Source of the DNA: Candidatus Hinthialibacter antarcticus
Lineage (GTDB): Bacteria > Hinthialibacterota > Hinthialibacteria > Hinthialibacterales > Hinthialibacteraceae
Direction of reading: 5' to 3'
Assembly: GCA_030765645.1 (NCBI GenBank)
Contig: JAVCCE010000001.1
Location: 62,001 to 126,000 of the forward strand
Length of the DNA stretch: 64,000 nt
The notes under the pieces were generated by a model, which had not been told where the DNA came from, searched no databases, and was given only the letters and a program-made list of their open reading frames with translations. A program made the translations under genes and the position numbers. Numbering within the stretch: position 1 is the stretch's first letter; every line of letters starts with the position of its first letter. Below are positions 1 through 64,000 of this stretch, piece after piece.

Positions 1-1721
1 TGCTTCCACAACAATACAGCCGCGGAGGCCCGCGCCTCAACATCATCTGATTGTAATAGTTCAAGCATGGTGTTCGCAGACGCAAGGCTTTGTTGATCGA
101 GAGATTTTATGATGACTTGGCGCGTTGGCTCATCTTGCGATACGATCCAATCGAGAATTAAACGGTTCACATCGTTGTTATTCTGGCTATACATCTCGCT
201 TAATAATCGGCTATATATAGTACGTCCATCCGCGTCCGCTTCTTCCCACAATCGCAAGAGTTCCGTCACGCCTGCAATCTGGTCATGCTTCCACAGCATC
301 CGGCACGCCGTCAATTTTTGTTTTACGCCGCCGGTTTGAATCACTTCCCGCAGAGAAGACAGTTCTTCATCACTTAATATGCGTTGTTGTTGCGTTTCTG
401 AAACATTAAAATCAAGCCATTCATCCTTGAGGCTCTGCACGGTTGCGCCAGCATATTGTGCGCGCATAATTAATATTGTCGCCAAATAGACTAAACCAAT
501 CCAAAGTGCAATTAATGACATTTCGAGGTGTGAAAGTCCAATATATTCGCTAAAAACAATCAGTGTAAAACCCGCGACCGCAACGCCGAACGGCTCAATC
601 CAGCCTTCAATAATGGTGCGCACTGACGTTTTAATTTCACGGGGAATCGGGTTAATAATTAAATTAAAGTTATTATACTCAATGGATGTTTGAACTCCCT
701 GATAAGCAAAGAAACCGACGATTGCCATAACTAACATTGATTCTGGAGAACCAAACACAGCCACGTAGCCTGCAAATAAAACTAAGTAAGCGATTGGCTG
801 GATCAACGCAATATTTCTCACGCCAAAGTTCACAATCATCCGGTTAAACAATAACAAAACAACAATGGTATTAAATATGTTCGCCAACATGAACATATAC
901 CCCAACATATTGGCGAGTGAATCTTCATCCGTATATTGATGCTCAAAAATCTGCATATACTGAAATTCACAGATATAAGCCAGAATCATCCCCAGAAACG
1001 ATGAAACGGTCAGAAAAATAACATATTTTGATTTCTTAAATCCCTGCCCTAATGAATAAATCTGTTGCCGGACCGAACCAGATGAATCCGCCTCCAAATC
1101 AATCAGCGTCGAAAACCTCCGCAGGCTGAAAATTGGCGCCAATGAAAGTAAACTCAACCCCGACCAAAGCAAAAATAAATAGCCGACTTCAATTTGGAAA
1201 CCCATAAAAAGCGTAACTAAATAGCCGCCCACGGTTGCGCCAACGGCATTCGCCCCGCTCAAAAGGGGAAACAACCGCTTGGCGCTTAAAATATCAAAAT
1301 AGGCGTCAACAAAATTCCAATAAATGGTATAAACCGCAATATAACAAATTGCGCTGTAGAGTTTGACAATAAAAAACATCCAATAGGATTCATCGCCGGA
1401 CGTGATTGCAATTTCCGCTAATTGGTACAGCCCTATGCCGCCAAAAACTAACAAGGCGCATGTCAGCAATTGCATCTTCAACACGCCGACCCGCTGTGTA
1501 ATCAACGACGTCAACGGCGTGACGAAAAACATCAAGAGCGGCAGAATAAAATAGATATAAGGAAGGCTTTGTACGCCAAGGTAAGAAATAAACAGCGAGT
1601 CAGAACCGACATAACCAATGGCTACGCCAGCCTGCAACAACGCCCCCAACAACGAAAAGAAGAAGACTTTCGCTCCTTCTCCCTCATGAACTTGAAACAG
1701 TTTTTGAAGAATACGGACCAT
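1..1721 (-). CDS. Tlc/MFS-like multi-span transporter with C-terminal HEAT-like region (3' end cut by window)
   Basis: I translated this frame by hand from an ATG at 1721 down to the window edge and found no stop, so about 573 residues are visible and the C-terminus is missing. The first ~430 residues are a run of hydrophobic segments typical of a 12-helix inner-membrane carrier. Around residue 145 the stretch AKRLFPLLSGANAVGA resembles the conserved loop of the ATP/ADP-carrier (Tlc/Npt) and related MFS families. After the last helix, residues ~450-573 become soluble, with leucine-rich helical pairs (such as KLTACRMLWKHDQ) resembling HEAT repeats. Carriers of this family with HEAT-like tails are known in bacteria, but their substrate is usually unknown; nucleotide exchange is only a family-based guess. 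AGGA lies about 6 bases before the start. It follows the outer-membrane gene at 1776 with a 54-bp gap, so both may share a transcript. Confidence 0.7.
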   Translation of the reverse strand, partial: MVRILQKLFQVHEGEGAKVFFFSLLGALLQAGVAIGYVGSDSLFISYLGVQSLPYIYFILPLLMFFVTPLTSLITQRVGVLKMQLLTCALLVFGGIGLYQLAEIAITSGDESYWMFFIVKLYSAICYIAVYTIYWNFVDAYFDILSAKRLFPLLSGANAVGATVGGYLVTLFMGFQIEVGYLFLLWSGLSLLSLAPIFSLRRFSTLIDLEADSSGSVRQQIYSLGQGFKKSKYVIFLTVSSFLGMILAYICEFQYMQIFEHQYTDEDSLANMLGYMFMLANIFNTIVVLLLFNRMIVNFGVRNIALIQPIAYLVLFAGYVAVFGSPESMLVMAIVGFFAYQGVQTSIEYNNFNLIINPIPREIKTSVRTIIEGWIEPFGVAVAGFTLIVFSEYIGLSHLEMSLIALWIGLVYLATILIMRAQYAGATVQSLKDEWLDFNVSETQQQRILSDEELSSLREVIQTGGVKQKLTACRMLWKHDQIAGVTELLRLWEEADADGRTIYSRLLSEMYSQNNNDVNRLILDWIVSQDEPTRQVIIKSLDQQSLASANTMLELLQSDDVEARASAAVLLWK

Positions 1722-1775
1722 TGCTTTCCTGAAGCGGTTGTACGACGTAACTTACAATTATTTCTCAACCAAATA

Positions 1776-2564
1776 CTAGAACGAATAACCAATACTAATC
1801 AGCGTATACAAGTCATCTTCATCATTGACGGAATCATCAAATGAAAATTGGTAATAGACAGCCGGGGTTAAATAAAAATTGTTCCATTCAAACGTGGTAG
1901 AAGCGCCAACGGTTGCGTATAGAAAACCAGATGCGGTATCATAGGGGCCGTCCCCATACGTTACATCCGCCATCAGAGAAATCGCTTGCTCTTCTTGTTC
2001 GGGCAACAAGGCTGGGATTGGAACGTCGTACCCCAATGCAAAGGTATGATAAAACCCGTTATCAATCGCCTCTTCGCTCTGAATTCCGTCCCACTCATAG
2101 TACACCGTATAACTGGGCACCAAGACCGAGGGGCCGATTGGCAAGAGTTGGTCGAACGTAAATGATAGTCCGATCTCTTGCCCGTCAATTTGACTATTTA
2201 ATTTGGGAAATGAAAAATAGGTATATACGACCCCGACTGAGAGGCTATACCATTCTTCTTCAAAAAACGCATGATCGTAACCAAGATAGAAATCAATTTC
2301 TGTCAGGTCTTCAAATCCGCTGGTATCAGGCCAAGCGCCCCACACTCCGGCATAAAAATCTTTATACCCAAATTCAACGCTGGGATGAAAGGCGCCGTCA
2401 TTGTCAAACGTATCAAACCCATGCCACATATATTTAGAGGCATAAGTGAAATCAACATTAATACTCAGTTCCTCGCCGTAAATATCAATTGCCGATGCGG
2501 ACAGCCCGCTGCCCAATACGAGTCCCAAAAAAAGCGCAATATTTAAAGCAATTTGTTTTTTCAA
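1776..2564 (-). CDS. Outer-membrane beta-barrel protein (TorF-like putative porin), unknown function
   Basis: The protein begins with a clear Sec signal peptide (KKQIALNIALFLGLVLGSG followed by an ASA cleavage site near residue 25). It continues as alternating aromatic strands (SINVDFTYASKYMWHG, YAGVWGAW, YSLSVGVVYTYF) and ends in GYSF, whose terminal phenylalanine is the usual beta-signal for outer-membrane insertion. The pattern matches the small barrel proteins annotated as TorF-family putative porins; no transported substrate can be inferred. I chose the TTG at 2564 as start because GGAGG sits five bases before it and the signal peptide then starts normally with two lysines. An in-frame ATG at 2606 would add 14 residues before the signal peptide and is the alternative. 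The gene is divergent from the plus-strand pair at 2755. Confidence 0.72.
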   Translation of the reverse strand: MKKQIALNIALFLGLVLGSGLSASAIDIYGEELSINVDFTYASKYMWHGFDTFDNDGAFHPSVEFGYKDFYAGVWGAWPDTSGFEDLTEIDFYLGYDHAFFEEEWYSLSVGVVYTYFSFPKLNSQIDGQEIGLSFTFDQLLPIGPSVLVPSYTVYYEWDGIQSEEAIDNGFYHTFALGYDVPIPALLPEQEEQAISLMADVTYGDGPYDTASGFLYATVGASTTFEWNNFYLTPAVYYQFSFDDSVNDEDDLYTLISIGYSF

Positions 2565-2684
2565 CACACCCTCCAAGCATAACATTTTGTTACACGGATT
2601 TCTCATACATCTCTTATTCAGGCAACAGCATAGCGCATATTTAATTTTATTCTGATATAAATGATCAACTTTCGTGAAAAGCTG

Positions 2685-2712
2685 TTGTTGTTTTTTATTT
2701 TTCGCCTAAAAT
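2685..2712 (+). promoter_or_regulatory. Candidate sigma-70-type promoter for the AdoMetDC-like/SET pair
   Basis: In the AT-rich gap between the divergent genes, TTGTTG (2685-2690) and TAAAAT (2707-2712) are spaced by 16 bases. They would start transcription about 35 bases before the ATG at 2755. The -35 box is weak (4 of 6 matches) and the -10 box matches 5 of 6. The leader has only AAGG at 2734-2737, 17 bases before the ATG, which is far for a ribosome site. This is pattern matching in AT-rich DNA and is not strong evidence. No convincing promoter was seen for the opposite strand in this gap. Confidence 0.25.
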
Positions 2713-2754
2713 TATTAAATCGTTCATCAAACTAAGGTCTATTTTAAACCCAAT

Positions 2755-3135
2755 ATGGAAGAATACCGACGTATAATTATCGATAATACGCATTACTACG
2801 GCAAACATCTAATCGCATCATTCAAACGCTGCACCCAAAATATCACTGACAAGCAAGCCATCTCTGATTTCTTACATCAACTCGCGGTTGATATTGATAT
2901 GAAGCCGTTTGGCCAGCCGATTGTCGAGCGCTTTGGCGAAGGCATCGAGATTGGAATCTCCGGCGTTCAACTGATCGAGACCAGCGCGATTACGGTGCAC
3001 ACCAACGACATGGCGCGCGATCTCTATTTAGACGTCTTTAGCTGCAAAGACTTTGATCCTGACGAGGTGTTGCGTTTTGTCAATGACCGATTTTCACCAG
3101 AAGACGAAACCTATAAGGTACTATTGCGGTCATGA
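2755..3135 (+). CDS. Pyruvoyl-type S-adenosylmethionine decarboxylase homologue, possibly with changed substrate
   Basis: This 126-residue protein has the length and core pattern of bacterial class 1 AdoMet decarboxylases. These cleave themselves at a serine to form a pyruvoyl cofactor and make decarboxylated AdoMet for polyamine synthesis. The segment GVQLIETSAITVHTNDM aligns with the usual cleavage region (ESHLTIHTWPE). The cleavage serine, the histidine five residues later (H68 in Thermotoga numbering) and a cysteine 15 residues further (DVFSC, C83) are at exactly the family spacing. However, the Glu before and the His after the serine are Thr and Ala here, and the WPE motif is replaced by NDM. 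Some homologues of this family decarboxylate arginine or ornithine instead of AdoMet, so the substrate is open. The stop codon overlaps the start of the next gene (ATGA). Confidence 0.72.
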   Translation: MEEYRRIIIDNTHYYGKHLIASFKRCTQNITDKQAISDFLHQLAVDIDMKPFGQPIVERFGEGIEIGISGVQLIETSAITVHTNDMARDLYLDVFSCKDFDPDEVLRFVNDRFSPEDETYKVLLRS

Positions 3136-3560
3136 GATTTTATCCCGACTCGATTCCACCGTTTCAATTCGAGCCCACCACGGACCGTTTTCAAGTCCAA
3201 AAATTTGAAAACGCCCGGGGCGAAGGGGTCGTCTCGTTGGTATCTTTCCAGCCTGGCGATGTCGTCGCCGCCTTCAGCGGGGTGGTCTTGCCCCACATCA
3301 CCCAATTCACGCTGCAACTGAGCGAGTCGCTGCATATCCATGATCCCTATTTCATGGGAAAAGTTCTCCACCATTGCGATCCGAATTGCATCACGGACCT
3401 CAAGCGTCTCTTGTTTATCGCAACCAAGCGCATTGAACCGGGCGAAATCATTACGATTGATTATGATGCGACCGAAGAGGTCTTGTATAAATCATTTCAT
3501 TGTTCATGCGGCGCGACGCACTGCCGGGGCTTCATCCAAGGCCGCTCCCCTAAACCTTAA
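3132..3560 (+). CDS. Small SET-domain protein, putative AdoMet-dependent lysine methyltransferase
   Basis: The 142-residue protein is a stand-alone SET domain with post-SET motif. RGEGVVSLVSFQPGDVVAAF near residue 30 is the N-terminal SET strand pair. KVLHHCDPNC near residue 78 corresponds to the NHSCxPN AdoMet/lysine site, with NHS changed to LHH. GEIITIDYDATEE near residue 107 is the GEELTxDY motif with the catalytic tyrosine. HCSCGATHCRGF near residue 124 is the CxCxxxxC zinc-binding post-SET motif. Proteins of this kind methylate protein lysines; the bacterial targets are mostly unknown. Its ATG overlaps the stop of the AdoMet decarboxylase homologue by four bases, so the two are probably co-translated, and both families handle AdoMet. 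The gene ends 225 bp before the convergent PKS cluster. Confidence 0.8.
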   Translation: MRFYPDSIPPFQFEPTTDRFQVQKFENARGEGVVSLVSFQPGDVVAAFSGVVLPHITQFTLQLSESLHIHDPYFMGKVLHHCDPNCITDLKRLLFIATKRIEPGEIITIDYDATEEVLYKSFHCSCGATHCRGFIQGRSPKP

Positions 3561-3598
3561 AATTTTTTTCGTAAATTGAATTTAGATTTCGCTGCATT

Positions 3599-3682
3599 CA
3601 GGTCTGGGCACAACTCTGCTCGCTTCAGTGCGGGCTTTCAGGCCCTTAAGCACAGGCGCTCCCAGAGTTGCACCCAGACCTG
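3599..3682. repeat. 84-bp imperfect inverted repeat (long hairpin) between convergent genes
   Basis: The 20-base arms at 3599-3618 and 3663-3682 are inverted copies of each other with two mismatches (CAGGTCTGGGCACAACTCTG against CAGGTCTGGGTGCAACTCTG read from the other strand). The 44-base centre can pair further: GTGC with GCAC, and GGGC with GCCC closing a TTTCAG loop. The element sits between the 3' ends of two convergent genes. That position fits a bidirectional transcription stop or a dispersed REP-like palindrome, although no clear T-run follows either arm. The rest of the 3561-3785 gap shows nothing I recognise. Confidence 0.65.
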
Positions 3683-3785
3683 AGAAGATTTGTCAATTTT
3701 TGATAAACCAGACTACGTTTTCATAACAAAAAGCATGGCTACCGATCAATGCAAGTAGTCGCTTCCAAGATGGGCCTTAACGCTG

Positions 3786-6700
3786 TTATTTTGTGTCATG
3801 CTTCATATCTTTGACCGCTGAACCGAACAGCGCGTCAATTTCTTCATCCGACAAGTCATCAATTTTATCAAGCAAGTGCTCGGCGTTGGTTGAATCCAGA
3901 TTGTCGGCCAATTGAGCGACGCTCTGTTTTGATGTTGGCTGAACGGAAGGGTTCTGATGCGCCTGCTCAAAACGCTGCGCGATGCGGTCAACCAAAGTGT
4001 GGGTATCGGACCCGTCCAAAAACATGGGAATGGGCGCGTCAACTTTTAGTTCCTTCTGCAAACGGTTTCGCAGTTCGACCGCCATTAGCGAATCGACCCC
4101 CAAGCGGTTTAGCGGCGTACGCTCATCGAATTCCGCAGGCTGAATGCGCAGCACGGCGATGACTCTTTGCGTTAAATATTCGCTCAAGCGCTGGCGGCGC
4201 TGGTCGCCCGTTTGCGACAATAACGAATCTAACACATTCGCACTGGATGCTTGAGAAGTAACTGCGATTTCAGATTTCTCATTGTTCGCAATATCCGCCA
4301 ACAACGGCGGGACGCTTGACGAACCGATGCGTTGCAGCAAGCGGGGCCAATCAATATCCGCAACCGCGCATTGGACGGCGCCTGCATCAAGCAGACGCCC
4401 CAGCGCCGCAAGGCCGCGTTCGTTCGGCAAGGCGCGAATGCCCTGCGACTCGAATTGCGCAAGCAGCGCATCGTTCGCCGCCATACCGGTTTCTTGCCAC
4501 GGCCCCCAGTTGACGCACAACGCAGGCAAGCCTTTCGCCCGTCGCCAATGAGCGAATCCGTCGAGAAATGAATTCGCCGCGACGTAATTGGCCTGCCCCT
4601 GCGAACCCCACAATGTCGAGAGCGACGAGAACAGAACGAAGAAATCTAATTCCATTGTTTGCGTTGCTTGGTGCAGGTTCACCGCGCCGTTCACTTTTGG
4701 GGCGAACACATTTTGGATGCGCTCCTCATTCAAATTAACGATTGAAGCGTCATCTAACACACCTGCTGAATGGACAACGCCGCCAAGCGCTGGAAAACCT
4801 TGCGGCAAATTTTCGACCAACGCCTGAACTTGCTGCGCAATCGAAACGTCGCAACGCGCACAATACACATGAACGCCGCGCTGCTTCCAATCGTTGATAC
4901 GCCGCTCTTGCGCTGCGTCTATTTTTCCGCTGCGGCTTGCCAGGACGAGGTGTGTCGCGCCGCGTTCGACCATCCACCCGGCAACAGCGAAGCCGATGCC
5001 GCGCAGGCCGCCCGTAATCAAATAAGCCTTATCCGGCTTGATCGAAAGCAACGTTACATTCTTGTCCAACTGATGACGCGCCATTCTCGCGGCGTAGCAT
5101 TTTCCTTCACGCAACCCCAATTGGTTTTCATTGATCGGCGCACATAAAATCTGCGCCAACGCCTGCCAGTTCACAGAGGATGCAACATCATCCACATCAA
5201 TCATCGCGCACGAAAAATTTGGATGCTCCTGCATCAGGCATTTCAACACGCCCCATAACGGCGCCTGCGCAAGGCCGGACATGTCGTCATCCGGCGAAAC
5301 ACATTGCGCATTTTGGGTCATCACAAACAGCGGCGCGGACGCTTCCATCTTCAGCAGTCGCTGAATGATTTGAACCAACTGAGCGGTATATTGATATGTA
5401 ACTTGCGCGACTTGCGCCTCATCATCCGTGCAATAAATAATCATTCGACCAAAACGTTTTAAATCAAATTGCGGTTGTAACAACTGATGCGGCGTAACGC
5501 ATTCGCATTCTCCACCATGTTGTTGTAAATGTTTTTTTGCAGCGCCGCAAAAGGCCGCGTCTTCAGAAACAACGAGCCAACGCCCTTTATGTTGCAGCGT
5601 TGTGTTTTGCGGTAAATCAAAAGGCGTCCATTCGATGTGATAGAACAAAGATTCTATGTCGGCGCGGTTATCTTTTAGCAAGAAATCAGACGGCGCTTCT
5701 TTGAGCCGCATTCCATGAATGCTTGCAACGGCTTCGCTCTTGGACGAAAGCATTTCAAAATCAAATACGATGCTGTCTGCGTCGGCTCCGGTTTCGACAT
5801 GGGTTGCTTGCGCATATCCATTTCGGTCTTCACACAAACGCAACTCGATCCGCTCAATACCGACGGGCAAAAACAAGCGCTCTGCATTGTCTTCCAGAAC
5901 AAATGCGCCCAAGGTTTGAAAACACGCATCCAGCAAGACAGGGTCAATAAAACATCTTTTGGCTGGGCGATGGCTTTTTGCATCAATGATAGATTGTGCG
6001 CGCCCATCCGAAAGTTGCAACGCGTGGACAGCCTGAAACGCCGGGCCGAAATCGACGCCGCGACTGCGGCAAGCCTGATAATGCGCTTGCGCCAACGATT
6101 CGCTTTCTTCAGACGCCGACCATACTTTGAGCGAAGGCGCGTCCAACGCTTCCCCTGCGCAAAATTCGCCGACAGCGTGTTGCAGCCATTCACTGTCTTC
6201 AACGCCGCGCGAACTATAAATACAAAACGAATAGCGCCCTTCGCCAATCGGCTGCGCAACGGTTTGCAGCACGCTCTCCGCGTTCTCATCCAAAACGCAC
6301 GGCGCCATCATCGACAAATTTTCGATGCGTACAACCGTCGCGCCTGTAATCTGTTTTGACGCGGACGCCGCTATGTCGATAAACGCCGACAAAGGCAAAA
6401 CCATTCGGGAATTAATTTTGTGGTCAGCCAAAAACGGAAACGCCGCAATCGAGATGCGCGATTCAAAACGCATTTCCTCGCTGCCCGCCAGCGCCATGCG
6501 TTCTCCGAGAAAGGTTTGTGACGCGCGACCGCGCAGGCGCGGCGCCTGATGCGAGGCCTCGTCGCGCACCCAATAGCGCTGGCGCTGAAATGGGTACGTC
6601 GGCAGCGACAAGCGATTACGCGAATAGCCGCGATCAAATCCCCGCCAATCAATCTTGGCGCCGTTGATATATAACGCCCCAAGACACGCTGATATATCCT

Positions 6701-9293
6701 GCCAGTCGCGACCTTCTTTTCGCAAACTAGCGAGCCATGTTTTGCCGTCTGGATTCACGCAAGCCTGCCCCAGGTTGACCAGCAGCGGTTTGGGGCCGAT
6801 TTCGACAAACGTATCCGCGCCTTTTTCTTCGAGCGCGCGCATTCCGTCCATAAAGCGCACCGGCTTGCGAATGTGTTCCGTCCAATACTGCGCCGTTGTT
6901 ATTCGATGGTCAGCCAAGGCCCCGGTTCCGTTTGAAACCATCGCCGTCTTGGGCGCAGTAAACGCAACCTGTTTCGCATACGTCTCAAACTGCGGCAGGA
7001 TTTCATCCATCAAAGGCGAATGAAACGCATGAGAGGTTCGCAACGGGACGGCATGTATTTTCTTCTCTTTGAGCAATGTCTGTATTTTTTTGATTGCCCT
7101 TTCGCCGCCGGATACGACAGTCTGTGTCGGCGAGTTGAGCGCCGCGATTGAAACGTCCTGGTAGGGTTGAATCAATTCAAGCGCAGTGGTTTCGTCACAA
7201 CTCAACGCAAGCATGGCGCCGGGCGCCTGCACCGACTGAATCAAACGCGCCCGTTCGGCGATCAGTTGAACGCCGTCTTCAAGGCTAAAAATACCGGCGA
7301 AACATGCCGCTGCGTATTCACCAACGCTGTGGCCCGCGACAAACGAAGGCGCAACGCCCCACGACTGCCACAACTTCGCCAACGAATATTCAAGCGCGAA
7401 CAATGCGGGCTGCGTAAATTCGGTCTGGTTTAACGATCCATCGCCGCTTTGGGCGCCATACAACACCTCCAACAACGGTTGAGGCAATCGGTCGCGCAAC
7501 AAGCGGTCGCAGGTTTCCATCGTCTCGCGAAAGGCGGGATGCGAATCAAATAATTGCCGCGCCATTTGCGGATACTGCGCACCCTGCCCGGTAAATAAGA
7601 ATGCAATTTTCGGCGCGCGCTCTACGCGATTGCACGCGACATCGCAGGAGGCGCCGTCTAACCACGCCTGCAACTGAGCCCGTCCATCACGCAAATTATC
7701 AGCGCTGACGGCGAGACGATGAGCGAAATGCCCGCGCCCGCCGTTCGATGAATAACAAACGTCCGCCCATTGATTTTCATGTAGCGCTTCGCAGCCGCCC
7801 AACAAGTTCTCCACCGCTGCGCGAAGCGCCTCTTCGCTATGAGCGGAGCAAACCAGCGTGTGAACAGGCCGCTCGAATTGCGTTTGCTTTTGCGTCGCCA
7901 ACGGCGCTTCTTCGACAATGACATGCGCATTCACGCCGCTGAAGCCAAACGAACTCACTCCGCACCGTCTCGGTCGTTCGCCGCGCTTCCATGCCGTCGC
8001 TTGCTTCACCACTTGCATGGAGAAACGCTGCCAATCAAAGCGCGAAGTCGGTTGTTCGAAATGTAAATGCGGTGGAAGTTCTTCATGTTGCAAAGCCAGG
8101 ACGAGTTTAATAAAACCCGCGATGCCCGCGCCTGCCTCCAAGTGTCCGATGTTGGTTTTGACCGAGCCGATCAACAATGGGCGCTCAACAGGCCGCGACG
8201 AGGCGTACGCATTCGCGAGTGCTTTTAATTCGATGGGATCGCCCAGCGAGGTGCCGGTGCCATGCGCTTCGATGTAGTCAATTTCTTCGGGATTCAATCC
8301 TGCGTGTTTCAATGCGCTGCGAATCAAGGCTTCCTGGGCGGGGCCGTTGGGCACGGTCAAGCCGCTGCTGGGGCCGTCCTGATTGACCGCCGACCCGCGA
8401 ACCACGGCAAGAATGCGATCGCCGTCGGCTTGCGCGTCGCTCAACCGCTTTAACACGACCACGCCGCAGCCTTCGCCGCGCACCATGCCGTCAGCGCCAT
8501 CGTCAAAGGCGCGGCAGCAACCGCTGGGCGACAGCACTTTGGTTTTTGATAACGCAAGGTTCGTCACGGGCGACAACATCAGATTGACGCCGCCCGTCAA
8601 CGCCGCGTCGCATTCACGGTTTTGCAGACTGCGCACCGCCTGGTGCATCGCCGTCAGCGACGACGAACACGCCGTGTCAATCGCCATACATGGCCCGCGC
8701 AGCCCCATCACATACGAGAGGCGCCCGGCGGCGGCGTTGTTGGTGTTACCGGTGATGTGGTAGGTATCAATATTGGACACGTCTCCGGTTTCAAGATTGA
8801 TTTGCGAATGGTCATTGGAAGTGACGCCGATGAACGCCCCGGTCAGTTGCCCCGAAAGCCGTTCGCGCACCATGCCCGCGTCTTGCATTGCTTGAAAAGC
8901 CGTTTCAAGCAGGATGCGCTGCTGCGGGTCCATGGTGATCGCTTCACGCGGCGAGATCGAAAAAAACGGCGCATCAAATTCTTCGACATGGTCAATGAAT
9001 CCACCGTGGCGGGTGTTCATCTTGCCGGGCGTTTCAGGGTCAGGGTCGTAATAGTCGTCAATGTCCCAGCGGCTGGCGGGAATCTCCGACACCGAATGGA
9101 CGCCCGCTTTTAAATTGCGCCAGAAGGCTTCGGGCGAATCGGCGGCGCCGGGAAAGCGGCAGGCCATGCCAATCACCGCGATGGGTTCGGCGCGCTGTTG
9201 TTCGAGCGCGTCGATTTTGGCTTGCAGGGTTTCCATCGCGACTAACGCGCGCTTGAGCGGCGAAAGCGAGTTGGTTTCGGCTGGCTGGTTCAT
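3786..9293 (-). CDS. Type I PKS module: KS-AT-DH-KR-ACP (last PKS gene of the operon)
   Basis: This 1835-residue protein is one full polyketide extension module. An N-terminal helical docking segment (1-35) is followed by KS (~37-460; DTACSSS near 208, EAHGTGT, KTNIGH). The AT (~560-870) has GHSVGEY and HAFHSPLMD, the HAFH signature of malonyl-CoA selectivity. The DH (~930-1210) has its His in HKINSRMVLP, where the usual Gly is Ser, and its Asp in DPVLLDACFQ. The KR (~1415-1620) has ITGGLRGIG, Ser and Tyr (QANYVAAN) and an LDD motif, which predicts a D-configured (B-type) alcohol that the DH would turn into an enoyl unit. The ACP has GVDSLMA near 1733. No ER, methyltransferase or thioesterase is present. 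The C-terminus (LSDEEIDALFGSAVKD) looks like a docking helix, so the chain is handed on. AGG lies 7 bases before the ATG, 11 bp after the preceding gene. Confidence 0.95.
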   Translation of the reverse strand: MNQPAETNSLSPLKRALVAMETLQAKIDALEQQRAEPIAVIGMACRFPGAADSPEAFWRNLKAGVHSVSEIPASRWDIDDYYDPDPETPGKMNTRHGGFIDHVEEFDAPFFSISPREAITMDPQQRILLETAFQAMQDAGMVRERLSGQLTGAFIGVTSNDHSQINLETGDVSNIDTYHITGNTNNAAAGRLSYVMGLRGPCMAIDTACSSSLTAMHQAVRSLQNRECDAALTGGVNLMLSPVTNLALSKTKVLSPSGCCRAFDDGADGMVRGEGCGVVVLKRLSDAQADGDRILAVVRGSAVNQDGPSSGLTVPNGPAQEALIRSALKHAGLNPEEIDYIEAHGTGTSLGDPIELKALANAYASSRPVERPLLIGSVKTNIGHLEAGAGIAGFIKLVLALQHEELPPHLHFEQPTSRFDWQRFSMQVVKQATAWKRGERPRRCGVSSFGFSGVNAHVIVEEAPLATQKQTQFERPVHTLVCSAHSEEALRAAVENLLGGCEALHENQWADVCYSSNGGRGHFAHRLAVSADNLRDGRAQLQAWLDGASCDVACNRVERAPKIAFLFTGQGAQYPQMARQLFDSHPAFRETMETCDRLLRDRLPQPLLEVLYGAQSGDGSLNQTEFTQPALFALEYSLAKLWQSWGVAPSFVAGHSVGEYAAACFAGIFSLEDGVQLIAERARLIQSVQAPGAMLALSCDETTALELIQPYQDVSIAALNSPTQTVVSGGERAIKKIQTLLKEKKIHAVPLRTSHAFHSPLMDEILPQFETYAKQVAFTAPKTAMVSNGTGALADHRITTAQYWTEHIRKPVRFMDGMRALEEKGADTFVEIGPKPLLVNLGQACVNPDGKTWLASLRKEGRDWQDISACLGALYINGAKIDWRGFDRGYSRNRLSLPTYPFQRQRYWVRDEASHQAPRLRGRASQTFLGERMALAGSEEMRFESRISIAAFPFLADHKINSRMVLPLSAFIDIAASASKQITGATVVRIENLSMMAPCVLDENAESVLQTVAQPIGEGRYSFCIYSSRGVEDSEWLQHAVGEFCAGEALDAPSLKVWSASEESESLAQAHYQACRSRGVDFGPAFQAVHALQLSDGRAQSIIDAKSHRPAKRCFIDPVLLDACFQTLGAFVLEDNAERLFLPVGIERIELRLCEDRNGYAQATHVETGADADSIVFDFEMLSSKSEAVASIHGMRLKEAPSDFLLKDNRADIESLFYHIEWTPFDLPQNTTLQHKGRWLVVSEDAAFCGAAKKHLQQHGGECECVTPHQLLQPQFDLKRFGRMIIYCTDDEAQVAQVTYQYTAQLVQIIQRLLKMEASAPLFVMTQNAQCVSPDDDMSGLAQAPLWGVLKCLMQEHPNFSCAMIDVDDVASSVNWQALAQILCAPINENQLGLREGKCYAARMARHQLDKNVTLLSIKPDKAYLITGGLRGIGFAVAGWMVERGATHLVLASRSGKIDAAQERRINDWKQRGVHVYCARCDVSIAQQVQALVENLPQGFPALGGVVHSAGVLDDASIVNLNEERIQNVFAPKVNGAVNLHQATQTMELDFFVLFSSLSTLWGSQGQANYVAANSFLDGFAHWRRAKGLPALCVNWGPWQETGMAANDALLAQFESQGIRALPNERGLAALGRLLDAGAVQCAVADIDWPRLLQRIGSSSVPPLLADIANNEKSEIAVTSQASSANVLDSLLSQTGDQRRQRLSEYLTQRVIAVLRIQPAEFDERTPLNRLGVDSLMAVELRNRLQKELKVDAPIPMFLDGSDTHTLVDRIAQRFEQAHQNPSVQPTSKQSVAQLADNLDSTNAEHLLDKIDDLSDEEIDALFGSAVKDMKHDTK

Positions 9294-9304
9294 AGTTAAC
9301 CTAT

Positions 9305-12300
9305 TTATAGTGATTCGAGTTTTTTCAACAACAATTGCTCGGCTTCTTCTTCCGACATGGCTTTGATCGCTTCAGACGACGCGCCAACATCTGGTTGCGC
9401 TTGCGTCGGCGCTTCGGGTTCGTGTTCGGGCGGCGCTGTAATTTCATTTAATAAATAGTCAGTCAGGGTTTCGATAGTGGAATAATCAAACGCCAAGGTC
9501 GAAGACAATGTCGTCTGCAAATCTTTTTCCAATTGGTTTTTCAGTTCCATCGCAGTGAGTGAATCCATGCCGATATCAAAGAAACCCTGCTCAGCGTTAA
9601 TAGTTCGGGATGCGTCCAGACAAAGCACGTTGGCCAGCGCCGATTGAAGGTGCCCAGCCATTAAATCCCGTCGCAGGGTCTCAGGCGCATCACCAATCAC
9701 CTGAACGAGCGATTGCTTCGTTTGTTGAACGACCGCGTCTTTGGAACGCAAGCCTGTGCGCATCTCATCGAACAAGCGGCGTTGACGCCGGGCTTCATAC
9801 ACGCCGAGAAAACGCCGCCAATCAATCTTGGCGGGCGCAATGCTCGACGGCGCGCGCTGCATTAACGCTGAAATCGCCGGGATGGTTTGATCTTTGCCTG
9901 TGGTTTGAATGCCCATGCGTTTGAGTTCGTCAACGATCTCATCGGGGAACATACCGCCGCCGGTAATTGGCCCCCAATTGACCGACAAACCAGGCAAGCC
10001 CAAGGCGCGGCGGTGATTGGCAAGCCCATCCAGAAAATGGTTCGCCGCGACGTAATGCCCTTGACCGTTGGCGCCCCACAGCGAAACCATTGATGAAAAC
10101 ATCACGAAGAAATCCAGCGGCCTGTCTTGTAAAGCGCAATGAAGGTTCCACGCGCCCGCAACTTTAGCGGCGAACTGCGCTTCGATATCCTGGGCGGCGA
10201 GTTCGCGCAACGGCTTGTATCCGGCAACGCCCGCCGCATGAAATACGCCGCGCACCACAACCGGCCCGCCATCAAGCCGATGGATAAGACCGCGCAATGA
10301 TTGCGCGTCGGCGACGTCAATTTTTTCGATCTGAACATCAACGCCCGCATCACTCCAGCCTTCGACGCTTTGCATGGCTTCGTCACTCGTCGCACCGCGA
10401 CGCCCCAGCAGAACAAGTTGTTTTGCACCCTGATTGATTAGCCATTGCGCCGTCGATAACCCTAACGCGCCCAGACCGCCAGTGATGAGATACGCGCCGT
10501 CGCTCGCGACGGGCGGCATGACGCTCTGGCTTTTTTGTGCGCGTTCAATTCGCGCAACATAACGCTGTGCGCCACGAAGCGCGACATGGTCTTCCCGGTC
10601 TTCACATTGCAGCTGCCGCAACGCAGTGCGCCAATCGGCGGCGCCTGGCGGAGACGGCAAATCAAGTAAGCGAATTGCCCGGTCAGAAAATTCCAACAAC
10701 GCGTTCTTGCCAAAACCCCATAACACGCTTTGCGCAAAACCGGGCGCTGGCTCCGTTTCATCAACGCGCTGTGCGCCGCTCGTCACAACGCACACGGATG
10801 CGGAGATACTTTGCCGATCGAGTTCGCACAGCAAGTGGATGAAGCCCATCGACGCGGATGCGCAAGATTGCGCCAGTCCGGCGCCATGTGGATATTGTTG
10901 GGCAATGAGGCCGAATCCCCAAAGATAGACGCAGCGGACTGTCGCATCATCAGGCAGCGTTAATTCATTTATCAATTTAGAATAGCCTGATGCGTCATGC
11001 GGATTCAGCGCAAACTCATCTTCGCGAATTTTCTTATATTGTTTTGCTGCATAGACTGTGATGTATTTTTGCGAAGCGAGTTTTAACTCTTGCTGAAGCG
11101 CTTTCGGCTCTGAATTCTCATCGCAGAAAAGCAGCCAAACATCATCCGGCGCCGTTTGCGGGTTGCGTGCAATTAAGATTGATTGCTTGAACAAGTCGCG
11201 GCGATCAACGTTTGCGGGCGAGACGGATTCGGTTTCTTCAAACCCGGCCTCCTGCAACAAATGCATCCATTGCGGCTCATCCAACAAGGGGTGTTCTGTG
11301 CGCAAATCCCGGTCGTCAAATCTCCACCAGCCTTCCGTCAATCCCCAAATCATTTCTACCCACGCCATCGGCGCGGTGTTCTCTAATAGAAGCATTAAAC
11401 CGCCGGGCGCCATCAGTTGCTTTGCGTGAAGCACCGTCTGTTTTAAGTCGCGGGTGGCGTGTAACACGTTAAACGCAATCACCACATCATAACTCTGCGC
11501 ATCGAAGCCCTGCGCGGCTGGGTCGGCTTCAATATCCAGCGTCTTGTATTGGAGAAAGCCATATTGCTTGAACGACTCTTTCGCCTTGGCGAGAAAGTGG
11601 GGCGACAAGTCAGTAAAGGTATATTCAACGCCGTCGGCTGGCAGCGCGGGAAGAATGTACGACGTAGCGCCGCCGGTGCCTGCGCCGATTTCAAGGATGC
11701 GCAACACGCGCCCGTCGGGGCGGGTTGACAGCAACGCCTCCAGCGCGTGTTTCAACTGGTTGTTCATCAAACGGGCGCCGGGCGAGTCGCGGTAAATGGT
11801 TTCGGTTTCATTGCGTTTGTCTTGCGCAAAAATCACATCGACGGCATTGAGAGAGTCTTGCAGGATCGGGCCGATTTGCGCGGCGCACCGCTTCATTAAG
11901 CCCAGTTCGGCCCAGCCATTGGGATGCTGCGCTAGCAGTTGTTCATGCAGCGACTCGCAGGCTTTTGCGTCCGCAGACGGCGCGACGGCCCAACCGTCCC
12001 CGTCGCGTTTGACGATACGGTGTTGTTCTAACCAATACAACCAACGCCGCAGCAAAATCTCAAATGACGGCAGCACGCGCAATGCAGCCTTTAATTCAAC
12101 AAATGAAAAACGTTGATTTGCGGGCATTGCTTCACACAATGCGTTTTGAATATATAGACATGCCAAGCGATCCAGCCCTTGCAACAAATCGCCGTAACGC
12201 TGCAACTCATCGCTTCGGACGGCGCCTTGCAATTTCGGCAGAATAGAAGCGGCGATCTCTTTCGGCGCCATTAACGCCGCGTTGGAACCGATGAATGGTT

Positions 12301-15300
12301 GAGGCCGCCAGACGATGGAATAATAGTCATCGGCGGAGAATGGACTACGCGTCGATTGGTCAGCCTTTTGCACCCGCATTCCATCAATCAATGCAATCGC
12401 TTGTTTATTCTCGTCGAATAAAACCATGTCGGCATGATGCGAACGTTCATTATCTGTATCGTCATTTCTTTTCAGATAACACCACTTCGGCTGCGCGTTG
12501 TTCACAACGACGTAGTCTTTGATCCCCACTTGCAAAAACAAAGATGCGTCTGTGTCATCAATAAAGAGCCCGCCGAATGTCTGGGCGCAAGCGTCGAGCA
12601 ACGCCGGGTGAATGCAGTCGCCGTGAGCGCCCCGCATGGCGTCTGGAAAATCCAACTGCGCCAGGCATTCATCGCCGCCCGTCCATAACTCTTTGATGCG
12701 CTGAAAGGCGTCGCCGAATTCAACCCCGTGCTCTTGATAGCCTTGATACAAACGCGAAACGTCGATGGCGATAGGCACGCGCTCACGCACCGCATCAAAA
12801 TCAATTTCGTTCTGCAAAACGGCGCTTTGCGCAACCGCGCCGCCTGAAACCAGGCGCAGCCACTCATTGTTTGTTTGGTCGCGTCCAAAAAGTTGAAAAG
12901 AAAAATCGCCGTCCTTATCTTTTGTAATGATTAACTGAAGAGTTGCCGACTGGTCTTCTTCCAGAATACAAGGCTGATGAAACTGAATAGAAGACAGTTG
13001 TAGGGTTTGGTCTGGAAGCGCCTGATGAAGCCCAGCGCGCGCTGTTTCCAAATAAAACGCCGCAGGCAAAACCCACTCGCCGAATACGGCGTGATCGCGC
13101 AAATAGGGGAACGCCGCCAAACTCACGTCCGTCTCAAATAGCCATTCGTTGTCATGCGCCGCGCAGTCGATTCTTCGATGAAGCAAGGAATGAATCGGTG
13201 ACGAAGCCGCGAGCCGGGCGCCAGGTTTATAGCCTTTTTCCGGCGCCCAATATGACTGGCGCTGAAATGGATAGGTCGGCAAATCAACCACCCGCCCCCG
13301 GAACGGCCGATACAACGCCGCCCAGTCAATCGCCGCGCCTTGGCGATACAGTTGCGCGACGGACGGCAGCAGCGCGTCCCAATCGTCAATGCCTTCGTTC
13401 AAACTCGGCAGCCAGTCAACGCTGGGACCCGCAACGCAATAACGCCCCATGCCGCACAACACCGGCTTCGGCCCGGCTTCAAGAAATACGCCGACGCCCA
13501 TATCCGCCAGCGTTTCCATGCCGAGGCTGAATTCCACCGGGTTGCGAATGTGGTCGCGCCAATAACGCGCACAGGCAATTTCATCGCCCGCGATCGCGCC
13601 GCTGCGGTTTGAAATCAATTCGATTTGCGGCGGATGAAATTCGACCGTTTCAGCAAACGCCTCAAACGCGTCCAGCATCGGTTCCATACAGGATGAATGA
13701 AACGCATGAGAAACCGTCAACGCTTGATGGCGTATCTTTCGTTTCTTTAATTCAGCGATCACTTTTTCAATCGCGTCTTGCTTGCCTGAAATCACAGTAT
13801 TGCGCGGGCCGTTAAACGCTGCGCAGGACAGGCCGTCTCCATACGGACGGATCAAGTCATCGACCAACGCGCGATCATCTAACACCGCGACCATGCCGCC
13901 GTCTTGCGGCAGCGACTGCATCAGCCGCGCGCGTTTCGCAATGAGAGCAGCGCCGTCTTCGAGCGAAAACACGCCCGCAACCGCCGCCGCCGCATACTCG
14001 CCCACGCTGTGCCCCATAAGCGCACTCGGCGCCGCGCCCCATGACATCCACAATTTCGCCAGCGAATATTCCAACGCATACAGCGCGGGCTGAGTAAAAG
14101 CGGTTTGATGAATCGCCCCGTCGCCGCCTGCGTTCTTGTACAGAACATCAACAATTGATTGCCCTAGAATCGGCTGCAAGATCGCGTCGCACCGCGTCAG
14201 TTCTTCACGAAACACAGGACACGTCTCAAACAACCCGCGCCCCATGCCGGGATATTGCGAACCTTGTCCTGTAAACAAAAACGCAATTTCCGGCGGCTTG
14301 TTTGTGTGTGCAAATTGCGTTTCGTCTAAAGTGTTTTGCAATTCGCGTTGCAGCTCCGGCAATGACGATGCGATAATCGCGACGCGGTTGTTCCAATGCG
14401 CGCGTCCGGCGTTTGCGGTATAACAAACGTCGTTCAGCGAGAGGCCCGGCTCGCGCTCAAATCGATCAAGATAATTTTTTAGCAACTCGCTCAAAGCGTT
14501 ATCATTTTTGGCGGACAATGCAAATACATTTTGCTGCGACGGGAACAGGGATTCAGGCGCAACCGCTGGCGGGGCTTCTTCAAGAATGATATGCGCATTC
14601 GAACCGCCGAAGCCAAACGAGCTGACTCCAGCCAAACGCAATGTACGCGTAGAGTTCCATTCTTCCAATTGCGTCACAGGCCGGACGGGGATATTGTCCC
14701 AATCGACCAACGAATTCAATGTCTTGATATGAAGCGACGCGGGCAACTGGCGCTTATGCAAACACAGCGCCGCCTTGATGAAGCCCGCAACCCCCGCCGC
14801 CGTTTCCGCATGGCCGATATTGCTTTTCACCGAAGCGATGCGCAGTGGTTGATCGGACGCGCGCCCCGCGCCATACGCCGCCGCCAGCGCTTCAACTTCG
14901 ATGGGGTCGCCCAATGAAGTTCCTGTTCCGTGCGCTTCGACGTAATCAACGTCGCCGGGTCCAACGCCAGCGTCCACCAGTGCGCGGCGAATCACCTGCT
15001 CTTGCGCGAGTCCGTTGGGCACGGTGATGCCGCTGGTTTTTCCATCCTGATTGACCGCTGATCCACGCACCACCGCCAATATCGAATCGCCGTCAGCCAG
15101 GGCGTCGTCAAGACGCTTGAGCGCAATCACGCCGCAGCCTTCCGCGCGGGAAAACCCATCCGCGGATTCATCAAACGTCTTACAGCGCCCGTCCGGCGCC
15201 AGCATCTTCGCGCGCGAATGGTTGATTGAAACCGACGGCGTCAGAATTACATTCACGCCGCCCGCCAGCGCAACGCTGCACTCGCGGCTACGCAAACTTT

Positions 15301-15964
15301 GGCAAGCCAGATGAATGGCGGTCAGCGATGACGAACAGGCGGTGTCGATTGCAACGCAGGGGCCATGCAATCCCAAAAAATACGACAAGCGCCCCGCCGC
15401 TACGCTATGAGCGGCGCCGGAGCCCATGTACAGATCATATTGCGCCGGGTCGCGGTCGAGCATCAATTGGGTATAGTCGGCGCCGCTGATTCCAATGAAC
15501 ACGCCAGTTTGGGATTCTTGCAACTGTGACGGCGCAATGCCCGCCCGCTCAACCGCTTCCCAGGCGGTCTCTAACAACAGGCGCTGCTGCGGGTCCATAC
15601 TGGCGGCCTCGCGCGGCGATATCCCAAAAAATTCGGGATCAAACGCATCAATGTTTTTCAAAAACCCGCCGTTGCGTACATAGGTTTTTCCCGGTGCGTC
15701 TGGCGAAGGATCATACCAGTCATCGCTCGACCAGCGATCTTCAGGAACTTCGGTGATCGCGTCAACGCCGTCGCACAACAGTTGCCAATACGAGCGCAGC
15801 GAATCAACCCCGCCCGGCAAACGACACCCCGCGCCCACGACAGCAATTGGCGCAAACTTTGGCTGTTTGGCTTCATCCAACTGTACGCGCAAATCTTGAA
15901 TGACCTGCACGGCGCGCTTTAAGCGCTGGGCGTGATCGCCTGGTTGGTTTAATGCATCATTCAT
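9305..15964 (-). CDS. Type I PKS module: KS-AT-DH-cMT-KR-ACP
   Basis: This 2219-residue protein extends the chain by one malonyl unit, C-methylates it, reduces it and dehydrates it, giving an alpha-methyl enoyl group. Order of domains: docking helix (1-35); KS (~38-460, DTACSSS near 210, EAHGTGT, KSNIGH); AT (~560-870, GHSVGEY, malonyl-type HAFHSSCME); DH (~925-1210, canonical HAVFGEWVLP and HPALLDACAQ); C-methyltransferase (~1330-1620, ILEIGAGTGG near 1425); KR (~1825-2010, ITGGLGALG, FSSM, GHYVAAN, no LDD motif); ACP (GMDSLTA near 2133). The tail (MSEEEAEQLLLKKLESL) is a docking helix. The start codon overlaps the stop of the preceding gene as ATGA. All catalytic residues I could locate are intact, so this should be a fully active module, unlike its AT-less neighbours. 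Confidence 0.95.
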   Translation of the reverse strand: MNDALNQPGDHAQRLKRAVQVIQDLRVQLDEAKQPKFAPIAVVGAGCRLPGGVDSLRSYWQLLCDGVDAITEVPEDRWSSDDWYDPSPDAPGKTYVRNGGFLKNIDAFDPEFFGISPREAASMDPQQRLLLETAWEAVERAGIAPSQLQESQTGVFIGISGADYTQLMLDRDPAQYDLYMGSGAAHSVAAGRLSYFLGLHGPCVAIDTACSSSLTAIHLACQSLRSRECSVALAGGVNVILTPSVSINHSRAKMLAPDGRCKTFDESADGFSRAEGCGVIALKRLDDALADGDSILAVVRGSAVNQDGKTSGITVPNGLAQEQVIRRALVDAGVGPGDVDYVEAHGTGTSLGDPIEVEALAAAYGAGRASDQPLRIASVKSNIGHAETAAGVAGFIKAALCLHKRQLPASLHIKTLNSLVDWDNIPVRPVTQLEEWNSTRTLRLAGVSSFGFGGSNAHIILEEAPPAVAPESLFPSQQNVFALSAKNDNALSELLKNYLDRFEREPGLSLNDVCYTANAGRAHWNNRVAIIASSLPELQRELQNTLDETQFAHTNKPPEIAFLFTGQGSQYPGMGRGLFETCPVFREELTRCDAILQPILGQSIVDVLYKNAGGDGAIHQTAFTQPALYALEYSLAKLWMSWGAAPSALMGHSVGEYAAAAVAGVFSLEDGAALIAKRARLMQSLPQDGGMVAVLDDRALVDDLIRPYGDGLSCAAFNGPRNTVISGKQDAIEKVIAELKKRKIRHQALTVSHAFHSSCMEPMLDAFEAFAETVEFHPPQIELISNRSGAIAGDEIACARYWRDHIRNPVEFSLGMETLADMGVGVFLEAGPKPVLCGMGRYCVAGPSVDWLPSLNEGIDDWDALLPSVAQLYRQGAAIDWAALYRPFRGRVVDLPTYPFQRQSYWAPEKGYKPGARLAASSPIHSLLHRRIDCAAHDNEWLFETDVSLAAFPYLRDHAVFGEWVLPAAFYLETARAGLHQALPDQTLQLSSIQFHQPCILEEDQSATLQLIITKDKDGDFSFQLFGRDQTNNEWLRLVSGGAVAQSAVLQNEIDFDAVRERVPIAIDVSRLYQGYQEHGVEFGDAFQRIKELWTGGDECLAQLDFPDAMRGAHGDCIHPALLDACAQTFGGLFIDDTDASLFLQVGIKDYVVVNNAQPKWCYLKRNDDTDNERSHHADMVLFDENKQAIALIDGMRVQKADQSTRSPFSADDYYSIVWRPQPFIGSNAALMAPKEIAASILPKLQGAVRSDELQRYGDLLQGLDRLACLYIQNALCEAMPANQRFSFVELKAALRVLPSFEILLRRWLYWLEQHRIVKRDGDGWAVAPSADAKACESLHEQLLAQHPNGWAELGLMKRCAAQIGPILQDSLNAVDVIFAQDKRNETETIYRDSPGARLMNNQLKHALEALLSTRPDGRVLRILEIGAGTGGATSYILPALPADGVEYTFTDLSPHFLAKAKESFKQYGFLQYKTLDIEADPAAQGFDAQSYDVVIAFNVLHATRDLKQTVLHAKQLMAPGGLMLLLENTAPMAWVEMIWGLTEGWWRFDDRDLRTEHPLLDEPQWMHLLQEAGFEETESVSPANVDRRDLFKQSILIARNPQTAPDDVWLLFCDENSEPKALQQELKLASQKYITVYAAKQYKKIREDEFALNPHDASGYSKLINELTLPDDATVRCVYLWGFGLIAQQYPHGAGLAQSCASASMGFIHLLCELDRQSISASVCVVTSGAQRVDETEPAPGFAQSVLWGFGKNALLEFSDRAIRLLDLPSPPGAADWRTALRQLQCEDREDHVALRGAQRYVARIERAQKSQSVMPPVASDGAYLITGGLGALGLSTAQWLINQGAKQLVLLGRRGATSDEAMQSVEGWSDAGVDVQIEKIDVADAQSLRGLIHRLDGGPVVVRGVFHAAGVAGYKPLRELAAQDIEAQFAAKVAGAWNLHCALQDRPLDFFVMFSSMVSLWGANGQGHYVAANHFLDGLANHRRALGLPGLSVNWGPITGGGMFPDEIVDELKRMGIQTTGKDQTIPAISALMQRAPSSIAPAKIDWRRFLGVYEARRQRRLFDEMRTGLRSKDAVVQQTKQSLVQVIGDAPETLRRDLMAGHLQSALANVLCLDASRTINAEQGFFDIGMDSLTAMELKNQLEKDLQTTLSSTLAFDYSTIETLTDYLLNEITAPPEHEPEAPTQAQPDVGASSEAIKAMSEEEAEQLLLKKLESL

Positions 15965-18900
15965 CGTAAGTGCCGTTCCTCTGCCTGGTCCAGTTCCTGA
16001 TCGAGCAATGCGCCCAATTCATCTTCCGACAGTTGGTCGAGATTATCTGGCGTTGACGCTGCCGTCTCTTGCGCGACGGGCGCGCGCGGCGTTTCGGGTT
16101 TTACTTCATCTTGTTTCGACAATATATACTTTGATAGTTTGGCGACGCTGGGATGATTGAACGCAATCGTCGGCGGGAGGTTCAACCCAAACGCGCGATG
16201 CAACTGGTTGCGCAATTCCACCGCTGACAGCGAATCCATGCCCATATCAAAAAAGCCCTGATTGAGCGCAACCTTTTCGTCTGCATCCAGCCCAAGGATT
16301 TCTTGAACCAAGCGGGCGATAGTTTCATGTAAGTACGCTTCTTTTTGGGCGGGCGGCATGGATTGCAGATCAACCAATTCCGCCTTGGCTTCTTTCACGC
16401 CTGCTTGTTGATTCACCCGCAGCGTTTCATAGAAGGGGCGCCGCATCAGCGCGTCCGGCCATTGCGCCCAATCAATGACAGCCGCTGCAACTTGCCGCGC
16501 ATTGATGCGCATGGCGCGTTCAAAACAGCGCAATCCGGTTTCGGGCGACATGGCAGCCACGCCTTTTGATTTCAAGCGTTCTTCCACTCCTTCTTCAACC
16601 ACTGCGCCGACCTGGCCCCACGGCCCCCAATTGATGCTCATCGCGGGCAGGCCGCTTGCGCGGCGATACGCCGCCAGTTCATCGAGAAAGACATTGGCGG
16701 CGGCGTGGTTTGACTGGCCCGGCGAGCCGAAGACCGCCGTCGTGGTCGAAAACAGCACGAAGAAATCGAGCGACAGATTACGCGTTTGGCGATGTAGGTT
16801 CCACGCGCCTTTGACCTTCGCGTTCATCACCGATTCAAAGCGGTCCCATGTCTGGCGAAGCAACATGCCGTCGTCTAACGCGCCCGCCGCGTGAATCACG
16901 CCCTTCAATGCGCAGCCGTTTTCTTGCGCCGCTTGCAACACAAGTTTTATCTGCGCCTCATCGGCAACGTCGCAGGCTTGCCATTTCACTTTTGCGCCAT
17001 CGCGGTTCCATTGGTCTATTTTCTGTTGCGCATCTTGGCGGGGCGCATTGCGCCCCAACAACACAATGCGTTTCGCGCCGCGTTCAAGCAGCCATTCTGC
17101 AATCAACAAACCCAATCCGCCCAAGCCGCCCGTGATAACATAGGCCGCGTCGTCGCGAATGATGATTTCATTCGGCTTGCTTGCTGGGGCCAATCGGTCG
17201 AGGCGGGTTTCATATCGAACGCCGTTGCGGTAAGCGATCTCATCGCCGTCGTCATTCGCCGTCAGTTCGTGTACAAGCGCAAGCAGCGCTTGTGGATCGC
17301 CGCGCTCGAGATCAATGCTGCGCGGGCGCCATTCAGGGTGCTCCTGCGCGATGACGCGGCGCAGCCCCCATAGCGTGGATAGATGCAACTGCGCGAGCGG
17401 GTCTTCCGCTGTGACAGCAACGGCATTTGACGTAATGATGTTGAGTTGAGGAGGCGAGGGCAAATCCGCCGCCGCCAATGCTTGCAGCGTCGTTAAAATA
17501 CTTTCGCAAGCGGTTTTATTTTGCGCGATAACATCCTCCGCCGTCCAATCGTCGTCAATACAATCTTCGTAGCCCGGCACAAACACAACCCCGCGGATGA
17601 CGCTTGATGATTGAAACGCCGCAGCGACTTGCGCGTCTGACGCTGACGGTTTAAGCGAAATCACGTCGCCGCCGCGCGTTTTTAATTGCGCCTGCAATTC
17701 GTCTGCAAGGGCGCCGCCGTTATGAATCAGCAGCCATGCGCCATTCGCAGCGCAAAGTTGCGAAACTTCTTTCCGGGCGAGTAACACGCTTTGGTTTGAC
17801 AACAAACCCGCCTGAGGCGTCAGGTCGCAGCAATCAACAAACTCGCGCGCCTGAAACAATTCGCGCCATTGTCGCGTTGAGATCAACGGGTGCGCGCCGC
17901 GCAAGCCTACGTCTTTAAAACGCCACCAGCCCTCGGTCAGTCCAAAGATTAAATCCAACAACCGCACCGGGCCGACGCCTTCATACAACGCGACCACGCC
18001 GCCAGGGGCGAGCAGGTGGTGAATTTTTGAAAGCGTTTCACTTAAATCTTTCGTCGCATGGACGACATTGGCGGCGATAACGATATCGTATTCACCCATA
18101 GAAAAGCCTTGGGCTTGAACGTCGCGTTCGATATCAAGCGTCTTATATTCGACAAAGTCATACTCGCTGAATTTTTCGCGCGCCTGCTGAAAGAACGCCG
18201 GAGAAATATCGGTGTACGTATACTCGACCTGATATCCGGGGAGATGAGAAAGAATATACGCTGTCGTCCCGCCCGTCCCCGCGCCGATCTCCAAAATGCG
18301 AACGGTTTGCCCCGGCGCAAGCCCTTCGAGAGCGCCCGAAACCGCTTGTTGAACCAGGCGGTTCATCACCGTAGCGCCGGGCGAGTCTTGATAGAGACGC
18401 GCAGCGCTAACTTCGCCGCCTTGTGGAAACAACAATGGCAGCGGATCAACCTCACCGCGCAAAACGCCTGCTAGATTTCGAGCGCAACGGTCAAACACAG
18501 TGATTTCGGCTTGCGCCTCTGGATACATCTTGAGCAGTTGTTCGACCGTCGCCTGTGGATTCACAAATTCGATTTTACGTTTCAACGTCCACGCTTCGCC
18601 GTTGCGAACCAGCCAACCGTCTTCAACCAAAATATTCAACAAGCGCCGCAACAGACGGCGATGCTGCGGGAGAATATCAATCGTTTTTTCTTCTAGGCAT
18701 TCGCCAGCGTCAAGCCGAAACCCCAGGTCGAGCAACGCGTTACCGATATAGGCGCACGCCAGCGTCTCTAACTGCGCGAGACCTTGCAGATAATTTTCAA
18801 TGTCGTTTCCGCGCGTGCACGATTCAAGCAACGGCGCGGCCTGCTGCATTAACGCACCGCCGCAAACTAGAGATAGCGGTTCGTTTGCATTCGGCTTTCG

Positions 18901-20541
18901 GGCGCGAACAGCCCAGTTCAATTCATAAAACAAGTCGTCGATATCGTTTGCTTGAGGCGCGCGCATCAACTGCTGCATCGCTTCAACAAACGCAGGCAAC
19001 ATTTTTTGTTCTTCATTCGTGAACGTCCCGACCGATTGCAATCGCCGCAACAAAGATTCGGCATCGCCAAGTTCCAACGGTAACGTCTGTGTTTTTTCTT
19101 CGACCCAATAGCGCTTGCGCTCAAAGACCGTCGCGGGCAAACTGGCTCGTTTGGGTGAATACTCCTCTTCAATCGCGCTAAGAACCACATGACAATTGGT
19201 CCCGCTGGCGCCGAACGAACTGACGCCGATGCAAACCCCGGTTGGAAACGCCTCTTGCTGCGCCGTCACCCGTACGGGGACGCCCGCCCAGTCGATATGC
19301 GGGTTAGGCGTCTTGAAATGCAGATGCGGCGGAACCAATCCGTTTTGCAATATCAATATAGACTTGATCAAACCCGCCATGCCCGCCGCCGCTTCGAGGT
19401 GGCCGATGTTGGTTTTGACGGAGCCGACACGGACCGGGTTTTCACTATCGCGGCCTTTTGACAGCGTATTGGCGATGGACTGAATTTCAATCGGGTCGCC
19501 CAGCGCGGTACCTGTGCCGTGCGCTTCGACGTAATGAATCTGGTAGGACTTTACTTTCGCATTTTCGAGCGCCTGTTGAATCAACGCCTCCTGCGCGCGC
19601 CCATTCGGGACAGTGAAGCCGCTGCTGGGGCCGTCATGATTCATGGCGGAACCGCGCACCAACGCCAGAATGGGATCGCCGTCACGCCGCGCGTCTGACG
19701 CGCGCTTCAACACCACCACCGCGCAACCCTCGCCGCGCACATAACCATTCGCCGAGGCGTCGAAGGTTTTGCACAAACCGTCCGGCGACAACATCCGCGC
19801 CCGGCAAAGCGCAATCGCAGGCGTGGGCGTCAACATCAGATTCACGCCGCCCGCCAATGCAACCTCGCTATCGCCCAATCGCAAACTCGCGCAGGCAGCA
19901 TGAAGCGCCGCCAACGACGAAGAACAAGCGGTGTCGATGGTCATGCAGGGGCCGTGCAATCCATACGTAAACGCCAGCCGCCCCGCCGCCGCGTTGAGCG
20001 CATTGCCGGAGCCGTAATAGGCGTTGACGCCTGTTTGCGAACGGGAGATCAACTCGGCATATTCATTGTACGTTGCACCTATGAAGACGCCCGTCTTGCT
20101 ACCGCGCAACGATTCGGGTTTCATCCCGGCGTGTTCGAGCGCCCGCCACGAGACTTCCAACAACAGGCGCTGCTGCGGGTCCATATTGCGCGCTTCGTTC
20201 GGAGATATCTTAAACCGCTTGGCGTCGAACAGATCAACGTCGCGCAGAAAACCGCCTTTTTTTGTGTAATAGGTTCCAGGCGCCTCCGGGTCTTCATTAA
20301 AGAACGCGTCGGCGTCCCATCGTTGCGCGGGGATATCAGAGACGGCGCAACGCCCATCACGCAACATACGCCAATATGATTCAGCGCCATCGTCCGCGCC
20401 GGGAAAACGGCACTCCATCCCGACAACCGCGATTGGCTCAGAACGGCGGCGCTGCATGGCTTGTAATTTTGACGCCGCGTCGTCAAGCGCTTTCATCAAA
20501 CGCTTAGGGTCAAGCATCGCCGCCTGGTTTGTATCCGTCAT
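15961..20541 (-). CDS. AT-less type I PKS module: KS-cMT-KR-ACP, KR tyrosine replaced by histidine
   Basis: This protein of 1526 residues has docking helix, KS (DTACSSS near 206, EAHGTGT, KTNIGH), C-methyltransferase (ILEIGAGTGG near 750), KR (ITGGLGGLG near 1138) and ACP (GMDSLSA near 1435), then a docking tail (LSEDELGALLDQEL). There is no acyltransferase. The KS end (SGTNCHVVLS) passes within about 25 residues into the post-AT linker (FERKRYWVEE), so malonyl must come from another AT. In the KR the catalytic tyrosine position reads QSNHAAAN; the histidine makes reduction uncertain, so a beta-keto product is possible, although LDD is present. I start at the ATG 20541, which has GGAAG 8 bases upstream and an ATGA overlap with the kinase stop; a TTG at 20556 is the longer alternative. 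Confidence 0.93.
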   Translation of the reverse strand: MTDTNQAAMLDPKRLMKALDDAASKLQAMQRRRSEPIAVVGMECRFPGADDGAESYWRMLRDGRCAVSDIPAQRWDADAFFNEDPEAPGTYYTKKGGFLRDVDLFDAKRFKISPNEARNMDPQQRLLLEVSWRALEHAGMKPESLRGSKTGVFIGATYNEYAELISRSQTGVNAYYGSGNALNAAAGRLAFTYGLHGPCMTIDTACSSSLAALHAACASLRLGDSEVALAGGVNLMLTPTPAIALCRARMLSPDGLCKTFDASANGYVRGEGCAVVVLKRASDARRDGDPILALVRGSAMNHDGPSSGFTVPNGRAQEALIQQALENAKVKSYQIHYVEAHGTGTALGDPIEIQSIANTLSKGRDSENPVRVGSVKTNIGHLEAAAGMAGLIKSILILQNGLVPPHLHFKTPNPHIDWAGVPVRVTAQQEAFPTGVCIGVSSFGASGTNCHVVLSAIEEEYSPKRASLPATVFERKRYWVEEKTQTLPLELGDAESLLRRLQSVGTFTNEEQKMLPAFVEAMQQLMRAPQANDIDDLFYELNWAVRARKPNANEPLSLVCGGALMQQAAPLLESCTRGNDIENYLQGLAQLETLACAYIGNALLDLGFRLDAGECLEEKTIDILPQHRRLLRRLLNILVEDGWLVRNGEAWTLKRKIEFVNPQATVEQLLKMYPEAQAEITVFDRCARNLAGVLRGEVDPLPLLFPQGGEVSAARLYQDSPGATVMNRLVQQAVSGALEGLAPGQTVRILEIGAGTGGTTAYILSHLPGYQVEYTYTDISPAFFQQAREKFSEYDFVEYKTLDIERDVQAQGFSMGEYDIVIAANVVHATKDLSETLSKIHHLLAPGGVVALYEGVGPVRLLDLIFGLTEGWWRFKDVGLRGAHPLISTRQWRELFQAREFVDCCDLTPQAGLLSNQSVLLARKEVSQLCAANGAWLLIHNGGALADELQAQLKTRGGDVISLKPSASDAQVAAAFQSSSVIRGVVFVPGYEDCIDDDWTAEDVIAQNKTACESILTTLQALAAADLPSPPQLNIITSNAVAVTAEDPLAQLHLSTLWGLRRVIAQEHPEWRPRSIDLERGDPQALLALVHELTANDDGDEIAYRNGVRYETRLDRLAPASKPNEIIIRDDAAYVITGGLGGLGLLIAEWLLERGAKRIVLLGRNAPRQDAQQKIDQWNRDGAKVKWQACDVADEAQIKLVLQAAQENGCALKGVIHAAGALDDGMLLRQTWDRFESVMNAKVKGAWNLHRQTRNLSLDFFVLFSTTTAVFGSPGQSNHAAANVFLDELAAYRRASGLPAMSINWGPWGQVGAVVEEGVEERLKSKGVAAMSPETGLRCFERAMRINARQVAAAVIDWAQWPDALMRRPFYETLRVNQQAGVKEAKAELVDLQSMPPAQKEAYLHETIARLVQEILGLDADEKVALNQGFFDMGMDSLSAVELRNQLHRAFGLNLPPTIAFNHPSVAKLSKYILSKQDEVKPETPRAPVAQETAASTPDNLDQLSEDELGALLDQELDQAEERHLR

Positions 20542-21503
20542 GATATTTTCTTCCAAACCGTTCCCACCACGGGTTCCTTCAACACGTTTCCTTCACAGCG
20601 GAGAGTTTCGATCCTGCCGCCCTCGCCGATTTCAAATCGCAATTCAATTGGCGTCGATTCCAACAAAAACACATCGCCATGAAAGGGCAACGCTTTCATC
20701 TGAAAGGCGTCGTCAAACTGCAACCCGTTCTCATTCGCCAAAATTTTCCATTGATGGCCGCTGCTTGTTTCCTGATACGTCCCCGCATATTCATCCAACG
20801 GGCGCGTGGGCGCCGCCGGGCCTTGATAGTCGCTATCTGATACAAAGCGTGAAATATCGTGCAAAATCACGCTCCAATTATCCTCTGACGTATTCATTTG
20901 AATTTTCTCGAATGTGCTGGCTTCGAATAGCGCATCGGTGATCGTTCGGAATTCAACATACGCCTCGATCAATTGATCGAACGAACCAACGCCGTGCGCC
21001 TTGCCGTAGGCCGTTTGCGAAAACTGATCGAGCAGATACTGGTCGAACCCTTCGCCCCGCCTGGCTGCGATACGGCGCAACGCCGCGCCAACGTCGGGTT
21101 GAACAAAATAGACCAGCTGCGCATTGACCGCTGAGAAACACTCTTCAAACTGCTGTACAGCCTGCAGAATTTCGTCCTTGCCCTGGTTCATCCGAAACAG
21201 GCAACCCGCAAAGAGTTGGTAGATGCAACTTTCAAACAAATGGATCTGCCCATCGTTATTCAATTGGTTCACAAATTCCGCCGCGCGGTCCAAGACTTGC
21301 TCAACCGCCGCTTCGGGCGGCGCCTGGTTCTGTAATGCAAATTCCACTTCGCGGCTCTCGACAACCGGGTGCGGCGCCGCATGTTCGTAATACCACTTCG
21401 CATCGGCCCCCTTACGCAGCAGATCGAGATAGATCAACTGCGAGGTGGTCGATTTGCCCGAACCGGAAATTCCATCAAAAAAGATCACATTCAATTTCTG
21501 CAT
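20538..21503 (-). CDS. P-loop NTPase (small-molecule or nucleotide kinase-like) with C-terminal lipocalin-like domain, embedded in the PKS operon
   Basis: The N-terminal ~200 residues are a P-loop kinase fold. FFDGISGSGKST (residues 8-19) is the Walker A loop, followed by a helix and WYYEHAAPHPV, similar to thymidylate-kinase-like and unassigned small kinases. FESCIYQ and QLVYFVQP sit where core strands of that fold are expected. Residues ~235-321 form a separate beta-rich domain starting LDEYAGTYQE, like the lipocalin-type domain (DUF3471) seen after some beta-lactamase-family proteins. No substrate can be named. Its place between PKS genes, with AAGGA five bases before the ATG and an ATGA overlap with the next PKS, shows that it belongs to the pathway. 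Possible roles are phosphorylating the product for self-protection or as a tailoring step; this is inference. Confidence 0.75.
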   Translation of the reverse strand: MQKLNVIFFDGISGSGKSTTSQLIYLDLLRKGADAKWYYEHAAPHPVVESREVEFALQNQAPPEAAVEQVLDRAAEFVNQLNNDGQIHLFESCIYQLFAGCLFRMNQGKDEILQAVQQFEECFSAVNAQLVYFVQPDVGAALRRIAARRGEGFDQYLLDQFSQTAYGKAHGVGSFDQLIEAYVEFRTITDALFEASTFEKIQMNTSEDNWSVILHDISRFVSDSDYQGPAAPTRPLDEYAGTYQETSSGHQWKILANENGLQFDDAFQMKALPFHGDVFLLESTPIELRFEIGEGGRIETLRCEGNVLKEPVVGTVWKKIS

Positions 21504-21518
21504 CGTTCCTTCTGCGTT

Positions 21519-24500
21519 CTATTCATCACTTAACAATGATTCTAATTGCGCCAATTTTTTTGCAAGCGCGTCGTCGGGTTCATTCGCGACAGGTTCATTC
21601 GTACGATCATCGTCTTCATTCTTTGCGGGTGCGCTTGTATTCGCGCTCCAACCTAAGTTATCAAAAATATGCGCCGCCAGATCATGCGCGTTGGGGTAAC
21701 TGAACACCGCCGGGGCCGCCAACGAAACACCCAGCGACCGCACCAGCCGGTCTTTGAGATCGACCGCCAGCAGCGAATCCATACCCAGTTGAAAGAAACC
21801 GTCATGCGCATCAGGCAGTTGACCGCCTTCATATCCCAGCAAGTCGGCGACGATGGTTTGGACATGCAACCGCAAAGCGCCAAGGCGTTCTTCATCAGCA
21901 AGCGCCTCGATTGTTTGCAGCGCATTTCCAGATTGCTCCGGTTGCACGTTTGTTGGAGCCGAATCAATTAATTCTTCAAAAAAGCGATGGCGCCCGTGGA
22001 TTTCAAACAGGTTTGACAAGCGGGGCCAGTCGACATCCGCCGCAACCGTTTGAGCGGCGCCGGACGACAACACACGTTGAATTGCAGCAAATGACGCCTT
22101 AAAACTGAGCGGCGTGATTCCCATCGTTGATAGCAGATCACGCGCGGATTCGGTCGCCATTCCATCGCCGGGCCACGGCCCCCAATTGATGCTATGCGCG
22201 TTGCAGCCTTGTTTTGCAGCGTCGCAGGCGAGCGCATCGAGAAAATGGTTCGCCGCTGCATAATGGCTTTGATTTTTGGAACCCCACACCGAAGCAATGG
22301 ATGAATAGAGCAAAATAAAATCAAGCGAAACGTCTTCCACTGCATTGAGCAGGTTCCATGCGCCCAGCGTCTTGGAGCGCATGACGTTATCCATTTGGGT
22401 TTCATCTAAATTTTCAATGCTCTGATATCCCGCCGCCCCCGCCGCATGAATAACGCCTTTGAGCGACGGCGCCTCGCGCTGAATGCGGTCAACAATTTTT
22501 TGCATCTCACCCGCATCGCATACATCGCCGCGCCAGACATGCACCACCGCGCCTTGCGCGCGAAGCGCCTGCACTTGTATTGCAGTCTGCTCTGTCTCGC
22601 CGCTGCGATTGGTCAACACCAGCGAACGCGCGCCGCGTTCCACCAGCCATTGCGCGGTTTGCAGGCCCAATGCGCCTAAGCCGCCGATGGTCCAATAAGT
22701 TGCGTCTGCGTCGATCAATATTGGATTCACGCTGTCACGCTTGCAGGATGCCAAGCGGGCGACAAAGCGCTTCGCTCCCCGCAAGGCGGCGATCATTTCG
22801 CTGCCGCCGATTGCGCATTCAAGCAGCAATCCATTTAATTCATCTTCATGGCTGCCATCGCCTAGATCAATCAATCCGCCCCAGTGTTCGGGAAACTCCA
22901 ACGCCGCCGCTTTACCAAAACCATGCAAGGGCGCCTGCGCAATCGCGACGCGACCTTTATCGTCAGGCAATGCGCATGCGCATTGGGTCACAGCCCAGAT
23001 TTTCAGCGCATTGTTATCACTGCGTTTCGCGACCGCTTGCAACAAACGTCGCATGGAGCCGCAGATGCTTTCCGGCGATCGCTGCAACTCTTCTACCGTA
23101 AGCGCATCAGTTGGCGGCGCATCCAGGGCGCCGAAATATAACACGGCCCGCATGGAAGCATCGCTTCGACCGAGTTCATCCAACGCACGATCCAGGTCGC
23201 CGCCAGGCGGCAACATGACGACATGTTGGCCTCGCGCTTTCAGGCGTTGCTCTACGGCTGCGGCGACCCCACCTGCGTCGCTCAACAACAACCAGGCGCT
23301 TTGCGTTTGCAAACAAGAGGGACCATCCGGCAGCGGCTCTTCGCGCCAGACGGTTTCATACAAATTTTCTTTCAGTGGGCGCTCGAACGCCTGTATTGCT
23401 TCGATTACTTTCGGCAACAACTGCTGTTCGTCAGCGTTGAATTCACCGCTCGCGAGCAAGCGTTGCAACAACGCATCCGCGTCATTTAATATAGAAACCG
23501 AAGGCGCTGCCGCCTCGTCAAGCCAATAGCGTTGGCGCTTGAACGGAACGGCGACCGTCCCCGTAATTGATAAAGCGGATTCTCTATCAACGCCGCTTAA
23601 AACCACGTGGCAATTGGTCCCTGAAATACCAAACGAGCTGACGCCAGCGCATGGCGGCGCTTCGCCTTGGTTCAATTCAATTTGATGGTCAGCAACACGC
23701 ACATTGAGCGCACTCCAATCAATATGCGGACTCGGCGTCTGAAACAAAAGTTGTTTTGGCAATTGTTGATGTTGTAAGCACAAGACGGTTTTAATAACGC
23801 CCGCGACCCCCGCCGCCGCTTCGAGATGGCCGATGTTGGCTTTGACGGAACTCAACCAAAGCGGACGCTCACGCTGGCCTTGAAACACGGCGTCAATCGC
23901 CCGCGCTTCGATCGGGTCGCCCAGCGCCGTGCCGGTCCCATGCGCTTCGATAAAATCAATTTCATCCGGCGCAACGCCCGCATTCTTCATCGCGCTGCGA
24001 ACCACGGCCTGCTGCGCCTGCGCGTTGGGAACAGTCAGCCCGCTGCTGCGTCCGTCATGATTGACCGCCGAGCCGCGCACAACCGCCAGCACCCGGTCTC
24101 CATCGCGCTGCGCGTCTGACAAGCGCTTGAGCGCCAACACGCCGCAACCCTCGCCGCGTCCAAATCCGTCCGCCGCTGCGTCAAACGATTTGCTGCGTCC
24201 GTCCGGCGCCAGGGCTTTCGCTTGCGACAAAAACAGGTTCACGCGCGGCGACGCCATGAACTGCACCCCGCCCGCCAAGGCGAAGCCGCACTCATTCAAA
24301 CGCAAACTTTGACAAGCCAGATGAAGCGCAACCAACGACGACGAACACGCCGTATCAACCGCCAGATTGGGCCCGCGCAGCCCCAACCAATGCGAGACGC
24401 GCCCTGCAGCGAAACAAAAGCCGTTGCCTGTACCATCGAAAGTTTCAACTTGCGCCGGGTCGCCGCCGTGTAGTTTGCGCTGCGCATAATCATTCTGCCC

Positions 24501-24980
24501 GATGCCAATAAATACGCCGGCCTGGCTGCCGGACAAACGCTCCGGTGGATACTGCGCATCTTGCAGCGCCTGCCAACTCACCTCTAATAAGAGGCGCTGC
24601 TGCGGGTCGAGGCTTTTGGCTTCGCGCGGCGACATTTCAAAAAAGAACGGATCAAACTGATCGGCGTCGCGCAAAAAATAGCCGTGCCGCACATAACTTT
24701 TGCCCGGCGTTCCCGGCGTGGGATGATACAACGCCTCCGCGTCCCAGCGTTCGGAAGGAACAGGCGAAAGCAGATCAACGCCGTCGACCAGTGCGCGCCA
24801 AAATTCTTGCGGCGAACCGATGCCGCCCGGTAAGCGGCAAGCCATGCCGACAATCGCAATCGGTTCATGCAGCGAACGCTCACTGGCGTCAAGCCGCGCG
24901 CGCATTTCTAGCAGCGCAATCGCGGCTTTTTGTAGCGGCGTTAGTTGTGTTGTATGTGAATCGCTGTTCATGTTCGCCAT
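21519..24980 (-). CDS. AT-less type I PKS module: KS-KR-ACP
   Basis: This 1153-residue protein has docking helix (1-35), KS (~38-455; DTACSSS near 214, EAHGTGT, KANIGH), no AT, then KR (~760-950; GGLGALG, YSSIA, QSHYAAAN with the catalytic Tyr) and ACP (GMDSLLA near 1066). The tail (ALAKKLAQLESLLSDE) looks like a docking helix. The KS end (SGTNCHVVLS) runs into the post-AT linker FKRQRYWLDE about 30 residues later, exactly where ~400 residues of AT sit in related modules. Residues ~500-600 closely resemble the same region of the FAAL-PKS protein encoded just upstream (RLLASGEF..., KENLYE..WRE), pointing to duplication. With an outside malonyl supply it would give a beta-hydroxy unit; LDD is absent in the KR. 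ATG 24980 overlaps the previous gene by 13 bp; ATG 24971 would give an ATGA overlap. Confidence 0.93.
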   Translation of the reverse strand: MANMNSDSHTTQLTPLQKAAIALLEMRARLDASERSLHEPIAIVGMACRLPGGIGSPQEFWRALVDGVDLLSPVPSERWDAEALYHPTPGTPGKSYVRHGYFLRDADQFDPFFFEMSPREAKSLDPQQRLLLEVSWQALQDAQYPPERLSGSQAGVFIGIGQNDYAQRKLHGGDPAQVETFDGTGNGFCFAAGRVSHWLGLRGPNLAVDTACSSSLVALHLACQSLRLNECGFALAGGVQFMASPRVNLFLSQAKALAPDGRSKSFDAAADGFGRGEGCGVLALKRLSDAQRDGDRVLAVVRGSAVNHDGRSSGLTVPNAQAQQAVVRSAMKNAGVAPDEIDFIEAHGTGTALGDPIEARAIDAVFQGQRERPLWLSSVKANIGHLEAAAGVAGVIKTVLCLQHQQLPKQLLFQTPSPHIDWSALNVRVADHQIELNQGEAPPCAGVSSFGISGTNCHVVLSGVDRESALSITGTVAVPFKRQRYWLDEAAAPSVSILNDADALLQRLLASGEFNADEQQLLPKVIEAIQAFERPLKENLYETVWREEPLPDGPSCLQTQSAWLLLSDAGGVAAAVEQRLKARGQHVVMLPPGGDLDRALDELGRSDASMRAVLYFGALDAPPTDALTVEELQRSPESICGSMRRLLQAVAKRSDNNALKIWAVTQCACALPDDKGRVAIAQAPLHGFGKAAALEFPEHWGGLIDLGDGSHEDELNGLLLECAIGGSEMIAALRGAKRFVARLASCKRDSVNPILIDADATYWTIGGLGALGLQTAQWLVERGARSLVLTNRSGETEQTAIQVQALRAQGAVVHVWRGDVCDAGEMQKIVDRIQREAPSLKGVIHAAGAAGYQSIENLDETQMDNVMRSKTLGAWNLLNAVEDVSLDFILLYSSIASVWGSKNQSHYAAANHFLDALACDAAKQGCNAHSINWGPWPGDGMATESARDLLSTMGITPLSFKASFAAIQRVLSSGAAQTVAADVDWPRLSNLFEIHGRHRFFEELIDSAPTNVQPEQSGNALQTIEALADEERLGALRLHVQTIVADLLGYEGGQLPDAHDGFFQLGMDSLLAVDLKDRLVRSLGVSLAAPAVFSYPNAHDLAAHIFDNLGWSANTSAPAKNEDDDRTNEPVANEPDDALAKKLAQLESLLSDE

Positions 24981-27900
24981 TGTTCAAATTCGTTTTCGAT
25001 TAGCGCGACCAGTTCTTGCTCACTCATCTCTTCTACCGTTTTGCGACCAGCCATGTTTGCATGTTGCGCGGCAGCCGTATCGCCCGCAAAGCATTGCTCT
25101 ATCAAATAATCCGCAAGCGCCTCAATGGTCGGATATTCAAAGCCGATGGTTGAAGGCAGCGCCAGTTCAAATTGTGTTTGCAACTGGTTTTTCAGATCAA
25201 CCGCCATGAGCGAATCCATGCCCATTTCAAAAAAGCCTTTGCTGCAAGAAACCGCATCGCGATCTTTGGCGCCAATGATCTTCATCACGATGGCTTGAAT
25301 CGCATCCAGCATTCGTATTTTACGCTGCTTCTGTGAAAGAAGCGCTAATTCCTGCCGCAGCGATGTAGTCGTTGAAACCGCAGTAAGTTCTGACAAAAAC
25401 GCTTGAACGCCTTTCGATGGAAAGCGCGAAGCCGCCGTCTCCCAATCAACATTCAAACACGCAATTTGCGGCGCGGCGCCGTTAAGAATACGCGGCAGGT
25501 TCGCCAGCGCCTCATCAGTTTCCATCGCTTGAAAGCCGTTCACAGCGAGCCGCTCTTTGTATTGATGATCGAGTTGCGACGCCATGCCGCCGTCGCGCCA
25601 CGGCCCCCAATTGACGCTGAACGCATCCACGCCGCGACGCCGCAAGTCATGCGCAAAGGCGTCTAAGAACGCATTGGCTGCGCAATAATTACTTTGGCCT
25701 GCCGAACCCAGCAGAGGTGCAATCGAAGAATAAAACAGAATAAAATCACATTTGCATTCTTCCACCGCGCCATAGAGGTTTATTGCGCCAAGCGTTTTAG
25801 GCCGCATAACATTCACTAATTTTTTTGAATCCAAATTTTGAATGGTTGCGTCGTCTAAATGTCCCGCCGCATGAATTACGCCTTTGAGAGGCGGCAATTC
25901 GCGCTGAATACGTTGGGCGAGTTCCTGCATCGCGTTGGCGTCGCACACATCGCCGCGCCAGACATGCAGCGTCGCGCCCTGCGCGCGCAACGCCTCTAAT
26001 TTCGCATTGACGGATTCAGCGGCGGCGCTGCGGTTCGATAACACTAACGTACGCGCCCCGCGCCCGACCAGCCATTGCGCCGCACTCAGCCCCAACGCGC
26101 CCAGGCCGCCGACGATCCAATAGGTTGCGTCTGGACGAATCGCGACCTCGCGTTTGATATTATTTTTACTCTTCATTAATCGCGCGACATAACGCCGCGT
26201 CCCGCGCAGTGCGACGGCGGTTTCGTTCTTCTCGCCCGCCAGTTCATTCAACAACGCGTCGAGTTGCAACTCATCCGAATGCGAGCCAAGATCGACCAGG
26301 CCGCCCCATAACTCCGGGTGTTCTAGCGCCGCCGCTTTGCAAAAACCATGCAGCGGCGCCTGCGCGAATGCAATGGGGCCATCGTCATCCGGCAATACGC
26401 TTGCGCATCGGGTCGCCGCCCAGATTTTTGTCGGCGTTGCATCACTTCGCTTCGCCAAAATTTGCAGCAAGCGCATCATGGAACCACAAAGCGCTTCATC
26501 AGTAGATGCGCCATCCGGCTGCGAATCCAAGGCGCATAAATAAAGAACGCTTTGAAGCGGCGCATGGCATTGTTGCAGTTGATCGAACCCAGCCTCGAGA
26601 TCGCCGTCGGAAGCCAGCGCAACGACATGACAACCAAACGCGCGCAATCGTTGTGCAATTGCGTCGCCTACGCCGCCTGCATCGCCCAATAAAAGCCAGG
26701 CGCCTGCCGAATCGAATTGGCGCAGCCCATCCGGCAGCGGTTGTTCGCGCCAGGCGATTTCATAAAGATTTTCTTTTTGCGGCTGACTGAGCCTACGCAA
26801 CGCTTCGAGCATTTTTGGCAGCAGGCGCTTTTCATCTTCGTCAAATTCACCGCTGGCAAGAAGGCGCTCGATTGCATTGTGATTTGCATGAAGCGATGAA
26901 GGCAAATCTTCGTTTCCGTCTTCGATCCAATAGCGCTGGCGTTGAAACGGATAGGTCGGCAGACTGAGTTTGCGCTGCATATAGCGCGAGTCTACATTGC
27001 GCCAATGAATCGACGCGCCGCGCGCGTACAACCGCCCGACGCCTTGCAACATCGTCTTCCAATCGGCCTCGCCCTTGCGCAGACTAGGCAACCATTCGGC
27101 GCCGTCATGGGTCACGCAATGCCGCGCCATGCCTGACAACACCGGCTGCGGGCCGATCTCGATTACGGCATCCACGCCAAGTTCGCATAGACGTTGAACG
27201 CCATCGGAGAAACGAACCGGCTCACGCACATGCCGCCGCCAATACGCAGCGTCGATTGTCTGTTCTTCGCGTCCACTTAGATTTGAAATCAACGTACAAT
27301 CCGGCGCATGAAATTCGATAGTCGATGCGAATGCTTCAAACTCGTCCAACATCGGCTCCATCAAAACCGAATGAAACGCGTGTGAAGTTTGCAAACGGCG
27401 CGCAGCGGTCCCCTGCGATTCGGCGCGTTGTTCGAGATCCTCTAGTAATTTAACCGGGCCGGAAACCACCGTGTTGCGCGGCCCGTTCAGCGCCGCCAAC
27501 GAGAGGCGCCCATCATAGTGCGCGACCAGTTCTTCCGCCTGCGCAATCGGCGCCAATAGCGCGGTCATGCCGCCTCCAGACGGAAGCGCCTGCATCAAAC
27601 GCCCGCGTTCAGCGATGAGCCGCAAGCCGTCGTCCCACGCCATCACGCCCGCCGCGCAAGCCGCAGCGTATTCGCCCACGCTGTGCCCCAATACCGCGCA
27701 AGGCTCGACGCCCCACGACTTCCACACTTCGCACAGACCATACGCCAGCGCAAACAAAGCGGGTTGAGAAAATCCGGTTTGGTGAATGCGCTCAGCGCCG
27801 TTTTTATACAAACAATCAATTAGCGATTCGTTCAATGATGGGCGCAACACTTCATCGCAGCGCTCCAGCGTCTGACGAAATGTTTCGTTAGTCTCAAACA

Positions 27901-30900
27901 GATTGCGTCCCATTCCGTGGAACTGAGAACCTTGCCCGGTGAAGATAAACGCAATGCGCGGCGCATCCGTTTTGATTTCGCTGCATTCACAATTCAACAA
28001 CGCTTCGCGCAATTCGTCGCGCGACGAAGCCAGCGCAGCATAGCGATGACTGAAATGCGCCCGCCCAATGTTGGCGCCGCCGCATACGTCCGCCAATTCG
28101 GCGCCGGGGTTTGCATCCAGGTACGCAACATAGCGTTGCGCCGACTCTTGCAAAGCGAATTTTGATTTTGCGGACAAGACCAGAAGATGATGAGAACGTT
28201 GGCTGCATTCAGAAAGAGAATCGCTTGCGCTGCTCAATACAATATGACTGTTCGTCCCGCCAAAGCCGAACGAACTCACGCCCGCGTTGCACGTTCCTCG
28301 CGACGAAGCCCACTCGACGTTTTGGTCCGCAACTTTCATCGAACTGTTTTCAAATTGAATCAGCGGATTGATTTGTTCAAAATGCAAATGCGCTGGAATG
28401 ATTTTATGTTGCAACGCCAACACCGTTTTGATCAATCCTGCAATGCCCGCCGCCGACTCCAAATGGCCGATATTGGTTTTGACCGAACCCACCCAACACG
28501 TACCGCTGCGCCCTTCGGTTGAGAACACTTCGCGTAGTGTGTTGCATTCAATCGGGTCGCCCAGCGGCGTCCCGGTTCCATGCGCTTCGATATACTGAAT
28601 GTCGCCCGGCGCCAGTTTCGCCTCATTGAGCGCGCCCAGAATGACGTCACGCTGCGACGGGCCGTTGGGCGCGGTCAAGCCGTTGCTGCGTCCGTCCTGG
28701 TTGACCGCCGACCCCCGCACCACCGCGAGAATGTGGTCGCCGTCGCGCTGTGCGTCCGACAGGCGCTTGAGCGCAACCACGCCGCATCCTTCGCCGCGCA
28801 CATAGCCGTTCGCCGCCGCATCGAAGGTTTTACAGCGCCCGCCCGGCGACAACATTTGTCCGCTGGCGAAAGCTTGCGACAACAGCGGCGTCAACATTAA
28901 ATTCACGCCGCCCGCCAGCGCCAGGCTGCACTCGTTGCGCAACAAACTTTGCCGCGCCTCATGCACCGCGACCAGCGACGATGAACACGCAGTATCAATC
29001 GCCATGCTCGGCCCGCGCGCGTCCAGCCAATACGAAATGCGGTTGGCGGCGATGCTGAATGCCGTCCCGGTTCCATAATATAAATTCGCAGGCGCCTTGG
29101 CGGCCTGATGCACTTGCGCATAATCGTTCGCGCTGACGCCGACGAACACGCCGGTATCTTGCGGAACGCCGCCCGCGTATTGCGCGTCTTCTAGCGCTTC
29201 CCACGCGACCTCTAACAACAAGCGCTGCTGCGGATCCATGCTCTCCGCTTCACGCGGGGTGATTTCAAAAAACGCCGGGTCAAACTGGTCGACGCCGTCA
29301 ATAAAGCCGCCCCATTTCGCGGCGGGATGCTCTTCGCGATCAAAGTGTTTCCAGCGCTCAGGCGAGACTTCACGCACCGCGCTTTTACCGTCCACTAATA
29401 ATTGCCAAAATTCTTCAGAATTCTTCGCGCCGGGAAAACGACACGCCATGCCAATAATCGCGATGGCTTCATTCTCATCTGGGCGTGATGATTGTGTTGC
29501 AACTTGAATGGCATCGCCGCCTGCGCTCGTCAATGCAGCAGACAATCGTTCTATGGTTGGGTAGTCATACAACAGCGTCGGCGCAATATCTTTTTTGAGC
29601 CATTCCTGCAACGCGCCTGAAATGGCAGCGGCGGCGGCGGAATCTAAACCATACGCAGAAAACGGTTCCGTGATGCGAATTTGTTTGGCGTCAACGCCAG
29701 TGCGTCCCGAAATTGTTCGCACCAACCAGCCTTGAATCTCTTCTTTCGATTGCGCGGGCGGCTGCTCATTCAAATCAGAAGAAGACGCCTGCCGTCTCCA
29801 TTCGGCGACCGTGTGAAGCGAGCCGTCAAGAAAGCGCTGCTTGCAGCCATGGCGCTGAATTTTGCCGCTGGATGTCTTGGGAATCGTCGCCGTGCGCAGC
29901 AACAAAACGGCATAAGCCTGCAAATCATGCGACTCGGCAAGCGCCTTGCGTATGGCGGCGATCACTTCATCCGAATTCGCATTGCGCCGATGAATGCGTT
30001 CGACCTCCTGCGCAATCACCAGTTGCTCTTCACCATCAACTTCAACCGAAAACGCCGCGCCGCAATTGGGGCGCAAAGCGGCGTGACATTCCTCCACCGT
30101 TTTTTCAATATCTTGCGGGTAATGGTTAAGGCCGCGAATGATTAAGAGGTCTTTCAAACGCCCGGCGACATATAATTGACCGTCGCGAATGAACCCCAAA
30201 TCGCCGGTGCGGAGATAGGTTCCTTCGGGCGCATCTTGAATCTTTGCCGCAAAGGTTTCTTCCGTCGCTTGACCCCGTCCCCAATAGCCGCAGGCTTTGC
30301 TCTCGCCCGCCGTCCAGATTTCACCAACCTGATCCGGCATACATTGAATTCGCGTTTCTGGATTCACGATACAAATTTGCGCGGCGTCATTGATCGGGCC
30401 GCATGAAACAAATGACTGCACGCCCACGCCTGGCTCGCTGGCGAGTTCAATTCGATGTTCGCCCAGCGCTTCAGAGTTCAAATGGCAAACATGATACTCG
30501 TCGCCGACATGAGTCGCGGTAACCTTGAGCGTATTTTCCGCGAGACCAAAACCAGGGATGACCACATTTGGACGCAATCCACATGACGCGAACTTCTGTT
30601 GAAAGCGGCGAATGGTTTCATCGCGCACTGGCTCGGCTGCGTTGAGCGCCATCCGCCAGGATCGTAAATTCAACGATGCGTATTTCTCGACAGCGATGCT
30701 TTGCGTACAAAGATCAAACGCAAAATTGGGCGCCGCGCTATGGGTGCCGCCGAACTGGCTGATCGCCTCCAGCCAGCAGACCGGAGATTGCAAAAACGAA
30801 GCGGGCGTCATCAGATAACAGTCGAACCCCATAAACAGCGGTTCGAGCGCGCCGTAGATCAAACCCATGTCGTGAAACAACGGCAGCCACGAAACCATCA

Positions 30901-31519
30901 CACTGCTGTCATCATGCTTCCAACTCACGTCGAGGTCGATCAAGTTATGGACGAGATTGCGATGGCTGACCATCACCCCCTTGGGCGACGACGTCGAGCC
31001 GGAGGTGTATTGCAAAAAAGCAATCGCGTTATCATCCGTTGTTTGCTCGCGCCATTGCGAAGCGCTCGCGTCAAGTTCATCGGTATTGAACCAGGGAACA
31101 TTTTTCAATTGCGGCGCATTTTCAATCCGCAGGTCTAAATCCGCTAGGATTTGTGAATTGGTCAAGAGCGCAACCGGCGCACAGTCGCCGACGATAGACG
31201 CCAAACGCGCATCGGGCCGATTACGCTTGGGCGGGTAGGTCGGCACTGCAATCACGCCCGCATAGAGGCATCCCATAAACGCGGCGATGTAATCCAGCCC
31301 CTGATGATAAAGCAACAAGACGCGTTCGCCCGGCGCCGCGACCTCTTGTAGAGACGCAGCGATGCAACGCGCGCGTTCATCGAACTGCCCATAAGTCAAC
31401 GAAGCGGAAACCGTCCGCCCGTCGCTTAAAAAACGATACGCGCATTGGTCGGCCTGATGTTGCGAGCGATGCCGCAACGCCTCGACCAATGTATGAAACT
31501 GCGTCTCTGGCTGATTCAT
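24968..31519 (-). CDS. Loading PKS: FAAL-ACP-KS-AT-KR-ACP, starts the lipid chain
   Basis: The N-terminal ~590 residues are a fatty acyl-AMP ligase: [14 protein letters not shown] near 95 is typical of FAALs, and [11 protein letters not shown] near 170 is the ATP loop. It would activate a fatty acid and load it onto the first ACP (GLDSAAA near 620). A full extension module follows: KS (~680-1100; DTACSSS near 848), AT (~1195-1500; GHSVGEY, malonyl-type HAFHSVLME), KR (~1800-1990; [18 protein letters not shown] motif so B-type) and ACP (GMDSLMA near 2100). The docking tail is [16 protein letters not shown]. Product at this point: a fatty acyl chain longer by two carbons with a 3-hydroxyl. The start is ATG 31519; a TTG directly before it at 31522 is possible. 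It lies 23 bp after the aminotransferase gene, or 20 bp if the TTG is used. Confidence 0.95.
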
Positions 31520-31542
31520 CAATTTACCGTTCTCACAAAAAC

Positions 31543-32838
31543 CTAAACCACTTTGGCGCGGCTTTGGCGCAAATGCGCAAAGCGCTCTTCACCCAACAAC
31601 GCCGTCAAACAAGCCTGAATCACTGAAACGCCTTCGCGCAAAACTTCCTCTTCAATAGTCAGACACGGTAGAAATTTCACCACCGTGCTTTTGGCGCCGC
31701 ACAGTTCAATCATCACGCCTTCATCAAACGCGCGACGCGCTAGCGCCCGCGCCAGTTCCGCATTTTTCAAATCCAACCCGTAGATCATACCGCAGCCGCG
31801 CAATTCAAAATTGAAATCCTGATAGGTGGTCTTAATTGATGTTAATAATGATTGCAGCAGTTCGCCGGTCTTGTTGATCGAAGCAGCGAATGCGTCGTCT
31901 TGCCAATATGTAAGCGCTTCCGTAGCGGCGACAAACGCCAGGTTATTGCCGCGAAAGGTTCCGGTGTGCTCGCCGGGTTTCCATAGATCGAGATGGGGGC
32001 GTAGGAACAACATCGCCATCGGCAGGCCGAAGCCGCTCACCGCTTTTGAAAACGCCACCATGTCAGGCTCAATGCCGACTGGCTCGAAGCTGAAGTAATA
32101 CCCAGCGCGTCCGTTGCCGACCTGTACATCGTCGACGATGATTAAAATCTCATGTCGGCGGCAGATGGTTTGTAAGCGCCGCAGCCACTCATGCGACGCA
32201 ACCCGCACCCCGCCCTCCGCCTGGATGGTTTCAATCACGACCGCAGCGGGCAAACCGAGGCCGCTGCCAGGGTCGTCTAATTTGCGCTCAAAATAGTCGA
32301 GCGTATCAACGCCGGGGCCCATATAGCCGTCAAACGGCATGAAGACAACGTCCTGTCGATTGATGTATTCCTCACGCCGGTAAAACGCATTGCCGGTCAC
32401 TGCCAACGCGCCCGCCGAAAGCCCGTGATAACCGTTGGTGAAGGCGACAATGTTGCTGCGGCCAGTCGCCAGCCGCGCCAACTTCAACGCCGCCTCAACC
32501 GCATTGGCGCCCGACGGCGCGACGAACTGCGCTTTGTAATCCATCTTGCGCGGCTGAAGAATGATGCTCTCCAGGCGTTCGAGATAGCGCTGTTTCGCCG
32601 CCGTGAACATATCCAGCGAGTGCATGATTCCGTCGTGTTGCAAATACTCGATCACAGCGTTCTTCATGCGAGGGTTGTTGTGCCCATAGTTCATGGTCCC
32701 GGCGCCGCAAAAGAAATCAATGTAGCGCTTGCCGCTGACGTCATACACAAAGGGGCCTTGGGCTTTATCAAACACAACCGGAAACGCCCGGCAATACGAA
32801 CGCACATTGGATTCAATCCGTTCAAAAATTTCCATCAT
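31543..32838 (-). CDS. Class III PLP aminotransferase, EctB / diaminobutyrate aminotransferase-like
   Basis: The 431-residue protein has the full length and motifs of the diaminobutyrate-2-oxoglutarate aminotransferases (EctB group). These are SGKRYIDFFCGAGTMNYGHNN near 36-56 (signature seen in pieces), PSGANAVEAALKLAR near 110, the GYHG motif near 138, the acidic pair in VDDVQVG near 240, and the PLP lysine in AFSKAVSGFG near 270. Such enzymes make L-2,4-diaminobutyrate from aspartate semialdehyde. Within the operon it directly abuts the TE-containing NRPS gene (no gap; AAGGA before the ATG) and precedes the FAAL loading gene, so it probably supplies a building block or aminates an intermediate. 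No A domain visible in the window reads as Dab-specific, so the consuming module may lie upstream, or the substrate may differ. Confidence 0.88.
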   Translation of the reverse strand: MMEIFERIESNVRSYCRAFPVVFDKAQGPFVYDVSGKRYIDFFCGAGTMNYGHNNPRMKNAVIEYLQHDGIMHSLDMFTAAKQRYLERLESIILQPRKMDYKAQFVAPSGANAVEAALKLARLATGRSNIVAFTNGYHGLSAGALAVTGNAFYRREEYINRQDVVFMPFDGYMGPGVDTLDYFERKLDDPGSGLGLPAAVVIETIQAEGGVRVASHEWLRRLQTICRRHEILIIVDDVQVGNGRAGYYFSFEPVGIEPDMVAFSKAVSGFGLPMAMLFLRPHLDLWKPGEHTGTFRGNNLAFVAATEALTYWQDDAFAASINKTGELLQSLLTSIKTTYQDFNFELRGCGMIYGLDLKNAELARALARRAFDEGVMIELCGAKSTVVKFLPCLTIEEEVLREGVSVIQACLTALLGEERFAHLRQSRAKVV

Positions 32839-35800
32839 CTATCCTTTTACGCCTAATATTTTCTCAATGATGCCGGACAGGATTTTTGCATTGTCTTCAA
32901 CATACGGGCTATAGAGCAAATCATTATGCCCGCCAACGCCCTGGTAAGTCTGAAACGTCCCGCTTGTTACGTCCGCCCATCCCCGCTTGTTTGACAAGAC
33001 GCGGCCAAAGTTGTCTGTATACACATCGTGAGAACCATCGCACAACAAAAGATGGATATTCGTCTTCACCTGATGATGATCGACCGAGCGCTCAAAGTAG
33101 TGATATGCGCTCAGAATGATTCGACGCGCTTTTTCGACCAACACCGCATTCGTCAAATAGGGACGGTTGCTTTCATGCGACAAAAAGCCTGAAATCACAT
33201 CTTCCACTTCCTGTTTTTCAAATTGCATCGGCTCCATTTTACGGCCAGAATCCACCATGATGATATCACTGACGGTTTTTCCGCGTTGTTCAAATTCACG
33301 CGCCGCGTGATAGGCCAGGTTTCCGCCGGATGAATAGCCGAACAATATATAAGGGCCGTCCGCGTCGATCTCTTCAACAAGGTCAACATATTTCGACAAG
33401 CGGTTTTCGTGTTCGATAAAGTTGAAACCGTAAAATGCGACCTGTTTCAGCTGTAGCGCGATTTGCATAAACCCCGCCGCGTCGCCCGTCCCCGGTGGAA
33501 ACGCAAACAGGTTGGCCTTGCCTCCGGCGGCGTTTAACAAGACGCGCGGCTCATCAATTTCTTTGCAGCCGAATTTCGCATAGTCCATCAACGCCGAAGC
33601 CAGTTGGCGAATGGTGGGGCGATCAAAAATTGTCGCCAATGGAACCACCACGCCTGTACGTTGGTGGATGCGCGAAACCAGTTTTGATATTTTCAGGCTA
33701 TGTCCGCCTGAATCAAAAAAGTTATCGTGTACGCTCGGGTTTTGATATTCGAGCGCTTCGGCCCAAGCCGCCGCCAGTTGCGCCTCCATCTCATTTTGGG
33801 GCGCTTCATAATCGCGCCCCGGCGCCATGTTTAATTCACCCGGGTCAGGCAAGGCGTTTCGGTCTACCTTGCCGTTTTGCGACAAGGGAAACGAATCCAG
33901 TTGCAAAAAATGACCGGGTACCATAAAGTCCGGCAGCGAATGTTTGAGCGATTCGCGCAAATTGCTCACGTCTTGGGTTTCATCCGAGGTGAAATAGGCA
34001 GCGAGCAACAATTGACCATCGCGCAATTCTTTGACCAACACCACCGCTTCTTTAATCACGCCAAGTTCACGCAATACGTTTTCAATTTCCAGCGGCTCGA
34101 TGCGGTGTCCGCGAATCTTCACCTGATCGTCGATCCGGCCCAGATATTCCACCACGCCGTCTGAACGCCAGCGCCCCAGGTCGCCCGTTCGATACAAGCG
34201 CTCGCCAGACGGCATTGGACTAGTAATAAATTTTTCCGCATCCAACTCAGGCGCGTTGAGATACCCCCGCGCCAGCCCATCGCCGCCAGTGCAAATCTCT
34301 CCCGGAACGCCGACGGGCGTGAGTTCAAAATTTTCATCGAGAACCACGACACAGCTATTCGAAACCGGGCGCCCGATGGGGATATCGCTGTCATAATCCT
34401 GATCAATCTTAAAAGTCGTTGTAAACGTCGTGTTTTCGGTCGGGCCGTAACAATTCCAGATTACAAGTTGAGGAAAGCGGCGCCGCGTCATCGTGATGTG
34501 GCGCGGTGAAAGTTTTTCGCCGCCGGTGAACAACATTCGCAGACCGTCAAACATATCAATGTTGGTTTCAACCATCTGGTTGAACAAACTTGAGGTAAGC
34601 CAGATCATTGTCGTCTGGTGTTTTTTTAGCAGCCGCTTTAATTCGGCGGCGTCGAGAATGGCGTGTTTGGCGGGGCGGCACAAGCGCCCGCCGTGCAACA
34701 ACGCGCCCCAAAATTCTAGCGTGGAGGCGTCAAACGCAATCGCCCCGGTTTGAAGAATGCGGTCATTTGCGGTGAATTCGATGTGGTTCGTATTGCAAAC
34801 GAGGCGCACGATAGAGCGGTGTTCGATCATCACTCCTTTAGGCCGCCCGGTGGTGCCGGAGGTATACATAATATACGCGAGGTTTCTTGGCCCGCTGCAT
34901 TCGTCTATCGGGCCGCAGGCAAGTTCCGCGTAAGCCCGCTGGTCAAGCTGGTTTTTATGGCGCTGCGGCGGCGATGCGGCAGTTGGCTTTTTTTTATTTA
35001 TACGGATTAATGCATCATAGCCATATTCTGACAATTCACTTTTGTGCTCGCCAAGCATGAAGGAAAACTCGATGGACTCAATCTCCGGCATGTCCACGCG
35101 CAGATCGCTGAAAAAGTCGCGATTCAAAAACAATGCTTCCGCATGTTCAATGGTGGTGCGGTCGCCGCGCTGCGCCTGTTCGCGTTGATACTGTAATAGC
35201 GATTGGATAAATTGGTCTCTGAGGTCTTGGTCCCACACGTTGCCGAGAAAAATGTATCCCTCATCGCTCATTGTATCGACGGCTTTACGCAGCACATCGC
35301 GAAAATAATTGTGCCCGCTAAAACATTGCAACACGCTGTTGATGATGACGAAATCAAATTGGTCTTCTTCCAACTTGTCGGTGTCATGCGCGGGCAAATG
35401 GACCAAACGAATATTATTCGCGCCGCGCCGTTCACATTCGTTGCGCGTCCAGTTTAAAATTTCATTTGAGAGGTCCGTACCGCAATAATGCCCCGCCAAC
35501 GGCGCCAGGCGAAACATGCTGATGCCGGACGAACAGCCGATTTCCAAAATGCGCGAGTCGGGTTTGAGCATCGGTTTCAATTTGATTAACACATTGTCGC
35601 CGTATTCGTCCATCACCTCGCGATCAAGCCAATCGCCGGTGTAGCTGCTCTTCCAGCCGCCGCCGGAAATATCATCAAACATGGTGGAGCCGACATAATC
35701 CCACACGTCTTCTCGCATAAACTCGCCCTGCGTTTCGATCTCGCCGAAAAAGTCGTCACTATCGGCGCAAACGACAGTTTGCAAATATGGGCATTCCCAC

Positions 35801-36252
35801 TGCAAGATGTTGATGTCGCGAATGAAGCGCTTTTCTGAAAACAAAACCGGCGCCCGGGCGTCGTTCAACATGTACTTCATCCGCTCCAGCGGCGTATCGG
35901 AATCAATCGGAAAATACGCGCCGCCCGCTTTAAGAGCGCCCAGCACGACCGACATCATTTCAAAACTTTTTTCGAGCATAAACGCGATGAATGGCTCCGG
36001 CGGGAGTTCCAGCCCGATCAAAAAACGCGCGATGCGGTTCGAGGCTTCGTCGAGTTGGCGGTAGGTATATTCCTGTTCATCATCCGCCAATGCGATTGCG
36101 TCCGGCGATTGCGCCGCGATCTCAACAAACAGCGCGTGGACGCTTTTATCGCGGGGATAATCAGTTTGATTATCGTTAAAGGCGCGCATCTGCTCTAGCA
36201 AATCGCTTTTTTCCACATCATTCGCCAAGAAATTAAAATCGCCTATCTTCAT
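32839..36252 (-). CDS. Terminal NRPS: A domain interrupted by a methyltransferase (between A2 and A3)-PCP-TE
   Basis: This 1137-residue protein lacks a condensation domain and begins with the first part of an A domain (to GALKAGGAYFPID, motif A2, near 110). A methyltransferase follows (~150-400; ILEIGCSSGIS near 234, FDFVIINSVLQCF). The A domain resumes at motif A3, YTSGTTGRPKG near 465, and ends at NGKVDRNALP near 795. PCP (SGGHSLK near 848) and thioesterase (~900-1137; GYSSGG near 975, FAFPPGTGD) complete it. My reading of the specificity code is D-A-L-W-F-G-C-T-F-K, closest to valine-type pockets. Methyltransferases inserted at A2-A3 in other systems act on side chains or the alpha carbon rather than on nitrogen. 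The missing C domain is at the end of the preceding protein, with an ATGA overlap between the genes. The TE makes this the release point. Confidence 0.93.
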   Translation of the reverse strand: MKIGDFNFLANDVEKSDLLEQMRAFNDNQTDYPRDKSVHALFVEIAAQSPDAIALADDEQEYTYRQLDEASNRIARFLIGLELPPEPFIAFMLEKSFEMMSVVLGALKAGGAYFPIDSDTPLERMKYMLNDARAPVLFSEKRFIRDINILQWECPYLQTVVCADSDDFFGEIETQGEFMREDVWDYVGSTMFDDISGGGWKSSYTGDWLDREVMDEYGDNVLIKLKPMLKPDSRILEIGCSSGISMFRLAPLAGHYCGTDLSNEILNWTRNECERRGANNIRLVHLPAHDTDKLEEDQFDFVIINSVLQCFSGHNYFRDVLRKAVDTMSDEGYIFLGNVWDQDLRDQFIQSLLQYQREQAQRGDRTTIEHAEALFLNRDFFSDLRVDMPEIESIEFSFMLGEHKSELSEYGYDALIRINKKKPTAASPPQRHKNQLDQRAYAELACGPIDECSGPRNLAYIMYTSGTTGRPKGVMIEHRSIVRLVCNTNHIEFTANDRILQTGAIAFDASTLEFWGALLHGGRLCRPAKHAILDAAELKRLLKKHQTTMIWLTSSLFNQMVETNIDMFDGLRMLFTGGEKLSPRHITMTRRRFPQLVIWNCYGPTENTTFTTTFKIDQDYDSDIPIGRPVSNSCVVVLDENFELTPVGVPGEICTGGDGLARGYLNAPELDAEKFITSPMPSGERLYRTGDLGRWRSDGVVEYLGRIDDQVKIRGHRIEPLEIENVLRELGVIKEAVVLVKELRDGQLLLAAYFTSDETQDVSNLRESLKHSLPDFMVPGHFLQLDSFPLSQNGKVDRNALPDPGELNMAPGRDYEAPQNEMEAQLAAAWAEALEYQNPSVHDNFFDSGGHSLKISKLVSRIHQRTGVVVPLATIFDRPTIRQLASALMDYAKFGCKEIDEPRVLLNAAGGKANLFAFPPGTGDAAGFMQIALQLKQVAFYGFNFIEHENRLSKYVDLVEEIDADGPYILFGYSSGGNLAYHAAREFEQRGKTVSDIIMVDSGRKMEPMQFEKQEVEDVISGFLSHESNRPYLTNAVLVEKARRIILSAYHYFERSVDHHQVKTNIHLLLCDGSHDVYTDNFGRVLSNKRGWADVTSGTFQTYQGVGGHNDLLYSPYVEDNAKILSGIIEKILGVKG

Positions 36253-39200
36253 TGTTTCTCTTCCTGCGTTTCGCTGCGCGTGGATTGCATGAAGCGGCCC
36301 ATCGCGTCCAAGAGCCGACGGATGGACGCCGGTTCAAACCGCGCCGAGTCGTATTCCATATTCAATTCTAAACCGTCGTCGCTTTCTGATGCGAACAGCG
36401 TCAAGTCAAATTTTGACGTGTTGAATTCCAAATCAAATTCACTCACGCTGGCGGCTTTCGTCTTGTTCATTTCAACGCCGTTCGGCTTCTCTACGTCTAA
36501 CTGAATGTCAGAAAAATTCTGATAACCGTATACGACGTTCACCAAGGGCTGCCGCGAAGCGGCGCGGTGCGGGTTCATTTTTTGCACCAGCAAATCGAAG
36601 GGATACTCCTGGTGCTCATAGGCCGAATTGGCGGCGTCCATCACCCGCGTAAGCAGTTCGTCAAAATCCAACTGCGCAGAGGCGCGCACCCGGACGGGAA
36701 GAATATTCACGAAGAAGCCAATCAAACCTTCGAGGTCGGGATGCGTCCGGTTGGCGATGCTGACGCCGACGCAGAGGTCATCCTGCCGCGTCCATTGATA
36801 GAGCAAAACGTAGAAGAAGGCCAATACAACATTCGATAAAGTCGTGTTGTTTGACTGCGCCAAACCACGCAGCGCCGCGACAGTCGGCGCATCCAGAACC
36901 AATTGCTCCGTACCGCCTTGATAGTCTTGCTCAGCGGCGGGGCGGTCATACGGCAGCCGCACCGATTCCGGTTTGCCTTTCAGTTGCTCAAGCCAGTAGG
37001 CTTCGTGCGCGTTCAGGCTGCGTGAATTTTGCCATAGCGCGAAATCCTTATATTGTATGCGCAGCGGTTGGATTGCGGCTTCGCGCCCATCCTGGTTCGC
37101 CTGATAAAACGTCAGCAGATCGCGGAACAATACCTGCATCGACCAGCCGTCGCCGATGATATGGTTGACCGTCAAAACAAAGACGGCGCGGCTGGGATCC
37201 AGCAGGATCAACGTCCCGCGCAACAACGGCGGGCGGGCCAGATCAAACGGCGTATGCGCATCTTTTTCGGCAAGTTGTCGCGCAGCGTTTTCGACATCCG
37301 CTTCATTTTCAAAACAAATCACCCGAACCGAAAACTCAACATTGTCATGGACAACTTGTTTCGGTTCGCCGTCAATTTCAACGAAGCCCGTCCGTAACGC
37401 CTCATGCCGTTTCAGCAATTGGTTGAACGCCCGGTTGAGCGCATCGACGTTCACCTCGCCCTCAAGCAGAAGCGCCTTGGGCATGTTGTAAGCCGCCGTC
37501 GCGTCTTCGCCGCCCGCGCGTTGAATAAACCACAACCGTTTTTGCGCGAACGATAATTCGTAATATTCCTGAGACGGCGCTGGTTCTATCGCCTGGAACT
37601 CATCGCGCTCGCTTTGCCGTATTAACACCGCCAGTTCGGCAATGGTTGGGTGTTCAAACAAATCGCGCAGCGCCAGTTTGACGCCGAGGCGTTTGTGAAT
37701 GCGCGACACGGTTTGCATGGCTTTCAGGCTATGGCCGCCGATGTCGAAGAAGCGGTCGCGAACGCCAATCGAAGCAGTATTCAACACTTCGCGCCAGATA
37801 TCGGCCAGTTGTTGTTCGGTCTCATCACTGGGCTGGTCGAGCGCATCCTCTGCATTTTGCTCTTGCTGTGGCAGCGGCAAAACGCGCTTGTCAGTTTTAC
37901 CGCCCGGCGAAAGCGGGATGGCGTCAAGTTGCATCCAATAACGCGGCACGCAATAGTCGGGCAGGCGTTTCGCCAACGCGGCGCGTAGCGGTTTTGTATC
38001 CGGCTCGCCCTCCGCAACAAAATACGCAACCAGTTCCGGCTCGCCCTGGCGCACATCGCGCAGCGCGACTGCGGCTTGAACAACGCCGGGCAGCGCTTGA
38101 ATCTGTTGTTCAATCTCGCCCAGTTCAACGCGATAGCCGCGCACTTTCACCTGGTCGTCATTACGGCCCAAATAATCCAGTTCGCCGTCATCAAGCCAGA
38201 CGCCCACGTCTCCGGTGCGATAGAGCGTTTCGTCCGCCGCGAATGGGTTCGCGATGAATTTCTCTTGAGTCAAATCATCGCGATTCAGATAGCCGCGACC
38301 AACCCCCGCGCCGCCGATATAAATCTCGCCCGCCTCGCCAACCGGCGCCGGACGCATCCAACCATCCAGAACATAAACCTGGGTGTTATGAATCGGCTTT
38401 CCAATTAAGACGCGCTCGTCCTTCGGCGAAATTTCTTTCACGATGCAGCCGACGGTGGTTTCGGTCGGCCCGTACTCATTGACCACCCGCATCGACGGAT
38501 TGAGTTGATGCAAATAGCGTACGCAATCCATCGGCAGCGCCTCGCCGCCGACAATCGCCAGGCTGACATCGGTCTGTTGAATATTGAGTTCTTTGAGCAC
38601 GGAAATATGCGACGGCGTCAGTTTGACGCAATCAAAGCCGCTCCCAGGCTCGAACATTGCCGCCAACAGATCGGGCGTCTCTTCTTCTTGACCGAATACA
38701 TGCAGCGTCTTACCGCGCAGCAGCGGCAAAAACAAACTGGTGACGGTCATGTCAATCGAGATCGACGAATGCAGCCCCATCACCCCGCCGTCGCGTTCGC
38801 CGTAATAATAGTCGTTCGCCCAATGGAGATAATGCGAAAGGTTGCGGTGTTCGATCAAACACCCTTTCGGAAGCCCGGTCGAACCGGACGTATAAATCAC
38901 ATACGCCAAGTCTTGCAGACGCGGGTTCACGCCCGGTTCATCCGTTGACGCGCCGTTGATTTCATTCGCCAATAAAAGCGGGCGCCCGACGGCATTGAGA
39001 CGCGCTGCATACTTCGCCTCAGTGATGACAACTTTGCAGCCGCTGTCTTGAATAACATGTTCAATGCGCGCATCCGGCGCGGTTGGGTCAATCGGGACAT
39101 ACGCCGCGCCTGATTTCAACACGCCCAGAATCGCGGCAACCATCGCATCCGAACGGCCCATCAACACGCCGACCAGGTCATCTGCGCCAACCTCATATTT

Positions 39201-42200
39201 TTGAATCAACGAATTCGCAAACGGGTTCGCCTGTTGGTTCAGCGCAGCGTAACTTAATGAATGCGTTTTTATTTTCAACGCAATCGCTTCGGGTTCAGAA
39301 TGAACGCGTATTAAAAAGTCATCAACAATTGTTGTTTGCGAGGCTGCGGTCCGGGTTGCATTCCATTGATTGACAACCAGGCCATATTCGGGTCCAGACA
39401 AGATAGAGAATTGCTTGACTTGCAGGCCGGGGTTCTGCGCCATGCGCTCAAACGCCGCCTTTAATTGTTTCACCAACCAGGCGATGCGCGTCTCTTCATA
39501 CGCGGCGCCGTTGTAATGCAATTTCAGTTGCAACCGGGCGCCGGGCGCAACGATGAGATTGAGATCGTAATGGGTTTGATCAAAGTTCTCGATTTGATCA
39601 ATCGTCCAATGCGCCTCGCTGTCATCTTCAACTTCGATGGAATCCAGTTCGGTCGGATAATTCGCAAAGATCATCAACACGTCAAACAAGTCGCGTTCGC
39701 CGCCCGACAGCGCTTGAATGTCCGCCAGTGGATAATATGAATACGCTTCGGATTCGAGCGTTTGGTTTTGAATAATTTTCAACGCATCAGAGACCGTATG
39801 GTTTCCATCAAACCCAGCGCGAACCGGGATCGCATTAATGAACAATCCCAGCATGTCTTCGACGCCTTCAACATCCGCCGCGCGTCCCGAAACAATCGAC
39901 CCCATCATCACGTCGTCGCGGCCCGCGTGTTGTTGCAGCGCCAACGCCAGCCCCGTTTGGACCACAGTATTCAACGTCACGTTGGCGTTTGACGCGACAG
40001 CCTGAAGCGCCGCAGTCAATTCTTCATCTAATGTGATTTCGGCTTTTTTGAATTGATAACTTTCGTCGCTTGCATTACGTCGTTTCGCAATCGTGGCGGC
40101 GGGCTCATAGCCTTCGACCCACTTCGCCCAATAGGCTTGCGCCTGTTCTGCGTCTTGACTTTGCAACCAGGCGATATAGTCGCCGTAGCGCGGCGGTGAA
40201 TTCAACTCCGCTGCACCCTCGCGAGCAAAGCCGCCGTATAACTGATAGAGTTCTTGATAGACAATACGAAGACACCAGCCGTCCAACAGCAAATGGTGAT
40301 AACTCCAGATGACTTGATATTGCGTTTCGTTTAATTGGTAAACGTGAATGCGCATCAATGGATCATGGGTGAAATGAAATCCGCGCCGCCGTTCGTCTTC
40401 TTGTTTTTGTTGAATCAATACGTCTTGTTGTTCTGAGGGCAACGCCGCGATTGATTCAAAATTCCATTCCGGCTCGCGTTGTTTCAATACAATCTGCAAG
40501 GGCGATGCAACCCCGTCATAAACAAAGGCGGTGCGAAAAATCGCATGACGTTGGCACAATTCAAACCACGCTTGGCGAAACGCTTCAACCGACAACCCGC
40601 CATTCAGCCGAAACGACATTTGCAGAAAATAGGCCTGCGATTCAGGCTGATAGAGCGACTGAAACAACAAGCCCTGCTGCATAGGCGACAAGGGATACAC
40701 ATCTGCAATTTCACTGGCGCGCCAGCCGTTCGTTTCCAGCAGTTCTTCAAATTGAACAAGCGACAAAGAACATCCCGTGCAATCTGACGGCGTTAATTCT
40801 GACATCGTTTGACGGCTGCAATGATTGCTGACCACGTTGAGTTGTTCTCGAAACGCTTGCAAAAATTGTTCGACCGTTTCTTTTTGATGGCGGCGCTTGT
40901 TATAAATCGCCGATAACGCCATACGCCCACTGGCGACCAGGGCGATTATTTCTATATCGAAGTCGCGCTGTAAACGAGCGCCCAGCGTCTTGCCGCACGG
41001 TTCATCCACAATCGAGAACAGGCCTTCGTTTCCATCGGCGTCAAACTGCCCCAGATAGTTGAAACTCAGTTGCGACGGCGGCGCCTCAATCTCTTCGATT
41101 TTCGCTAGATGGCGCAACACGCCATAGCCCATCCCTTTGCGCGGAACCGCCCGCAGCGCTTCTTTGGTTTCTTTGATCTGCTGCGCCAGCGAGTCGCTCT
41201 CTACTCGAAGCAAAAATGGAAACATCGAGGTAAACCAGCCAACAGTGCGGCTGATGTTGATGGGTCGCGACAGCGCTTCGCGTCCGTGGCCTTCAAGCGT
41301 AATCCAAAACGCATCGCCGCTAGTCCAATCGCTCAGAGCGCGCGCTAATGCCGTCAACAACAGGTCGTTCATCTCCGTTGAATAAGCGCGGTGCGAACGC
41401 GTCAACAATTGCTCGGTTTCGTCATTCGACAGTTCAAGTTGAATCACGTCGCAATCGCCGTAAACATTCGCGTCCGCGTCGCCGTCCAGCGGCAGCGCCG
41501 TTGCAGGTTGAGTTAGTGCGCTGCGCCAATAGTCCGTTTCCTGCAACAGGGCGCCATCTTGCGAAAACACATGAAGCGCCTCTGCCCATAGTTGATACGA
41601 AGCCGTTTTTTGAGGCAACACCGGCTGCGCGTTATGCGACCGCGCCTGATAGGCCGTCTCTAAATCTTCCAGGAGAATGCGCCACGAAACGCCGTCAACC
41701 ACAAGGTGATGAACGATCCATAAAATCCGGTCGCCGCTCGACGTACGATAGAGCGCTGCTTTCATCAACGGCGTGTTTTGCAAATCAAAGCCCGCCTGCG
41801 CAGACTGCGCGTGAAGTTCAACTGCGGCGGTTTCATCGGTCTCGCCGCAGCAATCCACCACCTCGAAATCAATGGGAACGTCCAGTCCACGATTGTATTG
41901 CTGATAGGCGCCGCGCGGCTGATGAAACTGCATGCGCAACGCGTCATGGTGGCGCCAGATATCCTTAAACGCCTCTTTTAAGGCATCAGCGTCTATTGCT
42001 TGCAACGGTTTCAACATCACCGATTGATTGAAGTGATGAATGTCGTCATCATGCCCGTCAAAAAACCATTGCTGAATCGGCGCGAGTTTCACTTCGCCTT
42101 CAATAACTTCATCGGCGGTTTCTTCGACTTGCGCGGCGCTCAACCTCGGCGCCAGTTCCGCGACAGTCAGGTATTGAAACAAATGGCGAATCTCCGCCTG

Positions 42201-45200
42201 CCAACCCAACTGGCGCAAGCGGCTGACGATTTGAATCGCGCGGATCGAATCGCCGCCCGCCTCAAAATAATTATCATGCACGCCAAGGGCCGGGCGCCCC
42301 AACACCGAACGCCAAACGTCGAGTAACGCCTGTTCGGTTTCGTTGCGCGGCGCGGCGTCTTTGGATGAAGCCGTATCCAAGCCGCCGGGTTCAGGTAATT
42401 TCTTGCGATCAATTTTTCCATTACGGTTCAGCGGCAGCCGCTCTAACTCGACCCACCGAGACGGAACCATGTAATCCGGCAGTTCCTTCGACAAACGCTC
42501 GCGCAACTGCGCCGCAGAAACGGAACGCGCCGCTGCGTAATACGCAACCAGTTCTTTGGTCCCCACCGAAGTCAAACGCGCTTCGACCGCCGCCTGGTCG
42601 ATCTCATCAAACGCCTGCAAGCGAATTTCAATTTCGCCCGGCTCCACCCGAAAGCCGCGGACCTTCACCTGGTTGTCGATGCGTCCAATAAACGAAACGG
42701 TTCCATCATCGTTCCAAACGCCCTGGTCACCGGTTTTATACATACTCGCGCCGGAGCGAAACGGGTCAGCAACAAATTTCTCACGCGTCAGCGCATCGCG
42801 ATTCAAATAGCCGCGCGCCACGCCGTCGCCGCCCACGCAGATCTCGCCCGGGACGCCAACCGGCTGCGGGCCGCCATGCGCATCAAGAATATAAACCGTC
42901 GAGTTGGCGATGGGCATTCCAATCGGCGCATCGCCGACTTGTTCGCGTTCAATCGAATAATACGTCGAGAAGGTGGTGTTTTCGGTCGGGCCATACACAT
43001 GCAGCATAGACAAGTCTGGGCAATGGGCGCGGACGCGGTTGATATGTTTGACGGAAACCTTTTCGCCGCCCGTCAACAAAACCCGCAGCGAACCAAACAT
43101 ATTAATTTGCGCTTCGGCGTATTGATTGAATAAACTTGTGGTCAGAAACAAAATGCTAACCCGGTTCGTTTCAATCAGAGCCGCCAAGCGGGCCGGTTCA
43201 AGCAGGTCGTCTTCATGCGGCATACACACGCTGGCGCCGTTGAGCAACGCGCCCCAGATTTCAAAAGTAGAGGCGTCAAACGAAAGCGATCCGGTTTGCA
43301 AGATACAATCGCTCTGATTGATTTGAATGTAATTGGTGTTTTTGACCAAACGCGTAATCGAACGCTGCTCAATTAGCGAACCCTTGGGTTCGCCCGTTGA
43401 ACCAGAGGTGTATATCACATACGCCAAACTCGAACCATCGGTTTGCGTTGACGGATTTCCAGACAGTTCGCCTTCGACTTGCGCCGCGTCGACCCAATGG
43501 ATGTCCGTTAAAATTGTCGAATAAGTCTCAATCAGCGCTGCGTCTGAGAGAACAATGCGGCATTGCGCGTCTTCAACCATATATTGAATACGCGACTGGG
43601 GATACGCCGGGTCCAGCGGGACATACGCGCCGCCCGCCTTCAAGATCGCCAACGCTGCAATCACCGGCCCTTGCGAGCGCTCCATCAACACCCCCACGCA
43701 TTCTTCCGGCTGCAGCGCATACTCGACGCACAGCCGCGTCGCCAGCGCGTTGCCTTTTTGGTTGAGCTGCTGGTACGTCAACTTATCATCGCCGCAGATC
43801 AGGGCGGTTGCGTTCGGTGTTTGTTCGGCCTGACGTTCAAACAGCTCCGCAACGCTCAATGTTTTTGGATAATCCGCCGCAGCGTCATTAAAGTTTTCTA
43901 TCACCCGCCGCCGTTCATCATCAGACATAACCGGCAGTGAATGCAGCGCCTTCTGCGGCGCAGCAAGGGCGGATGCAACCAACGCGCAAAAGTGACGCGC
44001 CATGCCTTCAATGCGTCTCGGTTCAAACAGGTCAGCGTTATATTCAATGCCGACGCCGCACCGCCCGTTTGGTAATTCACTAAAGAAAAAAGTCAAATCA
44101 AATTTGCTGATCGCAGAATGCAGCGGATACGCTTCAATCGCTACCGCGTTGCCATCTTGCGTTTGTTGATTATGCAACGTCACCGCGACATCAAACAGCG
44201 GCGAACGGCTCAAGTCGCGATGCAGTTCGAGTTCATCGACTAAACGGTCAAAGGGGTACGCCTGATAGGTGAGCGCCTGGGCGACTGCGTCGCGCGTCTG
44301 TTCGAGCAACCCGGCAAAGCCCGCGTCGCCGTTGATGCGGCTGCGTAAGGGCAACATGTTGACGAAGAAGCCAACCAGCCCTTCCAGGTCGGCGTGTTCA
44401 CGCCCTGCGACCGGCGAGCCAACCACGACATCATCTTGGTTCGCATAACGAAACAGCAGCGCATAAACAGCGGCCAACACAGTCACAAACGCGCTGGCGC
44501 CACGGTCGCGACCAAACATCCACAGGCGCTGGGCCAACGCGGCTTCGAGTTCAAACGAATAGACGCCACCCGAAAAACTCTGCACCACAGGCCGGGGGCG
44601 GTCCGTCGGCAATTCTAAAACGGAAACTTCATCCTTAAATTGATCGAGCCAGAAACGCCGGGCGCTTTCGACGCCGTTGGATTGCAGCCATTCTTTCTGC
44701 CAGACAGCGTAATCTTTATATTGCAAACGCAATCCGGCCAGCGGCGAAGGTTGTTTGCGGCGGTGGGCCTCGTATAGTTGCGCCCATTCATCCAGCAAGA
44801 CATTCATCGACCAGCCGTCGCTGATACTGTGATGGATGCTGAACAAAACGATGTTGCGTTGTTCAGCAAACCGAAACAGCGCGACGCGAAACAGCGGCCC
44901 ATTCGCTAAATCAAACGGCTGATTGGTTTTGCTGAGGATTAATTCGCGTTCATCATCTTCACGTAACAAAGCGCTGCGCTGGTCAAAGATTTCAAAGGGA
45001 ACATCAATGGCGTCTTGCACAACTTGCCAAGGTTCATCATGCTCTTCGACAATAACAGTGCGCAGCGATTCATGCCGCGCAATCAACAAGCCCAGCGTCT
45101 CGCGCAACGCCTCCGCGTCCAGGTCGCCGGGCGCGCGAAACGCTTCTGAAATCATATAGGCGAGGCGGTTGGCGCCCATGCGCTCAATCAGCCACAAGCG

Positions 45201-48200
45201 GCGCTGTCCATGCGAAAGCGGATACCGCGCCGCACCCGGCGCGGGTTCGATATGACGGAACGCTTCAAGGTGGCCCGGCTCAATCGCCTGCGCCAACCCC
45301 GCAAGAGTTGGATGTTGAAACACCAGCCGCAGCGGGATTTTCACATTCATCTCTTGATGAATTTTCGCGACCAATTGCGTCGCTTTCAAACTATGCCCGC
45401 CGCGTTCAAAGAAATTATCAAACGCGCCGATGTCTTCGCGTTCTAACACGCTGCGCCACAACCCGGCGAGGCGTTCTTCTTTCTCATTGCGGGGCGCGAC
45501 AAATTGCTGGTGATCGCGTTGAGCGTTCTTCGCCAGCGCAGCCAGCGCCTTACGGTCGATCTTTCCATTCGCCGTCAGTGGAAATTCCTCCACAAAAATA
45601 TACGACGACGGCGCCATGTAATCCGGCAGCAGCGGCGCAATTGTTTTACGAATTTCCTTCGCGAACGAAGACTCGCCGCACCATGACGGATTTATACCAT
45701 CGAGGTTTGATTGTTTTATCTCAGTAACATTTCGATCAGTCCGCAAAGCGAATACGTTGTATAAATTGGTATTTTGCAGCAAGGCGTCTTGTTCAATCTG
45801 CAGGCTGAATCCACGCTGCTTTAATACGTTCGTCACTGTATCCAGGCGCCCGTTAACGTCATGCACTTCGATGACAACCTGCGCGATTTTGTCCCAATCG
45901 CGTTCGTCAATGCCGAGCAACACTTCTAACTCGCTTTGTTCGACATCGACCTTCAACAGGTCGATACGCTCAATGGACTGTTCGCGAATCACGTTCGACA
46001 GCGTCTCCAAGCGGCAGTCAAATTCCTGCGACTGCATGCGCTCTTCCAACAGGTCTTCGAGCGCGGCGTCGGTAATTTCACGCCCTTGCGCAGTGAGTTC
46101 ATTCACCAGATAGGTTTTAACGACTTCGCGCACTTCACCGGAGTCAACGCCCTTGCCTGAAACCACGGTGTTATATGGAAAATAGACAAAACGCGCTTGG
46201 CCCGGCTTATCAGACAATCCCATTTCAAATGCGCGCGACGGCGGCGAATACCATTGCAAGTTTTTGCGCAGGCATTCATACACTGGAGGGATCGGTTCAA
46301 ACGAATAGAGCGTAATGTTTTTTTCTTGCAGCGCCGCGAAGACAGAAAACAACCCGATGTTTCCGCCCACATCAACGATGCAATCGCCGTCATGAATTTC
46401 GATGCCGTATTTTAAATATGCATTGTGAGTAAAAATTTCTTCATAAAGAAAATCCGACTCGCTTTTGTTTTGATGAGCAATGGTCAACCCGTTCGGCAAT
46501 TCATAAATCAACGAAGCATCATCTGGAATTTCATGTATAGAACGCAAGATGCGCTTCAGCGGCGCCGCCTTGTCGGGGTCGGGCGCGATGTAGGCGACCA
46601 ACTGCATCGACGTCGCGTCGTCGCCTTGCGCCAACGCAACGCATCGGTCAACGGCGGGGTGCTTGGCGACAGCGCTTTCGATTTCGCCGAGTTCCACTCG
46701 AAAGCCGCGCACTTGCACCTGGTCGTCATTGCGGCCCAGATGTTCAAGGCGCCCGTCCGCAAACCACCGCCCCACATCGCCGGAACGGTACAAGCGACCC
46801 GGCGACTCAAATGGGTTTTCAATAAAACGCTCTCGGGTCAATGGCTCGCGGTTGAGATATTCGCGGCAGACCCCGTCGCCTCCCACTAAAATTTCACCCG
46901 CAACGCCCGGCGGTTGCAATTGCAGCGCGTCATTACAAACAAAGACGGTCGTCCCCGGGATAGGCGTTCCAATCGGGCTGACGCCCGCCGCGCCAAACAC
47001 GTCGCGCGGTTGAATTTCATAATAAGTCACATGCACAGTGGTTTCGGTGATGCCGTACATGTTAATTAGTTTAATTTCGTTGAGCGGGTAGCGTTCCACC
47101 CAGGGGCGCAAGTAGGTCGCTTCCAGGCGGTCGCCGCCGAAAATCACATAGCGCAAATGCGGGTCGAGCGAATGCGCTTGCGCGCGCACTTCTTGCGCGA
47201 TCAAGTTATAAAATGCAGCAGGCGTCTGGTTCAACACCGTGACCCGATGGCGCCGCAAGAGTTCATGAAACGCCTCGACGTTGCGCACTTCATCACGCGG
47301 CGCGACCACCAGTTTGCCGCCGTACAGCAAGGCGCCGTACATTTCCCAAACCGAAAAATCAAAGCAAAACGAATGAGCGACCACCCACACGTCATCTTCA
47401 TTAAAGTCGAATGGATGCCGATCATTCACCATCAGCCGGACAACGTTACGGTGAGTGACCACGCACCCCTTGGGCTTGCCGGTCGAGCCGGAGGTATAGA
47501 TCACATAGGCTGCGCTGTCGGGTGTAAGCGGCGAAGCCGCTTCGCTCGCATCCTCATTCGCGGTTTCATGCACGTCAACGCACAACAGCGACGGCGCCAG
47601 TTCGCGCAGCGTTGATTGATGATGCGTTTCGCTGACCACCAGACGGCAGCCGCAATCGTCCAGCATGAACCGGATGCGTTCTTGTGGATACGTTGGATCA
47701 ACCGGGACATACGCCGCTCCGGCTTTTTGCACGCCGAGAATCACGGCGACCATCCAATCCGAACGATCCAAAAAGATGGCGATGCGCTCATCAAAACCAA
47801 GTTGAATCTCACGCTGAATACGCCGGGCGATTTGGTTGGCGCGTTGATTGAGTTCTCTATAAGTAAGCGACTGCTCGCCAAATACAACCGCAGTGCGCTC
47901 CGGCGTTTTTTTCGTTTGTTCTTCAAATAACGAAAGAATGGTCGCCGTTTCAGGATACGCAGCCGGGGTCGCGTTCCACTCATAAATCATTCGCCGCGCT
48001 TCATCATCACTCACGATGGGGTGGTGATTGATCGGCGCCTCGGGTTGCGCTGCGACGCCGTCCAACAAGCGGGAGAAATGGGCGCCCATCCGCTGAATGG
48101 TTTCTTCTGAAAATAAATCCGTGTTGTAATTGATGCGAAACAACAACCCGTCCGGCGATTCGGTAAAATCAAAAATCAAATCAAATTTGGCGGTATCAAA

Positions 48201-49436
48201 GCCGCTCTCCAATGATTCACCTGTCGCTTCGCCTAATCGAAACGCGCCGGCGCCCTCATGTTGAAGCGAAATGACCACATCGAACAAATGCGAACGGCTT
48301 GGGTCGCGCGTGGTTTCGAGATCGCTCACCAATTGGTCGAAGGGATAATCCTGATGGGCGATGGCTTCCGTCACGGTGGCCTGGACGCGATTCAGCAATT
48401 CGACAAACGAACCATCGCCGCATACGCTATCGCGCAAGCAAAGCGTGTTCACAAAAAAGCCGATCATATTTTCAACGTCAGGATGCGTCCGCCCCGCGAA
48501 GGGCGCACCGATGACGAGGTCGTCCTGTCCGCTGTAGCGATACAAAAATGTTTTGACCAGCGCGGTCAAAGTTACAAACAAAGAGGCTTGTTGTTTTTGC
48601 CCCAATGTTTGAATTGCTGCAAACGCATCAGGATTCAGCGGGCAGGTAACCGTGGCGCCCGCATTGGTTTGCACGACGGGGCGGGGATAATCCAACGGCA
48701 GGTCTAAACGCGGCAGGTCGCCCGCCAGTTTTTGATGCCAATAGGTCTTGAGCGGTTCTAACGCATCGCCGGACAGTTTTTTATTTTGCCACGCAGCGAA
48801 ATCTTTATATTGAATCTTCAGCGGCGCCAGCGGCGATTCGCGCTTTTGCAACCGCGCCTCATAGGCCGCGCTCAGTTCGCTGATTAAGATACCCAGCGAC
48901 CATTCATCGCAAATGATGTGGTGCAGATTAAACAGAAACACATGCGCGTCTTCGCCGATGCGCAACACTTTGGCGCGCAACAAAGGCCCACGCTGCAAAT
49001 CAAACGAATGCGCCGCTTCGCGTAAGGCCCAGTCTTTCGCCGCCTGCATCGGGTCTGCGCTGTCTGTCAAATCAACGATCTCTTCGTCCAGAGAAATTTC
49101 ATCATGAATAAACTGGCGCACTTCTCCATCGGGCGAACCGAACGTCGTCCGTAGGGCTTCATGGCGCTGAATGATTTCACGCAGCGCGCCCCAAAAAAGA
49201 GAGGCGTCAAATTGACCGCGCAGCACAATCGAGCCGGGCACGTTATACGCCGTCGAGCCTTCGTTCATGCGGTCCAGCAGCCACAGGCGTTCTTGCGCAT
49301 GAGAAACCGCATAGCCCTTACGCGCGCGTTTCTTCTGCTCGAAAAAACCGCTGTCGCGCAGTTCTTGCAGCGCCTTTTGGTCGCCTGCTTTGGCGCGTTG
49401 TTTTAATTGCTCAATGGCCGCCGGGTTCAAATTCAC
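36249..49436 (-). CDS. Multimodular NRPS: C-A(FkbM)-PCP-C-A-PCP-E-C-A-PCP-C
   Basis: This 4395-residue protein starts at a GTG with AGGAG just upstream. Domains by approximate residue: C1 45-490 (HHIICDEWS); A1 495-1300, code D-F-W-N-I-G-M-V-H-K = Thr, carrying an FkbM-type methyltransferase (VDVGGNIGLFS near 1022, LLKVDVEQSELEVL near 1165) after motif A8; PCP1 1345; C2 1410-1830 (HHSISDGWS); A2 1870-2345, code D-A-F-F-L-G-V-T-F-K, Ile/Val-like; PCP2 (GGDSIRA, E-type) 2393; E 2455-2855 (HHLVVDGVSW, TVGWFTSMFP); C3 2915-3340, DCL type (SPMQQGLLF, HHLLLDGWC); A3 3375-3850, code D-M-T-K-I-G-E-V-G-K, Asn-like; PCP3 3904; C4 3960-4395 with NHIIGDG in place of HHxxxDG. It would add O-methyl-Thr, a D-branched-chain residue and Asn. 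The final C works with the A domain of the next protein. Confidence 0.95.
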   Translation of the reverse strand: MNLNPAAIEQLKQRAKAGDQKALQELRDSGFFEQKKRARKGYAVSHAQERLWLLDRMNEGSTAYNVPGSIVLRGQFDASLFWGALREIIQRHEALRTTFGSPDGEVRQFIHDEISLDEEIVDLTDSADPMQAAKDWALREAAHSFDLQRGPLLRAKVLRIGEDAHVFLFNLHHIICDEWSLGILISELSAAYEARLQKRESPLAPLKIQYKDFAAWQNKKLSGDALEPLKTYWHQKLAGDLPRLDLPLDYPRPVVQTNAGATVTCPLNPDAFAAIQTLGQKQQASLFVTLTALVKTFLYRYSGQDDLVIGAPFAGRTHPDVENMIGFFVNTLCLRDSVCGDGSFVELLNRVQATVTEAIAHQDYPFDQLVSDLETTRDPSRSHLFDVVISLQHEGAGAFRLGEATGESLESGFDTAKFDLIFDFTESPDGLLFRINYNTDLFSEETIQRMGAHFSRLLDGVAAQPEAPINHHPIVSDDEARRMIYEWNATPAAYPETATILSLFEEQTKKTPERTAVVFGEQSLTYRELNQRANQIARRIQREIQLGFDERIAIFLDRSDWMVAVILGVQKAGAAYVPVDPTYPQERIRFMLDDCGCRLVVSETHHQSTLRELAPSLLCVDVHETANEDASEAASPLTPDSAAYVIYTSGSTGKPKGCVVTHRNVVRLMVNDRHPFDFNEDDVWVVAHSFCFDFSVWEMYGALLYGGKLVVAPRDEVRNVEAFHELLRRHRVTVLNQTPAAFYNLIAQEVRAQAHSLDPHLRYVIFGGDRLEATYLRPWVERYPLNEIKLINMYGITETTVHVTYYEIQPRDVFGAAGVSPIGTPIPGTTVFVCNDALQLQPPGVAGEILVGGDGVCREYLNREPLTRERFIENPFESPGRLYRSGDVGRWFADGRLEHLGRNDDQVQVRGFRVELGEIESAVAKHPAVDRCVALAQGDDATSMQLVAYIAPDPDKAAPLKRILRSIHEIPDDASLIYELPNGLTIAHQNKSESDFLYEEIFTHNAYLKYGIEIHDGDCIVDVGGNIGLFSVFAALQEKNITLYSFEPIPPVYECLRKNLQWYSPPSRAFEMGLSDKPGQARFVYFPYNTVVSGKGVDSGEVREVVKTYLVNELTAQGREITDAALEDLLEERMQSQEFDCRLETLSNVIREQSIERIDLLKVDVEQSELEVLLGIDERDWDKIAQVVIEVHDVNGRLDTVTNVLKQRGFSLQIEQDALLQNTNLYNVFALRTDRNVTEIKQSNLDGINPSWCGESSFAKEIRKTIAPLLPDYMAPSSYIFVEEFPLTANGKIDRKALAALAKNAQRDHQQFVAPRNEKEERLAGLWRSVLEREDIGAFDNFFERGGHSLKATQLVAKIHQEMNVKIPLRLVFQHPTLAGLAQAIEPGHLEAFRHIEPAPGAARYPLSHGQRRLWLIERMGANRLAYMISEAFRAPGDLDAEALRETLGLLIARHESLRTVIVEEHDEPWQVVQDAIDVPFEIFDQRSALLREDDERELILSKTNQPFDLANGPLFRVALFRFAEQRNIVLFSIHHSISDGWSMNVLLDEWAQLYEAHRRKQPSPLAGLRLQYKDYAVWQKEWLQSNGVESARRFWLDQFKDEVSVLELPTDRPRPVVQSFSGGVYSFELEAALAQRLWMFGRDRGASAFVTVLAAVYALLFRYANQDDVVVGSPVAGREHADLEGLVGFFVNMLPLRSRINGDAGFAGLLEQTRDAVAQALTYQAYPFDRLVDELELHRDLSRSPLFDVAVTLHNQQTQDGNAVAIEAYPLHSAISKFDLTFFFSELPNGRCGVGIEYNADLFEPRRIEGMARHFCALVASALAAPQKALHSLPVMSDDERRRVIENFNDAAADYPKTLSVAELFERQAEQTPNATALICGDDKLTYQQLNQKGNALATRLCVEYALQPEECVGVLMERSQGPVIAALAILKAGGAYVPLDPAYPQSRIQYMVEDAQCRIVLSDAALIETYSTILTDIHWVDAAQVEGELSGNPSTQTDGSSLAYVIYTSGSTGEPKGSLIEQRSITRLVKNTNYIQINQSDCILQTGSLSFDASTFEIWGALLNGASVCMPHEDDLLEPARLAALIETNRVSILFLTTSLFNQYAEAQINMFGSLRVLLTGGEKVSVKHINRVRAHCPDLSMLHVYGPTENTTFSTYYSIEREQVGDAPIGMPIANSTVYILDAHGGPQPVGVPGEICVGGDGVARGYLNRDALTREKFVADPFRSGASMYKTGDQGVWNDDGTVSFIGRIDNQVKVRGFRVEPGEIEIRLQAFDEIDQAAVEARLTSVGTKELVAYYAAARSVSAAQLRERLSKELPDYMVPSRWVELERLPLNRNGKIDRKKLPEPGGLDTASSKDAAPRNETEQALLDVWRSVLGRPALGVHDNYFEAGGDSIRAIQIVSRLRQLGWQAEIRHLFQYLTVAELAPRLSAAQVEETADEVIEGEVKLAPIQQWFFDGHDDDIHHFNQSVMLKPLQAIDADALKEAFKDIWRHHDALRMQFHQPRGAYQQYNRGLDVPIDFEVVDCCGETDETAAVELHAQSAQAGFDLQNTPLMKAALYRTSSGDRILWIVHHLVVDGVSWRILLEDLETAYQARSHNAQPVLPQKTASYQLWAEALHVFSQDGALLQETDYWRSALTQPATALPLDGDADANVYGDCDVIQLELSNDETEQLLTRSHRAYSTEMNDLLLTALARALSDWTSGDAFWITLEGHGREALSRPINISRTVGWFTSMFPFLLRVESDSLAQQIKETKEALRAVPRKGMGYGVLRHLAKIEEIEAPPSQLSFNYLGQFDADGNEGLFSIVDEPCGKTLGARLQRDFDIEIIALVASGRMALSAIYNKRRHQKETVEQFLQAFREQLNVVSNHCSRQTMSELTPSDCTGCSLSLVQFEELLETNGWRASEIADVYPLSPMQQGLLFQSLYQPESQAYFLQMSFRLNGGLSVEAFRQAWFELCQRHAIFRTAFVYDGVASPLQIVLKQREPEWNFESIAALPSEQQDVLIQQKQEDERRRGFHFTHDPLMRIHVYQLNETQYQVIWSYHHLLLDGWCLRIVYQELYQLYGGFAREGAAELNSPPRYGDYIAWLQSQDAEQAQAYWAKWVEGYEPAATIAKRRNASDESYQFKKAEITLDEELTAALQAVASNANVTLNTVVQTGLALALQQHAGRDDVMMGSIVSGRAADVEGVEDMLGLFINAIPVRAGFDGNHTVSDALKIIQNQTLESEAYSYYPLADIQALSGGERDLFDVLMIFANYPTELDSIEVEDDSEAHWTIDQIENFDQTHYDLNLIVAPGARLQLKLHYNGAAYEETRIAWLVKQLKAAFERMAQNPGLQVKQFSILSGPEYGLVVNQWNATRTAASQTTIVDDFLIRVHSEPEAIALKIKTHSLSYAALNQQANPFANSLIQKYEVGADDLVGVLMGRSDAMVAAILGVLKSGAAYVPIDPTAPDARIEHVIQDSGCKVVITEAKYAARLNAVGRPLLLANEINGASTDEPGVNPRLQDLAYVIYTSGSTGLPKGCLIEHRNLSHYLHWANDYYYGERDGGVMGLHSSISIDMTVTSLFLPLLRGKTLHVFGQEEETPDLLAAMFEPGSGFDCVKLTPSHISVLKELNIQQTDVSLAIVGGEALPMDCVRYLHQLNPSMRVVNEYGPTETTVGCIVKEISPKDERVLIGKPIHNTQVYVLDGWMRPAPVGEAGEIYIGGAGVGRGYLNRDDLTQEKFIANPFAADETLYRTGDVGVWLDDGELDYLGRNDDQVKVRGYRVELGEIEQQIQALPGVVQAAVALRDVRQGEPELVAYFVAEGEPDTKPLRAALAKRLPDYCVPRYWMQLDAIPLSPGGKTDKRVLPLPQQEQNAEDALDQPSDETEQQLADIWREVLNTASIGVRDRFFDIGGHSLKAMQTVSRIHKRLGVKLALRDLFEHPTIAELAVLIRQSERDEFQAIEPAPSQEYYELSFAQKRLWFIQRAGGEDATAAYNMPKALLLEGEVNVDALNRAFNQLLKRHEALRTGFVEIDGEPKQVVHDNVEFSVRVICFENEADVENAARQLAEKDAHTPFDLARPPLLRGTLILLDPSRAVFVLTVNHIIGDGWSMQVLFRDLLTFYQANQDGREAAIQPLRIQYKDFALWQNSRSLNAHEAYWLEQLKGKPESVRLPYDRPAAEQDYQGGTEQLVLDAPTVAALRGLAQSNNTTLSNVVLAFFYVLLYQWTRQDDLCVGVSIANRTHPDLEGLIGFFVNILPVRVRASAQLDFDELLTRVMDAANSAYEHQEYPFDLLVQKMNPHRAASRQPLVNVVYGYQNFSDIQLDVEKPNGVEMNKTKAASVSEFDLEFNTSKFDLTLFASESDDGLELNMEYDSARFEPASIRRLLDAMGRFMQSTRSETQEEKQ

Positions 49437-49443
49437 GACTCTC

Positions 49444-52400
49444 CTAATCGTTTAACAGTTCGAGTTCTTCAGCGGAAAGCGAATCCGCTTCATCGCTGCT
49501 GATTGCTTCAATTTCATCTACAGGTTCTTCGTCAACCGGACAAATCTCGTCTATCGGCGCCGCGTCTTTTTCGGCAAAAGCCGCCGCAAATCCCGCCGGG
49601 GTTGGATGTTGAAACAAGTCCATCAAAGTCGCATTCAAACTCAAATCGCGTTGAATGCGATACAACAAACGCGTCGCGAGAATGCTGTGTCCGCCCCATT
49701 CAAAAAAATTGCCGTGAACGCCGACCGCGTTGTTTTCTAAACTACCGCGCCACAATTCCAACAATTTAACTTCGAGTTCCGTACGCGGTTCTTCATCAAT
49801 CGGCGCCGCCTCAGCAATGCTGCTCTCAATCGGCGGCAGCGCTTTGCGGTCAACTTTTCCATTGGGCGTCAGCGGCATTGCGTCGAGATGCGTGAAATAC
49901 GACGGTGCCATATACTCAGGCAATTTCGCCCGCACCCATGCGCGTATATCCACCAACGAAATCGATTCGTCCGCCGTGTAATAAGCGGCAAGACTGCCTT
50001 CTCCATTCGAACTCTTGTTTAGAACCACCACCGCTTGCCGTACGCCTGGATGGCCGGACAACACCGCTTCGATCTCGCCGGTCTCGATGCGAAATCCGCG
50101 CACTTTAACCTGATGGTCAAGCCGCCCTAAAAACTCAATCGTCCCGTCTTCGCGATACGCCGCCAGGTCGCCGGTACGATAGAGCCGTTGGCCCAGTTCT
50201 TTTGAAAATGGATTTACAATAAATTTTTCACGCGTCAATTCATCGCGATTGTGATACCCCCGCGCAAGCCCGTCGCCGCCGATCAGCAACTCACCCGGGA
50301 CGCCGATGGGCGTTGGCTGTCCACTCGCATCAACAATATATATAGTCGTATTGTCGATGGGGCGGCCGATCAAGATATTGGCGTCGAGATCGGTGTTTGT
50401 ATTTTCTTCAACCCGGTGCAGACACGACCAGATCGTTGTTTCCGTCGGGCCGTAAAGGTTCCACACTGACGCGCCGCGCCGCAACAGTTCCTTTGCCAGC
50501 CGCCAGGGCAGGGCCTCGCCGCCGCAGAGAATTTTCATTTCAGGGCTGCCGCTCCAACCCGCTTCTAACAGCATCCGCCAGGTCGCGGGCGTGGCCTGCA
50601 TCACGCTCGGCTTAGCGTCTTCCATCAACCGCAACAGTTGGATGCCGTCCGCCCCTTCATCATGCGAGGCCAACACGATCTCGCCGCCGCGCATCAACGG
50701 CAGAAACAATTCCAACCCGGCGATGTCAAACGAAATCGTCGTCACCGCGAGTAAGCGGTCGTTGGCGTTAAAGCCGGGCTCGCGCGCCATCGACAATAAA
50801 AAGTTCAACAAGGTGCGATGAGAAATCTCGACGCCCTTGGGCCGTCCGGTCGAGCCGGAGGTATAAATAATGTACGCCAATTGATTTTGAGAAATATCAA
50901 CGCGCGGCGCATCCGGCGCCAGCGCATCGTGTTGTATTTCATTGACGACAATTACACTCACGCCTTCGATCGCCAATTCATCTTGCAATGAGGATTGGGT
51001 CAAAAGAACTTTCGCGCCCGAGTCCTGCAGCATGTATTGCAAGCGTTCTTGAGGAAACCCCGGGTCCATTGGCACATACGCGCCGCCCGCTTTCAACACC
51101 GCCAGCAACGCAATTACCATATCCGGCGAGCGCTCGAGATACACGCCCGCCAATTCGCCGGGAGCCAATCCTGCTCGAACCAAACGCTGCGTCAACGCAT
51201 TCACACGGCAGCTGAGCGCTCCGTACGAAATGCGCTCATCGCCAAAAGTGATTGCGATTTTTTCCGAATCCTCTTTTACCTGTTGGTCAATCCAACCAAG
51301 AAAAGTCCCATCGTCTGGCAATTCACTCTGCGTCTGGTTACATTCTTCCAGCAAGAAGCGGCGTTCCGATTTGTCCAACAAACCAAGACGCCCGATGGGT
51401 TGGCTTGCGTCTCGTAAGAAACCATCGGCAATCGTTTGCAGATGACCAACCATACGCTGAATGCGGGCATCGCTAAACAAGTCCGTGTTATATTCAATCG
51501 CGACGATCAAACGCCCGCCGCTGACTTTAAAGCAAAAAGTCAAATCGAACTTGCTGGTTTCTGGATGCTCAAAAAATTGCTCGCACGACAACCCGCCCAT
51601 CTGCAAACCAGAGTCATCCTGGTTTTGCAAAATCACACAGACGTCGAACAACGGCGAGCGGCTCATGTCGCGTTCGAGTTTGAGTTCATTCACCAACACG
51701 TCAAATGGATAGGGATGGTCATACGCCTGCGAAACCATCTCGCGCGCCTGCTGCAGCAGTCCAACAAACGGCGCCGCCGCATTGGGGCGCAACCGCAACG
51801 GCGCAGTGTTGATATAAAACCCGATCTGGCCCGTTAAATCGGCATGGTCGCGCCCGGAAAACGGGCTGCCGAGAATCACGTCATCCTGCTGCGTATACCG
51901 ATGCAGCAGCGCCGCGACCCACGCCGTCAACAACATAAACAAACTGACGTTCTCTTTTTTTGCAAGCGCCTGAATCTGCGCAGAACGCTCTTCATCAAAC
52001 AAGTACGTCAACTCGCGCCCGGAAAACGTCTGATGCGGTGGACGCGGCGAATCGGTATGTAAATTCAACGTGGGCAATTCGCCCGCAAGTGTTTCCAGCC
52101 AATAGTTGCGGTGCGCTTCCATCGCCTCGCACTGCAAGCAGGCGTTTTGCCAGTGCGCATAATCGCGATATTGAACCGGCAGCGATAGCAATCCGTCATC
52201 CGCGCCGTTCGCCTCGGCGTTGTATAGCGCCGATAGGTCGCGCGCCAAAATCCCGATGCTGACGCCGTCAGAAATAATGTGATGCACCGTAAACAACATC
52301 ACATGGCGCCGCTCAGCCAAGCGTAATAACCTTACGTCGTACAACGGCCCCGCCGACAAATCAAACGTCTGCCGCGCATGAAGCCGTCCGCGCTGAACCG

Positions 52401-52881
52401 CTTCTTGCGCCGGATCAGCACACGAACGCAAATCTTCAACCGCGAACGGCGCCAACGCGTCTGAATACACAGCCTGCCTCGGCTCGCCTTCGACTAACGG
52501 AAAATACGTCCGCAGCGACTCATGGCGCGCCGCCAATCGTTCGAGCGCCGCGCGCAAGGCAGCGGGATTCAGATCGCCTTCAATCTGCTGATGCAATGGA
52601 ATGTTGTACGCCGCCGAGCCGTCTTCGATCTGACATAACACCCACAAACGGCGCTGGGCGTTCGACAGTTCGCCGTCATCACCCTCAGGCGCCTGTGGAA
52701 TCGGCCCGCCTTCAAGCGAAGCAACAAAAGCGATCAGTTTTTCTTTGTGAGCGCGAAGTTCATCCAAGCGCTCTGGCGTCATCACGCCCTTGGCGGCGCG
52801 GAACTTTAACTGCCCGTCCTCCAGCCAGAGATGAACGCCCCACTCGCGCAATTGTTTAAGGAAGGCCGGCAATTTCGTCAT
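49444..52881 (-). CDS. NRPS module: TubC docking-C-A(Gly)-PCP
   Basis: The first ~55 residues (LPAFLKQLREWGVHLWLEDG, then KGVMTPERLDELRAHK) are a TubC-type beta-hairpin docking domain, which binds the acidic C-terminus of the upstream partner. The PKS encoded just before ends in EDAAEEMEEGVI, a fitting partner. The C domain (~75-500) has HHIISDG near 203. The A domain (~530-1010) has YTSGSTGRPKG near 676, ends at NGKVDRKALP, and reads D-I-L-Q-L-G-L-I-W-K, the known glycine code. The PCP (WGGHSILA near 1061) is followed by an acidic tail. The module therefore condenses glycine onto the reduced ketide unit made by the preceding PKS. The ATG overlaps the previous stop (ATGA) with a GGAGGAAGG ribosome site; the next NRPS starts 7 bp after this gene ends. 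Confidence 0.94.
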   Translation of the reverse strand: MTKLPAFLKQLREWGVHLWLEDGQLKFRAAKGVMTPERLDELRAHKEKLIAFVASLEGGPIPQAPEGDDGELSNAQRRLWVLCQIEDGSAAYNIPLHQQIEGDLNPAALRAALERLAARHESLRTYFPLVEGEPRQAVYSDALAPFAVEDLRSCADPAQEAVQRGRLHARQTFDLSAGPLYDVRLLRLAERRHVMLFTVHHIISDGVSIGILARDLSALYNAEANGADDGLLSLPVQYRDYAHWQNACLQCEAMEAHRNYWLETLAGELPTLNLHTDSPRPPHQTFSGRELTYLFDEERSAQIQALAKKENVSLFMLLTAWVAALLHRYTQQDDVILGSPFSGRDHADLTGQIGFYINTAPLRLRPNAAAPFVGLLQQAREMVSQAYDHPYPFDVLVNELKLERDMSRSPLFDVCVILQNQDDSGLQMGGLSCEQFFEHPETSKFDLTFCFKVSGGRLIVAIEYNTDLFSDARIQRMVGHLQTIADGFLRDASQPIGRLGLLDKSERRFLLEECNQTQSELPDDGTFLGWIDQQVKEDSEKIAITFGDERISYGALSCRVNALTQRLVRAGLAPGELAGVYLERSPDMVIALLAVLKAGGAYVPMDPGFPQERLQYMLQDSGAKVLLTQSSLQDELAIEGVSVIVVNEIQHDALAPDAPRVDISQNQLAYIIYTSGSTGRPKGVEISHRTLLNFLLSMAREPGFNANDRLLAVTTISFDIAGLELFLPLMRGGEIVLASHDEGADGIQLLRLMEDAKPSVMQATPATWRMLLEAGWSGSPEMKILCGGEALPWRLAKELLRRGASVWNLYGPTETTIWSCLHRVEENTNTDLDANILIGRPIDNTTIYIVDASGQPTPIGVPGELLIGGDGLARGYHNRDELTREKFIVNPFSKELGQRLYRTGDLAAYREDGTIEFLGRLDHQVKVRGFRIETGEIEAVLSGHPGVRQAVVVLNKSSNGEGSLAAYYTADESISLVDIRAWVRAKLPEYMAPSYFTHLDAMPLTPNGKVDRKALPPIESSIAEAAPIDEEPRTELEVKLLELWRGSLENNAVGVHGNFFEWGGHSILATRLLYRIQRDLSLNATLMDLFQHPTPAGFAAAFAEKDAAPIDEICPVDEEPVDEIEAISSDEADSLSAEELELLND

Positions 52882-55800
52882 ATCACGCCTTCCTCCATTT
52901 CTTCAGCGGCGTCTTCCATCGCGCCTTCATGCTCCGGCTGCGCCAGCGAACGCAATCCACCGAAGGTCGGGTCTTCTAAAAACGCGCTGAGCGGTATATT
53001 CACCCGCAACGCCTTACGCAGCCGCGTCAATATTTGCGCAGCCAGCAGCGAGTCGCCGCCCAGTTCATAAAAATTATCTGCATCAGAAACAGAACGAACG
53101 CCGAGAAATTCTTTCCAAATTGCTTCAACCGCGTCATGCGCGTTGAGGAGTGAAACATCATTTTTAGAATCAACCACATCAGGACCTGCACCCGATGCGC
53201 CGTGAACCGTACGGTCAATATTCATCCGCTGATGAAAGTCTGTAGTTGAAACGATCAACTCGGCGGCGTTCAATGAAAGGGCGTATTCAAACACATCCTG
53301 CCCTTCGCGGTTCGACAAACCGAGCGCCAGCGACGCATCCTCGCTTCCAGCGTCATCCGTACGCGCAAAACGCTCGACCAGTTTCTCCCAACTCTGCGAG
53401 CGTTGTTTCGGCTCAACCGTTTCTAACTCAACCGAATCCAGCGGCGCAAATTGAATGACAAGTTTTCCGATGTGTTTGGCCTTCGCCATAAATGCAAAGG
53501 CGTCGCGCGCTTGTTGGGCAGAATAGGTTTTATGTGGACTCGGCTGCAAGCGCCCATCGGCGAATTCCTGCATCAACTCTTGAAAGGCCCCGGCGAACCC
53601 GGGCGTATCCGGCCCCACGCCGACGGCGAAATACGACAGGCATTTCTGAAACGGCGCCAAGCCCAACTGCGCGTTTTGATAAATGTCGCGCACGCCGATC
53701 TCAAGAAAGCGCCCGAACGGGGCCAGCGTTTCAAAACTTTTTTCCATCAGCTCGCCGCTGAGTGAATTCAACACAACGTCGACGCCTTCTCCGCTGGTGA
53801 TCTGTTGAATCTCGTCGGCAAACTCCGCTGTACGCGAATTCATCACATGCGCAACACTCAGCGTTTTGAGATAGGCCCGCTTATCGTCGCTGCCCGCCGT
53901 CGCGAAAATTTCCGCGCCGATTTGCTGGGCGATTTTCACCGCCGCCATACCGACGCCGCCCGCCGCCGCATGAATCAACACCCGCTCGCCCGCCTGCAAG
54001 CGCGCGAGTTTCCGTAGTGCGTAATACGCTGTTAAAAACGCCGCCGGGATACTGGCGCCCTCTTCAAAACTGACGCCGTCCGGTAGCCGCGCGGCCCGCT
54101 CCGCCGCCACGGTCACATAGCGTTGAAAACAAGCGGTCGCAAACGCCGCCACCCGGTCGCCGGTTTTAAACGATGCAACGCCGTCGCCGACAGCCGTCAC
54201 CGTCCCGGCGCATTCTAAGCCAAGCGGCAGTTTAAAGCCCTCCGCCTCGGCGAACATGCCATAGGCGTACATGACTTCTTTGAAATTCAGCCCCGCCGCT
54301 TCGACGCAGATTTCGATTTCGCCCGGCGCGGGCGCAGAGCGTTTCGACGGCCTCAGCGCCAGCGTCTCGAGATCGCCCGGCGCGGTAATATCCAACTGAT
54401 AGTTTTCATACGCCGACGCTTCATTCGTCGATTGTAATTGCTGATAGGTTTTGCTTTCTTGTTGCACCCGCTTGAGCGTATAATTTTCGATCTCAACCAA
54501 GAGAGCGCCGTCGCCGTCATAAAGTGAAACGTCAAACGCGATTTCGCTCTCTTCGTTTTTGATGAGCCGCGCCCGGCTATACAACGTCTGCGTCAACGGC
54601 GCATAGACGCGAATTTGCTGGTATGAAAACGGCAGGCCGTCGAGAAAGCCGTCGCGCAAAACGCAGATGCCGGTCGCGACATCCAACAAGGCGGGATGCA
54701 ACGATTGCGCCGCGAGTTCCGCCGCGTATGAATCCGGCAGGCGCAATTTCGCCAGCGCTGCGTCGCCGTCAGCCTTCACCCATTCAACGCAATGCCAATG
54801 CGGGCCAAACGCTTTTAGATGGTCATTGATATTTCTCAAACCGACTTCGTCTTCAGCCGATTGAACGCCGCTTAGATCTAGCCTCCCGCTTGCAGTATCG
54901 CGCAACGCTTCAACGCAACCCTGCGCATGGACCGTCCAGTCGTCCTCGCCGGACTTTCGACTAACAACTTGAAATTCGTAGGGCGAATGATTGGCGTCAA
55001 ACAAAACCCGGGCTTCGCGCTCGAAATCCATGATCATTGGATTCAAAAAGTACACGTCCGAAAACGCATACGCCGCTTCTCCGGTGCAATGTTGAAACGC
55101 CTCGCGCACCCATTCCAGATACGCAGTGCCCGGCGCGACCGATTGGCCTTCGATGCGGTGTTCGTTAACGATCCAATCCTGGTCTGGGTGAATACGCGCC
55201 GCATAGACAATCGCGTTCGCCTCATCAATCGGCTGAAACAACCCATCGCTTCCATGAGTTTTAATTTTACTTTTTAAAGAAGCCTCGACCGCCATGCCCG
55301 CTTCACGCCAGGCGTCCCAATGGATGGCGGTCACATTTGCGCCTTGGGCGCGTTGTTGTTGCGCGAAGGCGTTCAGATACGAATTCGCCGCGATGTAAGC
55401 GACTTGCCCGACCGAACCGATGTCGGCGCTAAGCGCAGAACAAAACACGCAAAAATCAAGCGACCTTAGATCAAGCGCAGACGCCAGCGCTTTGGCGCCG
55501 TCTACTTTCGCCGCCACGACCGAATGAATCGAATCGCGGCTTCGACGCTGAATCATCTCGCCGTCAGCCACGCCCGCTGCGTGAATCACGCCGCGCACCG
55601 CGCCCGCTTGCGTTTGAAATTCATCAACGATTTTCTTCAACGACATCGCATCGCTCACGTCAACAGCGTAGAGCGACACCCGCGCCCCGGTTTGTTCAAT
55701 GGCGCGAATGGTTTGAATGGTTTTTGCATTTTTTGAATGGGGCGCATCACGCAACAATTCGTCCCATGCGCTGCGTTCGGGAAACTCTGATCGTGTAATC

Positions 55801-58800
55801 AGCGCCAGTGCACCGGCGCCCTTTTGCGCCAACCGTTCCGCCATCGCCAAACCAACGCCGCCCAAACCGCCGCTGATGAGATAGGCTCCATCCGGGCGTA
55901 TCGAAAGTTTTTCTATTTTCGCTTGCGGCGTGGGATCAACGCTGCGTTTCCAGCGCTGGTTATCGCGATAGGCCACAGGCGCGGTTTCATCAACGCGAAA
56001 TTCATCAAGCAATGCGTTCGCATCCGCATGCCCGCGCTCAACGTCGATCACCCGGCACGACAGGGTTTCATATTCCAGCGGCGCCGTCAGCGCCGGGCCG
56101 AGCATCAACGCCTGTTCGGGCGCGGCGATGGTTTCGCTTTGAACGCGAAATGCGTCCTGGGTTAGATACACAATTGATAGCGCTTTTGCCTTACGCATCC
56201 GCCCCAGCGCCTGCGTCATCCAAATGGGCGCGTACAAAGTATTGTCTTCACGCGCTTGCCCCATGCCCCAGGCGTAAACGATGCAATCCGGTAGCAGGCC
56301 GCGCTCATCCAGCGCGTTGAACAACAGATCAAAGTGTTCAGGCTGATCGTGGCGCAGCGCGTAAGCAGACTCACCCGCTTGTTCAAATGCTTCGCCTTGC
56401 ACCACGCATATCGGCGGCGGGCCGCTTGCCGCCAACTGCTTTTCAATATCAATTAGCAACGGGCTTTTATTGGTGAACAATACGTATCGTTGTTGTGTTT
56501 TTAACGCCGCTGCCGCTGGAGCCGGTTTCCAAACCGGTTGATAGAACCATTGCGAAAACGGCTTGCGAATCTCTTCATTTTTCTGAACAGGCGAAACCGC
56601 GCCGCTTTTCGTTGGCGCATCGATCCAATAGCGTTGGCGTTCAAATGGATAGGTCGGCAGGGGGATGCGCCCGCGCGTTTCCTGGCACTGATAGCCTTGC
56701 CAATCAACTTCCACGCCCGACGCCCACAGGCTGCCAAGCGTTTTGTGAATCACCCCCGTATCCGACTGCGCATCCTTCGCGCGCGGCATAGACGCAACGC
56801 AAACCCGATCTTCGCAATCATCCGATTGCATCGCCAACGCGCTCAAAGTATTACCCGGGCCGAGTTCCACCAACGCCCGCTTGGCATCCTGGCATAACAG
56901 CCGCACACCATCCGCGAAACGCACCGGGTTACGCAAATGCGCCGCCCAGTAGTCAGGGCTGGTCGCTTGTTGGTTCGTGGTCCAATCGCCGCTGAGGTTT
57001 GAAATAAACGGCCGCTGCGGTTCATGCAGCGACACGCTTTTTAAATAATCGCGAAACTCATCCAAAATTGGTTCCATCATGTTGGAATGAAACGCATGAG
57101 ATGTTCGCAGTTTGGCGCATTGCACATTGTTCGTTTCCAGCAATTGTTTGAAGCGCTCAATCTCATCTTCAACGCCTGAGACCACGCATTGATCCGGCGC
57201 ATTGACGGCGGCGATGCACAACGAACCCGTCAGTATCGGCTGAAGCGTTTCTTCCGGCGTAGACGCCGCCAACATCGCCCCCGGCGCCGCGCTCTGCATC
57301 AAACGCCCGCGCAGCGCGACCACCGCCAGCGCATCTTCAAGAGAAAACACGCCCGCCCAACAGGCCGCCGCATATTCGCCGATGCTATGCCCCAAGGCGC
57401 ATTCAGCCTCAACGCCCCACGACGCCCACAACTGCGTCAGCGCATACGAAACCGTAAACAGCCCAGGCTGCGCCCAGGCAGTCTGATGAATATCAATGTT
57501 TTTATTTTCTGACGCAAACAACGCGGGATACATCACAGCGCGAAGGTCCGCTTTGAGATGAGGCCGCAACAACGCAACGCATTGGTCGACCGCATCCCGA
57601 AACGCCTCTTCGCCTTGATACAGTTCCAGCCCCATATTCTCATATTGGGAACCCTGGCCCGTAAACAAAAACGCAACTCGCCGTCCGCCCGCGAGCGCCT
57701 CCGATGAAACCACCCGGCGCACATCATCACCGCGCAACGCAGCCATCGCGTCTTGTGCATTTTGCGCACACACAACCCGCCGCTGCAAAAACGGCTTACG
57801 CCCGACTTGCAGCGTATAGGCGGCGTCTGCAAGCGAAGTCGAAGAATTTTGGCTCAAATGTTCGGCGAGCGATTGGCTATATTGCTCCAGCGCCGCCTGG
57901 CTGCGGGCGGAAAGCGTTAACAATTGCCAGCGGCGATTCGTCGGCGTTGGCTCCACAACGGGCGGTTCTTCCAACACGATATGAACATTGGTCCCGCCGA
58001 TGCCAAACGAACTCACGCTCGCCCGCCGGGGCGCGCCGTCGGTTTTCCACTCGGCGCGTTTGTCGGCGACAAAGAACGGCCCGCCGTCAAAATCAATTTG
58101 GGAATTCGGCTTTTGAAAATGCAAACTGGGCGGGATCACGCCATGCTCTAAGGCCATGACAGTTTTAATCAAGCCCGCGCCGCCTGCGGCTTCATCCAAA
58201 TGGCCGACATTCGTTTTAACCGAACCAATCGCGCAAAACGCGCCCTTGCCCTCGGCCTCGCGAAACGCCGCACGCAACGCTGCAATCTCAATCGGGTCGC
58301 CGAGACGGGTCCCGGTTCCGTGTGTTTCGATGTACTGAATCGAATCCGGCTCCACCTCCGCCACCGCCAGCGCTTCGGCGATCACTTCGGTCTGGCCTTC
58401 GACGCTGGGCGCGGTAAAACCCACCTTGGCGGCGCCGTCGTTATTGATGGCGGAACCCAAAACCACCGCGCGAACCGAGTCGCGATCTTGCAATGCGTCA
58501 TCTAGCCGCTTCAACACAACCAGGGCGACGCCGTTGCCGCTGACCGTCCCCTGCGCATCAGCGTCGAAGGCGCGGCAGTGGCCGTCGGGCGAGAGAATGG
58601 CGTTCTCTTCATATAAATAACCGCGCTGTGGAACCTGAATGCCCACCCCGCCCGCGACTGCGATATCGCATTGATAATCCATCAAACTCTGACAGGCCAG
58701 ATGCACGGCGGTAAGCGAACTCGAACACGCGGTGTTCACGTTCAAACTCGGCCCGGTCAGATTGAGTTTGTAGGACGCCCGCGTTGGAACGTAATCTTTA

Positions 58801-59273
58801 TTGTTGCCCATCAACAGATTGAAGCGGTCGACGTTTTGAATCGCGTCGGGTCGCGCCAGTAAATTGTGAATTAAATAGGAACTCGGCCCTGCGCCGCCAA
58901 ACACGCCGATGCGCCCATCAAAGCGGCTAGAGTCATAGCCCGCGTCTTCGAGCGCGTTCCAAACGCATTCTAAAAACAGGCGGTGCTGCGGGTCGGTAAT
59001 CTCCGCCTCGCGCGGGGTAAAGCCAAAGAACGGCGCGTCGAATTCTTCGATTCCATCCAGATACCCATTCGCCGCCACATAGTTGGGGTCATCCAACAAA
59101 GTGGGGTCTTCGCCCGCCGCCAGTAATTCTTCTTTCGAGAAAAACCGCACCGACTCAACGCCCTGCTCCAGGTTGCGCCAAAATTCATACACGTCGCGCG
59201 CGCCGGGAAAGCGCCCCGCCATTCCGATCACGGCAATCTTGTTGGATGAATCTTGCATCGCGGTTGTACTCAT
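52878..59273 (-). CDS. Type I PKS module with order KS-AT-KR-DH-ER-ACP, fully reducing
   Basis: This 2131-residue module follows the Thr NRPS module and inserts a C2 unit into the peptide. KS (10-430) is of the kind found after NRPS modules (DPQHRLFLEC; NTACSSS near 181, ETHGTGT, KTNVGH). AT (~540-860; GHSIGEY, malonyl HAFHSNMME) is followed by the post-AT linker at ~878. The KR comes next (~1130-1330; ISGGLGGVG, CSALS, QVAYIAAN), and only then the DH (HRIEGQSVAPG near 1376, HPALLDVA near 1528). ER (~1640-1960; LNFKEVMYAYG, HAAAGGVGMAA near 1772) and a PCP-like ACP (LGGDSLLA near 2075) end the module. The usual order is DH-ER-KR. All reductive sites look intact, so a saturated methylene unit is expected, extending the preceding Thr into a gamma-amino acid. 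Genes on both sides overlap by ATGA. Confidence 0.94.
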   Translation of the reverse strand: MSTTAMQDSSNKIAVIGMAGRFPGARDVYEFWRNLEQGVESVRFFSKEELLAAGEDPTLLDDPNYVAANGYLDGIEEFDAPFFGFTPREAEITDPQHRLFLECVWNALEDAGYDSSRFDGRIGVFGGAGPSSYLIHNLLARPDAIQNVDRFNLLMGNNKDYVPTRASYKLNLTGPSLNVNTACSSSLTAVHLACQSLMDYQCDIAVAGGVGIQVPQRGYLYEENAILSPDGHCRAFDADAQGTVSGNGVALVVLKRLDDALQDRDSVRAVVLGSAINNDGAAKVGFTAPSVEGQTEVIAEALAVAEVEPDSIQYIETHGTGTRLGDPIEIAALRAAFREAEGKGAFCAIGSVKTNVGHLDEAAGGAGLIKTVMALEHGVIPPSLHFQKPNSQIDFDGGPFFVADKRAEWKTDGAPRRASVSSFGIGGTNVHIVLEEPPVVEPTPTNRRWQLLTLSARSQAALEQYSQSLAEHLSQNSSTSLADAAYTLQVGRKPFLQRRVVCAQNAQDAMAALRGDDVRRVVSSEALAGGRRVAFLFTGQGSQYENMGLELYQGEEAFRDAVDQCVALLRPHLKADLRAVMYPALFASENKNIDIHQTAWAQPGLFTVSYALTQLWASWGVEAECALGHSIGEYAAACWAGVFSLEDALAVVALRGRLMQSAAPGAMLAASTPEETLQPILTGSLCIAAVNAPDQCVVSGVEDEIERFKQLLETNNVQCAKLRTSHAFHSNMMEPILDEFRDYLKSVSLHEPQRPFISNLSGDWTTNQQATSPDYWAAHLRNPVRFADGVRLLCQDAKRALVELGPGNTLSALAMQSDDCEDRVCVASMPRAKDAQSDTGVIHKTLGSLWASGVEVDWQGYQCQETRGRIPLPTYPFERQRYWIDAPTKSGAVSPVQKNEEIRKPFSQWFYQPVWKPAPAAAALKTQQRYVLFTNKSPLLIDIEKQLAASGPPPICVVQGEAFEQAGESAYALRHDQPEHFDLLFNALDERGLLPDCIVYAWGMGQAREDNTLYAPIWMTQALGRMRKAKALSIVYLTQDAFRVQSETIAAPEQALMLGPALTAPLEYETLSCRVIDVERGHADANALLDEFRVDETAPVAYRDNQRWKRSVDPTPQAKIEKLSIRPDGAYLISGGLGGVGLAMAERLAQKGAGALALITRSEFPERSAWDELLRDAPHSKNAKTIQTIRAIEQTGARVSLYAVDVSDAMSLKKIVDEFQTQAGAVRGVIHAAGVADGEMIQRRSRDSIHSVVAAKVDGAKALASALDLRSLDFCVFCSALSADIGSVGQVAYIAANSYLNAFAQQQRAQGANVTAIHWDAWREAGMAVEASLKSKIKTHGSDGLFQPIDEANAIVYAARIHPDQDWIVNEHRIEGQSVAPGTAYLEWVREAFQHCTGEAAYAFSDVYFLNPMIMDFEREARVLFDANHSPYEFQVVSRKSGEDDWTVHAQGCVEALRDTASGRLDLSGVQSAEDEVGLRNINDHLKAFGPHWHCVEWVKADGDAALAKLRLPDSYAAELAAQSLHPALLDVATGICVLRDGFLDGLPFSYQQIRVYAPLTQTLYSRARLIKNEESEIAFDVSLYDGDGALLVEIENYTLKRVQQESKTYQQLQSTNEASAYENYQLDITAPGDLETLALRPSKRSAPAPGEIEICVEAAGLNFKEVMYAYGMFAEAEGFKLPLGLECAGTVTAVGDGVASFKTGDRVAAFATACFQRYVTVAAERAARLPDGVSFEEGASIPAAFLTAYYALRKLARLQAGERVLIHAAAGGVGMAAVKIAQQIGAEIFATAGSDDKRAYLKTLSVAHVMNSRTAEFADEIQQITSGEGVDVVLNSLSGELMEKSFETLAPFGRFLEIGVRDIYQNAQLGLAPFQKCLSYFAVGVGPDTPGFAGAFQELMQEFADGRLQPSPHKTYSAQQARDAFAFMAKAKHIGKLVIQFAPLDSVELETVEPKQRSQSWEKLVERFARTDDAGSEDASLALGLSNREGQDVFEYALSLNAAELIVSTTDFHQRMNIDRTVHGASGAGPDVVDSKNDVSLLNAHDAVEAIWKEFLGVRSVSDADNFYELGGDSLLAAQILTRLRKALRVNIPLSAFLEDPTFGGLRSLAQPEHEGAMEDAAEEMEEGVI

Positions 59274-62200
59274 GATTTTCGTCCCGGGTTTCTTCGCTGC
59301 CGCGCCTGGCTGCGTTTGGCGGCGCGTTCTTGCGCTTTTGAAACGCTGGCGGCCTCTTGCCCCGGCGCGTCCTGCGCGATCATTCGCGCTAGCGCCTCAA
59401 TGGTAGTGAATTGAAATAACTGCACCACCGACAACTCGCACGACAACCGCTCGCGCAATTGATGACACGCCTGCACCAAACTCATCGAATTGGCGCCGAG
59501 ATCAAAAAAATTATCTTGCACGCCGACGCCGTCAATTTTCAATATCGTTTCAAAGACCTTCGCGATGGTTTGTTCAATTTCATTTCGCGGCGCCACAAAA
59601 GCGGCGCTCAATTCAGGGCGATCTTCGCTTTGACGCGGCAGCGCTTTGGCGTCGAGTTTTCCATTCGGCGTTAGTGGAAACCGCTCCAGCGCCATGAACG
59701 CAGAGGGCGCCATATACTCCGGCAAGCGCGTCGCCAAAAACGCGCGCAGGGCGCCCGCATCCGGCAAGCCGCCGTTTGGAATACAATACGCCAGCAGGCG
59801 ATCGCCAAACTCGCCCGCTTCCGCAATCACCACCGCTTCGCGCACAGCCTCATGCGCTTGCAACGCACTTTCGATTTCACCAAGCTCAACCCGGAACCCG
59901 CGCACCTGCACCTGCTGGTCGATGCGTCCACCGTATTCGATATCGCCGTTCGCCAGAAAGCGTCCCCGGTCGCCCGTACGATACAGCCGCTCGTCTGACT
60001 TGTTTGAAAACGGGTTCTGAATAAACCGCTCCGCCGTCAGGTCTTCGCGATTGAGATAGCCTTTCGCAACGCCCGCGCCGCCGACATAGAGTTCGCCGAA
60101 TACGCCGATTGGAACCGGTTGTTGATTCGCGTCGAAAATATAAATCTGCAAATCGTCAATCGGCTCGCCGATCAAACTCGCGCTCTGCGCCGCGTCGGTT
60201 TTGCGAATGGGGCGATAGGTCACATGCACGGTCGTCTCGGTGATGCCGAACATATTCACCAATTGCGGCGCGTTGTCGTCATGCCGTTCAAACCACGGCT
60301 TCAACATCGCAAAGTCAAGCGCCTCGCCGCCGAAGATCACCGTACGCAGCGCCAGTTCAGCAGGCGCAGCAGCGCGTTCTTCGGCTTGAATGAATTGCCG
60401 GAACGCCGACGGCGTCTGGTTTAGCGCCGTGATTTTTTCACGCGCAACAAAATCATAAAATGCTTCCGGCTCACGGCTGAGTTCATAAGGAACAATCGCC
60501 AGGCGCCCGCCATACAACAAGGCGCCCCAAAGTTCCCACACCGAGAAATCAAATGCGCACGAATGAAAATAACTCCACACATCATCGGCCCCAAAACCAA
60601 ACCATGTTTCGGTTTGCTGAAACAGGCGCAGCACATTTCGATGTGAAACCATCACGCCCTTGGGCCGCCCGGTCGAGCCGGAGGTATAAATCACATACGC
60701 GGTATCGTTTTCACGATTCACCGAAGCGGGGTTCTCATCGCTGCACTGCCCTATGCGCTGCGCGTCGCCATCGAGCGCAACCATTTGCGCTGCGTGTTGA
60801 GGCAATTCATGCGCGATGGAAGCCAACGTAATCACGGCTTTGACTTGCGCATCATCCAACATAAAAGCGAGGCGTTCTTTGGGATAAAACCCGTCCAGCG
60901 GCAAGTAGGCGCCGCCCGACTTGATGACCGCCAACAACGCCGCGATCAGTTCCGCCCCGCGCGGCAAATAAACGCCCACCAGATCATTGGGCCTGACGCC
61001 GCGCGCGCGCAAATCATGCGCAAGTTGGTTGGCGCGTTGATTGAGTTCGCGATACGTCCATTCGCTGCGTTGCCCGTCGTCCTGACAAGAAACCGCAACC
61101 GCGTTTGGCGTTTGCGCCGCCTGATGTTCAAACCACGCAGCCAATGTTGAAAAGCGCAGCGGCTGCGAAGCGGGTTGCGCATCATATCGCGTAATATTGA
61201 TTTCGCGTTCTGCGTCCGTCAGCCAGTTGAGTTTACCAATGGGTAGCGAGGGGCTTTTCAACGCCGCCCGAATCAATTCATGCAAGCAAGCGCCCATGCG
61301 CTCAGCGGTTTCGGGTGAAAATAAATCGGTGTTGAACACGATATCGGCGCTGACGCCGTCGCGTGTTTTCTGAAAATTAAAGGCGAGATCAAACTTCGCC
61401 ATTGGATAGTCTTCGACGAGAGGCCGCAGGGTTGCGCCGTCGAGCGTCAACGATTGCCCGTCATCGCCCTGCATCACCGTCACCACATCAAACAGCGGCG
61501 AACGGCTCACGTCGCGCTGCAACGATAATTCATCCACCAGTCGATCAAACGGATACGCTTGCCGATCCAGCGCATCAGAAATACGCAGCGCCGTTACGCG
61601 CAGCAACTCACGAAACGGCGTCTCGCCATCGAGTGAAACCCGCAGTGGCAGCGTGTTGACGTAAAACCCGATCTGCCCTTCCAGATCAGGGTGGTTGCGC
61701 CCCGACACCGGGAACCCGGTCACGATATCTTCCTGCCCGCTGGTTCGATGCAGTAAGACGTTGACCATTGCGCTGAAGAACATGAACGCGCTGCAATTCA
61801 TTTGCTGGCAGAGCGCGTCAATCGCTTCGGCGTCTTTTTGAGAAATAGAATACGCCGCCGAAGCGCCGTGATAGGTCTTGACCGCAGGCCGCGCAAAATC
61901 AGTCGGCAATTGCAACACTGGCAGGTCGCCCGAAAGCGTTTCGCGCCAATAGTCGCGTTGCGCCCGCCCTTCGTCTGAATCTAAAAAATCATTTTGCCAT
62001 TGAGCGAAGTCGCGGTATTGAATACGCAGTTCGGGCAGGTTCGCCGCCGCGCCGTCTCGCCGGGCCTGATAGAGCGCCATAAACTCTTGCGCCAATACAT
62101 CCATGCTGAGGTCGTCTGAAATAATGTGATGCATATTAAAGAGCAACACATGCTGCGCCTCGTTCAAGCGCAACAACGCCCCGCGCAACAAAGCGCCCGA

Positions 62201-64000
62201 CGACAAATCAAATTCACGCTGCGCGTCTTGCAGCGCCAATTCACGCGCGGCTTGCAGCGGCGCAGGTTCGCGACTCAAGTCAATCCATTGCAGCGCATTT
62301 TCGCTGCTTCTTACAATTTGCTGGCGCGGTTCGCCGCCGATCATAACAAAGGCGGTGCGCAACGACTCATGCCGTTGAACCAAATCGGCAAACGCAGCAG
62401 TGAATCCTTCGCGGTCTACCTCACCGTCAATCAACAACGCCGCCGGCATATTGTAAGCCGCCGAAGCGCCTTCCATCTGCGAGAGAATCCACAAACGGCG
62501 CTGCCCATGCGACAGCGGATAACTGTCGGCGTCCGCCGCCCTGGCAATCTCCACATAGGCGGCGCGGGGCGCGGCTTCCATCGTCTCCAGCAATTCGGCG
62601 ATGGTCGGGTGATTGAACAAAGCGCGTAATGAGGTCTCGGCGTTCATGTCGCGTTGAATACGGCTGACCACTTGAGTGGCTTTCAAACTATGCCCACCCA
62701 GTTCAAAGAAGTTATCGTTCAGCCCGACGCGCTCCGCGCCCAATACCTCCGCCCAGATTTTGCCCATCTGTTTTTCGGCGTCGGTCACCGGGGCGACATA
62801 ATCATCCGCCCCGCGCGACTGGCCTGCTTCCGGCTGTGGCAAGGCCTTGCGGTCAATCTTGCCAGCGGGCGACAGCGGCATATCGGATAGAAAGACGAAG
62901 TCAGACGGCGCCATGTAATTGGGCAATTTGTCTTTAATGAACTCACGCAGTTGCGACGTCAACCGCCGATGCAATTTTTCCTGCAATGGGTTGTTCGCAT
63001 ATTCGCGCCAAGGCTTGGCGTCATATTCATCGACAAACACAGGCTGCGCGTCGCCGCGAACCAACGCCGCGTCATAGCGCCCTTGTCCGGCGTTGCGCGC
63101 AAAACTCGTATGCAGCGCATACCCGCAAGACGTTGCCAACGATAACAAATCGTCTGGATCAACGCCGCGCATGACGGTATTCTTTAATCGAGTGCGCAGT
63201 TCCTGCACGGTTAAAGTGGTTTCTTTCTCCAGGCAATCCATCAACAAAAATTCTTGCTCGACGCGCGGGTTCACAACATCGCGCAACGCCAATGCGTCAG
63301 GCTGTGGTTCGAGCAGGCGGCGCAATCCGTCCAGCGAATGCGCATCAGCGTCCCATGCGCGCCAATCAAAATCACTTCGCAGCGGGAGTTCTTTTTCCAG
63401 ATGAATCACAACGTCATAGCGAAAGCGCGTCATTTCATTGCGCTGCGTTCCGCGTTTGGGCATGATCTCAACATGCGAGACCGCTTCATATTTTTCTTGC
63501 AACGCAATAAAGAAATCGGGGCCAATCGCCATTTCTTGTTCTTGCTGAAATTGCCGCCGCACCCGCTCCGCCAGTTCGTCAACGCTCATCCCGTCTTCGG
63601 CTTTATACAATTGCACCGAAGCGTGAAACGCCTGCAGCAACGGCAGGCTGCGCACGTCGCCGACGAAGATCGAGCCGCCCGCCGCCAGCGTTTTCATCAA
63701 GCCTTCTAACACATGCAGCAGATAATCAACTCCAGGAAAATACTGCACCACCGAAGGCAGAATCGCGACATCGTAAGCGCCCGGTTCGATGCGGCTGAAA
63801 TCCGTCGCCTCGCGCTGCTCTAAAATCGCTTGCGCCAAGCCGGAAATTTTATCCTGCAAATCCGCCCGCGCTTGCAACGCCTGCAATTGCCCAATTGAAA
63901 CCTGCGACAAGTCGCTGCCGATGTATCCCTGCAAATGCGGCAACAGCGGGAACATGATAAGCCCCGTCCCACAGCCAATTTCGATCACGCGCTTAGGCCG
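59270..64000 (-). CDS. NRPS, 5' part outside window: (A) N-methyltransferase-A end-PCP-C-A(Thr)-PCP
   Basis: The frame stays open to the right edge, so the start is beyond 64000; the GTG at 63988 lies inside the methyltransferase motif I (VIEIGCGTG) and is not a start. Visible order, counted from 63988: methyltransferase of the NRPS N-methylating type (1-230; AILPSVVQYFPG); end of its host A domain (LSPAGKIDRKALP near 380); PCP (LGGHSLKA near 433); C (~490-920; HHIISDDLS near 623, LCL type); A (~960-1450; YTSGSTGRPKG near 1104) with code D-F-W-N-I-G-M-V-H-K, the threonine code; PCP with LGANSMSL near 1500; a basic tail rich in Arg/Lys that may dock the PKS. It would add an N-methyl amino acid of unknown identity and then Thr. 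The stop overlaps the next PKS start (ATGA). Confidence 0.93.
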   Translation of the reverse strand, partial: RPKRVIEIGCGTGLIMFPLLPHLQGYIGSDLSQVSIGQLQALQARADLQDKISGLAQAILEQREATDFSRIEPGAYDVAILPSVVQYFPGVDYLLHVLEGLMKTLAAGGSIFVGDVRSLPLLQAFHASVQLYKAEDGMSVDELAERVRRQFQQEQEMAIGPDFFIALQEKYEAVSHVEIMPKRGTQRNEMTRFRYDVVIHLEKELPLRSDFDWRAWDADAHSLDGLRRLLEPQPDALALRDVVNPRVEQEFLLMDCLEKETTLTVQELRTRLKNTVMRGVDPDDLLSLATSCGYALHTSFARNAGQGRYDAALVRGDAQPVFVDEYDAKPWREYANNPLQEKLHRRLTSQLREFIKDKLPNYMAPSDFVFLSDMPLSPAGKIDRKALPQPEAGQSRGADDYVAPVTDAEKQMGKIWAEVLGAERVGLNDNFFELGGHSLKATQVVSRIQRDMNAETSLRALFNHPTIAELLETMEAAPRAAYVEIARAADADSYPLSHGQRRLWILSQMEGASAAYNMPAALLIDGEVDREGFTAAFADLVQRHESLRTAFVMIGGEPRQQIVRSSENALQWIDLSREPAPLQAARELALQDAQREFDLSSGALLRGALLRLNEAQHVLLFNMHHIISDDLSMDVLAQEFMALYQARRDGAAANLPELRIQYRDFAQWQNDFLDSDEGRAQRDYWRETLSGDLPVLQLPTDFARPAVKTYHGASAAYSISQKDAEAIDALCQQMNCSAFMFFSAMVNVLLHRTSGQEDIVTGFPVSGRNHPDLEGQIGFYVNTLPLRVSLDGETPFRELLRVTALRISDALDRQAYPFDRLVDELSLQRDVSRSPLFDVVTVMQGDDGQSLTLDGATLRPLVEDYPMAKFDLAFNFQKTRDGVSADIVFNTDLFSPETAERMGACLHELIRAALKSPSLPIGKLNWLTDAEREINITRYDAQPASQPLRFSTLAAWFEHQAAQTPNAVAVSCQDDGQRSEWTYRELNQRANQLAHDLRARGVRPNDLVGVYLPRGAELIAALLAVIKSGGAYLPLDGFYPKERLAFMLDDAQVKAVITLASIAHELPQHAAQMVALDGDAQRIGQCSDENPASVNRENDTAYVIYTSGSTGRPKGVMVSHRNVLRLFQQTETWFGFGADDVWSYFHSCAFDFSVWELWGALLYGGRLAIVPYELSREPEAFYDFVAREKITALNQTPSAFRQFIQAEERAAAPAELALRTVIFGGEALDFAMLKPWFERHDDNAPQLVNMFGITETTVHVTYRPIRKTDAAQSASLIGEPIDDLQIYIFDANQQPVPIGVFGELYVGGAGVAKGYLNREDLTAERFIQNPFSNKSDERLYRTGDRGRFLANGDIEYGGRIDQQVQVRGFRVELGEIESALQAHEAVREAVVIAEAGEFGDRLLAYCIPNGGLPDAGALRAFLATRLPEYMAPSAFMALERFPLTPNGKLDAKALPRQSEDRPELSAAFVAPRNEIEQTIAKVFETILKIDGVGVQDNFFDLGANSMSLVQACHQLRERLSCELSVVQLFQFTTIEALARMIAQDAPGQEAASVSKAQERAAKRSQARQRRNPGRKS

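Follow-up and report, generated by a model that had tools for sequence, protein, structure and literature searches.

According to the listing in a 2024 review, the thalassospiramide synthetase proteins TtcC and TtmB carry an a2-a3 interruption by a main-chain N-methylating domain, TioN and MarQ are a2-a3 S-methylators, and the kutzneride enzyme KtzH is interrupted at a8-a9 (PMC11355689). In the thalassospiramides, a C-terminal N-methyltyrosine closes the lactone (PMC3705361). FmoA3, a Cy-A-T module, activates alpha-methylserine itself, and no methyltransferase (MT) is listed for it (PMC11253843). A first-pass annotation of the locus described here had cited kutzneride and the FmoA3 system as examples of A2-A3 inserts, and had held that such inserts methylate the side chain or the alpha carbon and not the nitrogen. 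Both examples were discarded on the basis of this literature, since the MT of KtzH sits at a8-a9 and FmoA3 lacks one, and the general rule does not survive the listing of TtcC/TtmB as N-methylating.

The window (the whole 64-kb stretch of Candidatus Hinthialibacter antarcticus DNA that was analysed, C1:62001-126000) contains an uninterrupted reading frame, free of stops and frame breaks, for a stand-alone A-MT-A-PCP-TE subunit that lacks a condensation (C) domain of its own, as in the TtmB/TtcC type (Table 1). Motifs A4-A10, the PCP serine motif and the thioesterase motif GYSSGG were all found, and the MT lies between motif A2 (LKAGGAYFPID, 35902-35934) and motif A3 (YTSGTTGRPKG, 34834-34866) of a complete adenylation (A) domain; it is not a TioS-type A8-A9 insertion. 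In an alignment with six other A domains from the same cluster, the A2-to-A3 spacing of those domains is only about 40 residues, so the additional sequence, roughly 270-290 residues, is a true insert. The Pfam matches agree, with Methyltransf_12 at residues 236-333 (E 5.5e-13) and the AMP-binding match broken into two stretches. AlphaFold2 (pLDDT 73) likewise predicts an NRPS A domain interrupted by a Rossmann-type domain, and SrfA-C and GrsA-A are among the best PDB matches to the model. The split between A2 and A3 claimed in the first-pass annotation is therefore borne out by motif positions, alignment, Pfam and the predicted fold, and its range of 34880-35930 brackets the MT core (about 34978-35769). 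Its description of the insert as an AdoMet MT, here of class I, also stands, with the size revised from about 250 to about 270 residues.

Table 1. Features of the termination subunit and its immediate neighbours (positions in the window).
Feature	Position	Strand	Remarks
Termination subunit A(N)-MT-A(C)-PCP-TE, stand-alone, 1137 aa	32839..36252	-	Starts MKIGDF; 4-base overlap with upstream stop
Adenylation domain, N-terminal part through motif A2	35806..36165	-	Alignment with other A domains and motif positions
Inserted class I AdoMet MT (Methyltransf_12), putative backbone N-methyltransferase	34978..35769	-	Insert edges +/- about 15 residues
Adenylation domain, C-terminal part (A3-A10), pocket code DALWFGCTFK	33841..34887	-	Alignment and motifs
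PCP (thiolation) domain, DNFFDSGGHSLK	33589..33780	-	Pfam and motif
Thioesterase (TE) domain, motif GYSSGG	32914..33513	-	Pfam and motif
Unpaired C-terminal condensation domain of upstream NRPS (ORF 36249-49436)	36252..37574	-	Motif NHIIGDG; boundaries approximate
EctB-type diaminobutyrate aminotransferase	31543..32838	-	Directly after the TE-bearing subunit gene

A genome scan with the MT as query returned six close homologues with MT identities of 57-62%. Their hosts are G005 (another genus of the same family), Candidatus Parabeggiatoa, Candidatus Thiomargarita nelsonii, two Opitutaceae and one Desulfobacterales genome, and in every case the protein is a stand-alone subunit of equal layout located behind an NRPS that ends in a C domain. 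Among the 14 species of the phylum Hinthialibacterota that were scanned, no carrier beyond G005 was detected. Beyond these six, the best-known homologue is WP_014747081 from plasmid pTM1 of Tistrella mobilis KA081020-065, which has the A2-A3 insert followed by PCP-TE, 35% identity over the whole MT, and an upstream NRPS/PKS ending in a C domain. From its organism, its layout and the review, as opposed to its annotation, we take this protein (L023) to be TtmB.

The AdoMet-binding motif of the MT, EIGCSSG, is intact. Alignment of the close relatives' MTs revealed that EIGC(S/A)(S/T)G, the acidic residue of GT(D/E)LS, and NSV-x-QCF are conserved in all of them, with the remaining core likewise kept. 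The nearest MT of solved structure is the backbone N-MT of TioS (PDB 5WMM, E 3e-19), and motif IV N-S-V-x-Q, common to most A8-A9 N-MTs, is retained in the Hinthialibacter domain. Motif I reads GCSSG and not GCGTG, as might suit a structural relic devoid of activity, but we regard a relic as very improbable given that the AdoMet motifs and the whole domain persist at 57-62% identity in seven genomes from several phyla without frame breaks. A degenerate AdoMet site, which the first-pass annotation had raised as an objection to its own proposal, was thus not encountered, and to judge from the sequence the MT-bearing subunit is probably active.

The pocket code given in Table 1 is the same as that read in the first-pass annotation, where it was called aliphatic-like. 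Three of its residues (L239, F299 and C322) depart from the Val consensus, but it remains aliphatic. The homologue codes, taken from one alignment except for G005, which was read by motif, are DAFWLGGTFK in three genomes and DAFFLGVTFK in three (L032, L034 and G005). The former is listed as a Val code (PMC9113097) and the latter corresponds to Ile, sometimes Val, in cyanopeptolin (PMC2533009). Because its own code and those of its orthologues are Val/Ile-like, the A domain would be predicted to select Val or Ile. A Cys-type pocket of the TioN/MarQ class is not present, and the common Ser/Cys pocket envisaged as a second objection did not emerge. A new side-chain-methylated residue was abandoned as the leading idea, since all close orthologues read Val/Ile; the methylated residue, earlier considered unclear and perhaps new, is now pointed by the orthologue codes to N-Me-Val or N-Me-Ile. 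The solved A domain of linear gramicidin synthetase LgrA was also considered as a closer match (511 bits). However, this score adds up two A domains of about 254 bits each and carries no information on the substrate.

The subunit is best explained as the last enzyme of a PKS/NRPS assembly line, whose modules were read from the genome beyond the window as well. The modules, whose specificities except for the last are tentative motif readings, run in the order Ser-PKS, Thr, Ile-like, DIWEMTADDK (with an MT at A8-A9), Thr, PKS, then Gly or Thr, Thr/Ile-like, Ile-like, E, Asn- or Orn/Dab-like, and finally the A-MT-A-PCP-TE subunit, with which the unpaired C domain of the upstream NRPS is expected to act. 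Gene and domain order is conserved in G005 and largely so in Parabeggiatoa, Opitutaceae and Thiomargarita. The EctB-type gene adjoins the subunit gene in four of the five relatives examined (G005, Parabeggiatoa, Opitutaceae and the Desulfobacterales contig) and was not detected after it in Thiomargarita; its product is a probable supplier of diaminobutyrate (Dab) for another module. The literature searched describes no product of the cluster as found in Thiomargarita, Parabeggiatoa, Opitutaceae or Desulfobacterales.

Several other features of the region were recorded. An FkbM-type MT (PF05050, E 6.5e-13; 45804-46373, minus strand) lies within ORF 36249-49436 in the A8-A9 region of an A domain with the Thr code DFWNIGMVHK, which suggests O-methylthreonine. 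The counterpart of this module has an aliphatic-like code and no MT in G005 and Parabeggiatoa, and a Thr code and no MT in Thiomargarita. The A8-A9 MT of the DIWEMTADDK module occupies 63377-64000 and beyond, in an ORF (59270-64000) that continues upstream; the motif IV Asn is replaced by Pro here and in G005 and by Gly in Opitutaceae, and is Asn in Desulfobacterales. This MT may act on a diamino acid that the EctB-type enzyme provides. Following the cluster in the same direction are FAAL-initiated PKS genes (3786-31522, minus strand), possibly a separate or a fused cluster; in G005 no such genes were found behind the cluster. Between two of the PKS genes lies the gene for a P-loop kinase-like protein (20538-21503, minus strand) that gave a weak match to DUF3471.

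A tree was built from 40 MTs whose loci were sorted by MT-flanking motifs into 12 A2-A3 and 28 A8-A9 insertions, a small A2-A3 sample that does not include the TioN, MarQ and TtcC sequences. The two classes fall on the two sides of a single branch (support 100/100). On the A2-A3 side, all ten terminal-subunit MTs fall into one group (100/98), made up of the Hinthialibacter MT, those of its six close relatives, the Tistrella MT and those of two actinobacterial genomes. The MT of the subunit described here thus groups with that of Tistrella, apart from the A8-A9 MTs and from the internal A2-A3 MTs. All ten terminal subunits begin MK/VK-L/I, and the ORF upstream of each finishes with a C domain, whose HHxxxDG-type motif lies about 300 residues from the end. 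In the two actinobacterial genomes (L091, L092, L120, L121) the same terminal A-MT-A-PCP-TE subunit has an odd pocket code, DAK..., for which the motif reading is uncertain.

The two internal A2-A3 MTs, from Sandaracinus pSa001 and G258, lie outside the terminal group. The Sandaracinus MT (L064, L073) is in a module with a DIWELTADDK-like (Dap-like) code, in a cluster that also encodes SbnA and SbnB, and 2-amino-3-(N,N-dimethylamino)-propionic acid is a constituent of the sandarazols made by the strain; this MT is a candidate side-chain N,N-dimethylase. No match to the code DIWELTADDK was found in the literature searched. The G258 module has a Cys-like code. Since internal A2-A3 MTs are associated with Dap-like or Cys-like codes, the wider A2-A3 lineage may include side-chain methylators and may not be limited to the backbone nitrogen, whereas the terminal branch is consistent with methylation of that nitrogen. 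The terminal group and most A8-A9 N-MTs have motif IV N-S-V, which is replaced in both internal A2-A3 MTs. Its Asn was considered as a marker separating backbone from side-chain methylation, but a Dab-like A8-A9 module from Desulfobacterales (L042) keeps the Asn, so motif IV is only a hint and not proof. A broader proposal, which we put forward tentatively and with some doubt, is that a single A2-A3 MT family has had its methyl acceptor retuned several times, to the backbone nitrogen of Val/Ile/Tyr in the terminal branch, the side-chain nitrogen of Dap, and perhaps the sulfur of the Cys-like module, and that the terminal branch defines a split termination subunit belonging to an uncharacterised peptide-polyketide cluster that occurs in several phyla and also in giant sulfur bacteria.

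The side chains of Val and Ile have no oxygen, sulfur or nitrogen nucleophile for a class I MT, which makes the backbone nitrogen the likely methyl acceptor. Backbone N-methylation yielding a C-terminal N-Me-Val/Ile is the best reading of the locus, and we consider it likely. The obvious O-methylation site of the line, moreover, carries an MT of another type, the FkbM domain of the Thr-code module. Running counter to this reading, TioN and MarQ, the a2-a3 inserts that have been assayed, methylate sulfur. They lend some weight to the idea that the A domain instead takes a heteroatom-bearing residue (Cys, Ser, Dap or similar), which the MT would modify in the TioN/MarQ manner or in that of the putative side-chain N-dimethylase of Sandaracinus. 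The association of the latter with a Dap-like code, SbnA/SbnB and the dimethylamino residue of the sandarazols is in keeping with this idea, as is the EctB-type Dab aminotransferase gene next to the subunit gene. On the other hand, the code of the subunit and those of all its orthologues are Val/Ile-like, the Dab supply is accounted for by the separate DIWEMTADDK module of the same line, and the Sandaracinus and G258 MTs are excluded from the terminal-subunit group (100/98) and lack the motif IV Asn. Methylation of a side chain is therefore unlikely. As for C-alpha methylation of PCP-bound Val/Ile, which would give an alpha,alpha-disubstituted terminal residue, the alpha hydrogen of a PCP thioester is acidic but nothing speaks for it directly: no homologue in the A2-A3 lineage is known for this chemistry, the thalassospiramide relative yields N-Me-Tyr, and the FmoA3 precedent has no MT. 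We give this alternative hardly any chance.

Under the backbone N-methylation reading, the A domain would pick Val or Ile, adenylate it and load it on the PCP, where the MT between A2 and A3 would N-methylate the bound amino acid with AdoMet. As gene order suggests, the upstream NRPS would then use its terminal unpaired C domain to couple the peptide to the N-methyl residue, and the TE would free the chain, probably as a ring, in the way that the thalassospiramide lactone is closed on its C-terminal N-Me-Tyr.

The insertion site of an MT does not by itself distinguish side-chain from nitrogen methylation; in the sampled MTs it tracks MT lineage and not the methylated atom. Residue prediction by genome-mining tools is affected as a consequence. 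Naturally split A-MT-A-PCP-TE subunits also provide parts for engineering C-terminal N-methyl residues. Although this kind of subunit is already known, the cluster is conserved across phyla and uncharacterised, and the cross-phylum spread of subunit and cluster, together with the coupling of site and lineage, is of some interest.

Among described systems, TioN and MarQ share the identical insertion site, but they S-methylate Cys whereas the code here is Val/Ile-like. The A8-A9 N-MT of TioS belongs to the same MT superfamily, has motif IV N-S-V-x-Q and is the best solved-structure match, yet it sits between A8 and A9 and on the opposite side of the MT tree (100/100). The MT from the sandarazol strain Sandaracinus pSa001 shares the A2-A3 insertion and the side of the tree, and differs in its internal module, its diamino-acid-like code and its position outside the terminal-subunit group. 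TtmB/TtcC (A6-Mb-A6) has the same stand-alone A-MT-A-PCP-TE layout, the MT at A2-A3 and an upstream line ending in a C domain; the Tistrella protein even starts MKIGD, and its MT, homologous over the full length, belongs to a type listed as N-methylating. The differences are Tyr there versus Val/Ile here, the 35% MT identity and another peptide line. On sequence grounds, the best interpretation of the subunit is a termination subunit of the thalassospiramide type that N-methylates Val/Ile.
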